Source: Beroe forskalii (taxonomy: Eukaryota > Ctenophora > Nuda > Beroida > Beroidae). Taken from it: 64,000 nucleotides of DNA. The stretch covers positions 124,001 through 188,000 of the forward strand of contig WFMF01000122.1 in assembly GCA_011033025.1 (NCBI GenBank), given 5' to 3'. The translations under genes were made by a program, and so were the position numbers. How positions within the stretch are numbered: the first letter of the stretch is position 1; each line of letters opens with the position of its first letter. Of the stretch, positions 1 to 64,000 are shown piece by piece. The notes under the pieces are model-generated. The model did not search any database, was not told where the DNA came from, and saw only the letters and a list, made by a program, of their open reading frames with translations.

Positions 1-165
1 TCTTAGCGTTGTTTATTGGAGGAGTAGTCACTTGAGGCTTCGTGGTCAGTGGGGACAGCTGAAACAATGGGTGGATTAGCATTTTAAGTTTGTGATAAGG
101 TAAGGATAACTATGTTTTGAGAGCATGAACTGATGCATAGGTTTCAACTGAACTCAACAATGATC
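1..165. other. Downstream flank, no gene seen
   Basis: Short AT-rich flank beyond the stop of the first minus-strand gene. It is probably that gene's 3' UTR, but I see no decisive polyadenylation signal. Confidence 0.3.
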
Positions 166-2606
166 CTACGAATGGATGCAATTACAAAAAAAACTTATTT
201 TCAATTCGGATTTCATTCTCAGCTCTGCACCGTTGTTAGAGTTTGAGTCGTTTGAGAAGATAGAATCCACCAGGTTCATATCGTGCTTTCCGCCGTGTGT
301 GGTCCTGAACTTGAAGGACCTACTCTTCTTGTTGTTCCCAGAGAAAGGCAGAGGTTTGAACTTGGGCAGGTTAGGGTCAGGGGTTTCAGCCAGAGGCGGA
401 GCTGGAGTTTCAGTGACTGGGGAGGTTTGCTTGACGGGTTTAAATTTAGACACAGACTGCTCCAAGGTCGTTACAGTGGTAGGAATTTCAGGAGGCTTCT
501 CAACCACCATCTTCTCAACTGGTCGCTCCACAGGCTTTTCCATCATAGGCTTTTCTGGAGGTGGCTTTTCCGCAGGTGGCTTTTCAAACAGTATAGATTC
601 AGAAATGGGCTTCTCGGGCGGCTTTTCGACTAGTTTGGGTGGAATCTTTTCGAGGATCTTTTCAGGTGGCTTCTCTGCCTTGTTTTCAGAACTCAGTTGT
701 TTCTTCAATCGAACGGGAGACTTTATTTTTGGAGTCAATGCTGCTTCAAAGAGCCCAAAATCGCTCAACCTGGGTTTAGGTTTTTCAACCTTCACCGGGG
801 ATGGTTTAGGGACCACCTGTTTAGGCGTGAGTTTCGGTGGCTCGGGTTTAGGAGTTAGTTTGGGAGCTGCTGGAGATTGCCTCACGGGAGAATCTTTTGG
901 AGAGTCTTTAGGAGATCGGATGCGCTTGGGAGAACGTTTTGGAGACGGTTTAGTGAATTCAGTGGGCATAACCAGAGGGTCACTTGTCGGGGATACAGTT
1001 TTAGGTTCAGGCTTCGTGACCTTGGGAGATTTTAGCGATTTAGGCGTCTCTCTTGGGGAAGCACTTGGCTTGGGAACCACGGGGGTCTCTTTCACAGGAG
1101 TTTCCTCGACTGATGAAACAGATGATTCCGCTTTTGAGGCCTCCTTTTCCGAGTTCTCCAGGATATTCCTGATTTTCTCGCCGTCTGACTCGATGCTGTT
1201 CCTCCTGAGTCTCCTCTGGAGCCTCTCGTTGGACTGGTTCCGGCTCTTCTCGTTAGATCGCCGCCTGGAGTCCCTGGTTTGGGGGGCAGGGGGTGTTCTG
1301 GCGGAGGGGGTACGTACTGAGGCGGGCTCCGGGGCTACTTCCTCCGCCGCATCGTCCTTCAGTTCTCCGTAGAACTTGGGGGCGCACGAGCGAGACCTGC
1401 ACTTGATCCGCTCGGAGACTGAGAGGGAGAAGTCCCCAGCGTAGATGGGGAGAGTGGAGGGGGAGCGAGGGGGAGTGAGGGGGGACTTGAGAGTGGCTGG
1501 CTTCGCTTCTTCAGCCTGAAATAGACAAGGGGTGAGTCAAGCGCAAGCAGAGCATGATCCATGTGAGTTGGTTCAACTTCAAAGCAAATTCATCTTATTG
1601 AAATGATGATAATTGAACTTCAATATTTATTTTAAAAAATAAAATGGAAAAACTCACGTTTTCTCGAGATCTGTTCAGTTTAGGTTTAGGTTTCGGCCTT
1701 GATTCGGGTTTTCGCTCAGTTTTCTGCGGTTTCTCCCTAACTTCCTCTTCAATTTCAGTGCTCTCCTCCTTCTCTCTCTTCCTGTTCTTGACGGAGGAAG
1801 TTGCCAGCAGTTTACTTGTGACTTTGGGCGGCTGAAGGAAAGTTGAAATATTTATCCTGGTGTGGACGCATCACAAGAAGTCCACAACAGAGGGCGGCCA
1901 AGGTGGCTGCTACTTTGATATAACTATCTCCTGAATGATAGTTGAAGGTGCAGAGCACGAATTTGCCAAAAATGTGTGGACGTCCTTTAAGTTAGAAAAG
2001 TAATTTGCAGATTAGAATTGAATAGGAAAAAGGGGCATATCAGTAACTGAGGATTATCAAAGCACTCGTACATACCTTGATTGTGAGCTTGTTAGGCTCC
2101 CTGGGTATCCCCTGATGGTAGATGATGATGGTGTCACACACTCGATGCTTCACCGCACTAGCAGCCAGGTTAGCCAGAACCGTAGAAAACACGTACGACT
2201 CCCGGTAATGTGGCTTGTTATCTGAAAGGGAACGGTTTAGCTGAAATATATAGGAATTTTGTAGGGGTAATCGGGGCAACAGCTGAGATTAGCATTCAAG
2301 AATTTCAAGTCAAAACTTGGGAAAACACTCGAAGTTAGATTCTCGAACGTTTTAAACTTACAAGAATTACAGTTTACTGACCCCCCACCCCTCAATAATT
2401 AGAAATCCCCAACATTTTAAATCAAATTACCCCCTTTCGATCCCCAGATTTCAGCACTCACTCTCGTTGTAGTTAGGCTTGTGTCGGGTGCACTTCCTCT
2501 TCTTCTTGATGGTAACGAGTTCCTCCCCCTCACTCCCACTGCTTTCTGAGGTGGTGGGAGGGGAGGCACTGGGTACCACGTACCTTCGCTTACTGCTTTT
2601 CATCAT
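166..2606 (-). CDS. Lys/Pro/Ser-rich protein, four exons, function unknown
   Basis: Exons on the minus strand: 2606-2462, 2221-2076, 1831-1658 and 1515-166, each joined by GT-AG introns and in frame across all three junctions, giving about 604 residues. The N-terminal third has basic runs (KKKRK) and a compact non-repetitive segment containing KPHYRESYVF and KHRVCDTIIIYH (exon 2), the only part that looks like a folded domain. The rest is low complexity: KPKPKPK, SPKDSPKDSP and many EKPPEKP-type repeats. The basic motifs and disorder suggest a nuclear or scaffold protein, but this is inference and I recognise no family. The start is uncertain: an acceptor-like CTGTAG lies just upstream of the ATG at 2606, so an earlier coding exon may exist. 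The large last exon is open for 450 codons and could be spliced further. Confidence 0.72.
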
Positions 2607-4110
2607 AGTGCTACAGACAAGGGAGGGGTTAGTCATTATATCGCAATGTTACTTGGAGATAATAGGAATGTGAGCAATGACGTATGTTAAGGTGAAGGAA
2701 TGGTTAAGATGGAGACATCATGAAACATTATAACGGTCAAAGGGTTATAAGATCGGGATTTCTAGAATTTCAAATTTTTTTTTCGTTATTTTGACCACCA
2801 CCATCAACTTTTAAGTGTTTTCCAGAATATTTTCCAGCCTGAAACACGAATATCGACCAGTAAACCGTCCAAGAAATCTGCAATAAAACACACGGAAACA
2901 AATACCATCACTTCAAAGCTAGCGTTCTGGTAAAAATGGGCTGACATAGTAACATAAATGATACAAACAACATTCTATTTACCACACTCTTGCCATTTCA
3001 CTGTCAAATCTGTATTTACACGCGTAAAAACTCTTTATCATCCGATCATTGAATATCAATATATTGTCTCATCAGTTTAATTACATAATTCAATGGCATT
3101 TAGCTGCTAGTTATGATATATTAGTGCTAATTGAGAGCCCTATTTAACAACAGCAGAGTAACAGCTAAGCATAGAAGATGCTAAAAGCGTCAATGTGCTA
3201 AAAGCACTTAAAGCACTTATTTCTGAGTGAATGCGACCCAGGCTGTCACGAACAAGAGCTCAATGATAAAGCGTAATCTGTACCTATTCATCATAATAGG
3301 TTACACAGGAAAATAGGCCGTCTGAATAATGGCCATATCGAAGTATCAATCTGCCTAATTTTTGAGCAAAGTATACAATCGTGATCACAATTGGGGACTA
3401 ACTTGCGTTGTTGTACAAATAGGGCTTTTATAGACACTTTAATTGAACTTTAATTGGTTATATATAATATATTTAAAAAGTTCTAAGTCTAACAAATAGG
3501 TAAAATACAGCAACGTTTAGAACTTATAAACAATAAACATTAAACTACACTTCGCACACAAAAACTCAGCAACAATTGACCCATCGATTAACATATCAAG
3601 TCAACCTTTTCCTTCACATATTTGTAAGTCAAATAGGTAATAAATCATTTCAATAGAAAGTTTTTGAGTGCAGAGTGCATACTAGGTTATAAAAGAGCAT
3701 GTATAAGAAAGGTTGGCATATAGATCTATCATAGAATCACTTATAAAATCAAAAGGAAATTATTCAGTCGAATCAATGAAATCTTAATATCAGACTGTAA
3801 CTCATTTTGTAGATGATACATGGAAAGAAGACGAAATAGAATTCTGAAAGTCTTTTGCTGCCCGGAAACCAATACTGTACATAAAAAGACTAATGTAAGC
3901 TGAAAAAGGTAATTCGACAATGGGGGCAATTTCAGGGCCTTAAACAAAACAGTTAAGGGTACTTCGAAGCCAAGTTACGGACACATGAGTAATAAGTTAA
4001 ATGGAAATTCAATAATATTTACAAGTACCCAATATACATATTCTGATCACATCAACTCACAAAACCTACTTGACCACAGAGACTTAGAAAGAACCAGCCA
4101 TACCTTACAA
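2607..4110. other. Intergenic, AT-rich, no gene seen
   Basis: No ORF of coding character. It may hold upstream exons or the promoter of the first gene and the 3' UTR of the proprotein convertase gene. The short ORFs here have no recognisable content. Confidence 0.4.
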
Positions 4111-6027
4111 CTAGAGCATTAAAAGGGCAGCATTAAGCACAGCCAGGAGCACAACTCCTGAATTTACCCCAGTAGCAGCAGTGTTCCTGGACCCCCTGAA
4201 GAGAGTATCAGCCACGAAGCTGGCATTCCCTGACACCGGCACCTCACTTGACAAGTTCCTCAGCTCCGGAAGGTAGGCAGTGCCGTGTAGCTTCAGGTTC
4301 CAAGACTCAAACACCATGCTTTTACTTCCTATGTTCTCCACTGACAGAGTCCAGAGCCCCGCAGGGTTCTCTCCCCAGCTGTGGACGGTCATGAAGGGCC
4401 AGGCTAAGAAATCCCCGGGCAGCATCATGGTCGTTTTTCCGGGAGTTCAGGAGGTTGGAGACAGTGCCGGTAGGAGAGGCTAGCTTGAGCACGATGTCAC
4501 CCCGCCTGCCAGCTTCTATAGTCACCTCACACTGGACATGCTCCAAGTGTAGGATACTGCTGCAAGGACCACTGATTAGAGTGGAGAATACCACCTTCTC
4601 CCCCGGCCTCACGTTCCTCTTGTCCTTGATCAGGCCGCTCTCACACACACTCTTCTCAGGTACGGTGTTCCAGAGCCGGGCTAGCTCCACCAGCGCACCT
4701 GCATCCAGCACTCCGTACCCGAACTTGTGGGAGACAGAGAACCCAGCACTATTCGTAACCCAGTCATCATCTGCTAGATTACTAGACTTGCTGGTCCTGA
4801 CCACAAGGTGCTGGATGTCTCGCCAGGAGAGCAGAGGAGCGGCTTGGAGCACCAGAGCGAAGATACCTGCCGCTAGAGGCGCAGAAGCGCTGGTGCCAGT
4901 GTGGCGGTCAGTGCACTTCCCATGCAGGTCAGTGGTCATGACCTGGCGCTCCCTGTGACTCCCACTGGAGTAGGTCACAGCCAGAGTGGAGCTGCAGGTT
5001 TCAGAGTACCACGGCTGAGTGCCCTTCTCAGACACTGAGCCGATGGAGAGAGTCCAGATGGCGTTAGTATAGCCGTCGCAGTTGCAGTTGTCACTGTACG
5101 TTCCCCCATTACCACTCGCCCAAACGAAGATATTGCCGAGCCCCTTGCGTCCCTGCTCCACGCCCCGAATAAAGGTGCTTTGAGTGAGGTACCCCGGCCC
5201 ATCCACTGTCTTGCCGTCATCATCAGGCCCCCAACTCGCACTGTAGATGTCCACATAGTTAGAGTTCCATCCTAGAGCCCCCGCCTCCACGGCATCCGTG
5301 ACAATGCCATCCAGCATCCTGATGCCACCGATGTTGGCATGGAATGCCACCCCCACGCCGCAGTACTCGTTGTTAGCTACGGCAGCCACCTCCCCCGCAC
5401 ACCGAGTGCCGTGTTTGTTCTCATTAGTCGCTTCGTAGCGCGGCATGGGGTCCGGGTCCTGGTCGTTTAGGTCCCTGCTGGCTAGCGGGTCGTAGTTCGG
5501 TAGGATGTCGGGGTGGTTGTACTCCAACCCGTCGTCCAGGATGGTGACCACCACGCCAGACCCAGTGGCGCCCTGCAGCCACGCCCCCGTCACGTTGTTA
5601 CGGTCTTTGAAGAGGTACCACTGACGGGAGAAGAGTGGGTCGTTGAAGGAAATGTCCTCCTCGCGGTACTCAACACGCGATACAGTGGGATTGTCTGTCG
5701 TTGTGGTGGCGTTTCGGCGTTTCCGTGACAACTGTTTTTGTTGCGTGGCGCTGGTCACGTGCGCGTGACTCATCACGTGCTGGGTCACGTGCTCTGCGTG
5801 ACTGTCTGATAACTCAGGGTGGTGGGGTGGAGGAAGATGTGGTGTTCGGGAAGGTGGTCACCTATCGCTCCCACGTACCGCAGACCGAGGTCGGAGGCGA
5901 TCCTGCGCGGGTCGCCGGAGGGCGCCACGGCGGCAACCCAGGTGTGATGGTACATCGCCCGACATTGGGGCGGCAAACAGAGAAATAGAAGTGTTGTCAG
6001 AAGGAGAGAGGCGAGTCCAGGAACCAT
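4111..6027 (-). CDS. Furin/kexin-type proprotein convertase, two frameshifts
   Basis: Subtilisin-like protease that cleaves secretory precursors after basic residues. Reading from ATG 6027: hydrophobic signal peptide (about residues 1-24), prodomain, activation site SRKRR (about 105), then the S8 catalytic domain with Asp in TILDDG (about 164), His in KHGTRC (about 205), oxyanion Asn in ASGNGG (about 306) and Ser in GTSASAP (about 379). A P domain follows, with the family's RRGD motif and WPFMTVHSWGE. The C-terminus is a hydrophobic tail (VVLLAVLNAALLML) instead of a Cys-rich region with a long cytosolic domain. Two one-base shifts break the frame: one in the prodomain near 5815-5825 (C run) and one in a T5 run at 4434-4438 inside the P domain. 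Both restore obvious family homology on either side. The gene is intronless. Consensus errors in homopolymers are likely; a processed retrocopy decaying into a pseudogene is the alternative. Confidence 0.85.
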
Positions 6028-6048
6028 ATAAATCTGCCCGCCACACAC

Positions 6049-7182
6049 TCTCTTGCGAGATCCTATGCGGTGTTACCTTGCGGACATGATGCACCAGGAT
6101 CCTCCTCAAATTTGTTTGATATAAAGTAGTGTTTGTTAAAGTTGATGGTGGTGGTTCAGCAATTCTCCCTGACAATTCGTACGTGTGCTCGCAGAAAATT
6201 AGAAATATATTCCGAATTTGGTATAACTACTGCATTTTTAAGACACCCGAAATTAATATTTTAAATGGTGTGTGACTGCACTTAATGTAATATTTCATTC
6301 TAGAAGAGGGATGCATGTTTCATGATGTCTAGGGGGTAAAATTAATCTAAATTCATCAGAAATTTAAAGCAGTAGAACTGCAGCAATTTCATTGTACCAC
6401 GCATCATGAAATAGTAATTTTTGATGAAACATATTTCATCAGAAATTACTATTGACTTTAACAAACACTGATTTATATCAGATCAAATGTTTTATCAAAA
6501 ATAACAAAATTATGAAATTGCTATTAACGGAATTCAAATATGCTAGAATGTTTAAATTTTTGGGTGGTACAATCAAATGTCAGCAGATCTAATTTAGTGT
6601 GAATCAATAAGCTTTGCATGAATTATATTCGGTGAAAAGTGAAGTAAATATTTGCTCAAATAACGACGGCGTATTAACAAACCAGAAAGATCCTGAAATC
6701 ACCATACACCGATCAATTTGTGCCTGAGTTTAATGTCAACTCAGGCGCTGATTGGTCAATGTCAAATGGAACTGTTGATAAGCTAATATGCTGTCGATTT
6801 TAATGTGATCAATCTATTCAAGTCAAACCGCCTTCTTTGTCGAGCGGTCTAAACTAAAATTCACTGAAAGATGCCTAAACGAACATTGAAATCAATTCAA
6901 TGTTCTTTGAAATCTTTTAAATAGTAGAATTGTACACCAGACCATGAAAAGCACGAACGTTCAGAAGAAACAACTTTCAGAAAATAAACGCAACCTTTCA
7001 GAAAATTAGACTTGTAGCCTGTTAACAATTAAAGAGAACAATAGCCCTATACTCTGGCTGTTTCGAGAAGAAATTGGCACACCAAATACCATAATAATAT
7101 ATTGACAAGCGGCAAATTCTTGTCAACAACCCAATCAATATTAAAATGTTATTACATAGGTCGCACGGCAAATACTCCAGGC
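6049..7182. other. Intergenic, AT-rich, no gene seen
   Basis: Upstream region of the convertase gene. It contains several short repeated phrases around ATTTCATCAGAAATT (6350-6460) but no coding signal. Confidence 0.35.
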
Positions 7183-7225
7183 TTTATCCATCAACTTGCC
7201 ACGTTAAATCCTGATAATGACGTCA
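7183..7225 (-). repeat. Paired-CRE element, copy 1
   Basis: A perfect TGACGTCA at 7218-7225 is followed on the minus strand by the element's 27-nt core, beginning TTATCAGGATTTAA. The second site is degenerate. Confidence 0.75.
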
Positions 7226-7280
7226 CATCCATTCGCCGGGTATTTGAGGGCGAGCTGTCCAAGGTGACTTGGTGGTCGCT

Positions 7281-7365
7281 TCCACAGCCAATATATATAA
7301 GTTATCACGTGACTTGATTGGTCACGTGACCCGAACCATTCACGTGAATCAACCAATAACGTTGC
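7281..7365. promoter_or_regulatory. Promoter-like module: TATA, CACGTG x3, CCAAT
   Basis: A TATATATAAG stretch is followed by TCACGTGA (two CACGTGAC contexts and CACGTGAA) and CCAAT/ATTGG pentamers. The same mix of TATA, paired CACGTGAC and ATTGG lies just upstream of the actin gene in this window. No ORF of note follows on either strand, so any transcript would be noncoding or very short. The motifs are seen; promoter activity is inferred. Confidence 0.45.
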
Positions 7366-7543
7366 GGGATAGTCGCGTGATAGCATTAATGACTAATGTG
7401 TCTAGAAGTCCAGCCAGTGACGCAAAAGCATAATATGTTAACATCTAATACATGTCTAAACTATCATACCATTTACAAAGCGAGAATATAAATAGAAAGT
7501 GCCTAAGTAGGGCGTGTACAAAGGGAACAGCGAGAAATTTTAA

Positions 7544-7804
7544 ATGCACCAAATCGAAATCAATTTTAAGAGAAATACCTTCCTCTATGCAAGAGATTGG
7601 GGAGAGCAAATGACGTTAAAGTACAAAGAACACCACAGAAAAGAATTCAGGATCTCAAATACCGAGAAAAGCATTCCAAAGGAGGAGCAAAATATCTACA
7701 AACGATCGATTAGAAGTCGCGAGAAGCGCATTTTGACATTTTGGTGCAACAAAGGCGTGTCGGAAAAGACAATTGATCTTTTGAGAGGGTTGCCGCGATC
7801 TTAG
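7544..7804 (+). other. Isolated 86-codon ORF, doubtful
   Basis: An ATG-initiated Lys/Arg-rich ORF in otherwise noncoding sequence about 200 nt downstream of the promoter-like module. It has no recognisable motif, signal peptide or membrane segment, and no homologue elsewhere in the window. Probably chance, but it is the only ORF of any length in this stretch. Confidence 0.15.
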
Positions 7805-8002
7805 CTAATGAAGAGCTGCTTTGACATCTGACATTTCCCATGACTCCTCTAATCGGGATATACCAAAAGCAGAATATCAGAGCTCTGGTTACCGCTGGGT
7901 AACAAGACGCTCCCTAATTCATGGTGATTAGAGTGCTGACGATTTAAATAGAGGGTCAGGATCTTGTGAGCTGGAGCTGGTCATATTTCACGCGGCGTAT
8001 CT

Positions 8003-8080
8003 GAGAAATATACGAATGCCCCCATACTCACCAATAGATTGTGAGAAATATACGGATGCCTTCATACCCCGAATAGAATG
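8003..8080. repeat. Two-copy direct repeat, about 38 bp
   Basis: The phrase GAGAAATATACGAATGCC recurs about 39 bp later as GAGAAATATACGGATGCC, with related flanks in both copies. Small local tandem duplication. Confidence 0.6.
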
Positions 8081-8304
8081 AGCGGGCAGCTTGAATAGCA
8101 AACAAAGTACAAGCGCAATGGCTGGTTCTATAATAGAAAATGGCAAATAAACGGTCCACGCGAGGCTGAGGTATTGTAAAAAGCGGGTGTGTACACATCA
8201 ATGGAGGGTGTGAGAAGGAGCCAATGATAGGGAAAGGACGATCCAGCAATCTACCGAGGCATATCTTAGTCTGTATTCGACATTCGAACAATTGGTGGTG
8301 AGAT

Positions 8305-8347
8305 TAACGTCACTATGACAGTTCATAATAGTGAATTCATGACGTCA
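8305..8347 (+). repeat. Paired-CRE element, divergent copy 2
   Basis: TAACGTCA, a 27-nt core and a perfect TGACGTCA (8340-8347). The core has diverged but the spacing is kept. The downstream phrase (CACACCGCCTTTTCATCATG) resembles that after the copy at 13320. Confidence 0.6.
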
Positions 8348-8525
8348 CACCGCCTTTTCATCATGCGAAGCACATCAAAATACACGGTATATGCTAATCA
8401 ATAGAAACCAATGAAAAGCCATGGAGAGACGCAGTAGGTATAGAAAATCTCTACCAATTATCAAATAATACGAGGTCAGGGTTGGGGTATATACAGGCTG
8501 TGTAGGAGCAATAGGTGACTGAGAG

Positions 8526-8568
8526 TGACGTCATTATCAAGGCTTAGAATGGTGAACTGATGACGTTT
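8526..8568 (+). repeat. Paired-CRE element, copy 3
   Basis: Perfect TGACGTCA at 8526-8533, core with CTTAGAATGGTGAACTGA, then TGACGTTT. Preceded by GAGAG, as in several other copies. Confidence 0.8.
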
Positions 8569-8599
8569 AAAGTGCCTACTCTCCTTGAACAACGCTCCG

Positions 8600-9446
8600 T
8601 GTACTGAGTGGCTTTGTACGATATAGACAGGTCATTGGCAGGTCCATCAAAACCCGGGTATATAGTAAATATACAGCGAGGTATGGGAATCAAGGGAGCT
8701 CTCAGGCAGGAGTCATGGTGGTATGAAGCTTCAGATCTCGAGTCTGTTTATTGTGCGTGGGTTTTGTATACGGGGGAGATCGAGTGTATTGGTCATATAT
8801 AAACGGGAAGCTAGCTCAACAGAAAATAGAGGAAGTTGGCAATGTTAAAAAACAAGGGGAAGTAAAACGAATGGTCGAAACACCCGGAAGAAATGTAAGG
8901 AGAAGCCTGGTATAGCCTGGCTACGCTAAGAAACAAAGAGATAACAGGAAGTATTGAGCTTCGGTTTGATAAGAGAGATATCAAGATATATCAGGTTCTA
9001 TGGAAGTCGAATAAACCACGGATATCAAGGCAAATACGTTACTGATGCTTCACGAAGATGTGGTGAAGTTTTTGGGAAACTTATCGGTAGCTGAAGTGCT
9101 TGAAGAGCACTGAACAAAACCGTACAATCAAGATTCTGCGGAGAGAATATATTATGAAGGAGCAGCTAGAACACAATCAGCTGTGTCCTGGGGTCTCACT
9201 ATTCCTATTCATCACAATCACGAGACTGAGAAAATGTAGGCTGACCATTCGGCGCAAATAAATAAGTAAATACATGAACGTCTTTATAATATCAAACGCT
9301 ATGATAATACTACCAGGGACGCAGGTAATAAGAATATTAAACAGCGAGGCTCTGTAAATATAAATATTAACTATACCCAATATATTGATATACGAGATGT
9401 GCAGCCCGGGGCTATATATTAGAGAAACCATACAAAGCACTTGGCT
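8600..9446. other. No gene seen
   Basis: Mixed-composition noncoding stretch. Its short ORFs have no recognisable motif. Confidence 0.3.
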
Positions 9447-9510
9447 AACCAATGAACGGGCAGTACCGGCTAGGGAGTAGCCAATGAGAAGCCAGGAAAC
9501 GGATCACGTG
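9447..9510. promoter_or_regulatory. CCAAT x2 plus CACGTGAC cluster
   Basis: Two CCAATGA pentamer contexts about 30 bp apart are followed by GATCACGTGACC. The arrangement resembles the modules at 7281-7365 and 15740-15835. No coding start follows nearby. Regulatory function is inferred from motif density only. Confidence 0.35.
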
Positions 9511-9772
9511 ACCTCTCAAAGTGGTGTGTACAGAGCTCACACACAGAGCCCGGTTTATTAGAGAATGTACTACACACGTTTTATTGATGATAATATACTG
9601 CGAGTTATATGAGACTTAGTTTACACTCACACACACTCACTCACACACTGAGGCCGTGACCCATTGTGGAGATGTTCCGTGAGGAAATGTACACGAAAAG
9701 ATGAGGAGAGAGGGGCATTATTCAAAGAAACACTCAATACAAACGTATATAATCAAAATATTAATTAGAAGA
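9511..9772. other. Flank with short CA-rich microsatellite
   Basis: Contains CACACTCACACACACTCACTC around 9620-9650 and otherwise simple AT-rich sequence. It probably includes the 3' UTR of the CIA30-domain gene. Confidence 0.4.
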
Positions 9773-10496
9773 TCATTTCTTCACAATTACAACATTGAGC
9801 AATTCATTGAATGAAAATGAGCTAGTTAATAAACATTTCAAAAACAAGTTAACAGTATTAACCTCCAAGGACCCCACGCCTTTTTGCTTAAAATCGTCAT
9901 AAACACCACCAAAAGTCTGAAATCCAAATCTTACAGATTTTACTGAAATCCAGCGCAGGTGCATCTGGAACCTCCTTACCCCAGTGGTATGCTTTAAACC
10001 CATCAAATGGCAACTCCACATCCTCAAACTCTGCCAGCCCTGACAACTTAAACTTCTGCTCGTACGTGTAATTCTGTGCTGGTCCGGAATTTTGGTTGTC
10101 TGTAAGTACAATTTTCCAAAAGCTAAGCTGCCCCTGACCTCTCAGATTTAACCTTATTCCTTGAGCTTCCTTACATTCAGCAGAAATTGCAGGCAAGTTA
10201 GTCTGTACCCCTGCAAAACCAGCTCCGTTTGGCTGCGGGTTAATAACCGCAAAGATTACAGCTCGTTGGAATAGCTGACTACGTTGGAGGGTAATGACAG
10301 CTTTTGACATGCCCGGTGTTCGGACAGTGTCACTGACTTCAGTCCAGGAGTCAATGTCTTGAGTGGTGGTGAAGTCAAATAGCGTGGGGTGTGAACATGT
10401 TGCAAGGGTCATGGTAGTGCGGGCTATTAGGGTGCTGGAGGCTGCACGGAGGAGAGCGGGGTGTAAGACTAATACAGCACACGGCAGAACAAACAT
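9773..10496 (-). CDS. CIA30-domain (NDUFAF1-like) protein, one frameshift
   Basis: Single exon. From ATG 10496 an N-terminal stretch with no acidic residues and several Arg (about 35 residues) could be a mitochondrial presequence or a signal peptide. The CIA30 fold follows: LFDFTTTQDIDSW, FAVINPQPNGAGFAGVQTN, GIRLNLRGQG, YEQKF and FDGFKAYHWGKEV. The family's closing strand (GFQTFGGVYDDFKQ, then GVGSLEV) appears only after a one-base shift at the T3 run written AAA on the plus strand at 9925-9927. Reading on ends at TGA 9773, for about 240 residues. NDUFAF1 is an assembly factor of respiratory complex I, but CIA30 domains also occur in other proteins, so the role is not certain. The shift resembles those in the convertase gene and is probably a consensus error. 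Confidence 0.82.
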
Positions 10497-11031
10497 TAGA
10501 GCTAATGGTGTATAAATATAAAAGTTAGATGAAAGGCTGTTCTTAGTTCTATTAACTTGATGATGTCATAACATATATTGCTGAAAAATGCCATTAAAAT
10601 ATTCCAAAAGAAACTTGTGTCGCAACACTTACTTCTTTTATTTAGTTAACTAGTTACTACACAACCGTTTTATCAGTTTGAGCGAGTTTTTAAGTAAATG
10701 TACACACCACAAAATGAGACAGAAAATGAGACACATGACATGGGGAGATAACAATGCCTTCATTTGGAGGAGACCGAGAAAACACCCAAACTATACTATC
10801 ATACGAGACATTCCACAATTCCAAGAAACTGCGTACATAATCAAGGTATTCTAGGAATTCTGTCTACATATAACACGGTGTGACTATATAACAAAGGTTA
10901 CTATGGGTACAGCAAACCGAGTATAATAAAATACACCATCTTGATATATTATGTGAACGACATCATCCCTTGCCAGCCACCTGTCACACACATGACACAT
11001 CAACCGTCATACTCATGATCATGATACGAGG
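10497..11031. other. Intergenic, no gene seen
   Basis: Upstream flank of the CIA30-domain gene. AT-rich with TATA-like stretches and no ORF of note. Confidence 0.35.
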
Positions 11032-11065
11032 TGACGTCATTATCATGGTCAGACTGATGACATCA
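11032..11065 (+). repeat. Paired-CRE element, shortened copy 4
   Basis: TGACGTCA, then TTATCATGG..., then TGACATCA. This is the only copy whose core is 18 nt instead of 27, consistent with a 9-nt deletion. Confidence 0.65.
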
Positions 11066-11119
11066 TCTCTCTGTCTTGGATACGATATGTTGCCTTGTCA
11101 CGATATATTCGTAGACTAA

Positions 11120-11210
11120 TCACTAACGTACAGTCAGATCAGGAGGTAGATCTAACAAGGCAGAGACTAACGTACAATCAATCAGATCTCAAGGTAGAGA
11201 TAGGAATAGA
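11120..11210. repeat. Two-copy direct repeat, about 45 bp
   Basis: ACTAACGTACAGTCAGATCA recurs about 47 bp on as ACTAACGTACAATCAATCAG. Each copy continues into a similar AGGTAGA phrase. Confidence 0.6.
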
Positions 11211-11410
11211 GTTTGAAACTGCCGCGTGTATCAACTGTAATTTCATGACAAAGCACAAACAAAACAGTAGCTTAAATTAACGCCAGTACGATCCAAATGA
11301 TAGTACGTAAACTATGCGAAGTTTCATCATACTCATGGAATTCAACACATCAGGAATTAATCACTAAATAAAATAAGATTGGATTTAGCATTACCCATTA
11401 GAATTCAAAA

Positions 11411-11941
11411 CTTAGACCCGTTCTAGACAGGGAATTTTGAGGAGCTATTGCTCGAGCAATTGCTCGAGCAAGCCTGTCTAGAATGGGGTTTTTCGCTTGC
11501 CCGAGCTATTGCTCGAGCAATAGCTCGGGTAATAGTTGGAGGTATTACCCGAGCAATTGCTCGAGCAATTGCTCGAGCAATTGCTCGGGCAATCATTCCT
11601 GTCTAGAAAGCACTCTTACCCGGGCAATAGCTCTCACTGATACACGTGACCCTGTCACGTGGGTCGAATCATGACACAACGTGAAATAGGAAGCTGATTC
11701 ATAGCTGATGGCAGTGACGCTATACCTGTTTTGTTATTGTAACATTATACCTTCCTTATGCACGTGATATTAGAGATGCGCTGACAGGAGCTATAGCTCG
11801 AGCAACCCTGTCTAGAAAGATTTTCGAATCCAATGATTGCTCGGGTAAGCGTGAAGGGTCATCCTGTCTAGAAAGTAACGCTTGCCCGAACAATTGTTCG
11901 AGCAATAGCTCCTTGAAGCTCCTGTCTAGAACAGGTCTAAG
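11411..11941. mobile_element. 531-bp TIR element with palindrome array
   Basis: Both ends read CTTAGACC(C/T)GTTCTAGACAGG inward, a terminal inverted repeat of about 20 bp. Similarity resumes further in at AGGAGCTATTGCTCGA. The interior is an array of the palindrome TTGCTCGAGCAA and variants, often back to back, broken up by the phrase CCTGTCTAGAA, which occurs at least five times. No ORF of coding character, so it would be non-autonomous. I could not define a target-site duplication. The family is unknown to me. Confidence 0.7.
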
Positions 11942-13125
11942 AAGCTATTGAACTAATAATAAGGGCCCTAATAAGTAACAGAATTGGTTATGAAGCCGAC
12001 ACCCAAAACACGTATGAATCATGGTATGGAATTTCGTAGACAAAGGGGCCATAAGAGTTTATTTGCACAGGGTCATGAAAGTTGAAATAATAGCCGATGA
12101 TGAAATACCTGATCAAATCAACATATCAAGTAAAGATGAGAAGACCTATGATGATGCAATCTATCCCCAGCGGGGGTAGGGGATGGTCTAATTGGTTAAA
12201 TTTGGGCTTCTGAAATATCACTTAGACAGCAATTAGAGGGTTGCTCGAGACCTAATTAGTTGATTGAGGAGGTATACAATTGTAAAGGTACCGAACACAG
12301 AGAATGTATAGTGTGGAATGTGGGGGGAAGAAACCAGCCCTTGAGGCAAACCAAAACTACGAAACCACATAGAACTACGCAGTTATAGAGGGATGCAATT
12401 TCATTCCCTACAAAGTGCCCGGTAGTAAACCAGAATAATCGGATACTTTTCCAATTTCCCAGAGCTTCCAACTAAACTGGTAAAATGGTAGTTACACAGA
12501 CTGCAATTTGCCTAAGTTAAATGCTGTTGTCTGGGAGGAATTTAAATTTCAAATTAGCAAATTGTCGCATGCTCGAAGACGCTCCATCACATTATATAAA
12601 ACGGTGAAAGGTATTTAATGATATTTCCTTGAAATGTAACGGTTGAGCTGCACTTCAAAACGGACACAATCACGAGATGTTAAAATGCTGGCAACTGTCC
12701 AGCAGCAGCAGAATGTGACAGTGAGAATTCAGGATTGCCAGTATAGAGTGTGTAGAGTGAACCGCAACACTGCCTTAGGTGGAATATGCAAGGAGGTACA
12801 CTGCATTTCAAAGGAGTGTGTGAAGGGACAAAGTTGAGTCAAATGTATAATCGGTTGACTAAAATACTGTAAATTCTCTTCAAGATTCCAGAATAAACTG
12901 CTCAAAAATATCATGAAAATGTGAGCGAAGAATTAAAATGTGCAGTAAGTTGCTTCATTGCTGCTGCTTTGCTCGCTCTTTCAGTAACTGGGAAAATAAT
13001 CATTGTCCAATTTTAAAACAGCCCTTAAAATAACCAAGGCAATTCAAGCGTTGGGAAATTGGCAGGGATAAAAGGGAGGGAGTGTCGGTTGATGAAACCG
13101 TAAGAAGTTACCAGACTAGGTGGTT
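11942..13125. other. Noncoding stretch, no gene seen
   Basis: No conserved ORF. Composition is ordinary for the window; no long repeat recognised. Confidence 0.35.
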
Positions 13126-13168
13126 TATCGTCATCAGTTCACCATTCTAGACCCTGATGGTGATGTCA
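13126..13168 (-). repeat. Paired-CRE element, copy 5
   Basis: On the minus strand TGACATCA (13161-13168), a 27-nt core containing TAGAATGGTGAACTGA, then TGACGATA. Confidence 0.75.
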
Positions 13169-13319
13169 CTAACAGTCCCATGACAAACCAAAGGAGGAGG
13201 AGTGAAATCAATCATATAATGGCAAAATAACGATAAATTATACATCAAAAAGCAGAGTGGCGCTCATGAAATTACGTTGCAGCAACAGCTATTATTTATG
13301 GTAAAATGGTAGCTGAGAG

Positions 13320-13362
13320 TGACATCATTATCAGAGCTTATAACGGTGCCTTGTTGATGTCA
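13320..13362 (+). repeat. Paired-CRE element, copy 6
   Basis: TGACATCA, a 27-nt core beginning TTATCAGAGCTTA, then TGATGTCA. Preceded by CTGAGAG. Confidence 0.7.
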
Positions 13363-13580
13363 CAAAGCCTGCTTTCATACGCAGCACACTTCTGAGAGAA
13401 CTGATAATATAATTACTAAACATTGTCAGCATGGAAAGTGGAAACGAATCAGTGTACACACAAAACGGTCCGATTTGACTGTGATCCGTCCGGCATTGAC
13501 GGACATTTAAAGCGTACGTACACATCAAACGATTGTAGAGAAGTTGGGTGTGGTCAGGTACAAATCACATTATAGATCAT

Positions 13581-13680
13581 GTCACGTGATAAGTACAAAT
13601 GTAGGTCACGTGATAAGTACAAATGTAGGTCACGTGACATGTGTATAAGTCATGTGACATGTGTACAGGTCATGTGACAC
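13581..13680. repeat. Tandem GTCACGTGA (E-box) repeat
   Basis: Five head-to-tail units. The first two are 24 bp (GTCACGTGATAAGTACAAAT plus GTAG); the later ones are about 20 bp and drift to GTCATGTGACATGTGTA. Each has one CACGTG or CATGTG. This could be a cluster of bHLH-type binding sites or a plain minisatellite. Confidence 0.7.
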
Positions 13681-13808
13681 ATCCTGCCAAATGTCACACA
13701 CCTTATCTTGTCATGTAATATACACCTTGTTTGACCACCAACGAAACGCAAGCTGTGTGAGTACAAACTGAGGGGGTCACGATCAGAAATTGGAAATATT
13801 GGACATCA

Positions 13809-13851
13809 TCAAGTCATCAATTTGCTACTTTAAAGTATGATAATGACATCA
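13809..13851 (-). repeat. Paired-CRE element, copy 7
   Basis: Minus strand: TGATGTCA, a 27-nt core starting TTATCATACTTTAA and ending AATTGA, then TGACTTGA. Confidence 0.7.
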
Positions 13852-14698
13852 TTATCAACCGCCTATCATTTAATCTCGTTGGTACACGACCTACCTTGCG
13901 AATGATATCATACACCAAGCCATAAAAATGCCGAGATGTATATTATTATGTCAGATTAGGTCTAGATTATGACATCATGCGAATCACAGATGATTACATC
14001 ACACAGAAATAATAATAAATTACGCTGGCCACGAAGACAATAACACAAAGAATAATGATAATAATAATAAACATGACCTCAGCCCGCCTAAACGTTCAAT
14101 TAAAGCTAGGCAATGTTAGAGAATTGTACACAAGAGTTGAGCTATAATACTGAGAAATGGAAAAGAGAGTGGGGGAGCTAATGAGATAATTGGATAATTG
14201 ATGAGCTAATTAATGTACCAGGAAAATACATGTGGGAATGGTGACCTGATGTCAAACAGGAAATTTAGAGCGCTGAAGAATGTACATATTTCCGCATGAC
14301 GTTTTAAACTTAAGTTATTTTATACACAGGTTATTTGACTAAGCATCTTCTATAGTGTCCTCGTAGGCGCGGGCTAATTACGCCAAAATCTTTTCAAATG
14401 ATTTTGAAAACCAAGGATAGAATTGGCCATCCTGCAAAACTCGCAAAGCCTCCTACCTTCAAAATGTAAAGCAAATTTCAACATAAAAACAACGGCGTTT
14501 AATTTCGTCTAAATAAAGATAACAATACTAAAACGACATTTTATAACAAACTCATGACCAAAACTATGCGAAGAACTTACAACGGTGCAACTCAACTTCA
14601 CTCACGCGCAATAAAATTATCAAAGATTCATGACAAGGAATATGCGCTGCCATCTAATCCAAGATAATGGAGAGAGGCGTAAACTAGGCGGTCGAGAG
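13852..14698. other. Noncoding stretch, no gene seen
   Basis: No ORF of coding character. Includes an AATAATAATAA run near 14040-14070. Confidence 0.35.
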
Positions 14699-14741
14699 TG
14701 ACGTCATTATCAGGATTTAAAGTGGCTAATTGAGGATGCGT
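14699..14741 (+). repeat. Paired-CRE element, copy 8
   Basis: Perfect TGACGTCA, a 27-nt core (TTATCAGGATTTAA...AATTGA), second site lost. Preceded by CGAGAG. Confidence 0.7.
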
Positions 14742-14975
14742 TTTCGCCATTTTGTGACCACGTAGTGCCAGCCACATTACATGGATCGTTGACAGGAAAC
14801 GTTTAGTCACTAAGCGAGTATTTAATTTGACACGCTTAATATAATATCGTCTTACACGAAGCTGCCGGCAACAGATCCGAGTTCTCTGAAAACGTTAATA
14901 TATACTTGACGTTAGTCAATATAACATTCTCATGAGTAGCAGTCCGGTTACATTCAGAACACTGGCATCTGCCGG

Positions 14976-15018
14976 TGACGTCATTATCAGGGTTTAGAGT
15001 GGGCAATTGATGACGTAT
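14976..15018 (+). repeat. Paired-CRE element, copy 9
   Basis: Perfect TGACGTCA, core TTATCAGGGTTTAGAGTGGG...AATTGA, then TGACGTAT. One of the best copies. Confidence 0.8.
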
Positions 15019-15739
15019 CAACTATAGAACGGCCCATGGCGAGGGCAGTGACTGTGTCAATGTTTCATGAGGCGATATCAAATAGCAGTTCCGGTCGGTG
15101 AAGTTTATATGATATCTTGATCTGAGATAGACCATTTAGAGCCTACAATGTGGATACAAGGCCAGCCAGGTGCTCATTTGTTGCTGGAATTTTATTCGCA
15201 ATTAAGGTTTTCTTGGAAAATGTACCATAACATTCACGAAAGCGAAGCTGTAGCACAACTATTTACATTTCAAAGCTATTAACTATAGAAAACAAAAAAA
15301 GGAGAAATTTATATGAAATTTGAGAAACCTTTCCATGAAAGAGGGTATAAAGCTATTGAGCTATTGTAGGTTATATATTCGACTATTGTACAACATTTGA
15401 ATGACCTTTGTCATACCTTCATCCAACCAGCATGAAACAGGTATTGTAAAGTTTTCCCACGTTATTACTGCCAAACTAAACTGCTGGAGTATGAGTATTA
15501 TTGCTAAACCTGTTCACAACAATTGTGATGTTATCCCATTGTTCAACAATAAACAATAGTTTATTCCAATACAATGCGTAAAAACGCTGCAAAAAGAAAA
15601 AAAGAAGAAAATTAATAAAAAGAAAGAAGCTGCAACGCTCCCAGCTGGTATAAATAGGTTGTATAATTTACAGAAAGAGAGGGCAACAACAGAGACGCGA
15701 CGAATCAAACGTAATGAGAATATATAGGACACCTTTAAT
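15019..15739. other. Noncoding stretch, no gene seen
   Basis: No conserved ORF or long repeat recognised. Confidence 0.3.
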
Positions 15740-15835
15740 TTTCATCCAATCAGAACGAATTACACTATACAAATATCCTAGCAACATCCAATGAGGGCTG
15801 AGTACGGATGTCACGTGAGCGGGGAGCTAGCCAAT
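15740..15835. promoter_or_regulatory. CCAAT x3 plus TCACGTGA cluster
   Basis: Three CCAAT pentamers (in TCCAATCAG, TCCAATGAG and GCCAATGGG contexts) surround GTCACGTGAG. It resembles the modules at 7281-7365, at 9447-9510 and upstream of actin. A paired-CRE copy lies about 170 bp downstream. No coding start follows. Confidence 0.35.
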
Positions 15836-16002
15836 GGGAGGGAGGCTTGTAATACGATATGGTGACCGGTGAGACCAGATATTCATGTAATGATAAGGTA
15901 ATCCAATATGAGGTGATTGCAAAGGTCGCGTGTTCTAGAAAACCCATTTTCACTGCCTCATGGATTTACAGGGGCCTGTGAGAGTACTTTAGGTGATGAG
16001 AG

Positions 16003-16045
16003 TGACGCCAAACCAAGGGGTCTAATTGGTCAATTGATGACGTCA
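16003..16045 (+). repeat. Paired-CRE element, copy 10
   Basis: TGACGCCA, a divergent 27-nt core ending CAATTGA, then perfect TGACGTCA. The spacing is preserved although half of the core has changed. Confidence 0.65.
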
Positions 16046-16185
16046 TGATTCCTAATCTCTTAGCACCCCCATCAAACGTGGCAGTGAACCTGAAGTCCAT
16101 TTCCTACTCCCAGACACCCGAGTACCATGTGTGTGTGTGATAATGAAAGAGGAAACAGGGGGTTTTAAGAGGAATATTTTATGCG

Positions 16186-16280
16186 TTGTCAGTACTCGAG
16201 TTTGTGCGTTTGTCAGTACGAGTTTGTGCGTTTGTACGTTTGAAAGTCAGTACGAGTTTGTGCGCTTGTACGTTTTAAAT
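16186..16280. repeat. Short tandem repeat, GTCAGTACGAGTTTGTGCG
   Basis: Three head-to-tail copies of GTCAGTACGAGTTTGTGCG followed by a TTTGTACGTTT phrase, with irregular spacing of about 25-35 bp. Confidence 0.65.
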
Positions 16281-16545
16281 GCCCAACACACATATGGAGT
16301 AAATTATAGGCAACACATGAAACACAGGTGGTGTCGGTAGTGTTTACAAAGGAGCAGCAACAGCTGTACGACATATAATAACAAGGCGGTAAGAAAGGAA
16401 TGACAAAACAAGAAATATTCAAAGCAGCTGGTATGTCATTTAAAGTTCTAAGGAGGTCATACTACTTATTTTTAAAACTATAGGTTCTAGACTATACTTT
16501 GACAACTTCAAATAGTGACGTGACTTCTTTATTATTGTAGCCATG

Positions 16546-16548
<3 letters not shown>

Positions 16549-16574
<26 letters not shown>
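16549..16574. repeat. (AC)n microsatellite
   Basis: Thirteen AC dinucleotides without interruption. Confidence 0.95.
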
Positions 16575-16576
<2 letters not shown>

Positions 16577-16865
16577 GAGTCATTAGGTGTAAACAAGTGC
16601 TAGAGTCTGTGTTTGTTTAGCCAAACACCTGTACTACTGCTAACAATAATAATACTAAGCTGATGGTATGGTAGACTGAGAGAAAGGGAGAGAGGGTGAG
16701 GATTGTTAAGAGTCTGTATTTATTAGGGATCTTATAAACTGTCTGGAACTGTTAAATTTGTCTGAATTGATTTTCAAATTGATTTTTATCTGTACAGGAA
16801 TCTTAATTCTGCAGACTCTGGAAAACATTAAAAACATTTCTAGTATTTCAGATTTGATCAGTATT

Positions 16866-16965
16866 NNNNNNNNNNNNNNNNNNNNNNNNNNNNNNNNNNN
16901 NNNNNNNNNNNNNNNNNNNNNNNNNNNNNNNNNNNNNNNNNNNNNNNNNNNNNNNNNNNNNNNNN
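16866..16965. other. Assembly gap, exactly 100 N
   Basis: A run of precisely 100 N, the conventional placeholder for a scaffold join of unknown length. The order and distance of what lies on either side are therefore not proven by sequence. Confidence 0.97.
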
Positions 16966-17057
16966 CAGATAAAGTACAAAGACGATGATAACGTTATAAA
17001 AGTTATTCGGGAATGCTCCCCCAGCGAACACGTCGTTGCAGGTATGAATTGTCGTGA

Positions 17058-17100
17058 TGACGTCATCAACTCACTATTCTAAACCATGATAATGACGTCA
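17058..17100 (-). repeat. Paired-CRE element, copy 11, both sites perfect
   Basis: TGACGTCA at 17058-17065 and again at 17093-17100, separated by exactly 27 nt. This is the only copy with two perfect palindromic sites and is the type example. Confidence 0.85.
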
Positions 17101-17440
17101 TTGTTAGTCTCCACCGCTTTGAATCTGGCCTGTTACCTGTAAATAAGCTATCATCACCGCATAATGTGGTTTTCTCTGAAAAATAAACTCTGAAAATTCT
17201 GCTGTTTTACAGGATTTAGCATCCCCTCAGACATCGCCCAATACTTGTCTAGATGCTAAAAATCGAAACTATTTGCTGGACTCTTTATAACATTGTGCTA
17301 TGTACGTACTGTATAAACATTATATACTCCGGGGTTCAGGTTTATTTTACAGAGTATAATATTTTATCTGAAAACTTCATCCTTGTCGACAGCTCCTTGC
17401 TTGAAATACAGGGCGTCCACTAAAATTAAGCGGTTGAGAG

Positions 17441-17483
17441 TGATGTCATTATCAGGGTTTAGAATGGTGAACTGATGACAAAA
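17441..17483 (+). repeat. Paired-CRE element, copy 12
   Basis: TGATGTCA, core TTATCAGGGTTTAGAATGG...AACTGA, then TGACAAAA. The core is close to the consensus. Followed by AACCGCCCG, similar to the ACCGCC phrase after other copies. Confidence 0.78.
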
Positions 17484-18118
17484 AACCGCCCGTTTTTTCG
17501 TTTATACAAAGCTCTTATCTGTCACTTGCGTCTGTATTTCTATACTTTTTCTTTTGAGCTCACGTATAATGAAGATTTGAGTTAAATACAGGTCATCATG
17601 CAAACTAAACTCATGGTTTGACCGAATTAATAATAATGCAGTGTTTTGTGCCAAAAATAGTTTTACAAGTGTCATGGCAGATGCCAATCATCACTGTACC
17701 CTTTATAATCTTATCTGATGAGATTTTCTCATGGAACATATCATCTTCTGTTCTTTTGAGGCGTCAATATTACTTCAAAACAATGATTATGATATAATTG
17801 ATAAAACTGTCACAAATCTTATTTGATCTACGAGTTTTAACTTTAAGGTGTTGACTTTTAATCTGGGTTTGCGTTGATATTAACACAATTTGTAAAATCC
17901 AATATTTGACAATAGCTGTTCAGACTGATAGGTTTTCTGACCTGATGAATGTGACTGATACCTATTGCTGATCACTGACACTCTAAATCATTTCAGGTGA
18001 CATTTGTAACCAGGCAGTCCAGCTCCGTGGCAAGCCATGTGACGCATGGCTGTGTGACACGCCAATGTGTAATGGTGCCACTTCAGTATTCCGGGGTGCC
18101 AGCTCAATATTCCGGGGT
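17484..18118. other. Noncoding flank before the left arm
   Basis: No gene seen. Ends with a triplicated phrase TATTCCGGGGTGCCA (18070-18120) that abuts the outer boundary of the left arm. Confidence 0.4.
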
Positions 18119-18732
18119 GCCACCTCAGTGACCGGTGCCACTTTCTCCTTATTATCCCAAATATACCAAACTCAGACATTCCTAATCATTCTCATTCCCC
18201 TATACCTGTTGCTGTACCGTGGCTGATATAACGAAATATAAAATGGCCCCTCCCCTTGGCTCTCCCCATCTCTACAACTTCTGGATTCTCAATTCCATTT
18301 GAGGAATATAATAATTGCTGAATAAATTGATGAAGATGTATGCATACATATATATATTTGGATGATCTGAGTTTTGACAAAAGATGATAGTGATTATTTT
18401 GATAACAATATTTGCCGAGCAAAGTGTACAGCTGTATGTATTGACTACTTTGCTTGACGCAAGAAGTGGATCTATTTGTGAATTTGAATAACCTGGTGTT
18501 ATGCGAAGAAAAAGCGAGGATAGTGGCAAAAAGATGAAAGCTTATCTGATTTTGTCACTTTCAACAAGGAACCAGTCAAAGAAACGAACACCAAGGAAAA
18601 GATGAATTAAGCTGTAGGAAAAGTTGAATGAAGAAAAGTCTTTGTTTTTAGGAAAGACCCTTCTACGAAACACCTTCAAGGCCAAGTCATGGAAAATCTC
18701 CAAAGATTCTAAAAGATAGGCTTGAGTATTAT

Positions 18733-18934
18733 TACCTTAGGAGGTTTATTTATAATGGTTGTAATTTGGGGATTTTTCAGAAAAATCCCCATTTTTTCAC
18801 CCACCATGAAATTTCGAAATGGCGTCATTATCATATGTTAACAAGAGAAATGACTTGAAAAATCCCCATATTTTCAACCTACCAAAATTTGAAACGCCGA
18901 AATTTTATCCCAAATAAATACACCTCCTAAGGTA
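18733..18934. mobile_element. 202-bp MITE, absent from the right arm
   Basis: Terminal inverted repeats TACCTTAGGAGGT(T/G)TATTTAT face inward. An internal inverted repeat uses the phrase GGGGATTTTT. The corresponding place in the right arm reads through without it, so this is a real insertion. The flanking bases allow a short TA- or TAT-type target duplication. No coding capacity. Confidence 0.8.
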
Positions 18935-19564
18935 TATTGGGGAAAAGTCAAATGAATACTTTGCATTTAAGTAGTTCATCTTGCATAATTGGTTTGACAT
19001 TCAGTTTAATAGGGCATCATAAATATTGCCATTTTACTTTGGGATATATTTTTGTTTCAGTATCGAAGAACTAGTTAAATATCCTGTTGAATTTGAAAAA
19101 TGGGCCTTTTCACCGAAAGCAAATGGTCATAGGTGTCTTTCGTTTTATTTGAATATTCAAAATAATATTGTATACATTTTTACTATATTTTTAAAAACGA
19201 ATTAAAAACAGGTCCGTTTATTCTTGAATTCAAATTCACTTCCACTGAGTTTTAAACTTATAACTGGGACCAGTAGATTAAATACAGCAATATAAAATAA
19301 AATAAAAGTTTCGCAACTATAACGCAATATTTCTGTCTCCTACTTTCTATGTCTTCTGTCTTCTTGATTCAAATATGGGTCACCATAGTCCATCTTCAAC
19401 CGTCAGTCCGTCAAATGCAATTGTCTGATTCACGTCCTGTTGGGTTCTTATTCGACTGATGGTCATTTTCATTATCCAACAAACATTGAAATACACTGTG
19501 AAGAGTAACTTTCCGGCCAAGAAATCATCAATTTTCTGAAAATCTCTTTTATTCCGTTCCCATT

Positions 19565-20110
19565 TCAACATGAATTACCAACTATGTCACTGATGATCCT
19601 TTCGGCAGCAGAACACACAACCATCACAAAAGACACACTCCAAAACATCACCCAGAGCACCTTATCAACCAGTCCATTCCACATGCTGTCACAATCACCC
19701 GTGTATCTTCCATTGTCCAGAATCCTTCTAGTTCTAGAATCGCCAATGCCTCTTTGTCTTCCATCTTCTAGTCGACCATCCATGGCTGCACTATCTCCTC
19801 TATTATTTCCAGTTCCATCTCCATGGACCCTCCTATCACCTAACACCGCCCTTCTAACCCAAACCATCATCTCCCCATTATCCAGCAAAGTCTCCCTCAC
19901 CTCCCTCCACGCAGCCTCCATCAGCTCATACCGGGATGGGATTGCATGGTAACTCCCCCCAAATAACACCCCTCTAGCTCCATACAGAATGCAGTAGATG
20001 TTGTGGTACATGGTAACGAAGAGGCGTAGTGTGTCACGAAGTTGGGGCTCTGAAGCTGGGAGTTCTGAGAAATCATGAGCTGGGAGTTCTGATGTGTCTG
20101 GTGCTGGCAT
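19565..20110 (-). CDS. Unrecognised 181-residue protein with hydrophobic C-terminus, left copy
   Basis: Single-exon ORF from ATG 20110. I recognise no family. The first 90 residues are well ordered (SEPQLRDTLRLFVTMYHNIY, GARGVLFGGSYHAIPSRYEL, EAAWREVRETLLDNG). A variable Asp/Gly/Arg-rich linker follows, then a near-invariant C-terminus (LVDKVLWVM, WSVSFVMVVCSAAERIISDI) with a hydrophobic stretch of about 18 residues suited to tail anchoring. The right-arm homologue (52254-52814) is also fully open. The two are almost identical in the N- and C-terminal blocks and differ by several indels in the linker, all multiples of three. That pattern argues for a real protein under selection. Function unknown. 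Confidence 0.72.
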   Translation of the reverse strand: MPAPDTSELPAHDFSELPASEPQLRDTLRLFVTMYHNIYCILYGARGVLFGGSYHAIPSRYELMEAAWREVRETLLDNGEMMVWVRRAVLGDRRVHGDGTGNNRGDSAAMDGRLEDGRQRGIGDSRTRRILDNGRYTGDCDSMWNGLVDKVLWVMFWSVSFVMVVCSAAERIISDIVGNSC

Positions 20111-21239
20111 TGGTCCAAGTATCCTTTATGAGTTTGGGATTTCTATTCCGATTTCTGTAATTTTTTCTTGCTGTGGTTTATCAAATCAGCCGAAGGGTTC
20201 TGTTCTCATAAGCATCTTGGTAATCTTCATTTTGAAAAGTTCATTATTCTTCGCCATCACCTTCAGAAATTAGATTTTACTAAAAAAGTCAACTCAAACC
20301 GTAAAATCATGATATAATGCCATGAGATCATTAAGATAAATTACTATGAATAATGATTAATGACCGGACGAATTTTCACCAACTGGAACTTAGAAAATGC
20401 TTTAACATCAACACCGCAACTTATATCTCAACCTCTTTAGTACGTGGGGTCAAACGAAACCAAATATAAGTTATAAGAGGGCATTATGAGTTTTTGTTGA
20501 AACAATGGCTAGCAGGGTCATATGAACCTCCACATGCAAGAACGGGCCAAGTTACTTGGCCCACTTTTTCAATTTGTTGCTAGACGTGATCAGGACGTCT
20601 AGACGCACCTACAGGTGAAATTTTGAAAGAATCTAGAGACTTTTTTGAAAATTTTCAAATTTTTCAAAATGCAAGAACGGGCTATGAAACATGGACTATC
20701 ATGATATTTTGAAATCTGTAATGCAAGAACGGGCTAAATAACTTAGATCATGAAATTTAAAATAAGGGGAATTTACCCCCAAAAATCTTAGTTTCGGGCC
20801 AACCATCTTAATCCCCCAATGAAACATTTCATTTTCTTTGGAAAAGTTAAAGGCCCATTTTTCGGTTAATTACAATTTGCCTGTTTCATATTCTAAAAAC
20901 CCCATTATTCAAAAAAAGGGGGTTCAAATTCCTTATTGGTTTAAAATATATTTTCCAGTAAAATTTTAATTTTAACACAAAAGGGTCTGTATCAAAAAAT
21001 TTAAAAAGGATTTATAAACGTCCATAATAGCCTAGACTTTAGTTTCGGGAACCCAGCAATTCAGTAACATAAGCCCAAAAAATTTTAAAACTTAAAAAAC
21101 CAGTCTCAAAAGCCTAGACCTTTTCCCAAAAAAGCTCTTGATTGTTCCCCAGTTCTTGGATCGTTTCCAAGTGTAAATTTTATTTCCTAGCCTTAAAAAC
21201 TTTCCCAATGGTTCGTTTCAAAGCCCAAATTTAACCTCC

Positions 21240-22140
21240 TAAATTCTTCCATTGCTTATGCGCCCTGACTTTTCATATCCTCTAGTCACTTCAAAGCGCG
21301 ATGTAGTCGCTTTAAGCCCTGATCACTTTCAAGCACTCTGCCATAAGTCCATAGAGCTCTACATCCAAACTCTGCAAACAAGCACCAGATCCCGATCACT
21401 TCAAAGCTTTCCAGCGCTCGCTTCCAAGTGCTCCCACAAGCTCTCCAAATCGCTTTTAGGCTTTCCCCAGATCTTGCTTCAGGCTTTCAGATTCCAAGTG
21501 CGCCCTGATCACTTCTAAGTATAGTCTTTCCTGATTCTCTCAAAACTGCTTGCTTCGAGCCTTTCTGGATGGCTTACTCAAGCTCTTAGCCCACCAGGGC
21601 GCTCAAAGCCCTCCAAATGTTTCCAAGACTCCTGATCGCCTTTCAAGTGCTCGTGATCGCTTCCCGTTCCAAAGTTTTGGTCGCTTCCAAGCTTTGCAGA
21701 TTTTTCCTAGTTTCATATCCTCCTGATCACTTCCAAAGGCGTGTAGTCGATCGCTTTAAGCCTCCTGATTGACTTTCAAGCACTCCTGATTTCTTCTGGG
21801 CCTCTTTGATTGCTCATAACACCATAGTGCTTTCAAGCGCTTTTGATCGCCTCCAGGCAGCTTTCTTGCTGTTCAAATCCAAACTAAGTTTCCCAGATCA
21901 CCTCAAGCTTTCCAGATTGCTTCATAGCGCTCCTGATTGCTTCCGCCTTCCAAGCCCATAATAGCGTTTCCAGTACTCCTTTTGGCTTCAAGTGTCAGGA
22001 GCCACTTTCGTCTTCCAAGCATATCAGAGTGCTCCAAGCACTTCAGAACGCCTATGAATCATCGACTCAAATCAGCTCTTCACTCTTCGGACTACTTCAG
22101 ATTGCTTCTATAGCCTTCAATACTCTTAAACCTACATATT
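21240..22140 (-). repeat. Degenerate minisatellite, reverse orientation
   Basis: The same 20-bp unit as the main array but on the opposite strand (CTTCCAAGCGCTCCTGAT-like phrases) and much more diverged. It lies inside the TIR element, before the orientation switch near 22140. Confidence 0.7.
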
Positions 22141-25100
22141 AGTAGTTATAAGGAGTGCTTGGAAGCGATCAGGAGCGCACAGAAGCAATAAGGAGCGCTT
22201 GAAAGCAATCATGAGCGCTTGGAAGCGATCAGAAGCGATAAGGAGCGCTTGAAAGCGATCAGGGGCGCTGGGAAGCAATCTGGGCACCAGAAAGCAACCA
22301 GGAGCGCTTGGAAGCAGTCAGGAATGCTTGGGAGCAATCTTGAGCAATTGGAAGCACTCAGAAGCGCTTGGAAGCAATCAAGAGCGCTTGAAAGCAATCA
22401 GGAGCGCTTGAAAGCAATCAGGAGTACTTGGCAGCAGTCAGGAGCGCTTGAAAGCAATCATGAGCGCTTGGAAGCGATCAGGAGCAAACAGAAGCAATAA
22501 GGAGCGCTTGAAAGCGATCAGAGGCGCTGGAAAGCAATCTGGGCACCAGAAAGCAATCAGGAGCGCTTGGAAGCAGTCAGGAATGCTTGGGAGCAATCTG
22601 GACCAATTGGAAGCACTCAGAAGCGATTGGAAGCAATCAAGAGCGCTTGAAAGCAATCAGGAGCGCTTGAAAGCAATCAGAAGCGCTTGGAAGCAATGAG
22701 GAGTTCTTGGTAGCAGTCAGGGGTGCTTGAAAGCAATTTGGAGCGATTGGAAGCAATCTGGAGCAATTGGAAGCAATCTGGAGCGATTGGAAGTAGCCAG
22801 GAGTGCTCAGAAGCGATCAAGAGCGCTTGGAAGTGATCAGGAGCGCACAGAAGCGATAAGGAGCTCTTTAAAGCAATCAGGAGCACTTGAAAGCAATCAG
22901 GAGCGCTTGAAAGCAATCAGGAGCGCTTGGAAGCAGTAAGGAGTGCTTGGCAGCAGTCAGGGGCGCTTGAAAGCAATCTGGAGGAATTGGAAGCAATCTG
23001 GAGCTATTGGAAACAATCTGGAGCGATTGGAAGGAGCTAGGAGTGCTCAGAAGCAATAAGGAGCGCTTGAAAGCAATCATGAGCGCTTGGAAGCGATCAG
23101 AAGCGATAAGGAGCGCTTGAAAGCAAAGCGATCAGGGGCGCTGGAAAGCAATCTGGGCACCAGAAAGCAATCAGGAGCGCTTGGAAGCAGTCAGGAATGC
23201 TTGGGAGCAATTGGAAGCACTCAGAAGCGATTGGAAGCAATCAAGAGCGCTTGAAAGCAATCAGGAGCGCTTGAAAGCAATCAGAAGCGCTTGGAAGCAA
23301 TGAGGAGTTCTTGGTAGCAGTCAGGGGTGCTTGAAAGCAATTTGGAGCGATTGGAAGCAATCTCGAGCAATTGGAAGCAATCTGGAGCAGTGGGTAATGG
23401 AGTGCTCCAGAAGCGATCAAGAGCGCTTGGAAGTGATCAGGAGCGCACAGAAGCGATGGGGAGCGCTTGAAAGCAATCAGGAGCACTTGAAAGTAATCAG
23501 GAGCGCTTGAAAGCAATCAGGAGCGCTTGGAAGCAGTAAGGAGCACTTCAGGAGTAATCTAGAGTGATTGAAAGCACCCAGGAGTGCCCGGAAGCAATCA
23601 AGAGCGCTTGGAAGTGATCAGGAGCGCACAGAAGCGATGAGGAGTGCTTGGCAGCAGTCAGGGGTGCTTGAAAGCAATTTGGAGCGATTGGAAGCAATCT
23701 GGAGCAATTGGAAGTAGCCAGAAGCGATCAAGAGCGCTTGGAAGTGTTCAGGAGCGCACAGAAGCGACAGGAGCTTGAAAGCAATCAGGGAGCGCTTGAG
23801 CTAGGAGCGCTTGGAAGCAGTAAGGGGGCACTTCAGGAGGAGTGATTGGAAGCACCCAGGAGTGCCCGGAAAATCAAGAGCGCGATCAAGGAGCGCACAG
23901 GCCACAAAGCGATAAGGGGCTGGTTGAAATCAAAGCAATTGAAAGCAATCAGGAGCGCTTGGAAGCAGTAAGGAGCACTTCAGGAGTAATCTAGAGTGAT
24001 TGGAAGCACCCAGCAGGCCCGGGAGCAATCAAGAGCGCTTGGAAGTGATCAGGAGCGCACAGAAGCAATAAGGAGCGCTTCGAAGCAATCAGGAGCGCTT
24101 GAAAGCAATCAGGAGCGCTTGGAAGCACTAAGGAGCACTTCAGGAGTAATCTAGAGTGATTGGAAGCACCCAGAAGTGCCCAGAAGCAATCAAGAGCGCT
24201 TGGAAGTGATCAGGAGCGCACAGAAGCGATAAGGAACGCTTGAAAGCAATCAGGAGCACTTGAAAGCAATCAGGAGCGCTTGAAAGCAATCAGGGGCGCT
24301 TGAAAGCAATCAGGAGCGCCTGGAAGCAGTAAGGAGCACTTCAGGAGTAATCTAGAGTGATTGGAAGCACCCAGAAGTGCCCAGAAGCAATCAACTATCA
24401 AGACCGCTTGGAAGTGATCAGGAGCGCACAGAAGCGATAAGGAGCGCTTGAAAGTAATCAAGAGCGCTTGAAAGCAATCAGGAGCGCTTGGAAGTAGTAA
24501 GGAGCGCTTGGAAGCAGTAAGGAGCACTTCAGGAGTAATCTAGAGTGATTGGAAGCACCCAGGAGTGCCCGGAAGCAATCAGGAGCACTTAGAGGCGATT
24601 TGAAGCATTGCTTGAAAGCAATAAGGGCAGCCGGAGGCAATCAAGAGCTATTATAGCAAGCAATCAGGAGCTTTTGGGAAGAGTCAGGGGCGCTTTTGAA
24701 GCAATCTGGAGCGATTGGAAGCAATCAGGAGAGCTTGAAAGCGATCTGGAGAGTAACGAAGTGATTTTGAGCGCTTGAAAGCGATCAGGGAGAGCTTTGA
24801 AGCAATCATAAGCGCTTGAAAGCGATCAGGAGCGCTTGGAAGCAATCATAACCGCTTGAAAGTGATTTGGAGTGCTTGGAAGCAATTAGGAGCGTTGCAA
24901 GTTATCAGAAGCGCTTTGAAGAGCTTGGAACTTCCAAGCTCTTCAAAGTGCTCCTGATAACTTGCAAGCGCTCCTTGCATCAATGCCCTTGAAAGCAATT
25001 AGAAGCACTTGGAAGCAATGAGGAGTTCTTGGTAGCAGTCAGGGGTGCTTGAAAGCAATTTGGAGCGATTGGAAGCAATCTGGAGCAATTGGAAGCAATC

Positions 25101-26640
25101 TGGAGCGATTGGAAGTAGCCAGGAGTGCTCAGAAGCGATCACATGCTTGAAGTGATCAGGAGCGCACAGAAGCGATAAGGAGCTTGAAAGCAATCAGGAG
25201 CACTTGAAAGCAATCAGGAGCGCTTGGGCGTAAGGAGCACTTCAGGAGTAATCTAGAGTGATTGAAAGCACCCAGGAGTGCCCGGAAGCAATCAAGAGCG
25301 CTTGGAAGTGATCAGGAGCACACAGAAGCGATGAGGAGTGCTTGGCAGCAGTCAGGGGTGCTTGAAAGCAATTTGGAGCGATTGGAAGCAATCTGGAGCA
25401 ATTGGAAGCAATCAGGAGCAATTGGAAGTAGCCAGGAGTGCTCAGAAGCGATCAAGAGCGCTTGGAAGTGTTCAGGAGCGCACAGAAGCGATAAGGAGCG
25501 CTTGAAAGCAATCAGGAGTGCTTGAAAGCAATTAGGAGCGCTTGGAAGCAGTAAGGGGGCACTTCAGGAGTAATCTAGAGTGATTGGAAGCACCCAGGAG
25601 TGCCCGGAAGCAATCAAGAGCGCTTGGAAGTGATCAGGAGCGCACAGGCCACAGAAGCGATAAGGGGCGCTTGGAAGCAATCAAGAGCGCTTGAAAGCAA
25701 TCAGGAGCGCTTGGAAGCAGTAAGGAGCACTTCAGGAGTAATCTAGAGTGACTGGAAGCACCCAGCAGTGCCCGGGAGCAATCAAGAGCGCTTGGAAGTG
25801 ATCAGGAGCGCACAGAAGCAATAAGGAGCGCTTCGAAGCAATCAGGAGCGCTTGAAAGCAATCAGGAGCGCTTGGAAGCACTAAGGAGCACTTCAGGGAG
25901 TAATCTAGAGTGATTGGAAGCACCCAGGAAGTGCCCAGAAGCAATCAGAGCGCTTGGAAGTGATCAGGGAGCGCACAGAAGCGATAAGGAACGCTTGAAA
26001 GCAATCAGGAGCACTTGAAAGCAATCAGGAGCGCTTGAAAGCAATCAGGGGCGCTTGAAAGCAATCAGGAGCGCCTGGAAGCAGTAAGGAGCACTTCAGG
26101 AGTAATCTAGAGTGATTGGAAGCACCCAGAAGTGCCCAGAAGCAATCAACTATCAAGACCGCTTGGAAGTGATCAGGAGCGCACAGAAGCGGTAAGGAGC
26201 GCTTGGAAGCAGTAAGGAGCGCTTGGAAGCAGTAAGGAGCGCTTGGAAGCAGTAAGGAGCGCTTGGAAGCAGTAAGGAGCACTTCAGGGGTAATCTAGAG
26301 TGATTGGAAGCACCCAGGAGTGCCCGGAAGCAATCAGGAGCACTTAGAGGCGATTTGAAGCATTGCTTGAAAGCAATAAGGAGCGCTTGGAGGCAATCAA
26401 GAGCTATTGTAAGCAATCAGGAGCTTTTGGGAAGAGTCAGGGGCGCTTTGAAGCAATCTGGAGCGATTGGAAGCAATCAGGAGAGCTTGAAAGCGATCTG
26501 GAGAGTAACGAAGTGATTTTGAGCGCTTGAAAGCGATCAGGAGAGCTTTGAAGCAATCATAAGCGCTTGAAAGCGATCAGGAGCGCTTGGAAGCAATCAT
26601 AACCGCTTGAAAGTGATTTGGAGTGCTTGGAAGCAATTAG
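22141..26640 (+). repeat. 20-bp minisatellite array (GGAGCGCTTGRAAGCAATCA)
   Basis: More than 200 head-to-tail units of GGAGCGCTTGAAAGCAATCA and close variants (GGAAGC, GATTGG, CACAGAAGCGATA). Longer blocks are themselves repeated: sequence around 24581-24984 recurs at 26336-26740, an offset of about 1755 bp. The unit lacks stops in several frames, which creates many long but meaningless ORFs on both strands. Confidence 0.95.
24889..24984. repeat. Perfect-centred palindrome inside the array, copy 1
   Basis: About 45-bp arms around the centre GCTTGGAACTTCCAAGC; outer parts are GTTGCAAGTTATCAGAAGCG and its complement. The orientation of the repeat flips here. Confidence 0.75.
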
Positions 26641-26736
26641 GAGCGTTGCAAGTTATCAGAAGCGCTTTGAAGAGCTTGGAACTTCCAAGCTCTTCAAAGT
26701 GCTCCTGATAACTTGCAAGCGCTCCTTGCATCAATG
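26640..26736. repeat. Palindrome inside the array, copy 2
   Basis: Same palindrome as at 24889-24984, carried by the 1.75-kb higher-order duplication. It sits at the downstream end of the array. Confidence 0.75.
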
Positions 26737-27376
26737 CCCTCCATCAAAGCCCTCCAAATAGCGTCCAATGGAAGCGATTTGGAGGGCTTTGAAGCAATCT
26801 AAGGAGCTTTGAGGCGATTTGGAGTGCAATCAAGGGCGCTTTTAAGTGTTCTGCAGACACACTCTGAGTCTGGATACAGCTTTTTTCAATAGAATTCAGT
26901 GGGCCAACTGACATTGGAATCGGGTTTAAAGCGTTTTTCTGGTCCATGTAACTTACCAAAGGGAAATAAATGGGCCAAGTTTAATAAACTAAGAACTATT
27001 GACAGAAATATGTGGGCCAAATAACATGGCCCAAACTATGGGTGTTTTAAAAAATAGATTCTCTGGGCTATATATCTTAGCCCATATCTTTGTAACAAAA
27101 TTAGAGGACTAAGTAACATAGCCCAAAAATTGTCTCTTAAAAAATATGAAAAATGGGCCAAGTATCATTTTTCGAAAAAACTATCAAAGTTTTTGCAAGA
27201 AATAATTGAAATTTGTATTGATAAAAACGTGCATCAGACGCCAAATAGCAATATCTTTCAGAGGAAAAAAATTTCATGAAAATCCGACAATCCAGTGAAA
27301 AATGGGAAAGTTTTTTTCGATTATCTCAAAACTATGGTTTTGTACTTGGCCCGTTCTTGCATGTGCAGGTTCATAT

Positions 27377-29619
27377 GATGGCTGGATTTGGAGAGAAGCC
27401 AACTACCCTCTTTGAAACGCTTTCCGATGCTCATTGTTCTTGTTATAGCGAACACAAATTGAAATGCTATGGGGCAAATACTAAAATATTCAAACACTGA
27501 AATGGATAAATTTTTCCAGAAATCAGACAAACGATGAATAGAAAGGTAAACAACTTAAATCTTCATCGTGAGATACTTTCGTATAACTGACGTCATCAGT
27601 GCTCAAATACTTCAACTTGCAATTCATGAACTATGAATCGCATAGCACATGTGGTTTTCCATCTTATTCCCAAAAAGTATAACCTAATGAGCTAATGTAT
27701 CCTCTCAGGCGCCAGCTAAATATTCCTAAACTTTCGGTTCCATTTCATGTTTCATACCACAATTGAATGTCAGATTCCCTGGTCAAAGTATCAACTATAT
27801 TTACTGACCATGACATCAGCTGCTGCTGACCTCTCAGACTCTATCCCCCAGATGTCACATAGTGATAACCACTAGATGTTCCATACGAACAATATATAGA
27901 GCCCTTTGGCAGTTTGCCATCATCAACTCACCGTTCTAAACCATGAAAATGACGTCACAGGGGCCCGCCAATGGTTGTGGGCCTCCAAATAAACCAGGTG
28001 TGTTTGTGTGACTGTGGGTCACGGCAGCAAAATGCCTATGCTAATTCTTTTTTAATATGCGTGACTCCTGTCAAATGGTGGACGATATATATATTTGGTG
28101 TGTTAAAACTTCATAATGTGTTATATAGTCCGGAAATCCATATACCCCAAGATATGCATTGCGTCATATTGGAGCAGGGTGTTATATATTGCTGGAATCA
28201 CCATCGGAACCATATCCACCAGTAATGGTGAGTTGTGTCATGTTTTCTCCTCTCTAGGTTTGACTTACTCTTCTTACTTTCACTTTTTATTTTCCTTTCA
28301 AAAAGTTCAGGCCACAGAGGCCTCAGGATCAATCAGAATGATAGAGGTTAAGAGTGAATAGTGATGTCTTTAGGTGTCAACTTTGGAGTCAATGACCACC
28401 TACTTTTTGCTATGAGTTTGCGGCATATAAAGTACTTATCGCACCGTTTTAAATTTGATAATGTCAGAAATATCCGGGATAATAATTTATAAGTCATTAA
28501 AATGTGAGCATATAATATGCATTTGATAGCCATCAATATGTTACAGTGATACAAGAATTATAACCGTGGGGTTGTCATTAAATTATTTGTATTGGCCACA
28601 TAACATGTGGTGTGTGAGGAGGAGCTTTCCTTTGACTTGTCTGTCTGTCTGTGTTATGTCACTCTCAGAGACTGTCTGTGATGTCAGTTTCAGAGATGAT
28701 TTGTGATGTCAGAAACTGTGAGTGATGTCAGATTCAGAGGGATGGTGAGTGATGTCAGAGACTGCTTTTGATGTAAGAGATGGTTTTAGGGATTTCATAA
28801 TTTCCTAAAAGCTTCTAAACCTGTTTTCTTTGGGGGTTTCTTTCCGAATTGTAGATTGAAATTCATGCTCCTTTCGATTTCCTCATATCAGAACAATAAT
28901 TAGAATTAATTCGCACTCTCATCCAAAACTCTCCAGGCCTCCAAATCTGTATCAAATTTGAAATATGTCGGTGTTTACTACTGTTACGATGCCGAACTCT
29001 ATTATTGATTGTGATTTAAGTTACCGATCAGTTACTTTATTAAAGCGAATAATTATCAATCATTTCCTTGTTGATCATTTGACGACCGACAAAGTCTCGT
29101 CACAATGGTCTCAGTTTCTTTTATTATGGCCACTTTGTAACTTGAATTTGTGTAACTTAAGTATGGCGTTAGTTCTTCGCTCAATATGCTTACCGTAGCC
29201 ATAGTAACGTTATTTAGTTTTATTGTTCATGATAATTGTGATTGTAATAAAATTTAGGACCCTCTTTATGGACAATTTATCATCTGGGTTCCTATAAATG
29301 TAGGTGTCTAAATTCTCGAAATGATAATCGTTAGGTAAATCGCATGATAATTTATGGAGTTATCAGCAGTGCCATGAACCATATCCAGGAACCGCTTATT
29401 TCATTCCGTTTATTTTATTTCCATTTTCAATCGTTTGAATGATGCAGTACGTGCTTACGTGCCTTTTCTGCCTTTTTCTCGGTTTGAAATATTCATTTGC
29501 TTTTGGCTTTCTTTTGATCGTCGTCAGGATCTTCTATTAATTTCGTCAGAACTCAACTTAAAGTGAAAGCTATAACATACAATAATACATATCCCAATAT
29601 CAGTCCCAGGTTCCATAAA
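27377..29619. other. Left-arm spacer upstream of the GPCR gene
   Basis: No gene seen. Includes one paired-CRE copy and, at 28655-28785, four repeats of GTGATGTCAG (half-CRE) within CAGAGA-type sequence that are also present in the right arm (about 50440-50540). Confidence 0.5.
27915..27957 (-). repeat. Paired-CRE element, copy 13 (left arm)
   Basis: Minus strand TGACGTCA, a 27-nt core with GGTTTAGAACGGTGAGTTGA, then TGATGGCA. Counterpart of the right-arm copy at 51234. Confidence 0.8.
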
Positions 29620-31957
29620 ATGAACACCACTCCGGTTCAGAGCAACATGTCAGATCCCCTTCCAGCGATCCTGAATCCCCATCTCATCCTCCCGATCCCT
29701 GACGGGGTACTCCCCGGGAAGACAGAGGATATAGTTCTGGGAATGGTGTGTCTTGTACTGGCAATAGCTATATCTGCAAGGTAGGTATATTATAGTAATA
29801 TAGTATGGTGTACTTTGCCGGTCAGTGTGATGCAACTAACTCCAACTAATGGCGATGATTAAGGGTCAAAAGCTTAAAACAGCCGGTTTTTGCATGAAAC
29901 TCCGTTTAAAAAGGGCTTTTCAAAAAGGGATTTTGAAAGGGCTTTTAAAACCCCTCCCTCTCCCAGTAATCTACTTCTCCTGACTGTATTGTGGCGGTTG
30001 AGAAAGCGGCGTCTCTCCACCCACCTTCTCGTACAAAGTCTGGCAGTATTAGACTTGATGGTGGGGGTGTTTGTACTGCCCAGCATGCTGACTCCTCTGC
30101 TTACCCACCGCAAGGTATTACAACAAGAGGCGTACATATCGCAACATTATTACCGTATTGTTATACTTCGCGTATTTGAAATTACGAAAAAAAAAGTTCA
30201 GAATCTGATTAGATTCTATTTCTAAATCCTCCCGCAGGTCCAGTTCTCTGAGACGTTTTGTGCTATATCTGGGGTGCTAACGTCTGTGACAGTGACTGGG
30301 AGCGTCCTTATGGTCATGTGTCTTGCCCTCGATAGGTAAGTGGGGTTCTGTTATCATGGTGCTATATAGGAAACGACCGGTTACCATTTCTCGATAAATA
30401 TGGTTTCAGTTGGCTGAAAACGCCCGGTAAACCGGTATTTCGGTTTCGGTTTGGTTAACCTTCACGAAAGAAAAGATTGCAGATGCTTAAAGTGGATGCC
30501 AGCTATCCCTCATCTGCCATGTCCTCTAATCTTGTTTTAACCCAGGTGGATAGCTGTACGTTACCCAGTGAGATACCCAAGGATTTCCTCCCGACCTCGA
30601 GTCTTGCTCATGGTGAGCTTTGTTTGGGTGGAAGCTATTCTGTTCAGTGTCATACCGCTGATTCCACCTCTAGGCGGATACAGGTAATACATTCAAATAC
30701 AAGGAAATGATTTGTTGGATTCAACTTTAAGAAGCGTTTTTATTTGTATTTTCTTTACTGAGACTGTTGCAATTTTTTATAAGCGTGTAATGATAATACT
30801 GAGTACTGATAGTCACGATTAAGCTCCCAAATATTCACCTTCCCTTTCAAACATTCTCCTACCCCCGGTACAGGTACAAAGAGACAATGTGCACGTGTCT
30901 AAAAGTGGTTGGTGACGACAAGTCTAGTGTGTTCAGTGTGACATCCTACACGCTATGTGCGGCGCTGCCGCTCTGTGTTGTCATGGTAGCGGGCGTTGCT
31001 ATAGTGGTCGTTCTGCGGAGGAGACCTAAACTTAGTTCACAGCTGCACAGGTCGGGTGGACATTTACTGTTCCAGCGTTGAGTATTGGAATTCGAATATC
31101 GAGACACCATTCTTTAGCTTGCAGAACGTGAAAAGAAGCTCTAAGAGCCATAACTGTCTCGATTTTTTTCTAACCCCGTCCACAAAACCATCTTGGAAGT
31201 AGTAACCCGAACACCACTGTTTTACTTATCAAATTTTCACTTTTGGCATCCTATTTTGCTCACATGCTAACCTCGCCCACAGAACGCGTGAAGCGTGCAT
31301 CACGACCCTTCTCATAGTCGCTGCCTACCTTGCCTGTGTCCTGCCCTACTCATTCGCCTTCGCTGCTACTAACAAAGCTGGGGGGTTACCACCTACTGTT
31401 TCTACTGGATCATCCCTTGGATCAACTACTGGATCATCCCCTGGATCAAACTCTGGATCAACTCCTTCTGAAACCTACACGGATCACAAGTGGATTATAT
31501 ACGGTAAAAGAATATTTGAGAAAAATGAGCTGTTAAATTTAATGAGAATTTTCTGAAATGAATAAAAATAAAATATAATATCGAGTAACTCGGTGTCTTA
31601 TCAGCACCATAATATCTTGTGCTATTATAACTGTCTTAAATGTCAAAAACAGTGATAACTCAATAAGGACCATAATCACACTTGAAGCGCAGGAATTTTT
31701 GGTAATTAACTTTAAATTTTCGGCATATTTTAAGAACCGACGAATGAAATTAGTTGGCTCGCGACTCTAGGTTGGCGAAATCGTGACTTCGATTAATTTG
31801 GTGAATTCAGATATATCCTATTTTAACAGGTCTGATCGTGACGTACTGTAACTCCCTCTTCAACCCTGTCATCTACGTTACAAGATCCGGAAGAATGCGA
31901 AAAGAGGTTGGTGACCCTTGTATTCATTGTAACTATAATATAATTCTAAATCTTTAG
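29620..31957 (+). CDS. Rhodopsin-class (class A) GPCR, seven exons, left copy
   Basis: Exons 29620-29780, 29967-30114, 30238-30335, 30546-30683, 30874-31050, 31283-31503 and 31830-31957, all GT-AG and in frame: 356 residues. Landmarks: N-glycosylation sequons NTT and NMS before TM1; SNLLLL (N1.50); LAVLDLMVGVFVLPSM (D2.50); TM3 Cys in TFCAISG; DRW in place of DRY, then IAVRYPVRYP; TM4 Trp in FVWVEAIL; Cys in the second extracellular loop; TM6 with CVLP in place of CWxP; TM7 NPVIY. There is no Asp at 3.32 (Thr by my count), so a classical amine ligand is unlikely. The loop before TM7 is a Gly/Ser repeat (GSTTGSSPGSNSGST) built from a 15-bp tandem. The ligand is unknown. The right-arm paralogue at 45497-49610 keeps every exon length except the first and last. 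Confidence 0.88.
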
Positions 31958-31969
31958 AGTTAGGGTAAT

Positions 31970-32150
31970 GTTGACACTGGTGTCAACTGTCAAGAAACCA
32001 GATAAAACTGGTGTCAAGGGACCATTCATCACTGTTCACTGGTGTCAAGGAACCAGATGATACTGGTGTCAAGGAACCAGATGACACTGGTGTCATGGAT
32101 CAGCTGACACTGGTGTCAAGGGACAATTGTTGACACTGGTTTCAGCAAAT
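31970..32150. repeat. TGACACTGGTGTCA palindrome array (left arm)
   Basis: Six or seven copies of the 14-bp palindrome TGACACTGGTGTCA, or its half, separated by AAGGAACCAGATGA-type spacers with a period near 27 bp. It starts about 13 bp after the GPCR stop and so may lie in its 3' UTR, where each unit could form a small stem. The same array follows the right-arm GPCR gene. Confidence 0.75.
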
Positions 32151-33674
32151 TAATTGGATATTTTCAGCTCGGTCAAGTCGTACACACAATTGCTGAATTA
32201 ATCTCGTCCAAGATGTCGAAACCGCAGTGACCACGTCGCAATGATGAAAATACCAGCTCATTTCCGATTTGGTAGGATTTTAGATAACATTAACAAATAC
32301 CAGTATGAACATTTTCACTGTTATTTTTTATGCAAGGAATGTTAAAATAATTTATTGTATTTTATCAAGAAATGAGGTTTATTAAAACTCATACATGTTT
32401 CGTCATTTCGCTACATCAGGAGAAGCTCCAAAAGAGCACAAGGGCGGTTGCTGTGGTTGTTTATGCATTATGAAAGTCCCAACACGGTCGAAATTTAACC
32501 CTCTAGTCTAAAAAATGCTCCAAAGGAATGTTCAAAACTCCACTGCACAGTGCACATCAGACATCTGTCTTGGTCATGTGAACCCGTATGAGTAACCAAA
32601 TTACGATGCATAAATTTGAGTAGGATAATTGGATACTGATGCGATTAACAGATAACTCAAATTCAATATGGTGTAAGTGAATAATCAAATTTAAACTTTG
32701 TGCATGATCAAATTGAAATCATTATCATAATTAATTAGGCTGATTATTCACTGCTTTATTTCAAACCTGTCGAATCGCAGGACTTTTGTCTTTTATTTTT
32801 ATCCCGTCTTTTGAATTTTGATTTCAATTTCTTACATGACCCGTCCGACATTTGTGGCCTTCTTAATTGAATTAAGAAGGATTATTTAGTGAATTTAGTA
32901 AGAATTTGTCCCCATGGTCCATGGACAACAGCCAACATTCTTGTAAAGCCTGCACAAGCATTTTATTCTGATGTCGGCGCTATTAAGGCTCTGTAACATA
33001 TGTATGAGGTGATGTTGCTATGATGTCAATTTAGCACCATCAAATTATTTGCATATTTAAGTATTTATAACATTCATCACATTCAAACGACACATTATTC
33101 CATGTGCCAACAACAATGTACAAATTACAAGTGAATATTCTCCAGTCTCCACTACTTCTTTGATCACCTCATGAGCCAAACAATCGTCAACTTCAGTATT
33201 TTAGTATTCTGTATGTTTCCTTTTTCGCACTTCCATGGTCAAACTCATGACGTGTTGTGTTGATGTAAAGATTGCATGTATGTGCTGAGAGAGTAATCTG
33301 ACTCTGAGATGTTGAGAAACTGGCACTCTTTCGTTATTCTCTTCTGTTTGTGTTGTTCTTAGCTGAGTTTGTAATTCTTCGTACGAGGCCAGCTTAAATT
33401 TCGGGACACCGAGCAATATTTTGATCCAACCTTTTTTTTTGATTTATCTGTTTGTTTCATCATCATTTATCTAGTCAATAACTTTATGAAGGAGCAATTG
33501 CTCCTCCTTTAAGATATTATTATTATCATGATATTATGTTTAACTTTAAAGTGACACAAGAAGTTTAATGTGACACTGGGATTTTAGCTTGTTGGATTAA
33601 TTCTACACAGGACATAATCTCAACCAAAACTCGTCTTAGTGTAATCTGAACCAAAGAAACGAAGAATTGAGGAC
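32151..33674. other. Spacer between GPCR and cytidine deaminase genes
   Basis: Present in both arms. The only coding-like piece is a 71-codon minus-strand ORF at 33201-33416 (GVPKFKLASYEELQTQLRTT), whose right-arm counterpart at 43952-44242 shares that segment and then loses frame. It may be an old exon or chance; no function suggested. Confidence 0.4.
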
Positions 33675-34205
33675 ATGCCTGAGAAAGAATCATCACAAGA
33701 CAGCAACGGAACAAGCACTGCCGAACACATACAGAAAGAAAACTCTAAAACCGCCTGCCACCCAGCCCTTTCTCCCACAGAACTGGACACCCTTTTCAGC
33801 GCTTGTATTGCCGCTAAATCCCACTCCTACTCTCCCTACAGCAAGTTCCGGGTCGGGTGCGCTGTTCTGCTCTCCGACAACTCCATCGTAACGGGGTGTA
33901 ACGTGGAGAACGTAACGTACGGACTAACAGTGTGCGCTGAACGGACGGCGTATCTGAAAGCCGTCAGTGAGGGACGGAGTTCGTTCCGTGCGGTGGCGGT
34001 TAACACGGACGTAGCGGACGCTTTAGTCCTGCCTTGCGGGCAATGTCGGCAGTTCATGTGGGAGTTTGGGGACGTTGATGTGTACGTGGTAACCCCTGAT
34101 TTGGAGAAACATCAGAAGTACAGACTGTCTGAGTTGCTGCCAGGGGGCATGACCATGGGGAATCTGGAGGCTGGACAGAGGAACAGGCCCGGGAACAGGA
34201 TGTAG
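33675..34205 (+). CDS. CDA: Cytidine deaminase
   Basis: Hydrolytic deamination of cytidine and deoxycytidine in pyrimidine salvage; cytosolic, usually a homotetramer. Single exon, 176 residues. It has the family's FRVGCAVL strand, the active-site helix CAERTA (zinc ligand Cys 87, catalytic Glu 89), the second zinc motif PCGQCRQ (Cys 121 and 124), and the closing LSELLP. About 30 polar N-terminal residues precede the domain, more than in most bacterial forms. ATG 33675 is the first in frame. An AATAAA lies at 34339-34344, 134 nt after the stop. The inverted duplication breaks inside this gene at about 33803: a truncated 5' copy sits at 43748-43624. The gene is convergent with actin. Confidence 0.93.
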   Translation: MPEKESSQDSNGTSTAEHIQKENSKTACHPALSPTELDTLFSACIAAKSHSYSPYSKFRVGCAVLLSDNSIVTGCNVENVTYGLTVCAERTAYLKAVSEGRSSFRAVAVNTDVADALVLPCGQCRQFMWEFGDVDVYVVTPDLEKHQKYRLSELLPGGMTMGNLEAGQRNRPGNRM

Positions 34206-34338
34206 GGGCAGGAATGACGGAATGATGGAATTCAGGGAGTGGATAGAGAAGTGGGGACATTCCCAACTGACCCTCTATAACATTGTAGGACCAATGTACA
34301 GACTATAGTATGAATTTATGAATAGAACTTGAATTTAG

Positions 34339-34344
34339 AATAAA
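34339..34344 (+). terminator. Polyadenylation signal for cytidine deaminase
   Basis: Canonical AATAAA 134 nt beyond the stop codon, followed by T-rich sequence. An inverted AATAAA (TTTATT at 34437-34442) lies on the other side and could serve the convergent actin transcript. Confidence 0.6.
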
Positions 34345-34793
34345 CCTTTATACTTGGTTTAATTTTTACTTTATTTTGGGATCTTATTATGATAAATGCA
34401 TGTAAGATAAATGGCTATACATTACTTTTGTATGATTTTATTGTTTTGTTATATTATTTTAATTTAATTTTGCAAAATTGTAACTCTGTTTTACCCATTC
34501 TAATGCCTCAGAAGTTAGAAGGGGAACCCCAATCTTATATCCTTTCCACATCACTTGAGTCAAAAGATGAAGCACATTTGGTACAACATGCAAACAACTT
34601 TGATACAAATGGAACTTAAACAAAACTAAAATCTACAATGTCAGATAACTTAAAATTCAATCGAACATCTAGATTCCTTTCTGTCCATATTCACAATTAA
34701 CATTTTACAATCTCCAATAAACCCCATGTTTGGGCCATGGTATCCATGACTACCATGGTTACCATGACAACCATGGTTACTATGATGGAAGAT

Positions 34794-36639
<1,846 letters not shown>

Positions 36640-36697
36640 TTACACGTAACTTGAAAACAGACAATAAGAAATGTGTTATCTCCGCCTTCACACAGTG

Positions 36698-36764
36698 TAT
36701 ATAAGTTAGACTTAACCGCGATCACGTGACAGGTCACGTGACCATTTTCCTTTATTCTGATTGG
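36698..36764 (-). promoter_or_regulatory. Actin core promoter: TATA, two CACGTGAC, CCAAT
   Basis: TATATAA at 36698-36704 is about 80 nt upstream of the actin ATG. Two CACGTG hexamers (36723-36728 and 36735-36740), both within TCACGTGAC, and an inverted CCAAT (ATTGG, 36760-36764) lie just behind it. The order and spacing fit a TATA promoter with a start site near 36670. Confidence 0.65.
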
Positions 36765-36843
36765 TTGTTCAGAGTTATCTGCTACACATGTGTGATGTGC
36801 AACGCAAAATCCTAGGGATAGGACAATTTTGTGGAAGTTATGA

Positions 36844-36853
36844 CCATATATGG
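36844..36853 (-). promoter_or_regulatory. CArG box (SRF-type site)
   Basis: CCATATATGG, a perfect match to CC(A/T)6GG, about 145 nt upstream of the TATA box. Serum response factor sites of this form regulate actin genes in animals, so the position supports function. Confidence 0.7.
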
Positions 36854-36919
36854 GTAAAATCAGGCTACTCAGACGAAGGCTAGAGCCATGTGACTTAGAC
36901 CTTGGTTCCACGTGATCCA

Positions 36920-37978
36920 CTTGATAAGGAACATCGAGCTCAAATTACCTTAAAAAGCTCAAAAGTCATCGGAAGTTGAGTAGAAACACCCAGATTTACT
37001 AACTTTTAGAGCATCGAATCACCCGTTATCGGCGTTCTGTATTGTTTGAGTAATTATGGGATGGGAAATTCAACGCCTTAAAATGTTTGTTGAGTCGTGG
37101 ACAATAGAACCTTACATGGCGCTTTTTTTCACCCGTACAGTACCGCAAATATTCATATTTATTTGTAAGGCAACCCAATCCCATATTGATATCATATATT
37201 CAACTTTGTACACTTCTCACAAAAACTTACGGTTATTAAGATAAGAATGTCAGGTGATCATAAAACATCTGCGAGGCGTCTGTACATTGCACCACGTATT
37301 GCACGTTTCAATTTGAAGTTTAAAATGAAACAGCTGTGCTGAACGTGCAATGTGCAGCCCATCAGTTAATTTCAATCCACTGTTGTTAAATTTAACTCAA
37401 AATAAAGTCATTTGACCGGGTTGGGACTTTCATATTTCGTTATCGTAGCATCGTAGGATGTTACGCAACGTTCCACATTCAGACGGTCACATTTGCGCCC
37501 TGTTAGCCATCCAGTTAGAAGAAATGGACGGGCAACGTCAGTCGAATTTCCTGGGTCGAAGGGGCGGGTGTGGGTTTTGTTACGTGACGCTCAAGCAGGA
37601 ATTCTAATGATATTAGAACCGGTTCGCACCGTGAAATCTCGCCCAAGAAGCCCTGAAAGATATGAAGGGCCGTGGAGTATCTTTGTCGAACCCTTTCTAA
37701 TTCTACGCTGTCTTTGAGACGTCGTGTTGCTTTCAACCAATGAAAGAGATTAGAGAATGAGAGTACGAAAACATCCCAACTTTCCAATAGCATGCTTGCT
37801 TCATCAGCTAGCAAAATAGCGAATTCGGTCGTATGCATGATCTCATGATGATGTCTGTACGTTTATGTCACGACTTCTGAAGAACTTTTTCATCTGGATT
37901 GTACAAAGTCAAGCTAAAGTTTATTGATTGCTATGACAAAAAGAAAATAGGAGTACCAATACCAATATTAACCATCGC
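36920..37978. other. Intergenic, no gene seen
   Basis: Region upstream of actin. Short ORFs on both strands lack recognisable motifs. Confidence 0.35.
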
Positions 37979-38262
37979 GATCGAATGACCAGTGATTGTT
38001 ATCCAAAATTTTTAGGTTTTCTGTTCAATTGAACAAATTTTGCCTCGAAATTCGAATCTGGCCTGGTGATACCAGGCAGGCAGAAACCAGGCGAGCATTG
38101 CTTATTTGCTTACATTGGACCACATGCCTGGCTTCTGCTACCATTGTGGTTTCACCAGGCCAGATCCGAATTTCGAGGCAACATATTTTGTTAAATTGAA
38201 AAGAAAACCTTCTATTTTCTAAATTTGGGTCGTAACATTTACTGGCAAACGGTCATTCGATC
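37979..38262. mobile_element. 284-bp foldback (MITE-like) element
   Basis: GATCGAATGACC at the left end is matched by its complement GGTCATTCGATC at the right end. Closer to the centre the arms pair again over GCCTCGAAATTCG/CGAATTTCGAGGC and CTGGCCTGGTG/CACCAGGCCAG. The whole could fold into one long interrupted hairpin. No coding sequence. Confidence 0.7.
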
Positions 38263-38699
38263 ACAATACTCGTCTAAAAGATTTTTATCTTGTTTTGGTT
38301 ATTGTCAACATAAACTTTGAGCTTGGCAAAGTACAGCGTAGATGAAAAAGAAAAAAGTCAGAGATCGTTTTGTTTGAATGAATGCGCGTCATGTATTTTG
38401 CATGCCGCGCATTCATTCAACCTAAACAGCCGCGCGCGCAATCACAACAACACCCGATGGTGAAATTTCATTTTCTTTGTACGAAATTGTCGCTGCGGGC
38501 TACAAACCAGAAGATGATTCCGTAAAATGCAGTAGGACTTTCTCCAAAATTGTACGCAATGAACAGCGATATTTGTGATCTTTCAAAAAAAACTTTGAAG
38601 TTAATGTTGTTGTATTTTGAAGTTTATGTGATGAAATCGGACCAAATTAAAAAGGATTATATGAGGCCGATAATTGGAACCCATTAGCAAGCTTTTCAC
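38263..38699. other. Noncoding, short inverted repeat
   Basis: Contains TGAATGAATGCGCG...CGCGCATTCATTCA (38376-38420), an isolated inverted repeat, and GC-rich CGCGCGCG near 38430. No gene. Confidence 0.4.
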
Positions 38700-41550
38700 A
38701 CTCGATTGATGACTCGACTTGAAACGCAAGGATATATTTTTGAATGTACAATTGAAAAGTCGATTCACTGAAAACTTACACAGTACCAATTTTCGCATTT
38801 TCATGTTTTTCCAAGATATCCTGAAAGTTTGGTGAAAATTCGGTAAGAGAAAGTTTGAGATATGACTTTTTCGCAAGGAATATTTTGAATGCGTTCAAAT
38901 TTCGATGAAGTTTGTTACGCAAAGGATCTATATTTTGGCACATACAAATTTTGAAAAAAGTCACAGTACACTCAAATTATATGTGCCCCAAGATATCCTG
39001 AAAGTTTTGAAAAATATCTTGAATGCGTAAAATTTTGAAAATCGATTTTCTGTGCGCTTTCAAAATTTTCAAGTGTTTCTAAGATATCATATCCGAATTT
39101 TATTAGAAATGACTTGAAACTTACACAGATATATTTGAATATATATTTGAAGATATCCTTGAAAGTCGATTTACTAAGAAAATTTCTCTTACCGATTTTT
39201 CACCAACTTTTTCAGGATATCTTATATCCTTGCGTTTGGAGTGTACTTTGGCACATTTCAAAGAAAACTCCTTTCCGAATAAATTGAGATATATATTTGA
39301 ATAAGGAAGATTTGAAAAGTTTGCGGAAAATCGGTAAGAGAAATCTCTTACCGATTTTCACCAAACTTTCAAATTCTTGGCATTCAAAATATATCCTTGG
39401 TGTTTCTGTGATATTTCGGATTTTCTATGTGCCAAATGAAACTTATATGACTTGGCTCAAATTATATTTGAATGCTCAAGATATCCTGAAAAGTTCGAAA
39501 TTGGTAAGAGAAATTTTGAGAAATCGACTTTTTCGAAATTTGTACGCATTCAAAATATATCCTTGCGTTTCAAGTCATATCTCGGATTTGGCACATAGAA
39601 ATTCCTTGAAACTTCACACAGTACACTCCAATTATGTGCCCCAAGATATCCTGAAAGTTTGGTGGAAATCGGTAAGAGAAATTTTGAGTAAATCGACTTT
39701 TTTCGAAATTTGTACGCATCAAAATATATCCTTGCCAATTTTCAAGTCATTCTCGGATTTGGCACATAGAAATTCCTTGAAACTTACACAGTACACTCCA
39801 AATTATGTGCCCCAAGATATCCCTGAAAGTTTGGTGAAAATCGGTAAGAGAAATTTTGAGTAAATCGACTTTTTTCGAAATTTGTACGCATTCAAAATAT
39901 ATCCTTGCGTTTCAAGTCATATCTCGATTTGGCACATAGAAATTCCGAAACTTACACAGTACACTCCAATTAAGTGCCCCAAGATATCCTGAAAGTTTGG
40001 TGAAAATCGGTAAGAGAAATTTTGAGTAAATCGACTTTTTCGAAATTTGTACGCATTCAAAATATATCCTTGCGTTTCAAGTCATATCTCGGATTTGGCA
40101 CATAGAAAATCCTTGAAACTTACACAGTACACTCCAATTATGTGCCCCAAGATATCCTGAAAGTTTGCGAAAATCGGTAAGAGAAATTTTGAGTAAATCG
40201 ACTTTTTCGAAATTTGTACGCATTCAAAATATATCCTTGCGTTTCAAGTCATATCTCGGATTTGGCACATTGAAATTCCTTGAAACTTACACAGTACACT
40301 CCAATTAAGTGCCCCAAGATATCCTGGAAATCGGTAAGAGAAATTTTGAGTAAATCGACTTTTTCGAAATTTGTACGCATTCAAAATATATCCTTGCGTT
40401 TCAAGTCATATCTCGTATTTGGCACATAGAAATTCCTTGAAACTTACACAGTACACTCCAATTATGTGCCCCAAGATATCCTGAAAGTTTGGTGAAAATC
40501 GGTAAGAGAAATTTTGAGTAAATTGACTTTTTCGAAATTTCTACGCATTCAAAATATATCCTTAAGTTGCCTAAGTCATATCTCGGATTTGGCACATAGA
40601 AATTCCTTGAAACTTACACAGTACACTCCAATTATGCCCCAAGATATCCTGAAAGTTTGGTGAAAATCGGTAAGAGAAATTTTGAGTAAATCGACTTTTC
40701 GAAATTTGTACGCATTCAAAATATATCCTTGTGTTTCAAGTCATATCTCGGATTTGGCACATAGAAATTTTTGAAACTTACACAGTACACTACAATTATG
40801 TGCCCCAAGATATCCTGAAAGTTTGAAAATCGGTAAGAGAAATTTTGAGTAAATCGACTTTTTCGAAATTTGTACTCATTCAAAATATATCCTTGCGTTT
40901 CAAGTCATATCTCGGATTTGGCACATAGAAATTTTTTGAAACTTACACAGTACACTACAATTATGTGCCCCAAGATATCCTGAAAGTTTGGTGAAAATCG
41001 GTAAGAGAAATTTTGAGTAAATCGACTTTTTCGAAATTTGTACGCATTCAAAATATATCCTAGCGTTTCAAGTCATATCTCGGATTTGGCACATAGAAAT
41101 TCCTTGAAACTTACACAGTACACTCCAATTATGTGCCCCAAGATATCCTGAAAGTTTGGTGGAAATCGGTAAGAGAAATTTTGAGTAAATCGACTTTTTC
41201 GAAATTTGTACGCATTCAAAATATATCCTTGCGTTTCAAGTCATATCTCGGATTTGGCACATAGAAATTCCTTGAAACTTACACAGTACACTCCAATTAT
41301 GTGCCCCAAGATATCCTGAAAGTTTGGTGAAAATCGGTAAGAGAAATTTTGAGTAAATCGACTTTTTCGAAATTTGTACGCATTCAAAATATATCCTTGC
41401 GTTTCAAGTCATATCTCGGATTTGGCACATAAAAATTCCTTGAAACTTACACAGTACACTCCAATTATGTGCCCCAAGATATCCTGAAAGTTTGGTGAAA
41501 ATCGGTAAGAGAAATTTTGAGTAAAGCGACTTTTTCGAAATTTGTACGCA
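38700..41550. repeat. 168-bp satellite array
   Basis: Recent units are 168 bp by direct measurement (AGATATCCTG at 41141, 41309, 41477). Landmarks in each unit: CCCCAAGATATCCTGAAAG, AAATCGGTAAGAGAAATTTT, AATCGACTTTTTCGAAATTT, ATATATCCTTGCGTTTCAAG and GATTTGGCACATAGAAATTC. About a dozen well-conserved units run from 39600 to 41550. The left 900 bp is degenerate and mixes both orientations. The unit is close to nucleosome repeat length. Confidence 0.9.
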
Positions 41551-41975
41551 GCGTACATTGCGTACACGAAAGTCCAACTCGTAAAATGGATGCATATTGT
41601 GAAAATGCGCGCGTGCTCACAATGACGACCTGGCTGAGATGGAATTGTGAAAATTTTCACATTTTGCCAAAACTGCGTGGGAATGGCTGAAATAAGTTTG
41701 AATTATCAATACAAGTGACCTAAAGTCGTTTTTGGAGTCTTGGTCATTTTTGGGCCGTCGATATAGGCGAAAAGGGCCAAATTTAAAGATTGATCAAATC
41801 TGACTTTTCTCGGAACAAATGCATAGGAAACAGATAGAAAACATTCTGGATTTAATCCACAAACACTTTCACCCGAGAGGGATGCATCTTTTTTTAAAAT
41901 TTGGGCTTGTTAAACGGTTCTGCATTTTGTGAAAATGGTTTCAGCGAGTTTTGAGAGCTGAAAACGTTTAAAAAT
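41551..41975. other. Noncoding, no gene seen
   Basis: Sequence between the satellite and the LINE fragment. Probably old repeat material, with no coding signal. Confidence 0.35.
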
Positions 41976-42609
41976 GGTTTAGGCATGTTTGTACCTATTT
42001 GGTGCCTATTTTGCTATAACAGCCTCACAACTTCAAAAACTTCAAAAGATTCAAAATTCAGCTGTGAGATATATTCTTAATCTTCAAGGAAAGGAAAGGT
42101 TTCGATCAATAACACCCTATCTCAAAAAGCTTCATTTTTTACCTGTGAAATTCAGAATTGAATTCAAACTTGCTCTACATGTTTTCAAGTGCATTAACAA
42201 TATCAGTCCTGACTATTTATCAGATATGTTAACTCTCAGACAACAAAATCAGCACAGTGTAAGGGCTGATAATGACTTTTTCTTACTCAAAGAAGCTAGT
42301 GAACCTAGGTGTAAGAAAACACAAGGGGCTTTCAGTTATAGTGCACCTAAAGTATGGAACAGGCTGCCTTACGAAATCAGATGTATACCTAATATTGACA
42401 ATTTCAAAGTTGCATTGAAAACTTATTTTTATCGCTGTGCATTTGATGTTCAATAGAGGCGTTTTTGACCTTAAGCTCCTCTTTTTAGGTTCTAGGATAC
42501 TTATCAAGACTGTTTATAAAAGTTATTTAGTAGGCTTCCGCTTTGTTACTTAGAGCTTGCTCAATCATGGTTTAGCGGAATATAAGTTCATTATTATTAT
42601 TATTATTAC
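41976..42609 (+). mobile_element. LINE 3' fragment (end of ORF2) with ATT tail
   Basis: The ORF in this piece (to the stop at 42456) matches the C-terminal tail typical of jockey/CR1-like LINE reverse transcriptases: LQKLQKIQNSAVRYILNL, LKKLHFLPVKFRIEFKLALH, YLSDML and AFSYSAPKVWNRLPYEIR. The 5' part, including the polymerase core, is absent, as in 5'-truncated insertions. The 3' end finishes in (ATT)n at 42590-42608. The reading frame is intact, suggesting recent insertion. Not a host gene. Confidence 0.85.
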
Positions 42610-43623
42610 AGTGAAAACCAGTTAATGTGAGATCGTTTTTGGGCGTCTTGGAAACTTCTGAACGCCTATATGGCCGAAAGGGATCCAAAATTGAAGTTAC
42701 TGAAATTTAGAATAATTACCTGGTAGGTACATACCCTCATCTAACCGGCCTTTTAGACTTTGAGATTTTGTCCAAAGGGCCAGTTAAAAAGACCGGTCAA
42801 AGCTTCAAGGTGGGGTCGGTAAAGGTCAGTTAATTTAGGTCAAACGAAACTTTTATGACCTCGCTTATGAAGTGTTAAATAACTAAAAAAAAGATGGCAT
42901 AACACGATAATGCCCTAAATCATCATATCACACGGGAATTTATGGACCTTTTGATGCAATTTACCGAGTATGAATGGATTTAAGTGGCTATTTCAGAGTG
43001 TGAAATCCTTGGTCAGGAAACTAATTGATAAGTTGATACATTTCTTTTGTTCAAGGGGCCTGTTAAGATGGTTCAAAAATTTTTGTCCATGAGTCAAAAA
43101 GGGCCGGCTAAATGAAGACCAATAAGGTAGGTATAAACATCCTCAGAAAAATTCTGCGTGGTGTATTTACAAGAATTTTAACAAGAATTTTAACAAGAAT
43201 CACACACAAGTCAGCAGTATTATGTTAAACTGCGATGATAATGTGATTTGGTGATGTGTTATGGTGATTGGAATTGATTTGATGAAAAGTCATCAGCGTG
43301 CTGATTCGAGGTAGCAGATAAGAGGTTACAAAAAAGGGGCCAAAATCGAAATAGTAGGATCTTGGTGACTTGGTGAGATCGGGGATCATAATGCGGGCAC
43401 GTACAGAGTGCATGAACCAAAGTGAGATGCTGAAGAGAAGAAAGAACTGATGAGAGCTGAAGTAACAGGAGCGATGGTGCAGGAAGACAAGCAACAAGAA
43501 CTCACGAAGACCTGGAGGAAGAGAATCAGAAAAAGAAGAAATGGATAGGTTTGTTGTTTTCCCCCGGCCTACGCACGCCCCACGTGGATGCAGCATTTCC
43601 ACATTTTTGTGAAATTGTTTTTG
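42610..43623. other. Dispersed repeat sequence, no gene
   Basis: Phrases such as GTTAAGATGGTTCAAAAAT and TTTTTGTCCA recur around 62900-63060, so both belong to one old repeat family. A 125-codon minus-strand ORF at 43225-43602 has no recognisable feature. Confidence 0.45.
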
Positions 43624-43748
43624 CGAGAAGAGGGTGTCAAGTTCTGTGGGAGAAAGGGCTGGGTGGGAGTTGTTTTAGAGTGTTCTTTCTGTATGTGCTC
43701 GGCAGTACTGGTTCCGTTGCTGTCTTGTGATGATTCTTTCTCAGGCAT
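43624..43748 (-). pseudogene. Truncated cytidine deaminase 5' copy
   Basis: Starts at ATG 43748 and is homologous to roughly the first 43 codons of the intact gene, then runs out at the duplication breakpoint before any catalytic residue. It also carries a small indel. It cannot encode an active enzyme. Confidence 0.85.
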
Positions 43749-45284
43749 GTCCTCAATTCGTCGTTTCTTTGGTTCAGATTACACTAAGACGAGTTTTGGT
43801 TGAGATTGTAAGTCTTGTATAGAATTTATCCAACAAGCTAAAATCCGGTGTCACATAAAACTTCTTGTGTCACTTTAAACATAATATCATGATAATAATA
43901 ATATCTTAAAGGAGGAGCAATTGCTCCTTCATAAAATTATTGACAAGATAAATGATGATGAAACTAACAGATAGGTCAACAAAAAAGGTTGGATCAAAAA
44001 TCAAAATATTGCTGGGTGTCCCGAAATTCAAGCTGGCCTCGTACGAAGATTTACAAACTCAGCTAAGAACAACACGAACAGAAGAGAATAACGTAAGAGT
44101 GCCAGTTACTCAAGATCTCAGAGTCAGATTTCTCCCTCAGCACATACATGCAACATGCAATCTTTACATCAAGACAACACGTCATGAGTTCAACCATGGA
44201 AGTGCGAAAAAGGAAACATACAAAATACTATTTGGCTCATGAGGTGATCAAAGAAGCAGTGGAGACTGGAGAAGATTCACTTGTAATTTGTACATTGTTG
44301 TTGGCACATGGAATAATGTGTCGTTTGAATGTGATGAATGTTATAAATACTTGAATATGCAAATAATTTGATGGTGTTAAATTGACATCATAGCAACATC
44401 ACCTCATACATATGTGACAGAGACTTAATGGCGCAGACTTTAGAATCAAATGCTTGTGCAGGCTTCAAAAGAATGTTGGCTGCTGTCCATGCACCATTGG
44501 GGCAATTCTTACTAAAGTCACTAAATAATCCTTTTTAATTCAATTAAGAAGGCCACAAACGTCTGACGTGTCGGGTGAGAAATCTAAATGAAAAATTCAA
44601 AAGACGGGATAAAAATAAAATACAAAAGTCCAGCGATTCGACAGGTTTGAAATAAAGCACTGAATAATCAGCCTAATTAATTATGATAATGATTTCAATT
44701 TGATCATGCACAAAGTTTAAATTTGATTATTCACTTACACCATATTGAATTTGAGTTATCTGTTAATCGCATCAGTATCCAATTATCGTACTCAAATTTA
44801 TGCATCGTAATTTGGTTACTCATACGGGTTCACATGACCAAGACAGATGTCTGATGTGCACTGTGCGGTGGAGTTTTGAACATTCCTTTGGAGCATTTTT
44901 TAGACTAGAGTCTAGAGGGTTAAATTTCGACCCGGTTGGGACTATCATAATGCATAAACATTAAACAACCCCAGCAACCGCCCTTGTGCTCTTTTGGAGC
45001 TTCTCCTGATGTAGCGAAATGACGAAACATGTATGAGTTTTAACAAACCTCATTGCTTGATAAAATACAATAAATTATTTTCATATTGACATTCCTTGCA
45101 TAAAAAATAACAGTGAAAATGTTCATACTGGTATTTGTTATCTAAAATGCTACCAAATCGGAAATGAGCTGGTATTTTCATCATTGCGACGTGGTCACTG
45201 AGGTTTAGACATCTTGGACGAGATTAATTCAGCAATTGTGTGTACGACTTGACCGAGCTGAAAATATCCAATTAATTTGCTGAA
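43749..45284. other. Right-arm spacer, no gene seen
   Basis: Counterpart of 32151-33674. Contains the 43952-44242 ORF discussed there. Confidence 0.4.
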
Positions 45285-45450
45285 ACCAGTGTCAACAATA
45301 GTCCCTTGACACCAGTGTCAGCTGATCCTTGACACCAGTGTCAACTATGGTCCCTTGACACCAGTGTCATCTGGTTCCTTGACACCAGTGACCGGTGATC
45401 AGTGGTCCCCTGACACCAGTTTCATCTGGTTGCCCGACAGTTGACACCAG
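45285..45450. repeat. TGACACTGGTGTCA palindrome array (right arm)
   Basis: Counterpart of 31970-32150. The unit is the same but the number and order of spacers differ. It begins about 45 bp after the stop of the right GPCR gene. Confidence 0.75.
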
Positions 45451-45496
45451 TGTCAACATTACCCTAATCTAAAGATTTAGGAGTAGGACTATAGTT

Positions 45497-48400
45497 TCAA
45501 GATTCACCGAGCTCTTTTCGCATTCTCCCAGACCTTGTAACGTAGATGACAGGGTTGAATAGGGAGTTACAATACGTCACGATCAGACCTGTTAAAATAG
45601 GAGATATTTGAATTCACAAAATTAACCGAAGTCACGATTTTGACAATCTAGAGTCACGAGTCAACTAATTTCATTGGGCGGTTCTTAAAATATGCCGAAA
45701 ATTTAAAATACTGAAAATTCCTGCGCTTCAAATATAATTATGGTTCTTATTGACAATTGAGTTATTATTGTTTTTGACATAACACAGTTACACCACCAAA
45801 ACCGTTGGACGGTTGGTCTAGTAACCCCCCGCTGGTTTGGATGTGATCAGCCCATTTTGTCTCTTTTCAGGTTCTGTTGTCACATCCAAACCCGCGGGGG
45901 TTGCTAGACCAACAAATCCAACAGTTGGAAAATATCCTTGTTTAGATGTATGTAGTTTGAACCCATGTTACTTGCCCAAAAGGCAGTTTGGACCCACACG
46001 TAGCTTGCCCTCGTAGTCCGAACCACGTTACTAGCCCACGCAAAGTCTAACCCACACCAACTTACCCAGACGAAGTCCCCAAACTACGTTATTCTAACTT
46101 GGAATTACTAGAATTGATATATTTCTTAATTTCTACAAATCGTCCACGCGAACTCGTGCTTAAATATAGCAACCAGATCTTATTTCACGTATATAAGTCG
46201 TATTTGAACTCATTTCAACGTAACCAAGTCAGAAAATCCCATGTAAATATCAATTTCTTCAAATCCCCCAATTTCTAAAACACCCGTGTGTACTCACGTG
46301 CTGAAATAGCAACCAGATCTAATTTCATTGCATTAGTCGTATTTAAACCCATTTCAACGTGATCATGTCGAAAATCCTATTGTAAATATCAATTTCTTCA
46401 AATCCCCTAATTTCTACAAAACGTCCGTATTGTACTCACGTGCTTCACTACTCCATCGTATATTTCCCATCCCTATTCACTGCGAGACATGGAGAAACTA
46501 TTATCAGTTCACCATCGTATCACAGAATAGGACTACAGTACAAATTTTTGTCATTTACATAATTTCAATCAATTTGCAGTTCAATTTTTAGAAGCCTCTA
46601 ACGACAACAATATTCGACCGATCGCCTGAAACTCGTTTTATAGCTAAATCTCGAGGTCTAAAAGACAGATCAAAGTAAAACATAATCCGATAAAACTCTT
46701 TGAGTAACAGATGTCTAAAGAAGTAACAAAATAGCGTTCTATCGCAAAATACGCTATTTTAGTGGCTTTACGCGATTTTGATGACGTCATCAGAGCACCC
46801 AAATAGGCTCAAACCAACTTTCCAAATAGCCTATAAGGAACAATTCCGTCTTAGTACAACATACTTTGTTCGGTCTCATCTCAAGATAAGTCGCACTTCT
46901 TGACATCTCACTCATGCAAAGTTTTGTCCTATAATTTGGAATTGATTTTCACCGTACCTTAGAAAATGTATATCTCGATGAAAAATCGAGATAGCCCAAT
47001 GATCCATATGATTTCTGAAAAGCTCTTTAAATTTGCTAAAAATCGTTGAAAAATCGAAAACTATCTCCTTTCCTTCTTGGTGAAAAATGCGCTCGAAAAT
47101 AGCCTATTTTCGCTAAAAAGAAATAAAATTTCGCTAAGTTGATGACGTCATAGTGACGTGAAAATGACGTCACCAGAACTTCTCCGCCAGCCTATAACAT
47201 TTTCCCATCTTAGATCAACAAAACCTGACCTCGATCATGTCTCTACCATTTCCCGTTCTTGACATCTCGGCTTTCCAAATTTGCTCCCAATTATCATGAT
47301 ATATATATCTATATTATATCTTATATCACCCTGTGACACTCGTTCGTCTAATATATACCCTGGCCAGTCTTTTTTATTACCGCGGGGGGTTACCGCCCTG
47401 GCCAGGGCGGGAATAGCAGATGATATTATTATGGCGCTGATAAGACACCGAGTTACTCGATATTATATTTTATTTCAGAAACCTCTCATTAAATTTAACA
47501 GCTCATTTTTCTCAAATATCCTTTTACCGTATATAATCCACTTGTGATCCGTGTAGGTTTCAGAAGGAGTTGATCCAGCAGTTGATCCAGGAGTTGATCC
47601 AGTAGTTGATCCAAGGGATGATCCAGTAGAAACAGTAGGTGGTAACCCCCCAGCTTTGTTAGTAGCAGCGAAGGCGAATGAGTAGGGCAGGACACAGGCA
47701 AGGTAGGCAGCGACTATGAGAAGGGTCGTGATGCACGCTTCACGCGTTCTGTGGGTGAGGTTAATAAAATTTAATAAAAGAAATAAAATAAATAAAATTA
47801 ATAAAATAAATAAAATTAAATAAAGAAGACAGATATGGTTCTCAGAGTTTCATTTTCCGTTCGGCAAGCTAAAGAATGGCACCTCGAAATTCAAATTCCA
47901 ATACTTAACACTAGAACATTAAATGTCCACCCCACCTGTGCAGCTGTGAACTAAGTTTAGGTCTCCTCCGCAGAACGATTACTATAGCAACGCCCGCTAC
48001 CATGACAACACAGAGCGGCAGAGCCGCGCATAGCGTGTAAGATGTCACACTGAACACACTAGACTTGTCGTCACCAACCACCTTCAGACACGTGCACATG
48101 GTCTCTTTGTACCTGTGCAGGGGGTAAGTGAATGTTTGGGAGCTTAATCGTGACTATCAGTATCAGTACTCAGTATTATCCTTACACGCTTATCAAGTCT
48201 CAGTAAAGAAAGTACAAATAAAAGCTATTTCTTAAAGTTGAATCCTACAAATCATTTCCTTGTATTTGAATGTATTACCTGTATCCGCCTAGAGGTGGAA
48301 TCAGCGGTATGACACTGAACAAAATAGCTTCCACCCAAACAAAGCTCACCATGAGCAACACCCGAGGCCGGGAGGAAATCCTTGGGTACCTCACTGGGTA

Positions 48401-49610
48401 ACGCACAGCTATCCACCTGGATTTAAACAAGATTAGAGGACATGGTGGATGAGGAATAGCTAGCATCCACTATAGGACATCTGCAATCTGCAAAACTTTT
48501 AACTTGCACTTAGCAGCAATTAGGAAATGACCTATTAACCGAACAGAAACCGAAATACTGGTTAACCAGGCGTTTTATTGAGAAATGGTAACCGGTCGTT
48601 TCCTATATAGCACCATGATAACAGAACCCCACTTACCTATCGAGGGCAAGAGACATGACCATGAGCACGCTCCCAGTCACCGTCACAGACGTTAGCACCC
48701 CGGATACCGCGCAAAACGTCTCAGAGAACTGAACCTGCGAGGATTTGCAATGAGATCAGAAATATATGCTAAATTTATAAACGCAAAAACTTTCAAAATT
48801 AAAGATTTCGCGTTGAAAAATTCTGCCTTAAAAACCCTACCAGTACCGATCAAACGGTTAAATCTGACATTGCTGACATGGATTGATAAAGTTTCAGCAA
48901 CTCTGTAGTTTGTAGATTACAAGTTAAAATACCTTGCGGTGGGTAAGTAGAGGAGTCAGCATGCTTGGCAGTACAAACACCCCCACCATCAAGTCCAACA
49001 CTGCCAGACTTTGCACCAGAAGATGGGTGGAGAGACGACGCTTTCTCAACCGCCACAAGACAGTCAGGAGAAGTAGATTACTGGGAGAGGGAGGGTTTAA
49101 AAAGCCATAAGACAACCAAGAGGAGGAGGAGATTACTGGGGAAGTGGGGGTTTAAAAAGCCACAAGACAGTCAGGAGAAGTAGATTGCTGGAAAAGGGGG
49201 AGGGTTTAATTAAAAGGCCCTTCGAAAAGCCTTAGCCCTTTTTAAGGAGGGTTTAATAGTTGGAGTTATTATTAAAAAAATCTCTCTGAAAATCCTTTTT
49301 GAAAAATCATTTTTTAAAGGGAGTTTTAAAGTGGGTTATTATAGAAGGGGAAGACTTTTATGGACTTTGCATCAGCAGATGGGTGGCGAGACAACACTTC
49401 CTCAACCGCTACTTTTCTGACCAGCAAATAGTACACCTGTACATACCTGGCAGATATGGCTATTGCCAGCACAAGACACACTATCCCCAGAACGATATCC
49501 TCTGTCTTCCCGGGGAGTATCCCGTCAGGGATCGGGAGGATGAGATGGGGATTCAGGATCCCTGGAAGGGGATGATCTGACATGTTGCTCTGCATCGGAG
49601 TGGTGTTCAT
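45497..49610 (-). CDS. Rhodopsin-class (class A) GPCR, seven exons, right copy
   Basis: Exons 49610-49447, 49080-48933, 48734-48637, 48416-48279, 48112-47936, 47748-47528 and 45588-45497; 345 residues, open throughout. Motifs match the left copy: LAVLDLMVGVF, DRW, the RYPVRYP loop, CVLP and NPVIY. In exons 3 and 5 I count 17 differences from the left copy, 14 of them synonymous, which fits purifying selection on both. Differences in form: the C-terminus stops earlier (MRKELGES); the intron before the last exon is about 1.6 kb longer because of an insertion; and three tandem copies of the start of exon 2 with its acceptor lie at 49052-49210, of which only the one joined to the full exon can give the normal protein. 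Confidence 0.87.
46130..46450. repeat. Tandem repeat, about 133-bp unit
   Basis: Two and a half units sharing TAGCAACCAGATCT, CGTATTTRAACYCATTTCAA and GTAAATATCAATTTCTTCAA. Within the right-arm insertion. Confidence 0.75.
46730..47200. repeat. Degenerate two-unit repeat with three TGACGTCA sites
   Basis: TGACGTCA at 46782, 47143 and 47165, each in a TTGATGACGTCAT- or AAATGACGTCACC-like context that resembles the ends of the paired-CRE element. The flanking CGCTATTTT and TTGACATCTC phrases recur about 350 bp apart. Confidence 0.55.
49052..49210 (-). repeat. Triplicated splice acceptor/exon start
   Basis: Three tandem units of about 54 bp, each with a pyrimidine tract, CAG and the first 25 or so bases of GPCR exon 2 (ATCTACTTCTCCTGACTG-like). 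The left arm has a single copy. Confidence 0.75.
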
Positions 49611-52253
49611 GAAACCTGGAACTGATTTTGGGATATGTAAGTTATAGCTTTCACTTTGAGATAAGTTCTGACGAAATTAATTGTAGATCCTGACGTCAAT
49701 CAAAAGAAAGCCAAAAGGAGCAAATGAAAAAAGGAGAAAAGGCACGTACTGCCTCATTCAAACGATTTAAAATGGAAATAAAATAAACGGAATGAAATAA
49801 GCGGTTCCTGGATATGGTTCATGGTATTGCTGATAATTCCATAAATTATCATGCGATTTACACAACGATTATCATTTTGAGATTTAGGGCACCTACATTA
49901 GGAACCCAGATGATAAATTGGCCATAAAGAGGGTCCCAAACTTTATTACAATCATAATCATCATGAACAATAGAACTAAATAACGTTACTAAGGCAACGG
50001 TAAGCATATTGAGCGAAGAACTAACGCCATACTTAAGTTACACAAATTCAAGTTACTAAGTGGCCATCATTATAAAAGAAACTGAGACCATTGTGACGAG
50101 ACTTTGTCGGTCGTCAAATGATCAACAAGGAAACGATTGATAATTATTCGCTTTAATAAAGTAACTGATCGGTAACTTAAATCACAATCAATAATAGAGT
50201 TCGGCATCGTAACAGTAGTAAACACCGACATATTTCAAATTTCATACAGATTTGGAGGCCTGGAGATTTTTGGATGAGGGTGCGAATTAATTTCTAATTA
50301 TTGTTCTGATAGGAGGAAATCGAAAGAAGCATGAATTTCTCGAAATTCAATCTACAATTCGGAAAGAAACCCCAAAGAAACCCCAAAGAAAACGGGTTAA
50401 GAAGCTTTAGGAAATTAGGAAATCCCTAAAACCATCTCTTACATCACAAGCAGTCTCTGACATCACTCACCATCCCTGAAATCACGAATCATCTCTGAAA
50501 CTGACATCACAGACAGTCTCAGAGAGTGACATCACACAGACAGACAGACAAGTCAAAGGAAAGCTCCTAACACACCACATGTTATGTGACCAATACAAAA
50601 TATATTTAATGACAACCCCCCGGTTAAGACTTGTATCACTTTAACATAACATATTGATGTCTATCAAATACATATTATACGCTCATATTTTAATGACTTA
50701 TAAATTATTATCCCGAATATTTCTGACATTATTAAATTTAAAACGGTGCGATAAGTACTTTATATGCCGCAAACTCATAGCAAAAAGTAGGTGGTCATTG
50801 ACTCCCATAAATTGACACCCAAAGACATCACTATTCACTTTTGAACTCTTTCATTATGATTGATATTGAGGCCTGGACTTTTTGAAAGTAAAATAAAAAG
50901 TGAAAATAAGAAGAGTAAGTCAAACCTAGAGAGGAGAAAACATGACACAACTCACATTAACTGGAGGATATGGTTCCGATGGTGATTCCAGCTCAATATA
51001 TAACACCCTGCTCCAATATGACGCAATGCATATCTTGGGGTACATGGATTTCCGGACTATATAACACATTATAAAGTTTTAACACACCAAATATATATAT
51101 CATTATCGTCCACCATTTGACAGGAGTCACGCATATTAAAAAAGAATTAGCATAGGTATTTTGCTGCCGTGACCCACAGTCACACAAACACACCTGGTTT
51201 ATTTGGAGGCCCACAACCATAGGCAGTCCCTTGTGACGTCATTGTCATGGGTTAGAATGGTGAATTGATGATGGCATATTGCCAACTTAGGGCTCTATAT
51301 ATTGTTATTGTGCTGAGTGTGGAACATCTAGTGGTTATCACTATCTGACATCTGGGGGATAGAGTCTGAGAGGTCAGCAGCAGCTGATGTCATGGTCAGT
51401 AAATATAACATAGTTGATACTTCGACCAGGAAATCTGATATTCAAACTTACACCAATTGTGGAATGAAACATGAAATGGAACCGAAAGTTTAGGAATAAT
51501 TTGCTGGCGCCTGAGAGGATTCATTAGCCCATTAAGTTATACTTTTTGGGAATAAGATGGGAATGTGCTATGCGATTCATAGTTCATAAATTGCAAGTTG
51601 AAGTATTTGAGTACTGATGATGTCAGTAATATGAAAGTATCTCACGATGAAGATTTAACTTGTTGACCTTTCCATTCATCGTTTGTTTGATTTCTGGAAA
51701 AATTTACTCATTTCAGTATTTACCCCAGAGCATTTCCAATTTGTGTTCGCTATAACAAGAACAATGAGCATCGGAAAGCGTTTCAAAGAGGGTAGTTGGC
51801 TTCTCTCCAAATCCAGCCATCATATGATCCTGCTAGCCATTGTTTCAACAAAAACTCATGATGCCCTCTTATAACTTATATTTGGTTCCATTTGACCCCA
51901 CGTACTAAAGAGGTTGAGATATAATTTCCGATGTTGATGTTAAAGTTAGTTTCAGTTGGTGAGATATTCGATTTGTTCTGTCATTATTCATAGTAATTTA
52001 TGTGATTCATACTGATTTAATAATCAATAACAACAGAAAATTGTTGGCATTTTACCTGTTATGATTTTAAGTTTCGAGTTGGTAAAATCTTATTTTTGAA
52101 GGTTATGGCTAAGAATAATAAACTTGTCAAAATGAAGATAACCAAGATGCTTATGAGAACAGAACCCTTCGGCTGATTAGATAATCCACAGGAAACATCG
52201 CATTCGCAGAATTCGAAACAGAAATCACTAACTCCTAAAGGACACTTGGACCA
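49611..52253. other. Right-arm spacer upstream of the GPCR gene
   Basis: Counterpart of the left spacer 27377-29619 plus the flank of the unrecognised gene. Holds one paired-CRE copy and the empty site of the 6.85-kb element near 51815-51835. No gene seen. Confidence 0.45.
51234..51276 (+). repeat. Paired-CRE element, copy 14 (right arm)
   Basis: Perfect TGACGTCA, a 27-nt core ending TAGAATGGTGAATTGA, then TGATGGCA. Duplicate of copy 13. Confidence 0.8.
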
Positions 52254-52814
52254 ATGCCAGCACCAGACACATCAGATCTCCCAGCTCATGATTTCTCAGA
52301 ACTTCCAGCTTCAGAACCCCAACTTCGTGACACCCTACGTCTCTTCGTCACCATGTACCATAACATATACTGCATCGTGTATGGAGCAAGAGGAGTGTTA
52401 TTTGGGGGAAGTTACCATGCCATCCCATCCCGATATGAGCTGATGGAAGCAGCGTGGAGGGAGGTCAGGGAGACTTTGCTGGATAATGGGGACATGATGG
52501 TTTCTATTAGAAGGGCAGTGTTAGGTGATCGAAGAGCCCAGCGAGATAATGATGGAAGTGAAGATAATATTAATAGTGGAAATACTGTAGCCATGGATGG
52601 TAGAAGGGGTCGACTAGAAGATGGACGACTAAGGAGCATTGGTGATTCTAGAAGGATTGTGGACAATAGAAGATACACGGGTGATTATGACAGCATGTGG
52701 AGGGGACTGGTTGATAAAGTACTCTGGGTGATGTACTGGAGTGTGTCGTTTGTGATGGTTGTGTGTTCTGCTGCCGAAAGGATCATCAGTGACATAGTTG
52801 GTAATTCATGTTGA
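52254..52814 (+). CDS. Unrecognised 186-residue protein with hydrophobic C-terminus, right copy
   Basis: Intact homologue of 19565-20110, single exon from ATG 52254. The first 90 residues and the last 40 are nearly identical to the left copy, while the central linker has different Asp/Asn/Gly-rich insertions. The linker contains LRSIGDS, which resembles the L-x(3)-G-D core of a BH3 motif, and the C-terminal hydrophobic stretch would suit a tail-anchored protein. However, the left copy lacks the Leu (QRGIGDS), so the resemblance may be chance. I do not recognise the family. Confidence 0.72.
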   Translation: MPAPDTSDLPAHDFSELPASEPQLRDTLRLFVTMYHNIYCIVYGARGVLFGGSYHAIPSRYELMEAAWREVRETLLDNGDMMVSIRRAVLGDRRAQRDNDGSEDNINSGNTVAMDGRRGRLEDGRLRSIGDSRRIVDNRRYTGDYDSMWRGLVDKVLWVMYWSVSFVMVVCSAAERIISDIVGNSC

Positions 52815-54048
52815 AATGAAAAGGGAGAATTTCAGGAAATTGGCAATTTCTTGGCTGCAAATTTACTCTTCACAGTGTAATTTCAATGTTAGTTGGATAA
52901 TGGAAATGACCATCAGTCGAATAAGAGCCCAACAGGACCTGAATGAGACAAATTGCATTTGACGGTTGAAGATGGACTATGGTGACCCACATTTGAATGA
53001 TGAAGACAGAAGACGTAGAAAATAGGAGACAGAAATATTGCGTTGAAGTTGCGAAACTTTTATTTTATTTTTCATTGCTGTATTTAATCTACTGGTCCCA
53101 GTTTTAAGTTTAAAACTCAGTGGAAGTGAATTTGAATTCAGGAATAAACGGTACTGTTTTTAATTCGTTTTTAAAAATATAGTAAAAATGTATACAATAT
53201 TATTTTGAATATTCAAATAAAACGAAAGACTCCTATGACCTTTAGCTTTCAGTGAAAAGGCCCATTTCTCAAAATGGATATTCAACTAGTTCTTCGATAC
53301 TGAAACAAAAAGATATCCCAAAGTAAAATGGCAATACTTATGATGCCCTATTAGACTGAATGTCAAACCAATTATGGAAGATGGACTACTTAAATGCAAA
53401 GTATTCATTTGACTTTTCCAAGGTATCCTCAATATACTCAAGCCTATCTTTTGGAATCTTTGGATATTTTCCATGACTTGGCCTTGAAGCTGAAGGTGTT
53501 TCATAGAAGGGTCTTTCCTTAAAACAAAGACTTTTCTTCATTCAACTTTTCCTACAGCTTAATTCATCTTTTCCTTGGTGTTCGTTTCTTTGACCTGTTT
53601 CATGTTGAAAGTGACAAAATCTATCAGATAAGTCTTCATCTTTTTTGTCACAATCCTCGCTTTTTCTTGGCATAACACCAGGTTATATTCAAATTCACAA
53701 ATAGATCCACTTCTTGCGTCAAGCAAAGTAGTCAATACATACAGCTGTACACTTTGCTCGGCAAATATTGTTATCAAAATAATCACTATCATCTTTTGTC
53801 AAAACTCAGATCATCCAAATATATATATGCATACATCTTCATCATCAATATATTCAGCAAGTATATTCCTCAAGTGGAATTGAGAATCCAGAAGTTATAG
53901 AGAGAGCCAAAGGATGGGGGCCATTATATATTTCTTTATTTCAGCCACGGTACAGCAGAAGGTATAGGGGAATGAGAATGACTAGGAATGTCTGAGTTTG
54001 GTAAATTTGGGATAATAAGGAGAAAGTGGCACCGGTCACTGAGGTGGC
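52815..54048. other. Outer part of the right arm, one weak ORF
   Basis: A 77-codon minus-strand ORF (53559-53792) starts with a hydrophobic stretch (MIVIILITIF). In the left arm the same frame is broken by an in-frame TAA near 18489. It may be a dying exon or chance. Confidence 0.35.
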
Positions 54049-54470
54049 AAAATTTTCCAAAATTAAAAAAAATTTTTTAAAATTTTAAATTTTTTCATAT
54101 TCTATGGACGATGCCCCCTTTGGGAAATTTAATGAATTTAAACGCACCCCCCCCGGGAAAATTGGGCCAGGGGGGTTTTTAAGGCAGGGTTTTTTTGGGG
54201 GGGGTTCCAATTCCCGCTTTTTTGGATGGGGGTGGGTTGGGGGAAGACACCCCCTGGAAGCGGCCCCTAATCGCGGAAAAAACCGGTTGGGCCCCCTTTT
54301 AAATTTCCGTTAATTTCTTCCCTGGGGAAGGCGGGCCCCAAAAATTTTTTTAACCCAAAAAAATTTTTGTTAAACTTAAATTTTGAAGATTTTTTAAAAA
54401 GAGGGAAAATGGGTAAAATTTAAAAAATTTTGACGTTAAAAAATTAAAATTTTAAAAAACCTTGCACAAT
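54049..54470. other. Low-quality, homopolymer-inflated stretch
   Basis: Dense runs of A, T, G and C (GGGGGGGG, CCCCCCCCGGG, TTTTTTT) unlike anything else in the window, starting abruptly where arm similarity ends. It looks like a poorly supported consensus. Not interpretable as biology. Confidence 0.7.
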
Positions 54471-56329
54471 ATATTTGAGGCCCCCATTCCTCAGTTAGTT
54501 AATTTAATAGTGTTGTGTTGTGTTTAAAAGTAGTGAAAAAAATAAAAAAACAAGCCGGAAACTATTTTAAACAAAAAAACTTTGTCACTTTTTTTCCTAG
54601 TCCGAAAATAAATATTTTATCTCAAACTGACAGTTGGTAGTGGTCCCAAAGTGTGAGGGTTTATTTCATATTTGAGAATTTTTGTGTTTCAATGAAATGG
54701 TCAATCACTTCGATTCAAACAAGTTCAACACTCATTATTAATTAATTTCATTATTGATATTCCATTTCATCATGTAAATTTCTGTGTAAATTTCTGTGTT
54801 TTTTTAATACTAGCAATAGTAGTCTGAGTGGGTCACCAAGTGGGTCACTGTTGTCAATCGTTGATTGACCCTTCCGAGTGATGTGCCGGCTTGCGTCAGT
54901 GGGTCAGACATTGTCTGACAAGGTCACTGAGCCCAGCCCTTCGCCAAAACAAGTAAAGCACGTTAGTACTCCAGAATCAAGAAAACTGGACATCCTTTCA
55001 GATGTAAACTACTTGATGCAAGACAGTAAATTTGGTGCAAAATCCACAAACAACCACCTCCATACGCCTGGTGGTGGCAACCCTCAATTTTGGAGCTTTC
55101 AGTTTGGGACCCACCTGGCTTGCATTATATAGTCTGACTAGTCCCTTACCTGGGAGCCAGGTGGTACTACTCTTTCAAGTAGCAAATGAGCTTGGGGTGG
55201 GGGTGCCCTCCAAAGATTAACTACCTTGGTCCCTTTGGTAAGTTGCCTATAGGGCATAGTCCTTTACTATTGAGTACTTGAATACCATGGAGTCAATGTA
55301 GAGTTGTCAGAGTTGTGCTGACACGTGTTGTTGGTGTGTGTGAGAGTTTTATGTTCTGTGTACTCTTGGTGGTTCTCGGATAGAGATTGATTCCCATTTA
55401 GGGTAGGATTCTCGTAAAGAGTTTGAATCCCCTAGGGGTATATGATGGGATGATACCCATCTGTGGGTTCGTTTAGGCTAGAGAACCCACAAAGACCAGA
55501 GTGAGTGAGGAATGATTTGAAGAGTGAAGCAAAAAAAGAGACCACAGAATAAACTTGGCCCCCTGGGCTGTGAGAGGTCCCCGGGGTTTACAGGTGAGAA
55601 CCCATGTAGGTTGAAGGCGGGATCTGAGTGGAATGTGACCCTCCAAGTCTGCCAACCTCGGGGCCCAGCTCTTTGGTCTATGCTCTCACCCTGCAAGACA
55701 GTTTGTCACTAGTAGTTGCATTTTGGGTACCATTCCATGCAACCATTATACTGTTTATGTTTCAAGATGATAACAGACAAAGAGATGCTAAAAATAAATG
55801 GAGTGAACTATACACCTGCTAACGACATTTAGCTGTTGTGTAAAATGGAAGATTTCTGCCTCATTTCAATGAAAATTTAATTCAGTGAATTGTCATTTCA
55901 TTCTAGTCAGAGTGAATGGGAATATATGTATTAAATGGAATACAATTTCAGTCATCTTTGTACAGTGGGGGGGGGGTCCACCGGCCAACGGCCAACCGTC
56001 TAAAAAATTTGCTGTTTCGGCCAATTGGCCGTTGGCCGTTTTTTTCATTTTTTATCCCTGGTTTCTGCCAGAAGCATTTTAGTTGAAAGTTGTGAGAGAA
56101 AAAGTTGTTACAATCTCTATGACCAACATTTTCCCACTAATTTGATTGGTGGGGCTGTCAAATGTGTCAATTGAGGTCGTTGAAACAGTTGAAATTTGCC
56201 CTTATGCTTCAAGAAGGCTCAAGCTCCATGCATTTTTATATAATCAAAGAAAGGTAGAATTTTGAAAGTTTCTAAAGGTCTAGGACATGTAGTTCAATTG
56301 GTGACCATCCCTACTGTCATTTTCTTCTC
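54471..56329. other. Noncoding, no gene seen
   Basis: No conserved ORF. A palindromic stretch of GGCCAACGGCCAA...TTGGCCGTTGGCC occurs at about 55980-56040 after a G10 run. Confidence 0.35.
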
Positions 56330-57484
56330 TTAGGGATCGTTCACATATTACGTAATCAATTTTTGGGCATTTTTTACCCCCCTCCCCCCCCCTCCGTAAT
56401 CAAACGTAATCATGGCTAAACCCCCTTTTTGAAAATATTAAGTAATCATGGCCCAACCCCCTCCTTCAGGTTTTTAGGCCACCAAAAAACTATATTAACT
56501 GACAAAAATTAGAAATTTAGAACAGTATCGTGTGTTTCAATTCAATCATCAACATCATCGACCTGAAGATGACATTCAAAAGCTCCTTTTAGTTTTTCCC
56601 TACCGAAAACACTCCTCCTCTTCTTCCTCCAACGCATCCTCATCTGTTCATCATCCTCCTTTACCTCCAACAGATCATCCTCCTCCTCCTCTACACCTGA
56701 GGCCCCCAGTTCCACTAAAGAGCCAGAAATCAACGTCTTGGTCCCACCTCAACCTCCTTCAAAACCGATGGAACCAAAGTTCAGTATCCGTGTCCTGCTC
56801 ATCTGCCACCGAAGCCGACAGAACCCAAGATCCAGATCAGCCCTAAGTGCCAGATCAGAGTCTGGCAACTTCACAGACAACTGCAGCTTCGCTACACCTT
56901 CATCAAAAAGATTGATTCCTGGATAATGGAGCTGCGGATGTACGCCAAGACCGGCCCTGGCATCAACTCTAGAGCTCTAGGGCAAGAAAGGCCTCCGAAC
57001 CTCTGATCAAGCACAGAGCAGCAAACCTCATATATGCAAAGAGGCACTGAAGTGGTTTGGAAGAGTTCAAAGAATGGAGTACATCCCTCCTATATGGGCA
57101 GCACATTCTGAACCATATTTTGTTAGAGTAGATCATGTTTTAATCATAATTATGAAATTTCGACAATTTTTTCTGCAAAAGGTTAACTTTTGGTAATACA
57201 AATTCGGAAATCCTTTAAATTTTCATAAAAAATTCTTTAAATTTTCATGAAAATTCTTGAAATTTTCATGAAAATTCTTGAAATTTTTATGAAAATTCTT
57301 GAAATTTTCATGAAAATTCGTGAAATTTTCATAAAAATCCTTGAAATTTTGATGAAAATTTAGATATTTTGATTACGTAATCATTGGCCAAACCCCCCCT
57401 CCCCCCCTCGTAATCAAACGTAATCATTTGGAAACCCCCTCCCCCCCCCCTCGGCTGATTACGTAATATGTGAACGATCCCTTA
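56330..57484. mobile_element. Harbinger-like TIR element, 1.15 kb
   Basis: Both ends read GGGATCGTTCACATATTACG inward and continue with TAATCA, flanked by TTA on each side. A 3-bp TTA duplication and GGG-starting TIRs fit the PIF/Harbinger superfamily. Next to both ends are C-rich tracts with repeated CGTAATCAAACGTAATCAT. The interior holds Ser/Pro-rich ORFs in shifting frames (56532-56846 and on to about 56950) that look like a decayed captured coding sequence. No transposase, so non-autonomous. Confidence 0.75.
57190..57360. repeat. 20-bp tandem repeat AAATTTTCATGAAAATTCTTG
   Basis: About eight head-to-tail copies with minor changes, inside the Harbinger-like element. The unit is itself partly palindromic (TTTTCATGAAAA). 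Confidence 0.85.
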
Positions 57485-57797
57485 TAGCTTTATAGTCACA
57501 TAAATCAATTCCAGAATAGTCTAGTCATATTGCTTTATCCCTGATTCCCTTCCAGGTTCCACACCTGGAACTATTTCCTGTTCATGTATGAAACACTGAT
57601 TCTATTGACTGTCTCCGTGCATTTATATGACCTAGGGAAGATTATAGTTCAATGGCCTTCTACTGCCCCCGCTGCCCCCACGAACTCCATGACCCCTTGT
57701 GAACTCCTTATCATGACGCTTCACCTATTAATTAGGTACCTAAGTTAGTTATGACAAACATAACTAACACAGTAACACAAGTAAGTAAGTTAGAAAG
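57485..57797. other. Noncoding, no gene seen
   Basis: Short unique stretch between the TIR element and the G-rich minisatellite. Confidence 0.3.
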
Positions 57798-58720
57798 TTG
57801 GGGTCACCAGGGGGTCAGTACTTCAGTAGGGGACTAGGGGTTAGTGGGGGTCACCAAGGGGTCAGTAGGGTTCGCCAGGGGTCAGCAGGGGTACGCTGTA
57901 TAGGAGTTCACAAGGGGGTCAGCAGGGGTTCAGTATGGGTTCAGCAGGGGTTCAGTAGGAGTTCACTAGGGAGTCAGCAGGGATTCACCAGGGGGTCAGT
58001 AGAGGGTCAGCAGGACACCAGGGGTTCAATAGGGGGTCACCAGGGGGATAGTGGGGTCACCAGGGGGTCAGTACGGTAAGAAGGGGTCACCAGGGGGTCA
58101 GTAGGGGTTAGTGGGGGTCAGTAGGAGGTCACCAGGGGGTCTGTAGTGGTTCACCAGTGGTCACCAGGGGATTAGTACTAATAGTAGTTAACCAGGGAGT
58201 CAGCAGGGGTTCAGTATGGGGTCAGTAGGGGTTCAGTATGGGGTCAGCAGGGGTTCAGTAGGAGCTCACCAGGGAGTCAGCAGGGATTTACCAGGGGGTC
58301 AGTAGAGGGTCAGGACATCAGGGGTTCAATTGGGGTCACCAGGGGGATAGTGGGGTCACCAGGGGGTCAGTAGGGTAAGTAGGGGTCATCAGGGGGTCAG
58401 TAGGGGTTAGTGGGGTCAGTAGGGGTTAGTGGGGGTCAGTAGGAGGTCCCCAGGGGGTCTGTAGGGGTTCACCAGTGGTCACCAGGGGGTTAGTACTAGT
58501 AGTAGTAGTAGGGGCTCAGCAGGGGTTTAGTAGGAGTTCACCATGGAGTCACCAGGGGCTAAGTAGGGTTCACCAGGGGGTCAGCAGGGGGTCAGTTCCA
58601 GGGTTCACCAGGGGTCAGTAGAGGGTCAACAGGGGGTAAGCAGGGTTCAGTTAGGGTTCACCAGGGGTCAATAGAGGGTCAGCAGGGGTTAAGAAGGGGG
58701 TCAGTATGAGGTCAGTTGGG
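57798..58720 (+). repeat. G-rich minisatellite (GGGGTCAGTAGGGGTT)
   Basis: Irregular tandem array of CACCAGGGGGTCAGTAGGGG and similar units of about 12-24 bp. The closely spaced G3-G5 runs on the plus strand could form G-quadruplexes. The 93-codon ORF in it is a by-product of the repeat. Confidence 0.9.
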
Positions 58721-59259
58721 GAGTGGACTAGGAATCCATTGGGAAGGGGCTACAGAACAGGAGGAAAGACTGAGGAGGAGACTTGGTAGAAGACTCAGAA
58801 GGAAGTTAAGGAGCAGTGGCTGGTCATGAGGAATCATGAGGCCAAGGCACTAACCTCTAACGCGAGACAAGGCTTTAATAAGGAATGCATGGTACTATAG
58901 TGTGAGGGGCACTTTCAGGGCTAAAAAGGGGCAAAGAGCATAGGAATGTACTGGAAAGAAGGGCGGTGGAAGAATGGAGGCAGGAGGTGAAGCTGAAGGA
59001 AGCACTGCTGTTGTAGTAGGTAATATTAGTTGTGGTAAGGTGATATTAGTGGTGGAAATGCCCGGACGTGGGAGCAGGAGTGGATTTCACTGGTTGCAGG
59101 GACTTGGAGTTGACAGAGATATGGAAATTGGGAAGCCAAAGTTATACTCTAGTAGCAGACCAAAGTTGAGCATGCATTTCGGTGTCCAGAGTTTTCGAGA
59201 GTTGGAGGTGGTACTTGGGGTGTTTCTGCACCAAAATCACCTTGGTACACAATATGTAT
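58721..59259. other. Noncoding, no gene seen
   Basis: An ORF runs through (58974-59405), but it continues into the 172-bp tandem repeat and has no recognisable motif. Confidence 0.35.
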
Positions 59260-59760
59260 CCGTAGCGGGTGTTCAGGAGGGCCACGCCCATTTCCGCTCC
59301 CGGGCGGAAAGTCAGATTTTATGTAACTTGGCTCAGGAAGGTCGTAGAGACTTCGTTTTGAGCTCAAACGAATCGCAATGGCCATGTTTATGTACAACTT
59401 GTTAACAAACATATGCTCTAAAATGCTTACAAACCGAGTTATGGGCGAAAAACTGATTTTTCGGCCACCCGCGAGCGATCAATGAGGCAATTTTTGTAAC
59501 TTGGCTCAGGAAGGTCATAGAGACTTCGTTCTGTGCTCAAACGAATCGCAATAGCCATGTTTATATACAACTTCCAACAAAAATATGCTCCAAAATGCTC
59601 AAAAACCCAGTTATGGACGAAAAACCGATTTTTGGACACTCGCGAGACATCAATGAGACAATTCACGTAACTTGCCTCATGTGGTTCATAGATACTTCGT
59701 TTTGTGCTCAAACGAATTGCAATGACCATGTTCAAATACAGGGCTTGCTAACAAACATAT
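59260..59760. repeat. 172-bp tandem repeat, about three units
   Basis: CGAATCGCAATGGCCATGTT at 59369 recurs at about 59541 and 59713, spacing 172 bp. Units also share AACTTGGCTCAGGAAGGTCA and GAGTTATGGRCGAAAAAC. No clear kinship with the 168-bp satellite near 40 kb. Confidence 0.85.
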
Positions 59761-60860
59761 GTCCAAATCCACGTTACGTAACGCACACTTTTTACTCAAT
59801 TTTGAGGATTCAAAGGTCAAGGCAGCCAAATTGAAGTCATCACAGCACTATTCCTTGCTTTAGAGACAAACTTCAAACATTCATTGAGCCTATTTGATGT
59901 TTTGAATGAGAATTGGTTGCACAGAAAATTTTACACAAGCCATCAAAAATGTTACGTGAACGCACAGGACTGGATCAAATAAAATCAATTGACAGAATTT
60001 GATCACAAAAGTCAGTTCCATGTGAGCGAATGGGGAGTTCACACTAGTTTCTAATGATAGAAGAATATATAAACTTTAAGTTTAACAATGCTTTTATTGG
60101 TTGATGCACCCCATTTTCTTTTACCAGGCTCACATAATTTGTTACGTAATGCACAAAATGCCTGTTACGTAATGCACAAATTTTCCTCACTGTGAATAGA
60201 CCTATTTTATACTGTTCTATTGACATAGTAAGGCCTCAATTAGATGCAGGAGCAATCAAGGTCCTCAATCTAAAAAAATCTTGGTGGTTCTATCAATTTC
60301 AGTCCCATATTAGGCCATCAAAGTGTAGCAAAAAATTGGATCAATTTTCTATGATTTTACTGTCATACTCAGAATATTTCATTTCTGACAGGGTTAAGAT
60401 CACTCTTGGTATCACCCAGCAACTTTATAAGATGAATAATGGCCGATTCCTATCGTGAGAGGGCCAAATTCAACGATTTTCGAATTTGCTAGTAGAAAAG
60501 ATGTTTTTTTCATGTGTCACAAAGTGGCAAATTTTGAGAAAATCACTTTTTGAGGCCATTAAAGCACAATTCCTCAAGGGCATTGATATCTTATACCCCT
60601 GAATACATTTTTGATAGCATTTAGGTTCTAGAAAAAGAAAATTTATCGATTTATGCTTTGATTTTCTAATGTATGTGGGATTGAATGACTAAATACTAAA
60701 TTTTTCTTTGTAATTCTTTTCTAAGTTGAAATTTACTTTACATTCCTTATCTGTAAGTTATTACAGAATTTTCTGATTAGAAATGGATATTTCTTGCAGT
60801 TTCTTTCATTGAAAATTAATTGAAAAGTTTTGTGCATTACGTAACGTTACGTAACGCACA
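59761..60860. repeat. Region with repeated GTTACGTAACGCACA motifs
   Basis: GTTACGTAA(C/T)GCACA or a close variant occurs near 59773, 59949, 60139, 60162 and 60838-60860, the last as two overlapping copies. The palindrome TTACGTAA also marks the ends of the Harbinger-like element. No gene seen. Possibly the remains of another TIR element. Confidence 0.5.
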
Positions 60861-61640
60861 AGGCCATATTGTCTAAATTTGATCAGTCTAAGCTTTCACA
60901 CATGTGCCATGACGACCAAAAGTATCCAAAACAGCTGAAAATGAGTTTTCGGCATAAATGGAAATGAATTAAGGCTTTTACAAAACTTTTTGCATCATTT
61001 TGTTAAATAGCACACATCAATTGTCCCCAAAGAGTTTGAACGTCACTTCAAAATAGTTAGAGAAAGCGATTATTCATATTAAAATATGAATCAAACTAGA
61101 TCAAAAGTCCACTATGGAGCAAAAATTATTCCCTTGATTACAAATATAAGCATTCTTTATGATAATTCAAAAATGCCATTAATTGAGGGCTGAACATTGT
61201 CCAAAAGTAGCCCTACTCAATCAGCGCAAATCGTCGAGGTCTTTCAATATTTTTGATGCGGTTTTTGCATCATTTAGAGGAAAGTCTTAGCTTTCATTTG
61301 AAGTCAAAGCTTTTTGCTGGACTGATGATTTCAAATTTCAAAATTTTTCCTCGTTTTCGTGGATTTGCCCATATACTCTAAAATCATATACGACTTGTTC
61401 GCGACTTGTCACATATTATCACTAAAAAACGCTTCATGCACTGTTCAAAATGTTGATCATGAAGTTTTCTCCATGCTGCTCACAGTTCCATTGCCAATAA
61501 AATGTGACCATTTTTCGGTTGAGTAGCCTTTTATCATTTCATCAAGAAGATTCCGGTGTTCAGCTCTTTTCTTCTTAATTTCACTATTCAGCTCTTTGCT
61601 CATGCAGTGATCTATCTGGAGACAAAAGCGCAGACTCAGT
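60861..61640. other. Noncoding, no gene seen
   Basis: AT-rich sequence with no ORF of coding character. Confidence 0.3.
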
Positions 61641-61692
61641 GAGTCCTTGACAGTGACAGTATCTGCTCAGATACTGTCAGTGTCAAGGACTC
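61641..61692. repeat. Hairpin with 25-bp arms
   Basis: GAGTCCTTGACAGTGACAGT at the left pairs with ACTGTCAGTGTCAAGGACTC at the right, one mismatch, loop of a few bases. Half of it recurs near 62680-62700 (AGATACTGTCATTGTCAAGG) within a larger direct repeat. Confidence 0.8.
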
Positions 61693-63339
61693 GCAAACTG
61701 ATGCAGGTTATTGGAGAGATGTCACCATTGGAAGCCTCTGTTGGAAGCCTGCAGACTTTTAAAATCAACTGACAAGAGACCTTGTACAGTGAGGGTAACC
61801 TTGTCCATTGATTTATGCCCAAGCATGTTTCTTAACAAGTCGTATAAAAACATTTGGGATCAGTTAATATAATGTTCACAATTGCTTCCACGTTGCTTTT
61901 ATGCTATCTCTGCAACTGATTTTACATTCATACACCAGCCTGCAATCTGCATCAATGCACTGCTTTGCAATGAATAGTATAAAGAATTCAGAAAAATCTG
62001 AAGATATTGGACTGTTTGGAGACAAGTGAGTTGGCTCTATGCAAATTGTTAGGCAACTGTTAAGGATGAATGTATGTAGAAGCCACACAATTTGTCGGCA
62101 AAATATGCACAGAGAAAACAAAGTTAGGAGAAGCTCGAGGAGTCTCTGGTAATATCAGTACACATCAGCGAGATGAGTAGCGAAACAATGGAGCAACAGC
62201 AAGAACTTCTCAAATCTCGATCCCATGACTCTATTGGCTATTGTTGAGCTCCAGCAGCAGCTGCTGGAATGTAAAGACGATTAATTGCGTGCAGTGAAAA
62301 TCAATTGTCACGTCATTTGTTTTCAAGTAACTGTGAAGGAGGAGTGGAGTTCCTTATGCTCCGTCCTCATGTCAGGGCAGAGTCAGAAGTAAAGGGAAAA
62401 TGTTACGCCCTAGCCAAGTAAGAAGCTGGTGAAGGAGGAGGAGGACTGGATATGAAGCCTCTTCGTGTTTGGACTTCCAGAAGAAGGTGTGAAGACATAA
62501 ATATGAGAATATGTAAGGTACCTACTTGAGGTAAACCAAAATGAAATCATGCAGCTTACTGCATTGAACTTGGAGAGAAGCTGTGACTGAAAGCTTCCAA
62601 ATTTTTAAAGCCAACCCACAAGCGACCTCGTGCAGTGAAGGTTACCTTGTCCAGCTCATTGACTGTTACTCAGATACTGTCATTGTCAAGGACTCGTAAA
62701 CTGAGAAGGAGTGACCGATATAAGTCTGTGTTTTTGTCTCCTGGAGATAGGTCAAACAAAAATGAAAAATCCTGTTGAACAGCATGAATGACTTACCTTA
62801 TTGGCTTTTGTTCAAAAATGCTGGTTGAAGTGAAGCTGAATCATAACATAATAAGACCGGGATTTGGGTCTTTCATTGCACATTATTGAGTACAAATGTG
62901 TTTTAGTGGTCATTTTAGAGCATAAGATCCTTGATCTGGTAACCACTAGAACATTTTTTGTCCAAGGGCAGGTTAAAATGGTTCAAAAATGATAAGATTT
63001 TTGTCCATAGGGCTGGTTTAAAAATGCTGGTTAAAAAGGCTTGCTAAATAAAGGCCAATAAAGTAATAGGCAAGTTGCAAATGATAATGATATATGAGAA
63101 CGTTTAGAATTATTGTAAGCACCGTGGATCAGCTGGAGAAAACTTCTTGATTAACATTGAGAATAATAGTTCATGAAACGTTTTTTAGTTATGGGATCTG
63201 ACAAGTCGTGTATAATGAACATTTACTTAATAATCAACTGCAATTCTTTTGAGCCCAAAACGAAGTGTCTATGAAATACATGAGGCTAGTTACAAAAATC
63301 GTCTCATTGATGGCTATATACTGGGTGAACTGCAGTTCA
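61693..63339. other. Noncoding with dispersed repeats
   Basis: Two related blocks (about 61600-61830 and 62580-62760) share phrases such as TACAGTGAGGGTAACCTTGT/TGCAGTGAAGGTTACCTTGT. The stretch 62900-63060 matches 42720-43130. No gene seen. Confidence 0.45.
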
Positions 63340-63725
63340 TATGAAGTCGCCGCGCACTTCATATGAATTCATATGAATTCATATGAGTTCATATGAATGC
63401 GTTTACCAGTTCAATAAATTTTTATATGAATGAACTTCATATGAACTTCACATGAATTCATATGAACTTCATATGAACTCCACCAAGTTCATATGAATTC
63501 ATATGAATTCATTAAACACGGATGAACTAGTTCACCAAAATTTAGTGAACTGAGATGCATATGAATTCATATGAATAAACTAGTTCATTTAAGTGAACTA
63601 CGAGATGAACTTTGAGATGAACTCCGTTGAACTGCGTTGAACTGCGTTGAACTACGTTGAACTACGTTGAACTGCGTTGAACTGGAGTTCACCTGAGTTC
63701 ATTTGAGTTCACCTGAGTTCATGTC
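63340..63725. repeat. Simple-motif array: GAATTCATAT then GAACTRCGTT
   Basis: First half: many copies of TTCATATGAATTCATATGAA. Second half: tandem GAACTGCGTT/GAACTACGTT, then GAGTTCACCT. Both share the GAACT/GTTCA core, so they probably grew from one seed. Confidence 0.9.
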
Positions 63726-63780
63726 ACTCAATGCGAACAACATATGTTATTTTGGAAAAACTTAGCTTTGCAACAGAATA

Positions 63781-63837
63781 GACCTAAACGACTGTATGTT
63801 GCTGTAAAAAGTACAGTAACATACAGTCGTTTAGGTC
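63781..63837. repeat. 57-bp hairpin, 25-bp arms
   Basis: GACCTAAACGACTGTATGTT at the left pairs with AACATACAGTCGTTTAGGTC at the right, extended to 25 bp with a single G-A difference and a 7-nt loop. Too short for a typical MITE. A small-RNA precursor is possible but unproven. Confidence 0.85.
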
Positions 63838-64000
63838 TTAGGTCTTACTGTTAGTGTTACCTACCATCCACTAGAGCACTTATTTTACGCAACACGTCCT
63901 TCCAAATTTCCAATTCCATTAGCTCATTAGAATGAGAAAATAATAATGTAAATAGAAATGTTATCTGACAGCTGAGGTGCCAGGTGGTCAATGACTTGAC

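Follow-up and report, generated by a model that had tools for sequence, protein, structure and literature searches.

Several classes of short palindromic repeat have been described that invite comparison with a repeat in a 64,000-nucleotide stretch of contig WFMF01000122.1 from the ctenophore Beroe forskalii (the window). According to the parts of the sources available, the Stowaway-like DcSto MITEs of carrot are short, non-coding, imperfect inverted repeats of more than one sequence type, found in both orientations and with clustered insertions (PMC3695323), and MITEs range from 50 to 800 nt (PMC4726161). The element studied here has all of these DcSto features and lies near the lower end of that range; it differs from MITEs in three respects: no target-site duplication is detectable, the inner arms are better kept than the ends, and a partner transposase was not recognised in the window. 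CRE and ATF/CREB palindromes, which show positional and spacing biases in promoters (available portions of PMC1796609 and PMC3464117), share with it the TGACGTCA palindrome, a CpG-containing bZIP-type site. Here, in contrast, the site is not isolated but lies within a repeated 65-bp unit of common descent, and the second site is mostly degenerate. The REP palindromes are likewise very short palindromic interspersed repeats, but they are prokaryotic and 20-40 bp long (PMC3733652, in the part available), whereas this window holds animal-type genes (actin, proprotein convertase).

The element was also sought elsewhere. Its four motif strings were not found in the literature searched, and among the matches listed no title or opening of an abstract was recognised as describing the present element. 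Palindromes, CREB, repeats, transposable elements and TGACG all go unmentioned in the Amphimedon promoter paper PMC4773876. Viral contigs scanned with five element patterns gave 0 matches each, and one pattern gave none in prokaryotic genome contigs. A 19-base pattern gave three matches in the prokaryotic contigs against about two expected (hand calculation); these agreed beyond the seed at 10, 9 and 5 of 29 bases and were attributed to chance. The viral and prokaryotic negatives say little, those collections not being animal genomes.

As shown in Table 1, the window contains 14 related 43-mers in both orientations, 12 within 7.2-17.5 kb and one in each arm of an inverted duplication, and all of the copies placed by the initial annotation are thereby confirmed. 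A profile seeded with 12 copies recovered all 14 in the window at 18-64 bits, including the two outside the seed (8305 and 11032). The next-best match in the window scored 10.3 bits and the top score in 20 dinucleotide shuffles was 11.8 bits; the search found no extra copies without TGACGTCA. Leave-one-out scoring still detected 13 of the 13 copies tested (15.2-54.2 bits; 11032 left out). The pair at 27915 and 51234 is a single copy duplicated with the arms, leaving 13 independent copies, and when sites were placed uniformly, as the simulation assumes, none of 200,000 placements put 12 of 13 inside 10.3 kb.

Table 1. Copies of the element in the window, with the span of the conserved unit and the scores of each (bits).
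Feature	Position	Strand	Evidence and remarks
Element copy, 43-mer 7183-7225	7174..7239	-	profile 45.0; leave-one-out 27.0
Element copy, diverged, 43-mer at 8305	8291..8356	+	profile 28.3, outside seed; best hairpin-former of 14 folded, DNA fold z -3.84
Element copy, 43-mer at 8526	8512..8577	+	profile 60.9; leave-one-out 51.9
Element copy, central deletion of ~9 nt	11018..11070	+	profile 18.2, outside seed; alignment
Element copy, 43-mer at 13126	13117..13182	-	profile 54.7; leave-one-out 39.7
Element copy, 43-mer at 13320	13306..13371	+	profile 52.9; leave-one-out 28.6
Element copy, 43-mer at 13809, TAGGCGGTT end intact	13800..13865	-	profile 48.5; leave-one-out 36.5
Element copy, 43-mer at 14699	14685..14750	+	profile 56.3; leave-one-out 42.0; groups with 7183 and 13809, tree support 0.949
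Element copy, 43-mer at 14976	14962..15027	+	profile 57.5; leave-one-out 43.3
Element copy, core diverged, 43-mer at 16003	15989..16054	+	profile 46.0; leave-one-out 15.2, E 0.0006
Element copy, 43-mer at 17058	17049..17114	-	profile 59.2; leave-one-out 48.7; two perfect TGACGTCA, sole case among 12 scored
Element copy, 43-mer at 17441	17427..17492	+	profile 64.4, top score; leave-one-out 54.2; both outer ends visible
Element copy, left arm of inverted duplication	27906..27971	-	profile 59.4; aligned arm
Duplicate of the 27906..27971 copy, right arm of inverted duplication	51220..51285	+	profile 59.9; 39/43 bases equal between arms

The repeated unit is longer than the 43 bp originally assigned to it. 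Conservation extends over about 65 bp, comprising TAGGCGGTTGAGAG, the 43-mer and a weak (A)ACCGCC end, and the whole forms an imperfect inverted repeat. In the consensus an outer end, TAGGCGGTT, leads into the strong inner arm TGACGTCATTATCA; a spacer of 18 nt, the mirrored inner arm TTGATGACG and the weak outer end AACCGCC follow. The inverted-repeat anatomy behind the initial suggestion of very short TIRs is supported, but for terminal repeats of about 10 nt or more, as in MITEs, the picture is mixed: the consensus ends are mirrored, and the right outer end resembles the mirror image of the left one more than chance would allow (mean best match 5.4 against 4.2 of 9; 0 of 20,000 resamplings), the mirrored end used having T at -7, where the copies have C in 5 and T in 4 of 11; the outer helix, however, is paired in just 50% of cells. 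Tree steps per column in 12 copies were 0.75 in the CRE1 block, 2.2 in the core, 1.1 in TGATGAC, 3.7 in the outer left and 5.1 in the outer right; the values for -19..-15 (4.6) and 43-52 (5.1) approach the far-flank level of 6.1-6.2, with trees built on the element's own columns, which lowers the counts inside it relative to the flanks.

Beyond these limits the flanks align no better than controls. With 13 copies the observed mean lay under the control mean in six of six comparisons (left to about 150 bp, right to +190), using controls that could overlap one another and took in tandem arrays; nearer the element, with non-overlapping controls and tandem arrays excluded, there was again no excess in four of four (59, 191, 197 and 191 of 200 control sets reached the observed value). 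The left boundary is less than perfectly sharp, since column conservation in the left flank (-60..-15) averaged 0.252, slightly above the 0.199 of rotated controls (P = 0.019); the right flank showed no such excess (P = 0.61). Some copies have an ACAGG-like motif about 30 nt upstream, which was considered and discarded: three columns exceeded the 99% level with 11 copies, and with 12 copies 1 of 46 left-flank columns did, a frequency matched by the rotated controls (P = 0.28). When the window was compared with itself (E 1e-10, matches of at least 60 bp), no larger repeat linked the copies except the inverted arms. Since the flanks stay at control level, the element is not, within the window, a fragment of a larger repeat; the initial annotation had named a larger alignable transposon as the finding that would make it an ordinary one, and apart from the slight left-flank signal nothing of the kind was seen in the window.

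No target-site duplication of 2-10 nt was detected. At the outer boundaries (-22..-6 with 44..61) the best mean identity was 0.50, under the top of 30 permuted sets (0.58-0.67), and at the inner boundaries (-6..3 with 37..47), compared with a between-copy control alone, the largest excess was 0.155, nothing convincing. Five of 12 copies carry TA at their left edge, and age could have erased target-site duplications.

The copies share common descent, and at least one subfamily is present, the group of cluster copies 7183, 13809 and 14699. Identity between copies is unrelated to their distance (rho 0.13, P = 0.36; 55 pairs from the 11 cluster copies other than 11032), an argument against stepwise local or tandem duplication.

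The arms and the spacing look constrained, because the inner arms (TGACGTCATTATCA and TGATGAC) change more slowly than the spacer and ends and because spacing indels are rarer than expected; the tests behind this use 11-13 copies that were perhaps noticed for their TGACGTCA, a possible ascertainment. Scored against the majority consensus, CRE1 is the slowest block: 6 of its 96 positions mismatch, against 63 of 324 core positions (P = 0.002 by permutation within copies). Tree-aware counts, which are independent of the consensus, gave P = 0.003 (13 copies) and 0.0005 (11 copies) for both arms; CRE1 alone, in a column test on the tree, reached P = 0.02 (13 copies) and 0.054 (11 copies). The C and the G of CRE1 are each kept in 10 of 12 copies, although CpG positions in the duplicated arms evolve 2.7-fold faster than the remaining sites (17.9% of 446 versus 6.6%; a position counts as CpG if CG stands in at least one arm). 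The fixed spacing reported initially holds up as a constraint, with one indel seen against about 8-9 expected (P = 0.003 and 0.001); the expectation scored against the majority consensus was 9.2, the yardstick is this window's inverted duplication alone (73 indels to 563 substitutions, 7777 columns), the single counted indel sits in 11032, outside the copies used for substitution counts, and compensating indels within a copy would escape. The copy seen twice changed at the rate of its surroundings, with 39 of 43 bases identical against 2174 of 2324 in the arm.

Perfect TGACGTCA sites number 16 in the window, 11 inside copies and 5 outside, against about 0.85 predicted by hand calculation from base composition, in agreement with the earlier count of about 15 where chance would give about one. 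Nine lie in 7.2-17.1 kb, every one within a copy. With 12 copies scored (11032 not scored, and 27915 not counted apart from 51234), TGACGTCA is intact at the left site in 6, at the right in 3 and at both in a single copy. The second site of 7183 and of 14699 matches TGACGTCA at 3 of 8 bases, that of 17441 matches at 5 of 8 with a better match 3 nt off, and its placement in 13809 is a tie. The 27-nt spacing given for 13 of 14 copies holds in register, but three copies have no convincing second site there. The description "paired CRE" is overstated, since columns 39-42, the final four bases of the right-hand site, are among the fastest-changing of the 43-mer and two perfect sites occur together so rarely. 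The proposed phasing is unsupported too: with 35 bp, or about 3.3 helical turns, between their centres, the two sites would face different sides. Separately, with the elements masked, the 10.7-kb region contains 8 TCACGTGA against 2 in the remaining 53.3 kb.

Common descent, flanks at control level, both orientations, a subfamily, clustering, and slow arms and spacing together make the best reading an old MITE-like family of ~65-bp non-coding imperfect inverted repeats, its arms contacted by a putative dimeric protein, to which we would give an even chance. The elements would have spread into the 10-kb stretch by MITE-like insertion, presumably copied by transposition with a trans-acting enzyme, and the inner arms and fixed spacing may have been kept because both arms are contacted by a dimeric DNA-binding protein, for which the transposase and an ATF/CREB-type bZIP of the host are the candidates. 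The length of the unit falls within the MITE range, no coding-type variation appears in the tabulated columns, and the many copies lie in unrelated flanks, the slight left-flank column signal aside; clustering of MITE insertions is, moreover, reported for carrot. Set against this, target-site duplications were found at neither the outer nor the inner boundaries, and conservation is lowest at the ends, the reverse of what a recognised transposon end should show. Transposase is absent from the Pfam matches of all 22 window ORFs of at least 120 aa, and 12 copies in 10 kb with one elsewhere is an unusual pattern for a dispersed element.

The main rival to the MITE-like family is a homotypic cis-regulatory array, in which each copy would be a putative bipartite site for a pair of ATF/CREB-type bZIP dimers, multiplied by short-range copying, with selection keeping arms and spacing. 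We consider this possible though doubtful. The slowness of CRE1, the tree-aware constraint on both arms, the retention of its CpG bases against faster CpG change, the scarcity of spacing indels, the neighbouring intact TGACGTCA sites and the TCACGTGA enrichment all argue for it. Yet paired intact sites at the fixed spacing occur in one of 12 copies, half of the 12 lack a perfect left CRE, the outer half of the right site is unconserved, the copy seen twice changed as quickly as its surroundings, and the tree test of CRE1 alone is marginal with 11 copies. A more specific proposal, which we think rather unlikely, is a self-amplifying regulatory element: a locus-specific, bipartite, spacing-locked ATF/CREB-type array that multiplies within its own 10 kb by short-range copying, leaves no target-site duplications and is maintained by selection beside an enrichment of the TCACGTGA E-box.

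It is improbable that the copies are what is left of a larger transposon (its ends or subterminal repeats) after loss or divergence of the interior. The inverted arms and both orientations do resemble subterminal transposase sites, and the weak left-flank excess fits; flanks without excess similarity under either set of controls, the rise in steps per column towards the far-flank level and a self-comparison joining no copies except the inverted arms weigh on the other side. We give very little credence to a clustered family of RNA hairpin genes (small RNA precursors). A stem-loop can be drawn from the consensus and two copies fold well (8305; 17441, z -2.14), but with DNA folding parameters the other 12 of 14 have z above -2, compensatory stem changes are absent, pairing across copies is 68.6% against 67.7% with shuffled partners (167 of 500 shuffles as high), and neither Rfam at gathering thresholds nor ARAGORN, for tRNAs, gave a match. 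Least credible of all are exons or peptide-coding repeats: a frame reading approximately VTSLSGFRMVN-stop, taken from the alignment, is open by eye in many copies (uncounted), but the consensus is open anyway, the frame appears broken in 16003 and 8305, and third positions are no freer than others, third-codon columns 7 and 13 being invariant in the 11 tabulated copies, the opposite of coding constraint.

Overall, the repeat looks like either a tiny mobile element of some age or a protein-binding site that was copied locally, its inner arms and their spacing having changed less than the rest. Should it be mobile, this would be a very small DNA element for an animal, close to the bottom of the size range cited for MITEs, that carries its own strong ATF/CREB-like palindrome and would offer a direct route to seeding clusters of transcription-factor sites. 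As a regulatory array it would instead show how spacing-locked homotypic clusters grow by copying whole 65-bp units.

All 14 places listed in the initial annotation were read and oriented, and a profile built from 12 copies recovered the same 14 and nothing else above 10.3 bits. Copies 8305 and 11032 (named by the start of the 43-mer) were left out of the seed and scored 28.3 and 18.2 bits in the window, compared with a maximum of 11.8 bits across 20 shuffled windows. Leave-one-out scoring recovered 13/13 tested copies at 15.2 to 54.2 bits (11032 lay outside this test), the weakest being 16003 (E 0.0006). The clustering of copies holds up when judged against uniform placement: 0 of 200,000 simulated placements were as clustered.

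Counted from the 43-mer, columns are clearly conserved between about -14 and about +50, with conservation weakening outward, so the unit is about 65 bp long. From left to right it comprises TAGGCGGTTGAGAG, TGACGTCATTATCA, an 18-nt GGGTTTAGAATGGTGAAY-like spacer, TGATGACG, a poor TCA-like tail and (A)ACCGCC. Mirrored outer ends are visible in the best copies, 17441, 8305 and 13126 (right side), and over 12 copies the right end resembles the mirrored left one more closely than chance predicts. Tree steps per column, counted over 12 copies, were 6.1-6.2 in the far flanks, 4.6 at -19 to -15, 3.7 in the outer left, 3.2 in GAGAG, 0.75 in CRE1 (the left CRE-like site), 1.7 in TTATCA, 2.2 in the spacer, 1.1 in TGATGAC, 3.75 at columns 39-42 and 5.1 in the outer right. 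Because these values are lowest there, the best-kept parts are the two inner arms (the CRE1 side and the mirrored TGATGAC side), neither the ends nor two whole CREs. The proposed pairing of CREs is overstated: the right site is poorly kept at columns 39-42, and two intact TGACGTCA occur in 17058 only (12 copies scored; left site perfect in 6/12, right in 3/12).

When 12 copies were compared with their majority consensus, mismatches numbered 6/96 in CRE1, 63/324 in the core and 24/96 in CRE2, the right site; the CRE1 deficit gave P 0.002 when mismatches were shuffled within copies. The arms take 21/61 tree steps among 13 copies (P 0.003) and 11/42 with the diverged copies 8305 and 16003 removed (P 0.0005), the corresponding values for CRE1 alone being P 0.02 and 0.054. 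As a local yardstick for indel rate we used the inverted duplication of the window, whose 7777 columns hold 563 substitutions and 73 indels (CpG sites change at 17.9%, other sites at 6.6%). From its indel/substitution ratio, 7.9 (tree steps) to 9.2 (mismatches) indels were expected between the two sites, and one was observed (11032, gapped alignment; P 0.003 and 0.001), which supports a constraint on the spacing. The centre-to-centre distance is 35 bp, about 3.3 helical turns, and same-face phasing is therefore not implied. Against constraint, the copy present in both duplication arms is 39/43 identical and the arm around it 2174/2324, so that the copy has diverged no less than its surroundings. 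Such constraint may reflect selection on the copies where they now lie, or selection on their source copies during mobility. The grouping of 7183, 13809 and 14699 (tree support 0.949) shows that some variation is older than insertion.

Other repeats and palindromes of the window
Feature	Position	Observation
TCACGTGA palindromes	7305-7347, 9504, 13582-13637, 15811	8 in 10.7 kb around the cluster (elements masked) vs 2 in the remaining 53.3 kb; of the 8, three belong to a 24-bp tandem array and three fall within ~43 bp
TTGCTCGAGCAA 12-mer array	11431-11940	Five CCTGTCTAGAA-like copies, possibly another palindromic element
Inverted duplication	18118-33797, 43627-54049	Large; arms in several collinear blocks, of which the six measured are 90-97% identical without gaps
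Degenerate tandem array	22151-26672	~4.5 kb; 20-bp unit (AGGAGCGCTTGGAAGCAATC), higher-order repeats
Cytidine-deaminase frame	33645	Start seems repeated near 43.6 kb (by eye), in a frame with no Pfam match
Satellite-like tandem array	39477-41550	168-bp unit; copies ~94% alike
TGACGTCA pair	47143-47172	Two perfect, 22 bp apart, third TGACGT between; resembles inner arms with shorter spacer; profile matches only 7.6-9.1 bits, orientation inconsistent

By its Pfam matches the window appears to be animal DNA. Its 22 ORFs of at least 120 aa include an actin, a proprotein convertase carrying a P domain, a CIA30 protein and a cytidine deaminase; the remaining ORFs had no match.

Copies lying inside a larger alignable transposon, the reading the initial annotation had set against its own, were sought in the window; flank alignment and self-comparison gave no sign there of a larger repeat joining the copies, apart from the inverted arms. 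The one result pointing the other way is slightly raised column conservation in the left flank (P 0.019). An RNA hairpin family was rejected on the Rfam, folding and pairing-across-copies results, and a tRNA because ARAGORN found none. The pattern of variation among copies rejects a coding repeat, and mixed orientations, together with identity that distance does not predict, reject a tandem array.

We do not claim membership of the MITEs (miniature inverted-repeat transposable elements), because target-site duplications were not found at the boundaries of the copies in the window and the element ends are the fastest-changing part. Clustered MITE insertions, like the clustered copies here, have a precedent in carrot (PMC3695323). 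Viral and prokaryotic sequence collections gave no match beyond chance, which has no bearing on copy number in the animal host genome; genome-wide copy number is the decisive fact. Common descent, non-aligning flanks and both orientations mean that the unit was copied whole into new sites. The commonest route for such copying is transposition in trans, which is the leading candidate here. Strong inner arms at a fixed distance suggest that a dimeric protein contacts both; candidates are a transposase and a factor of ATF/CREB type.
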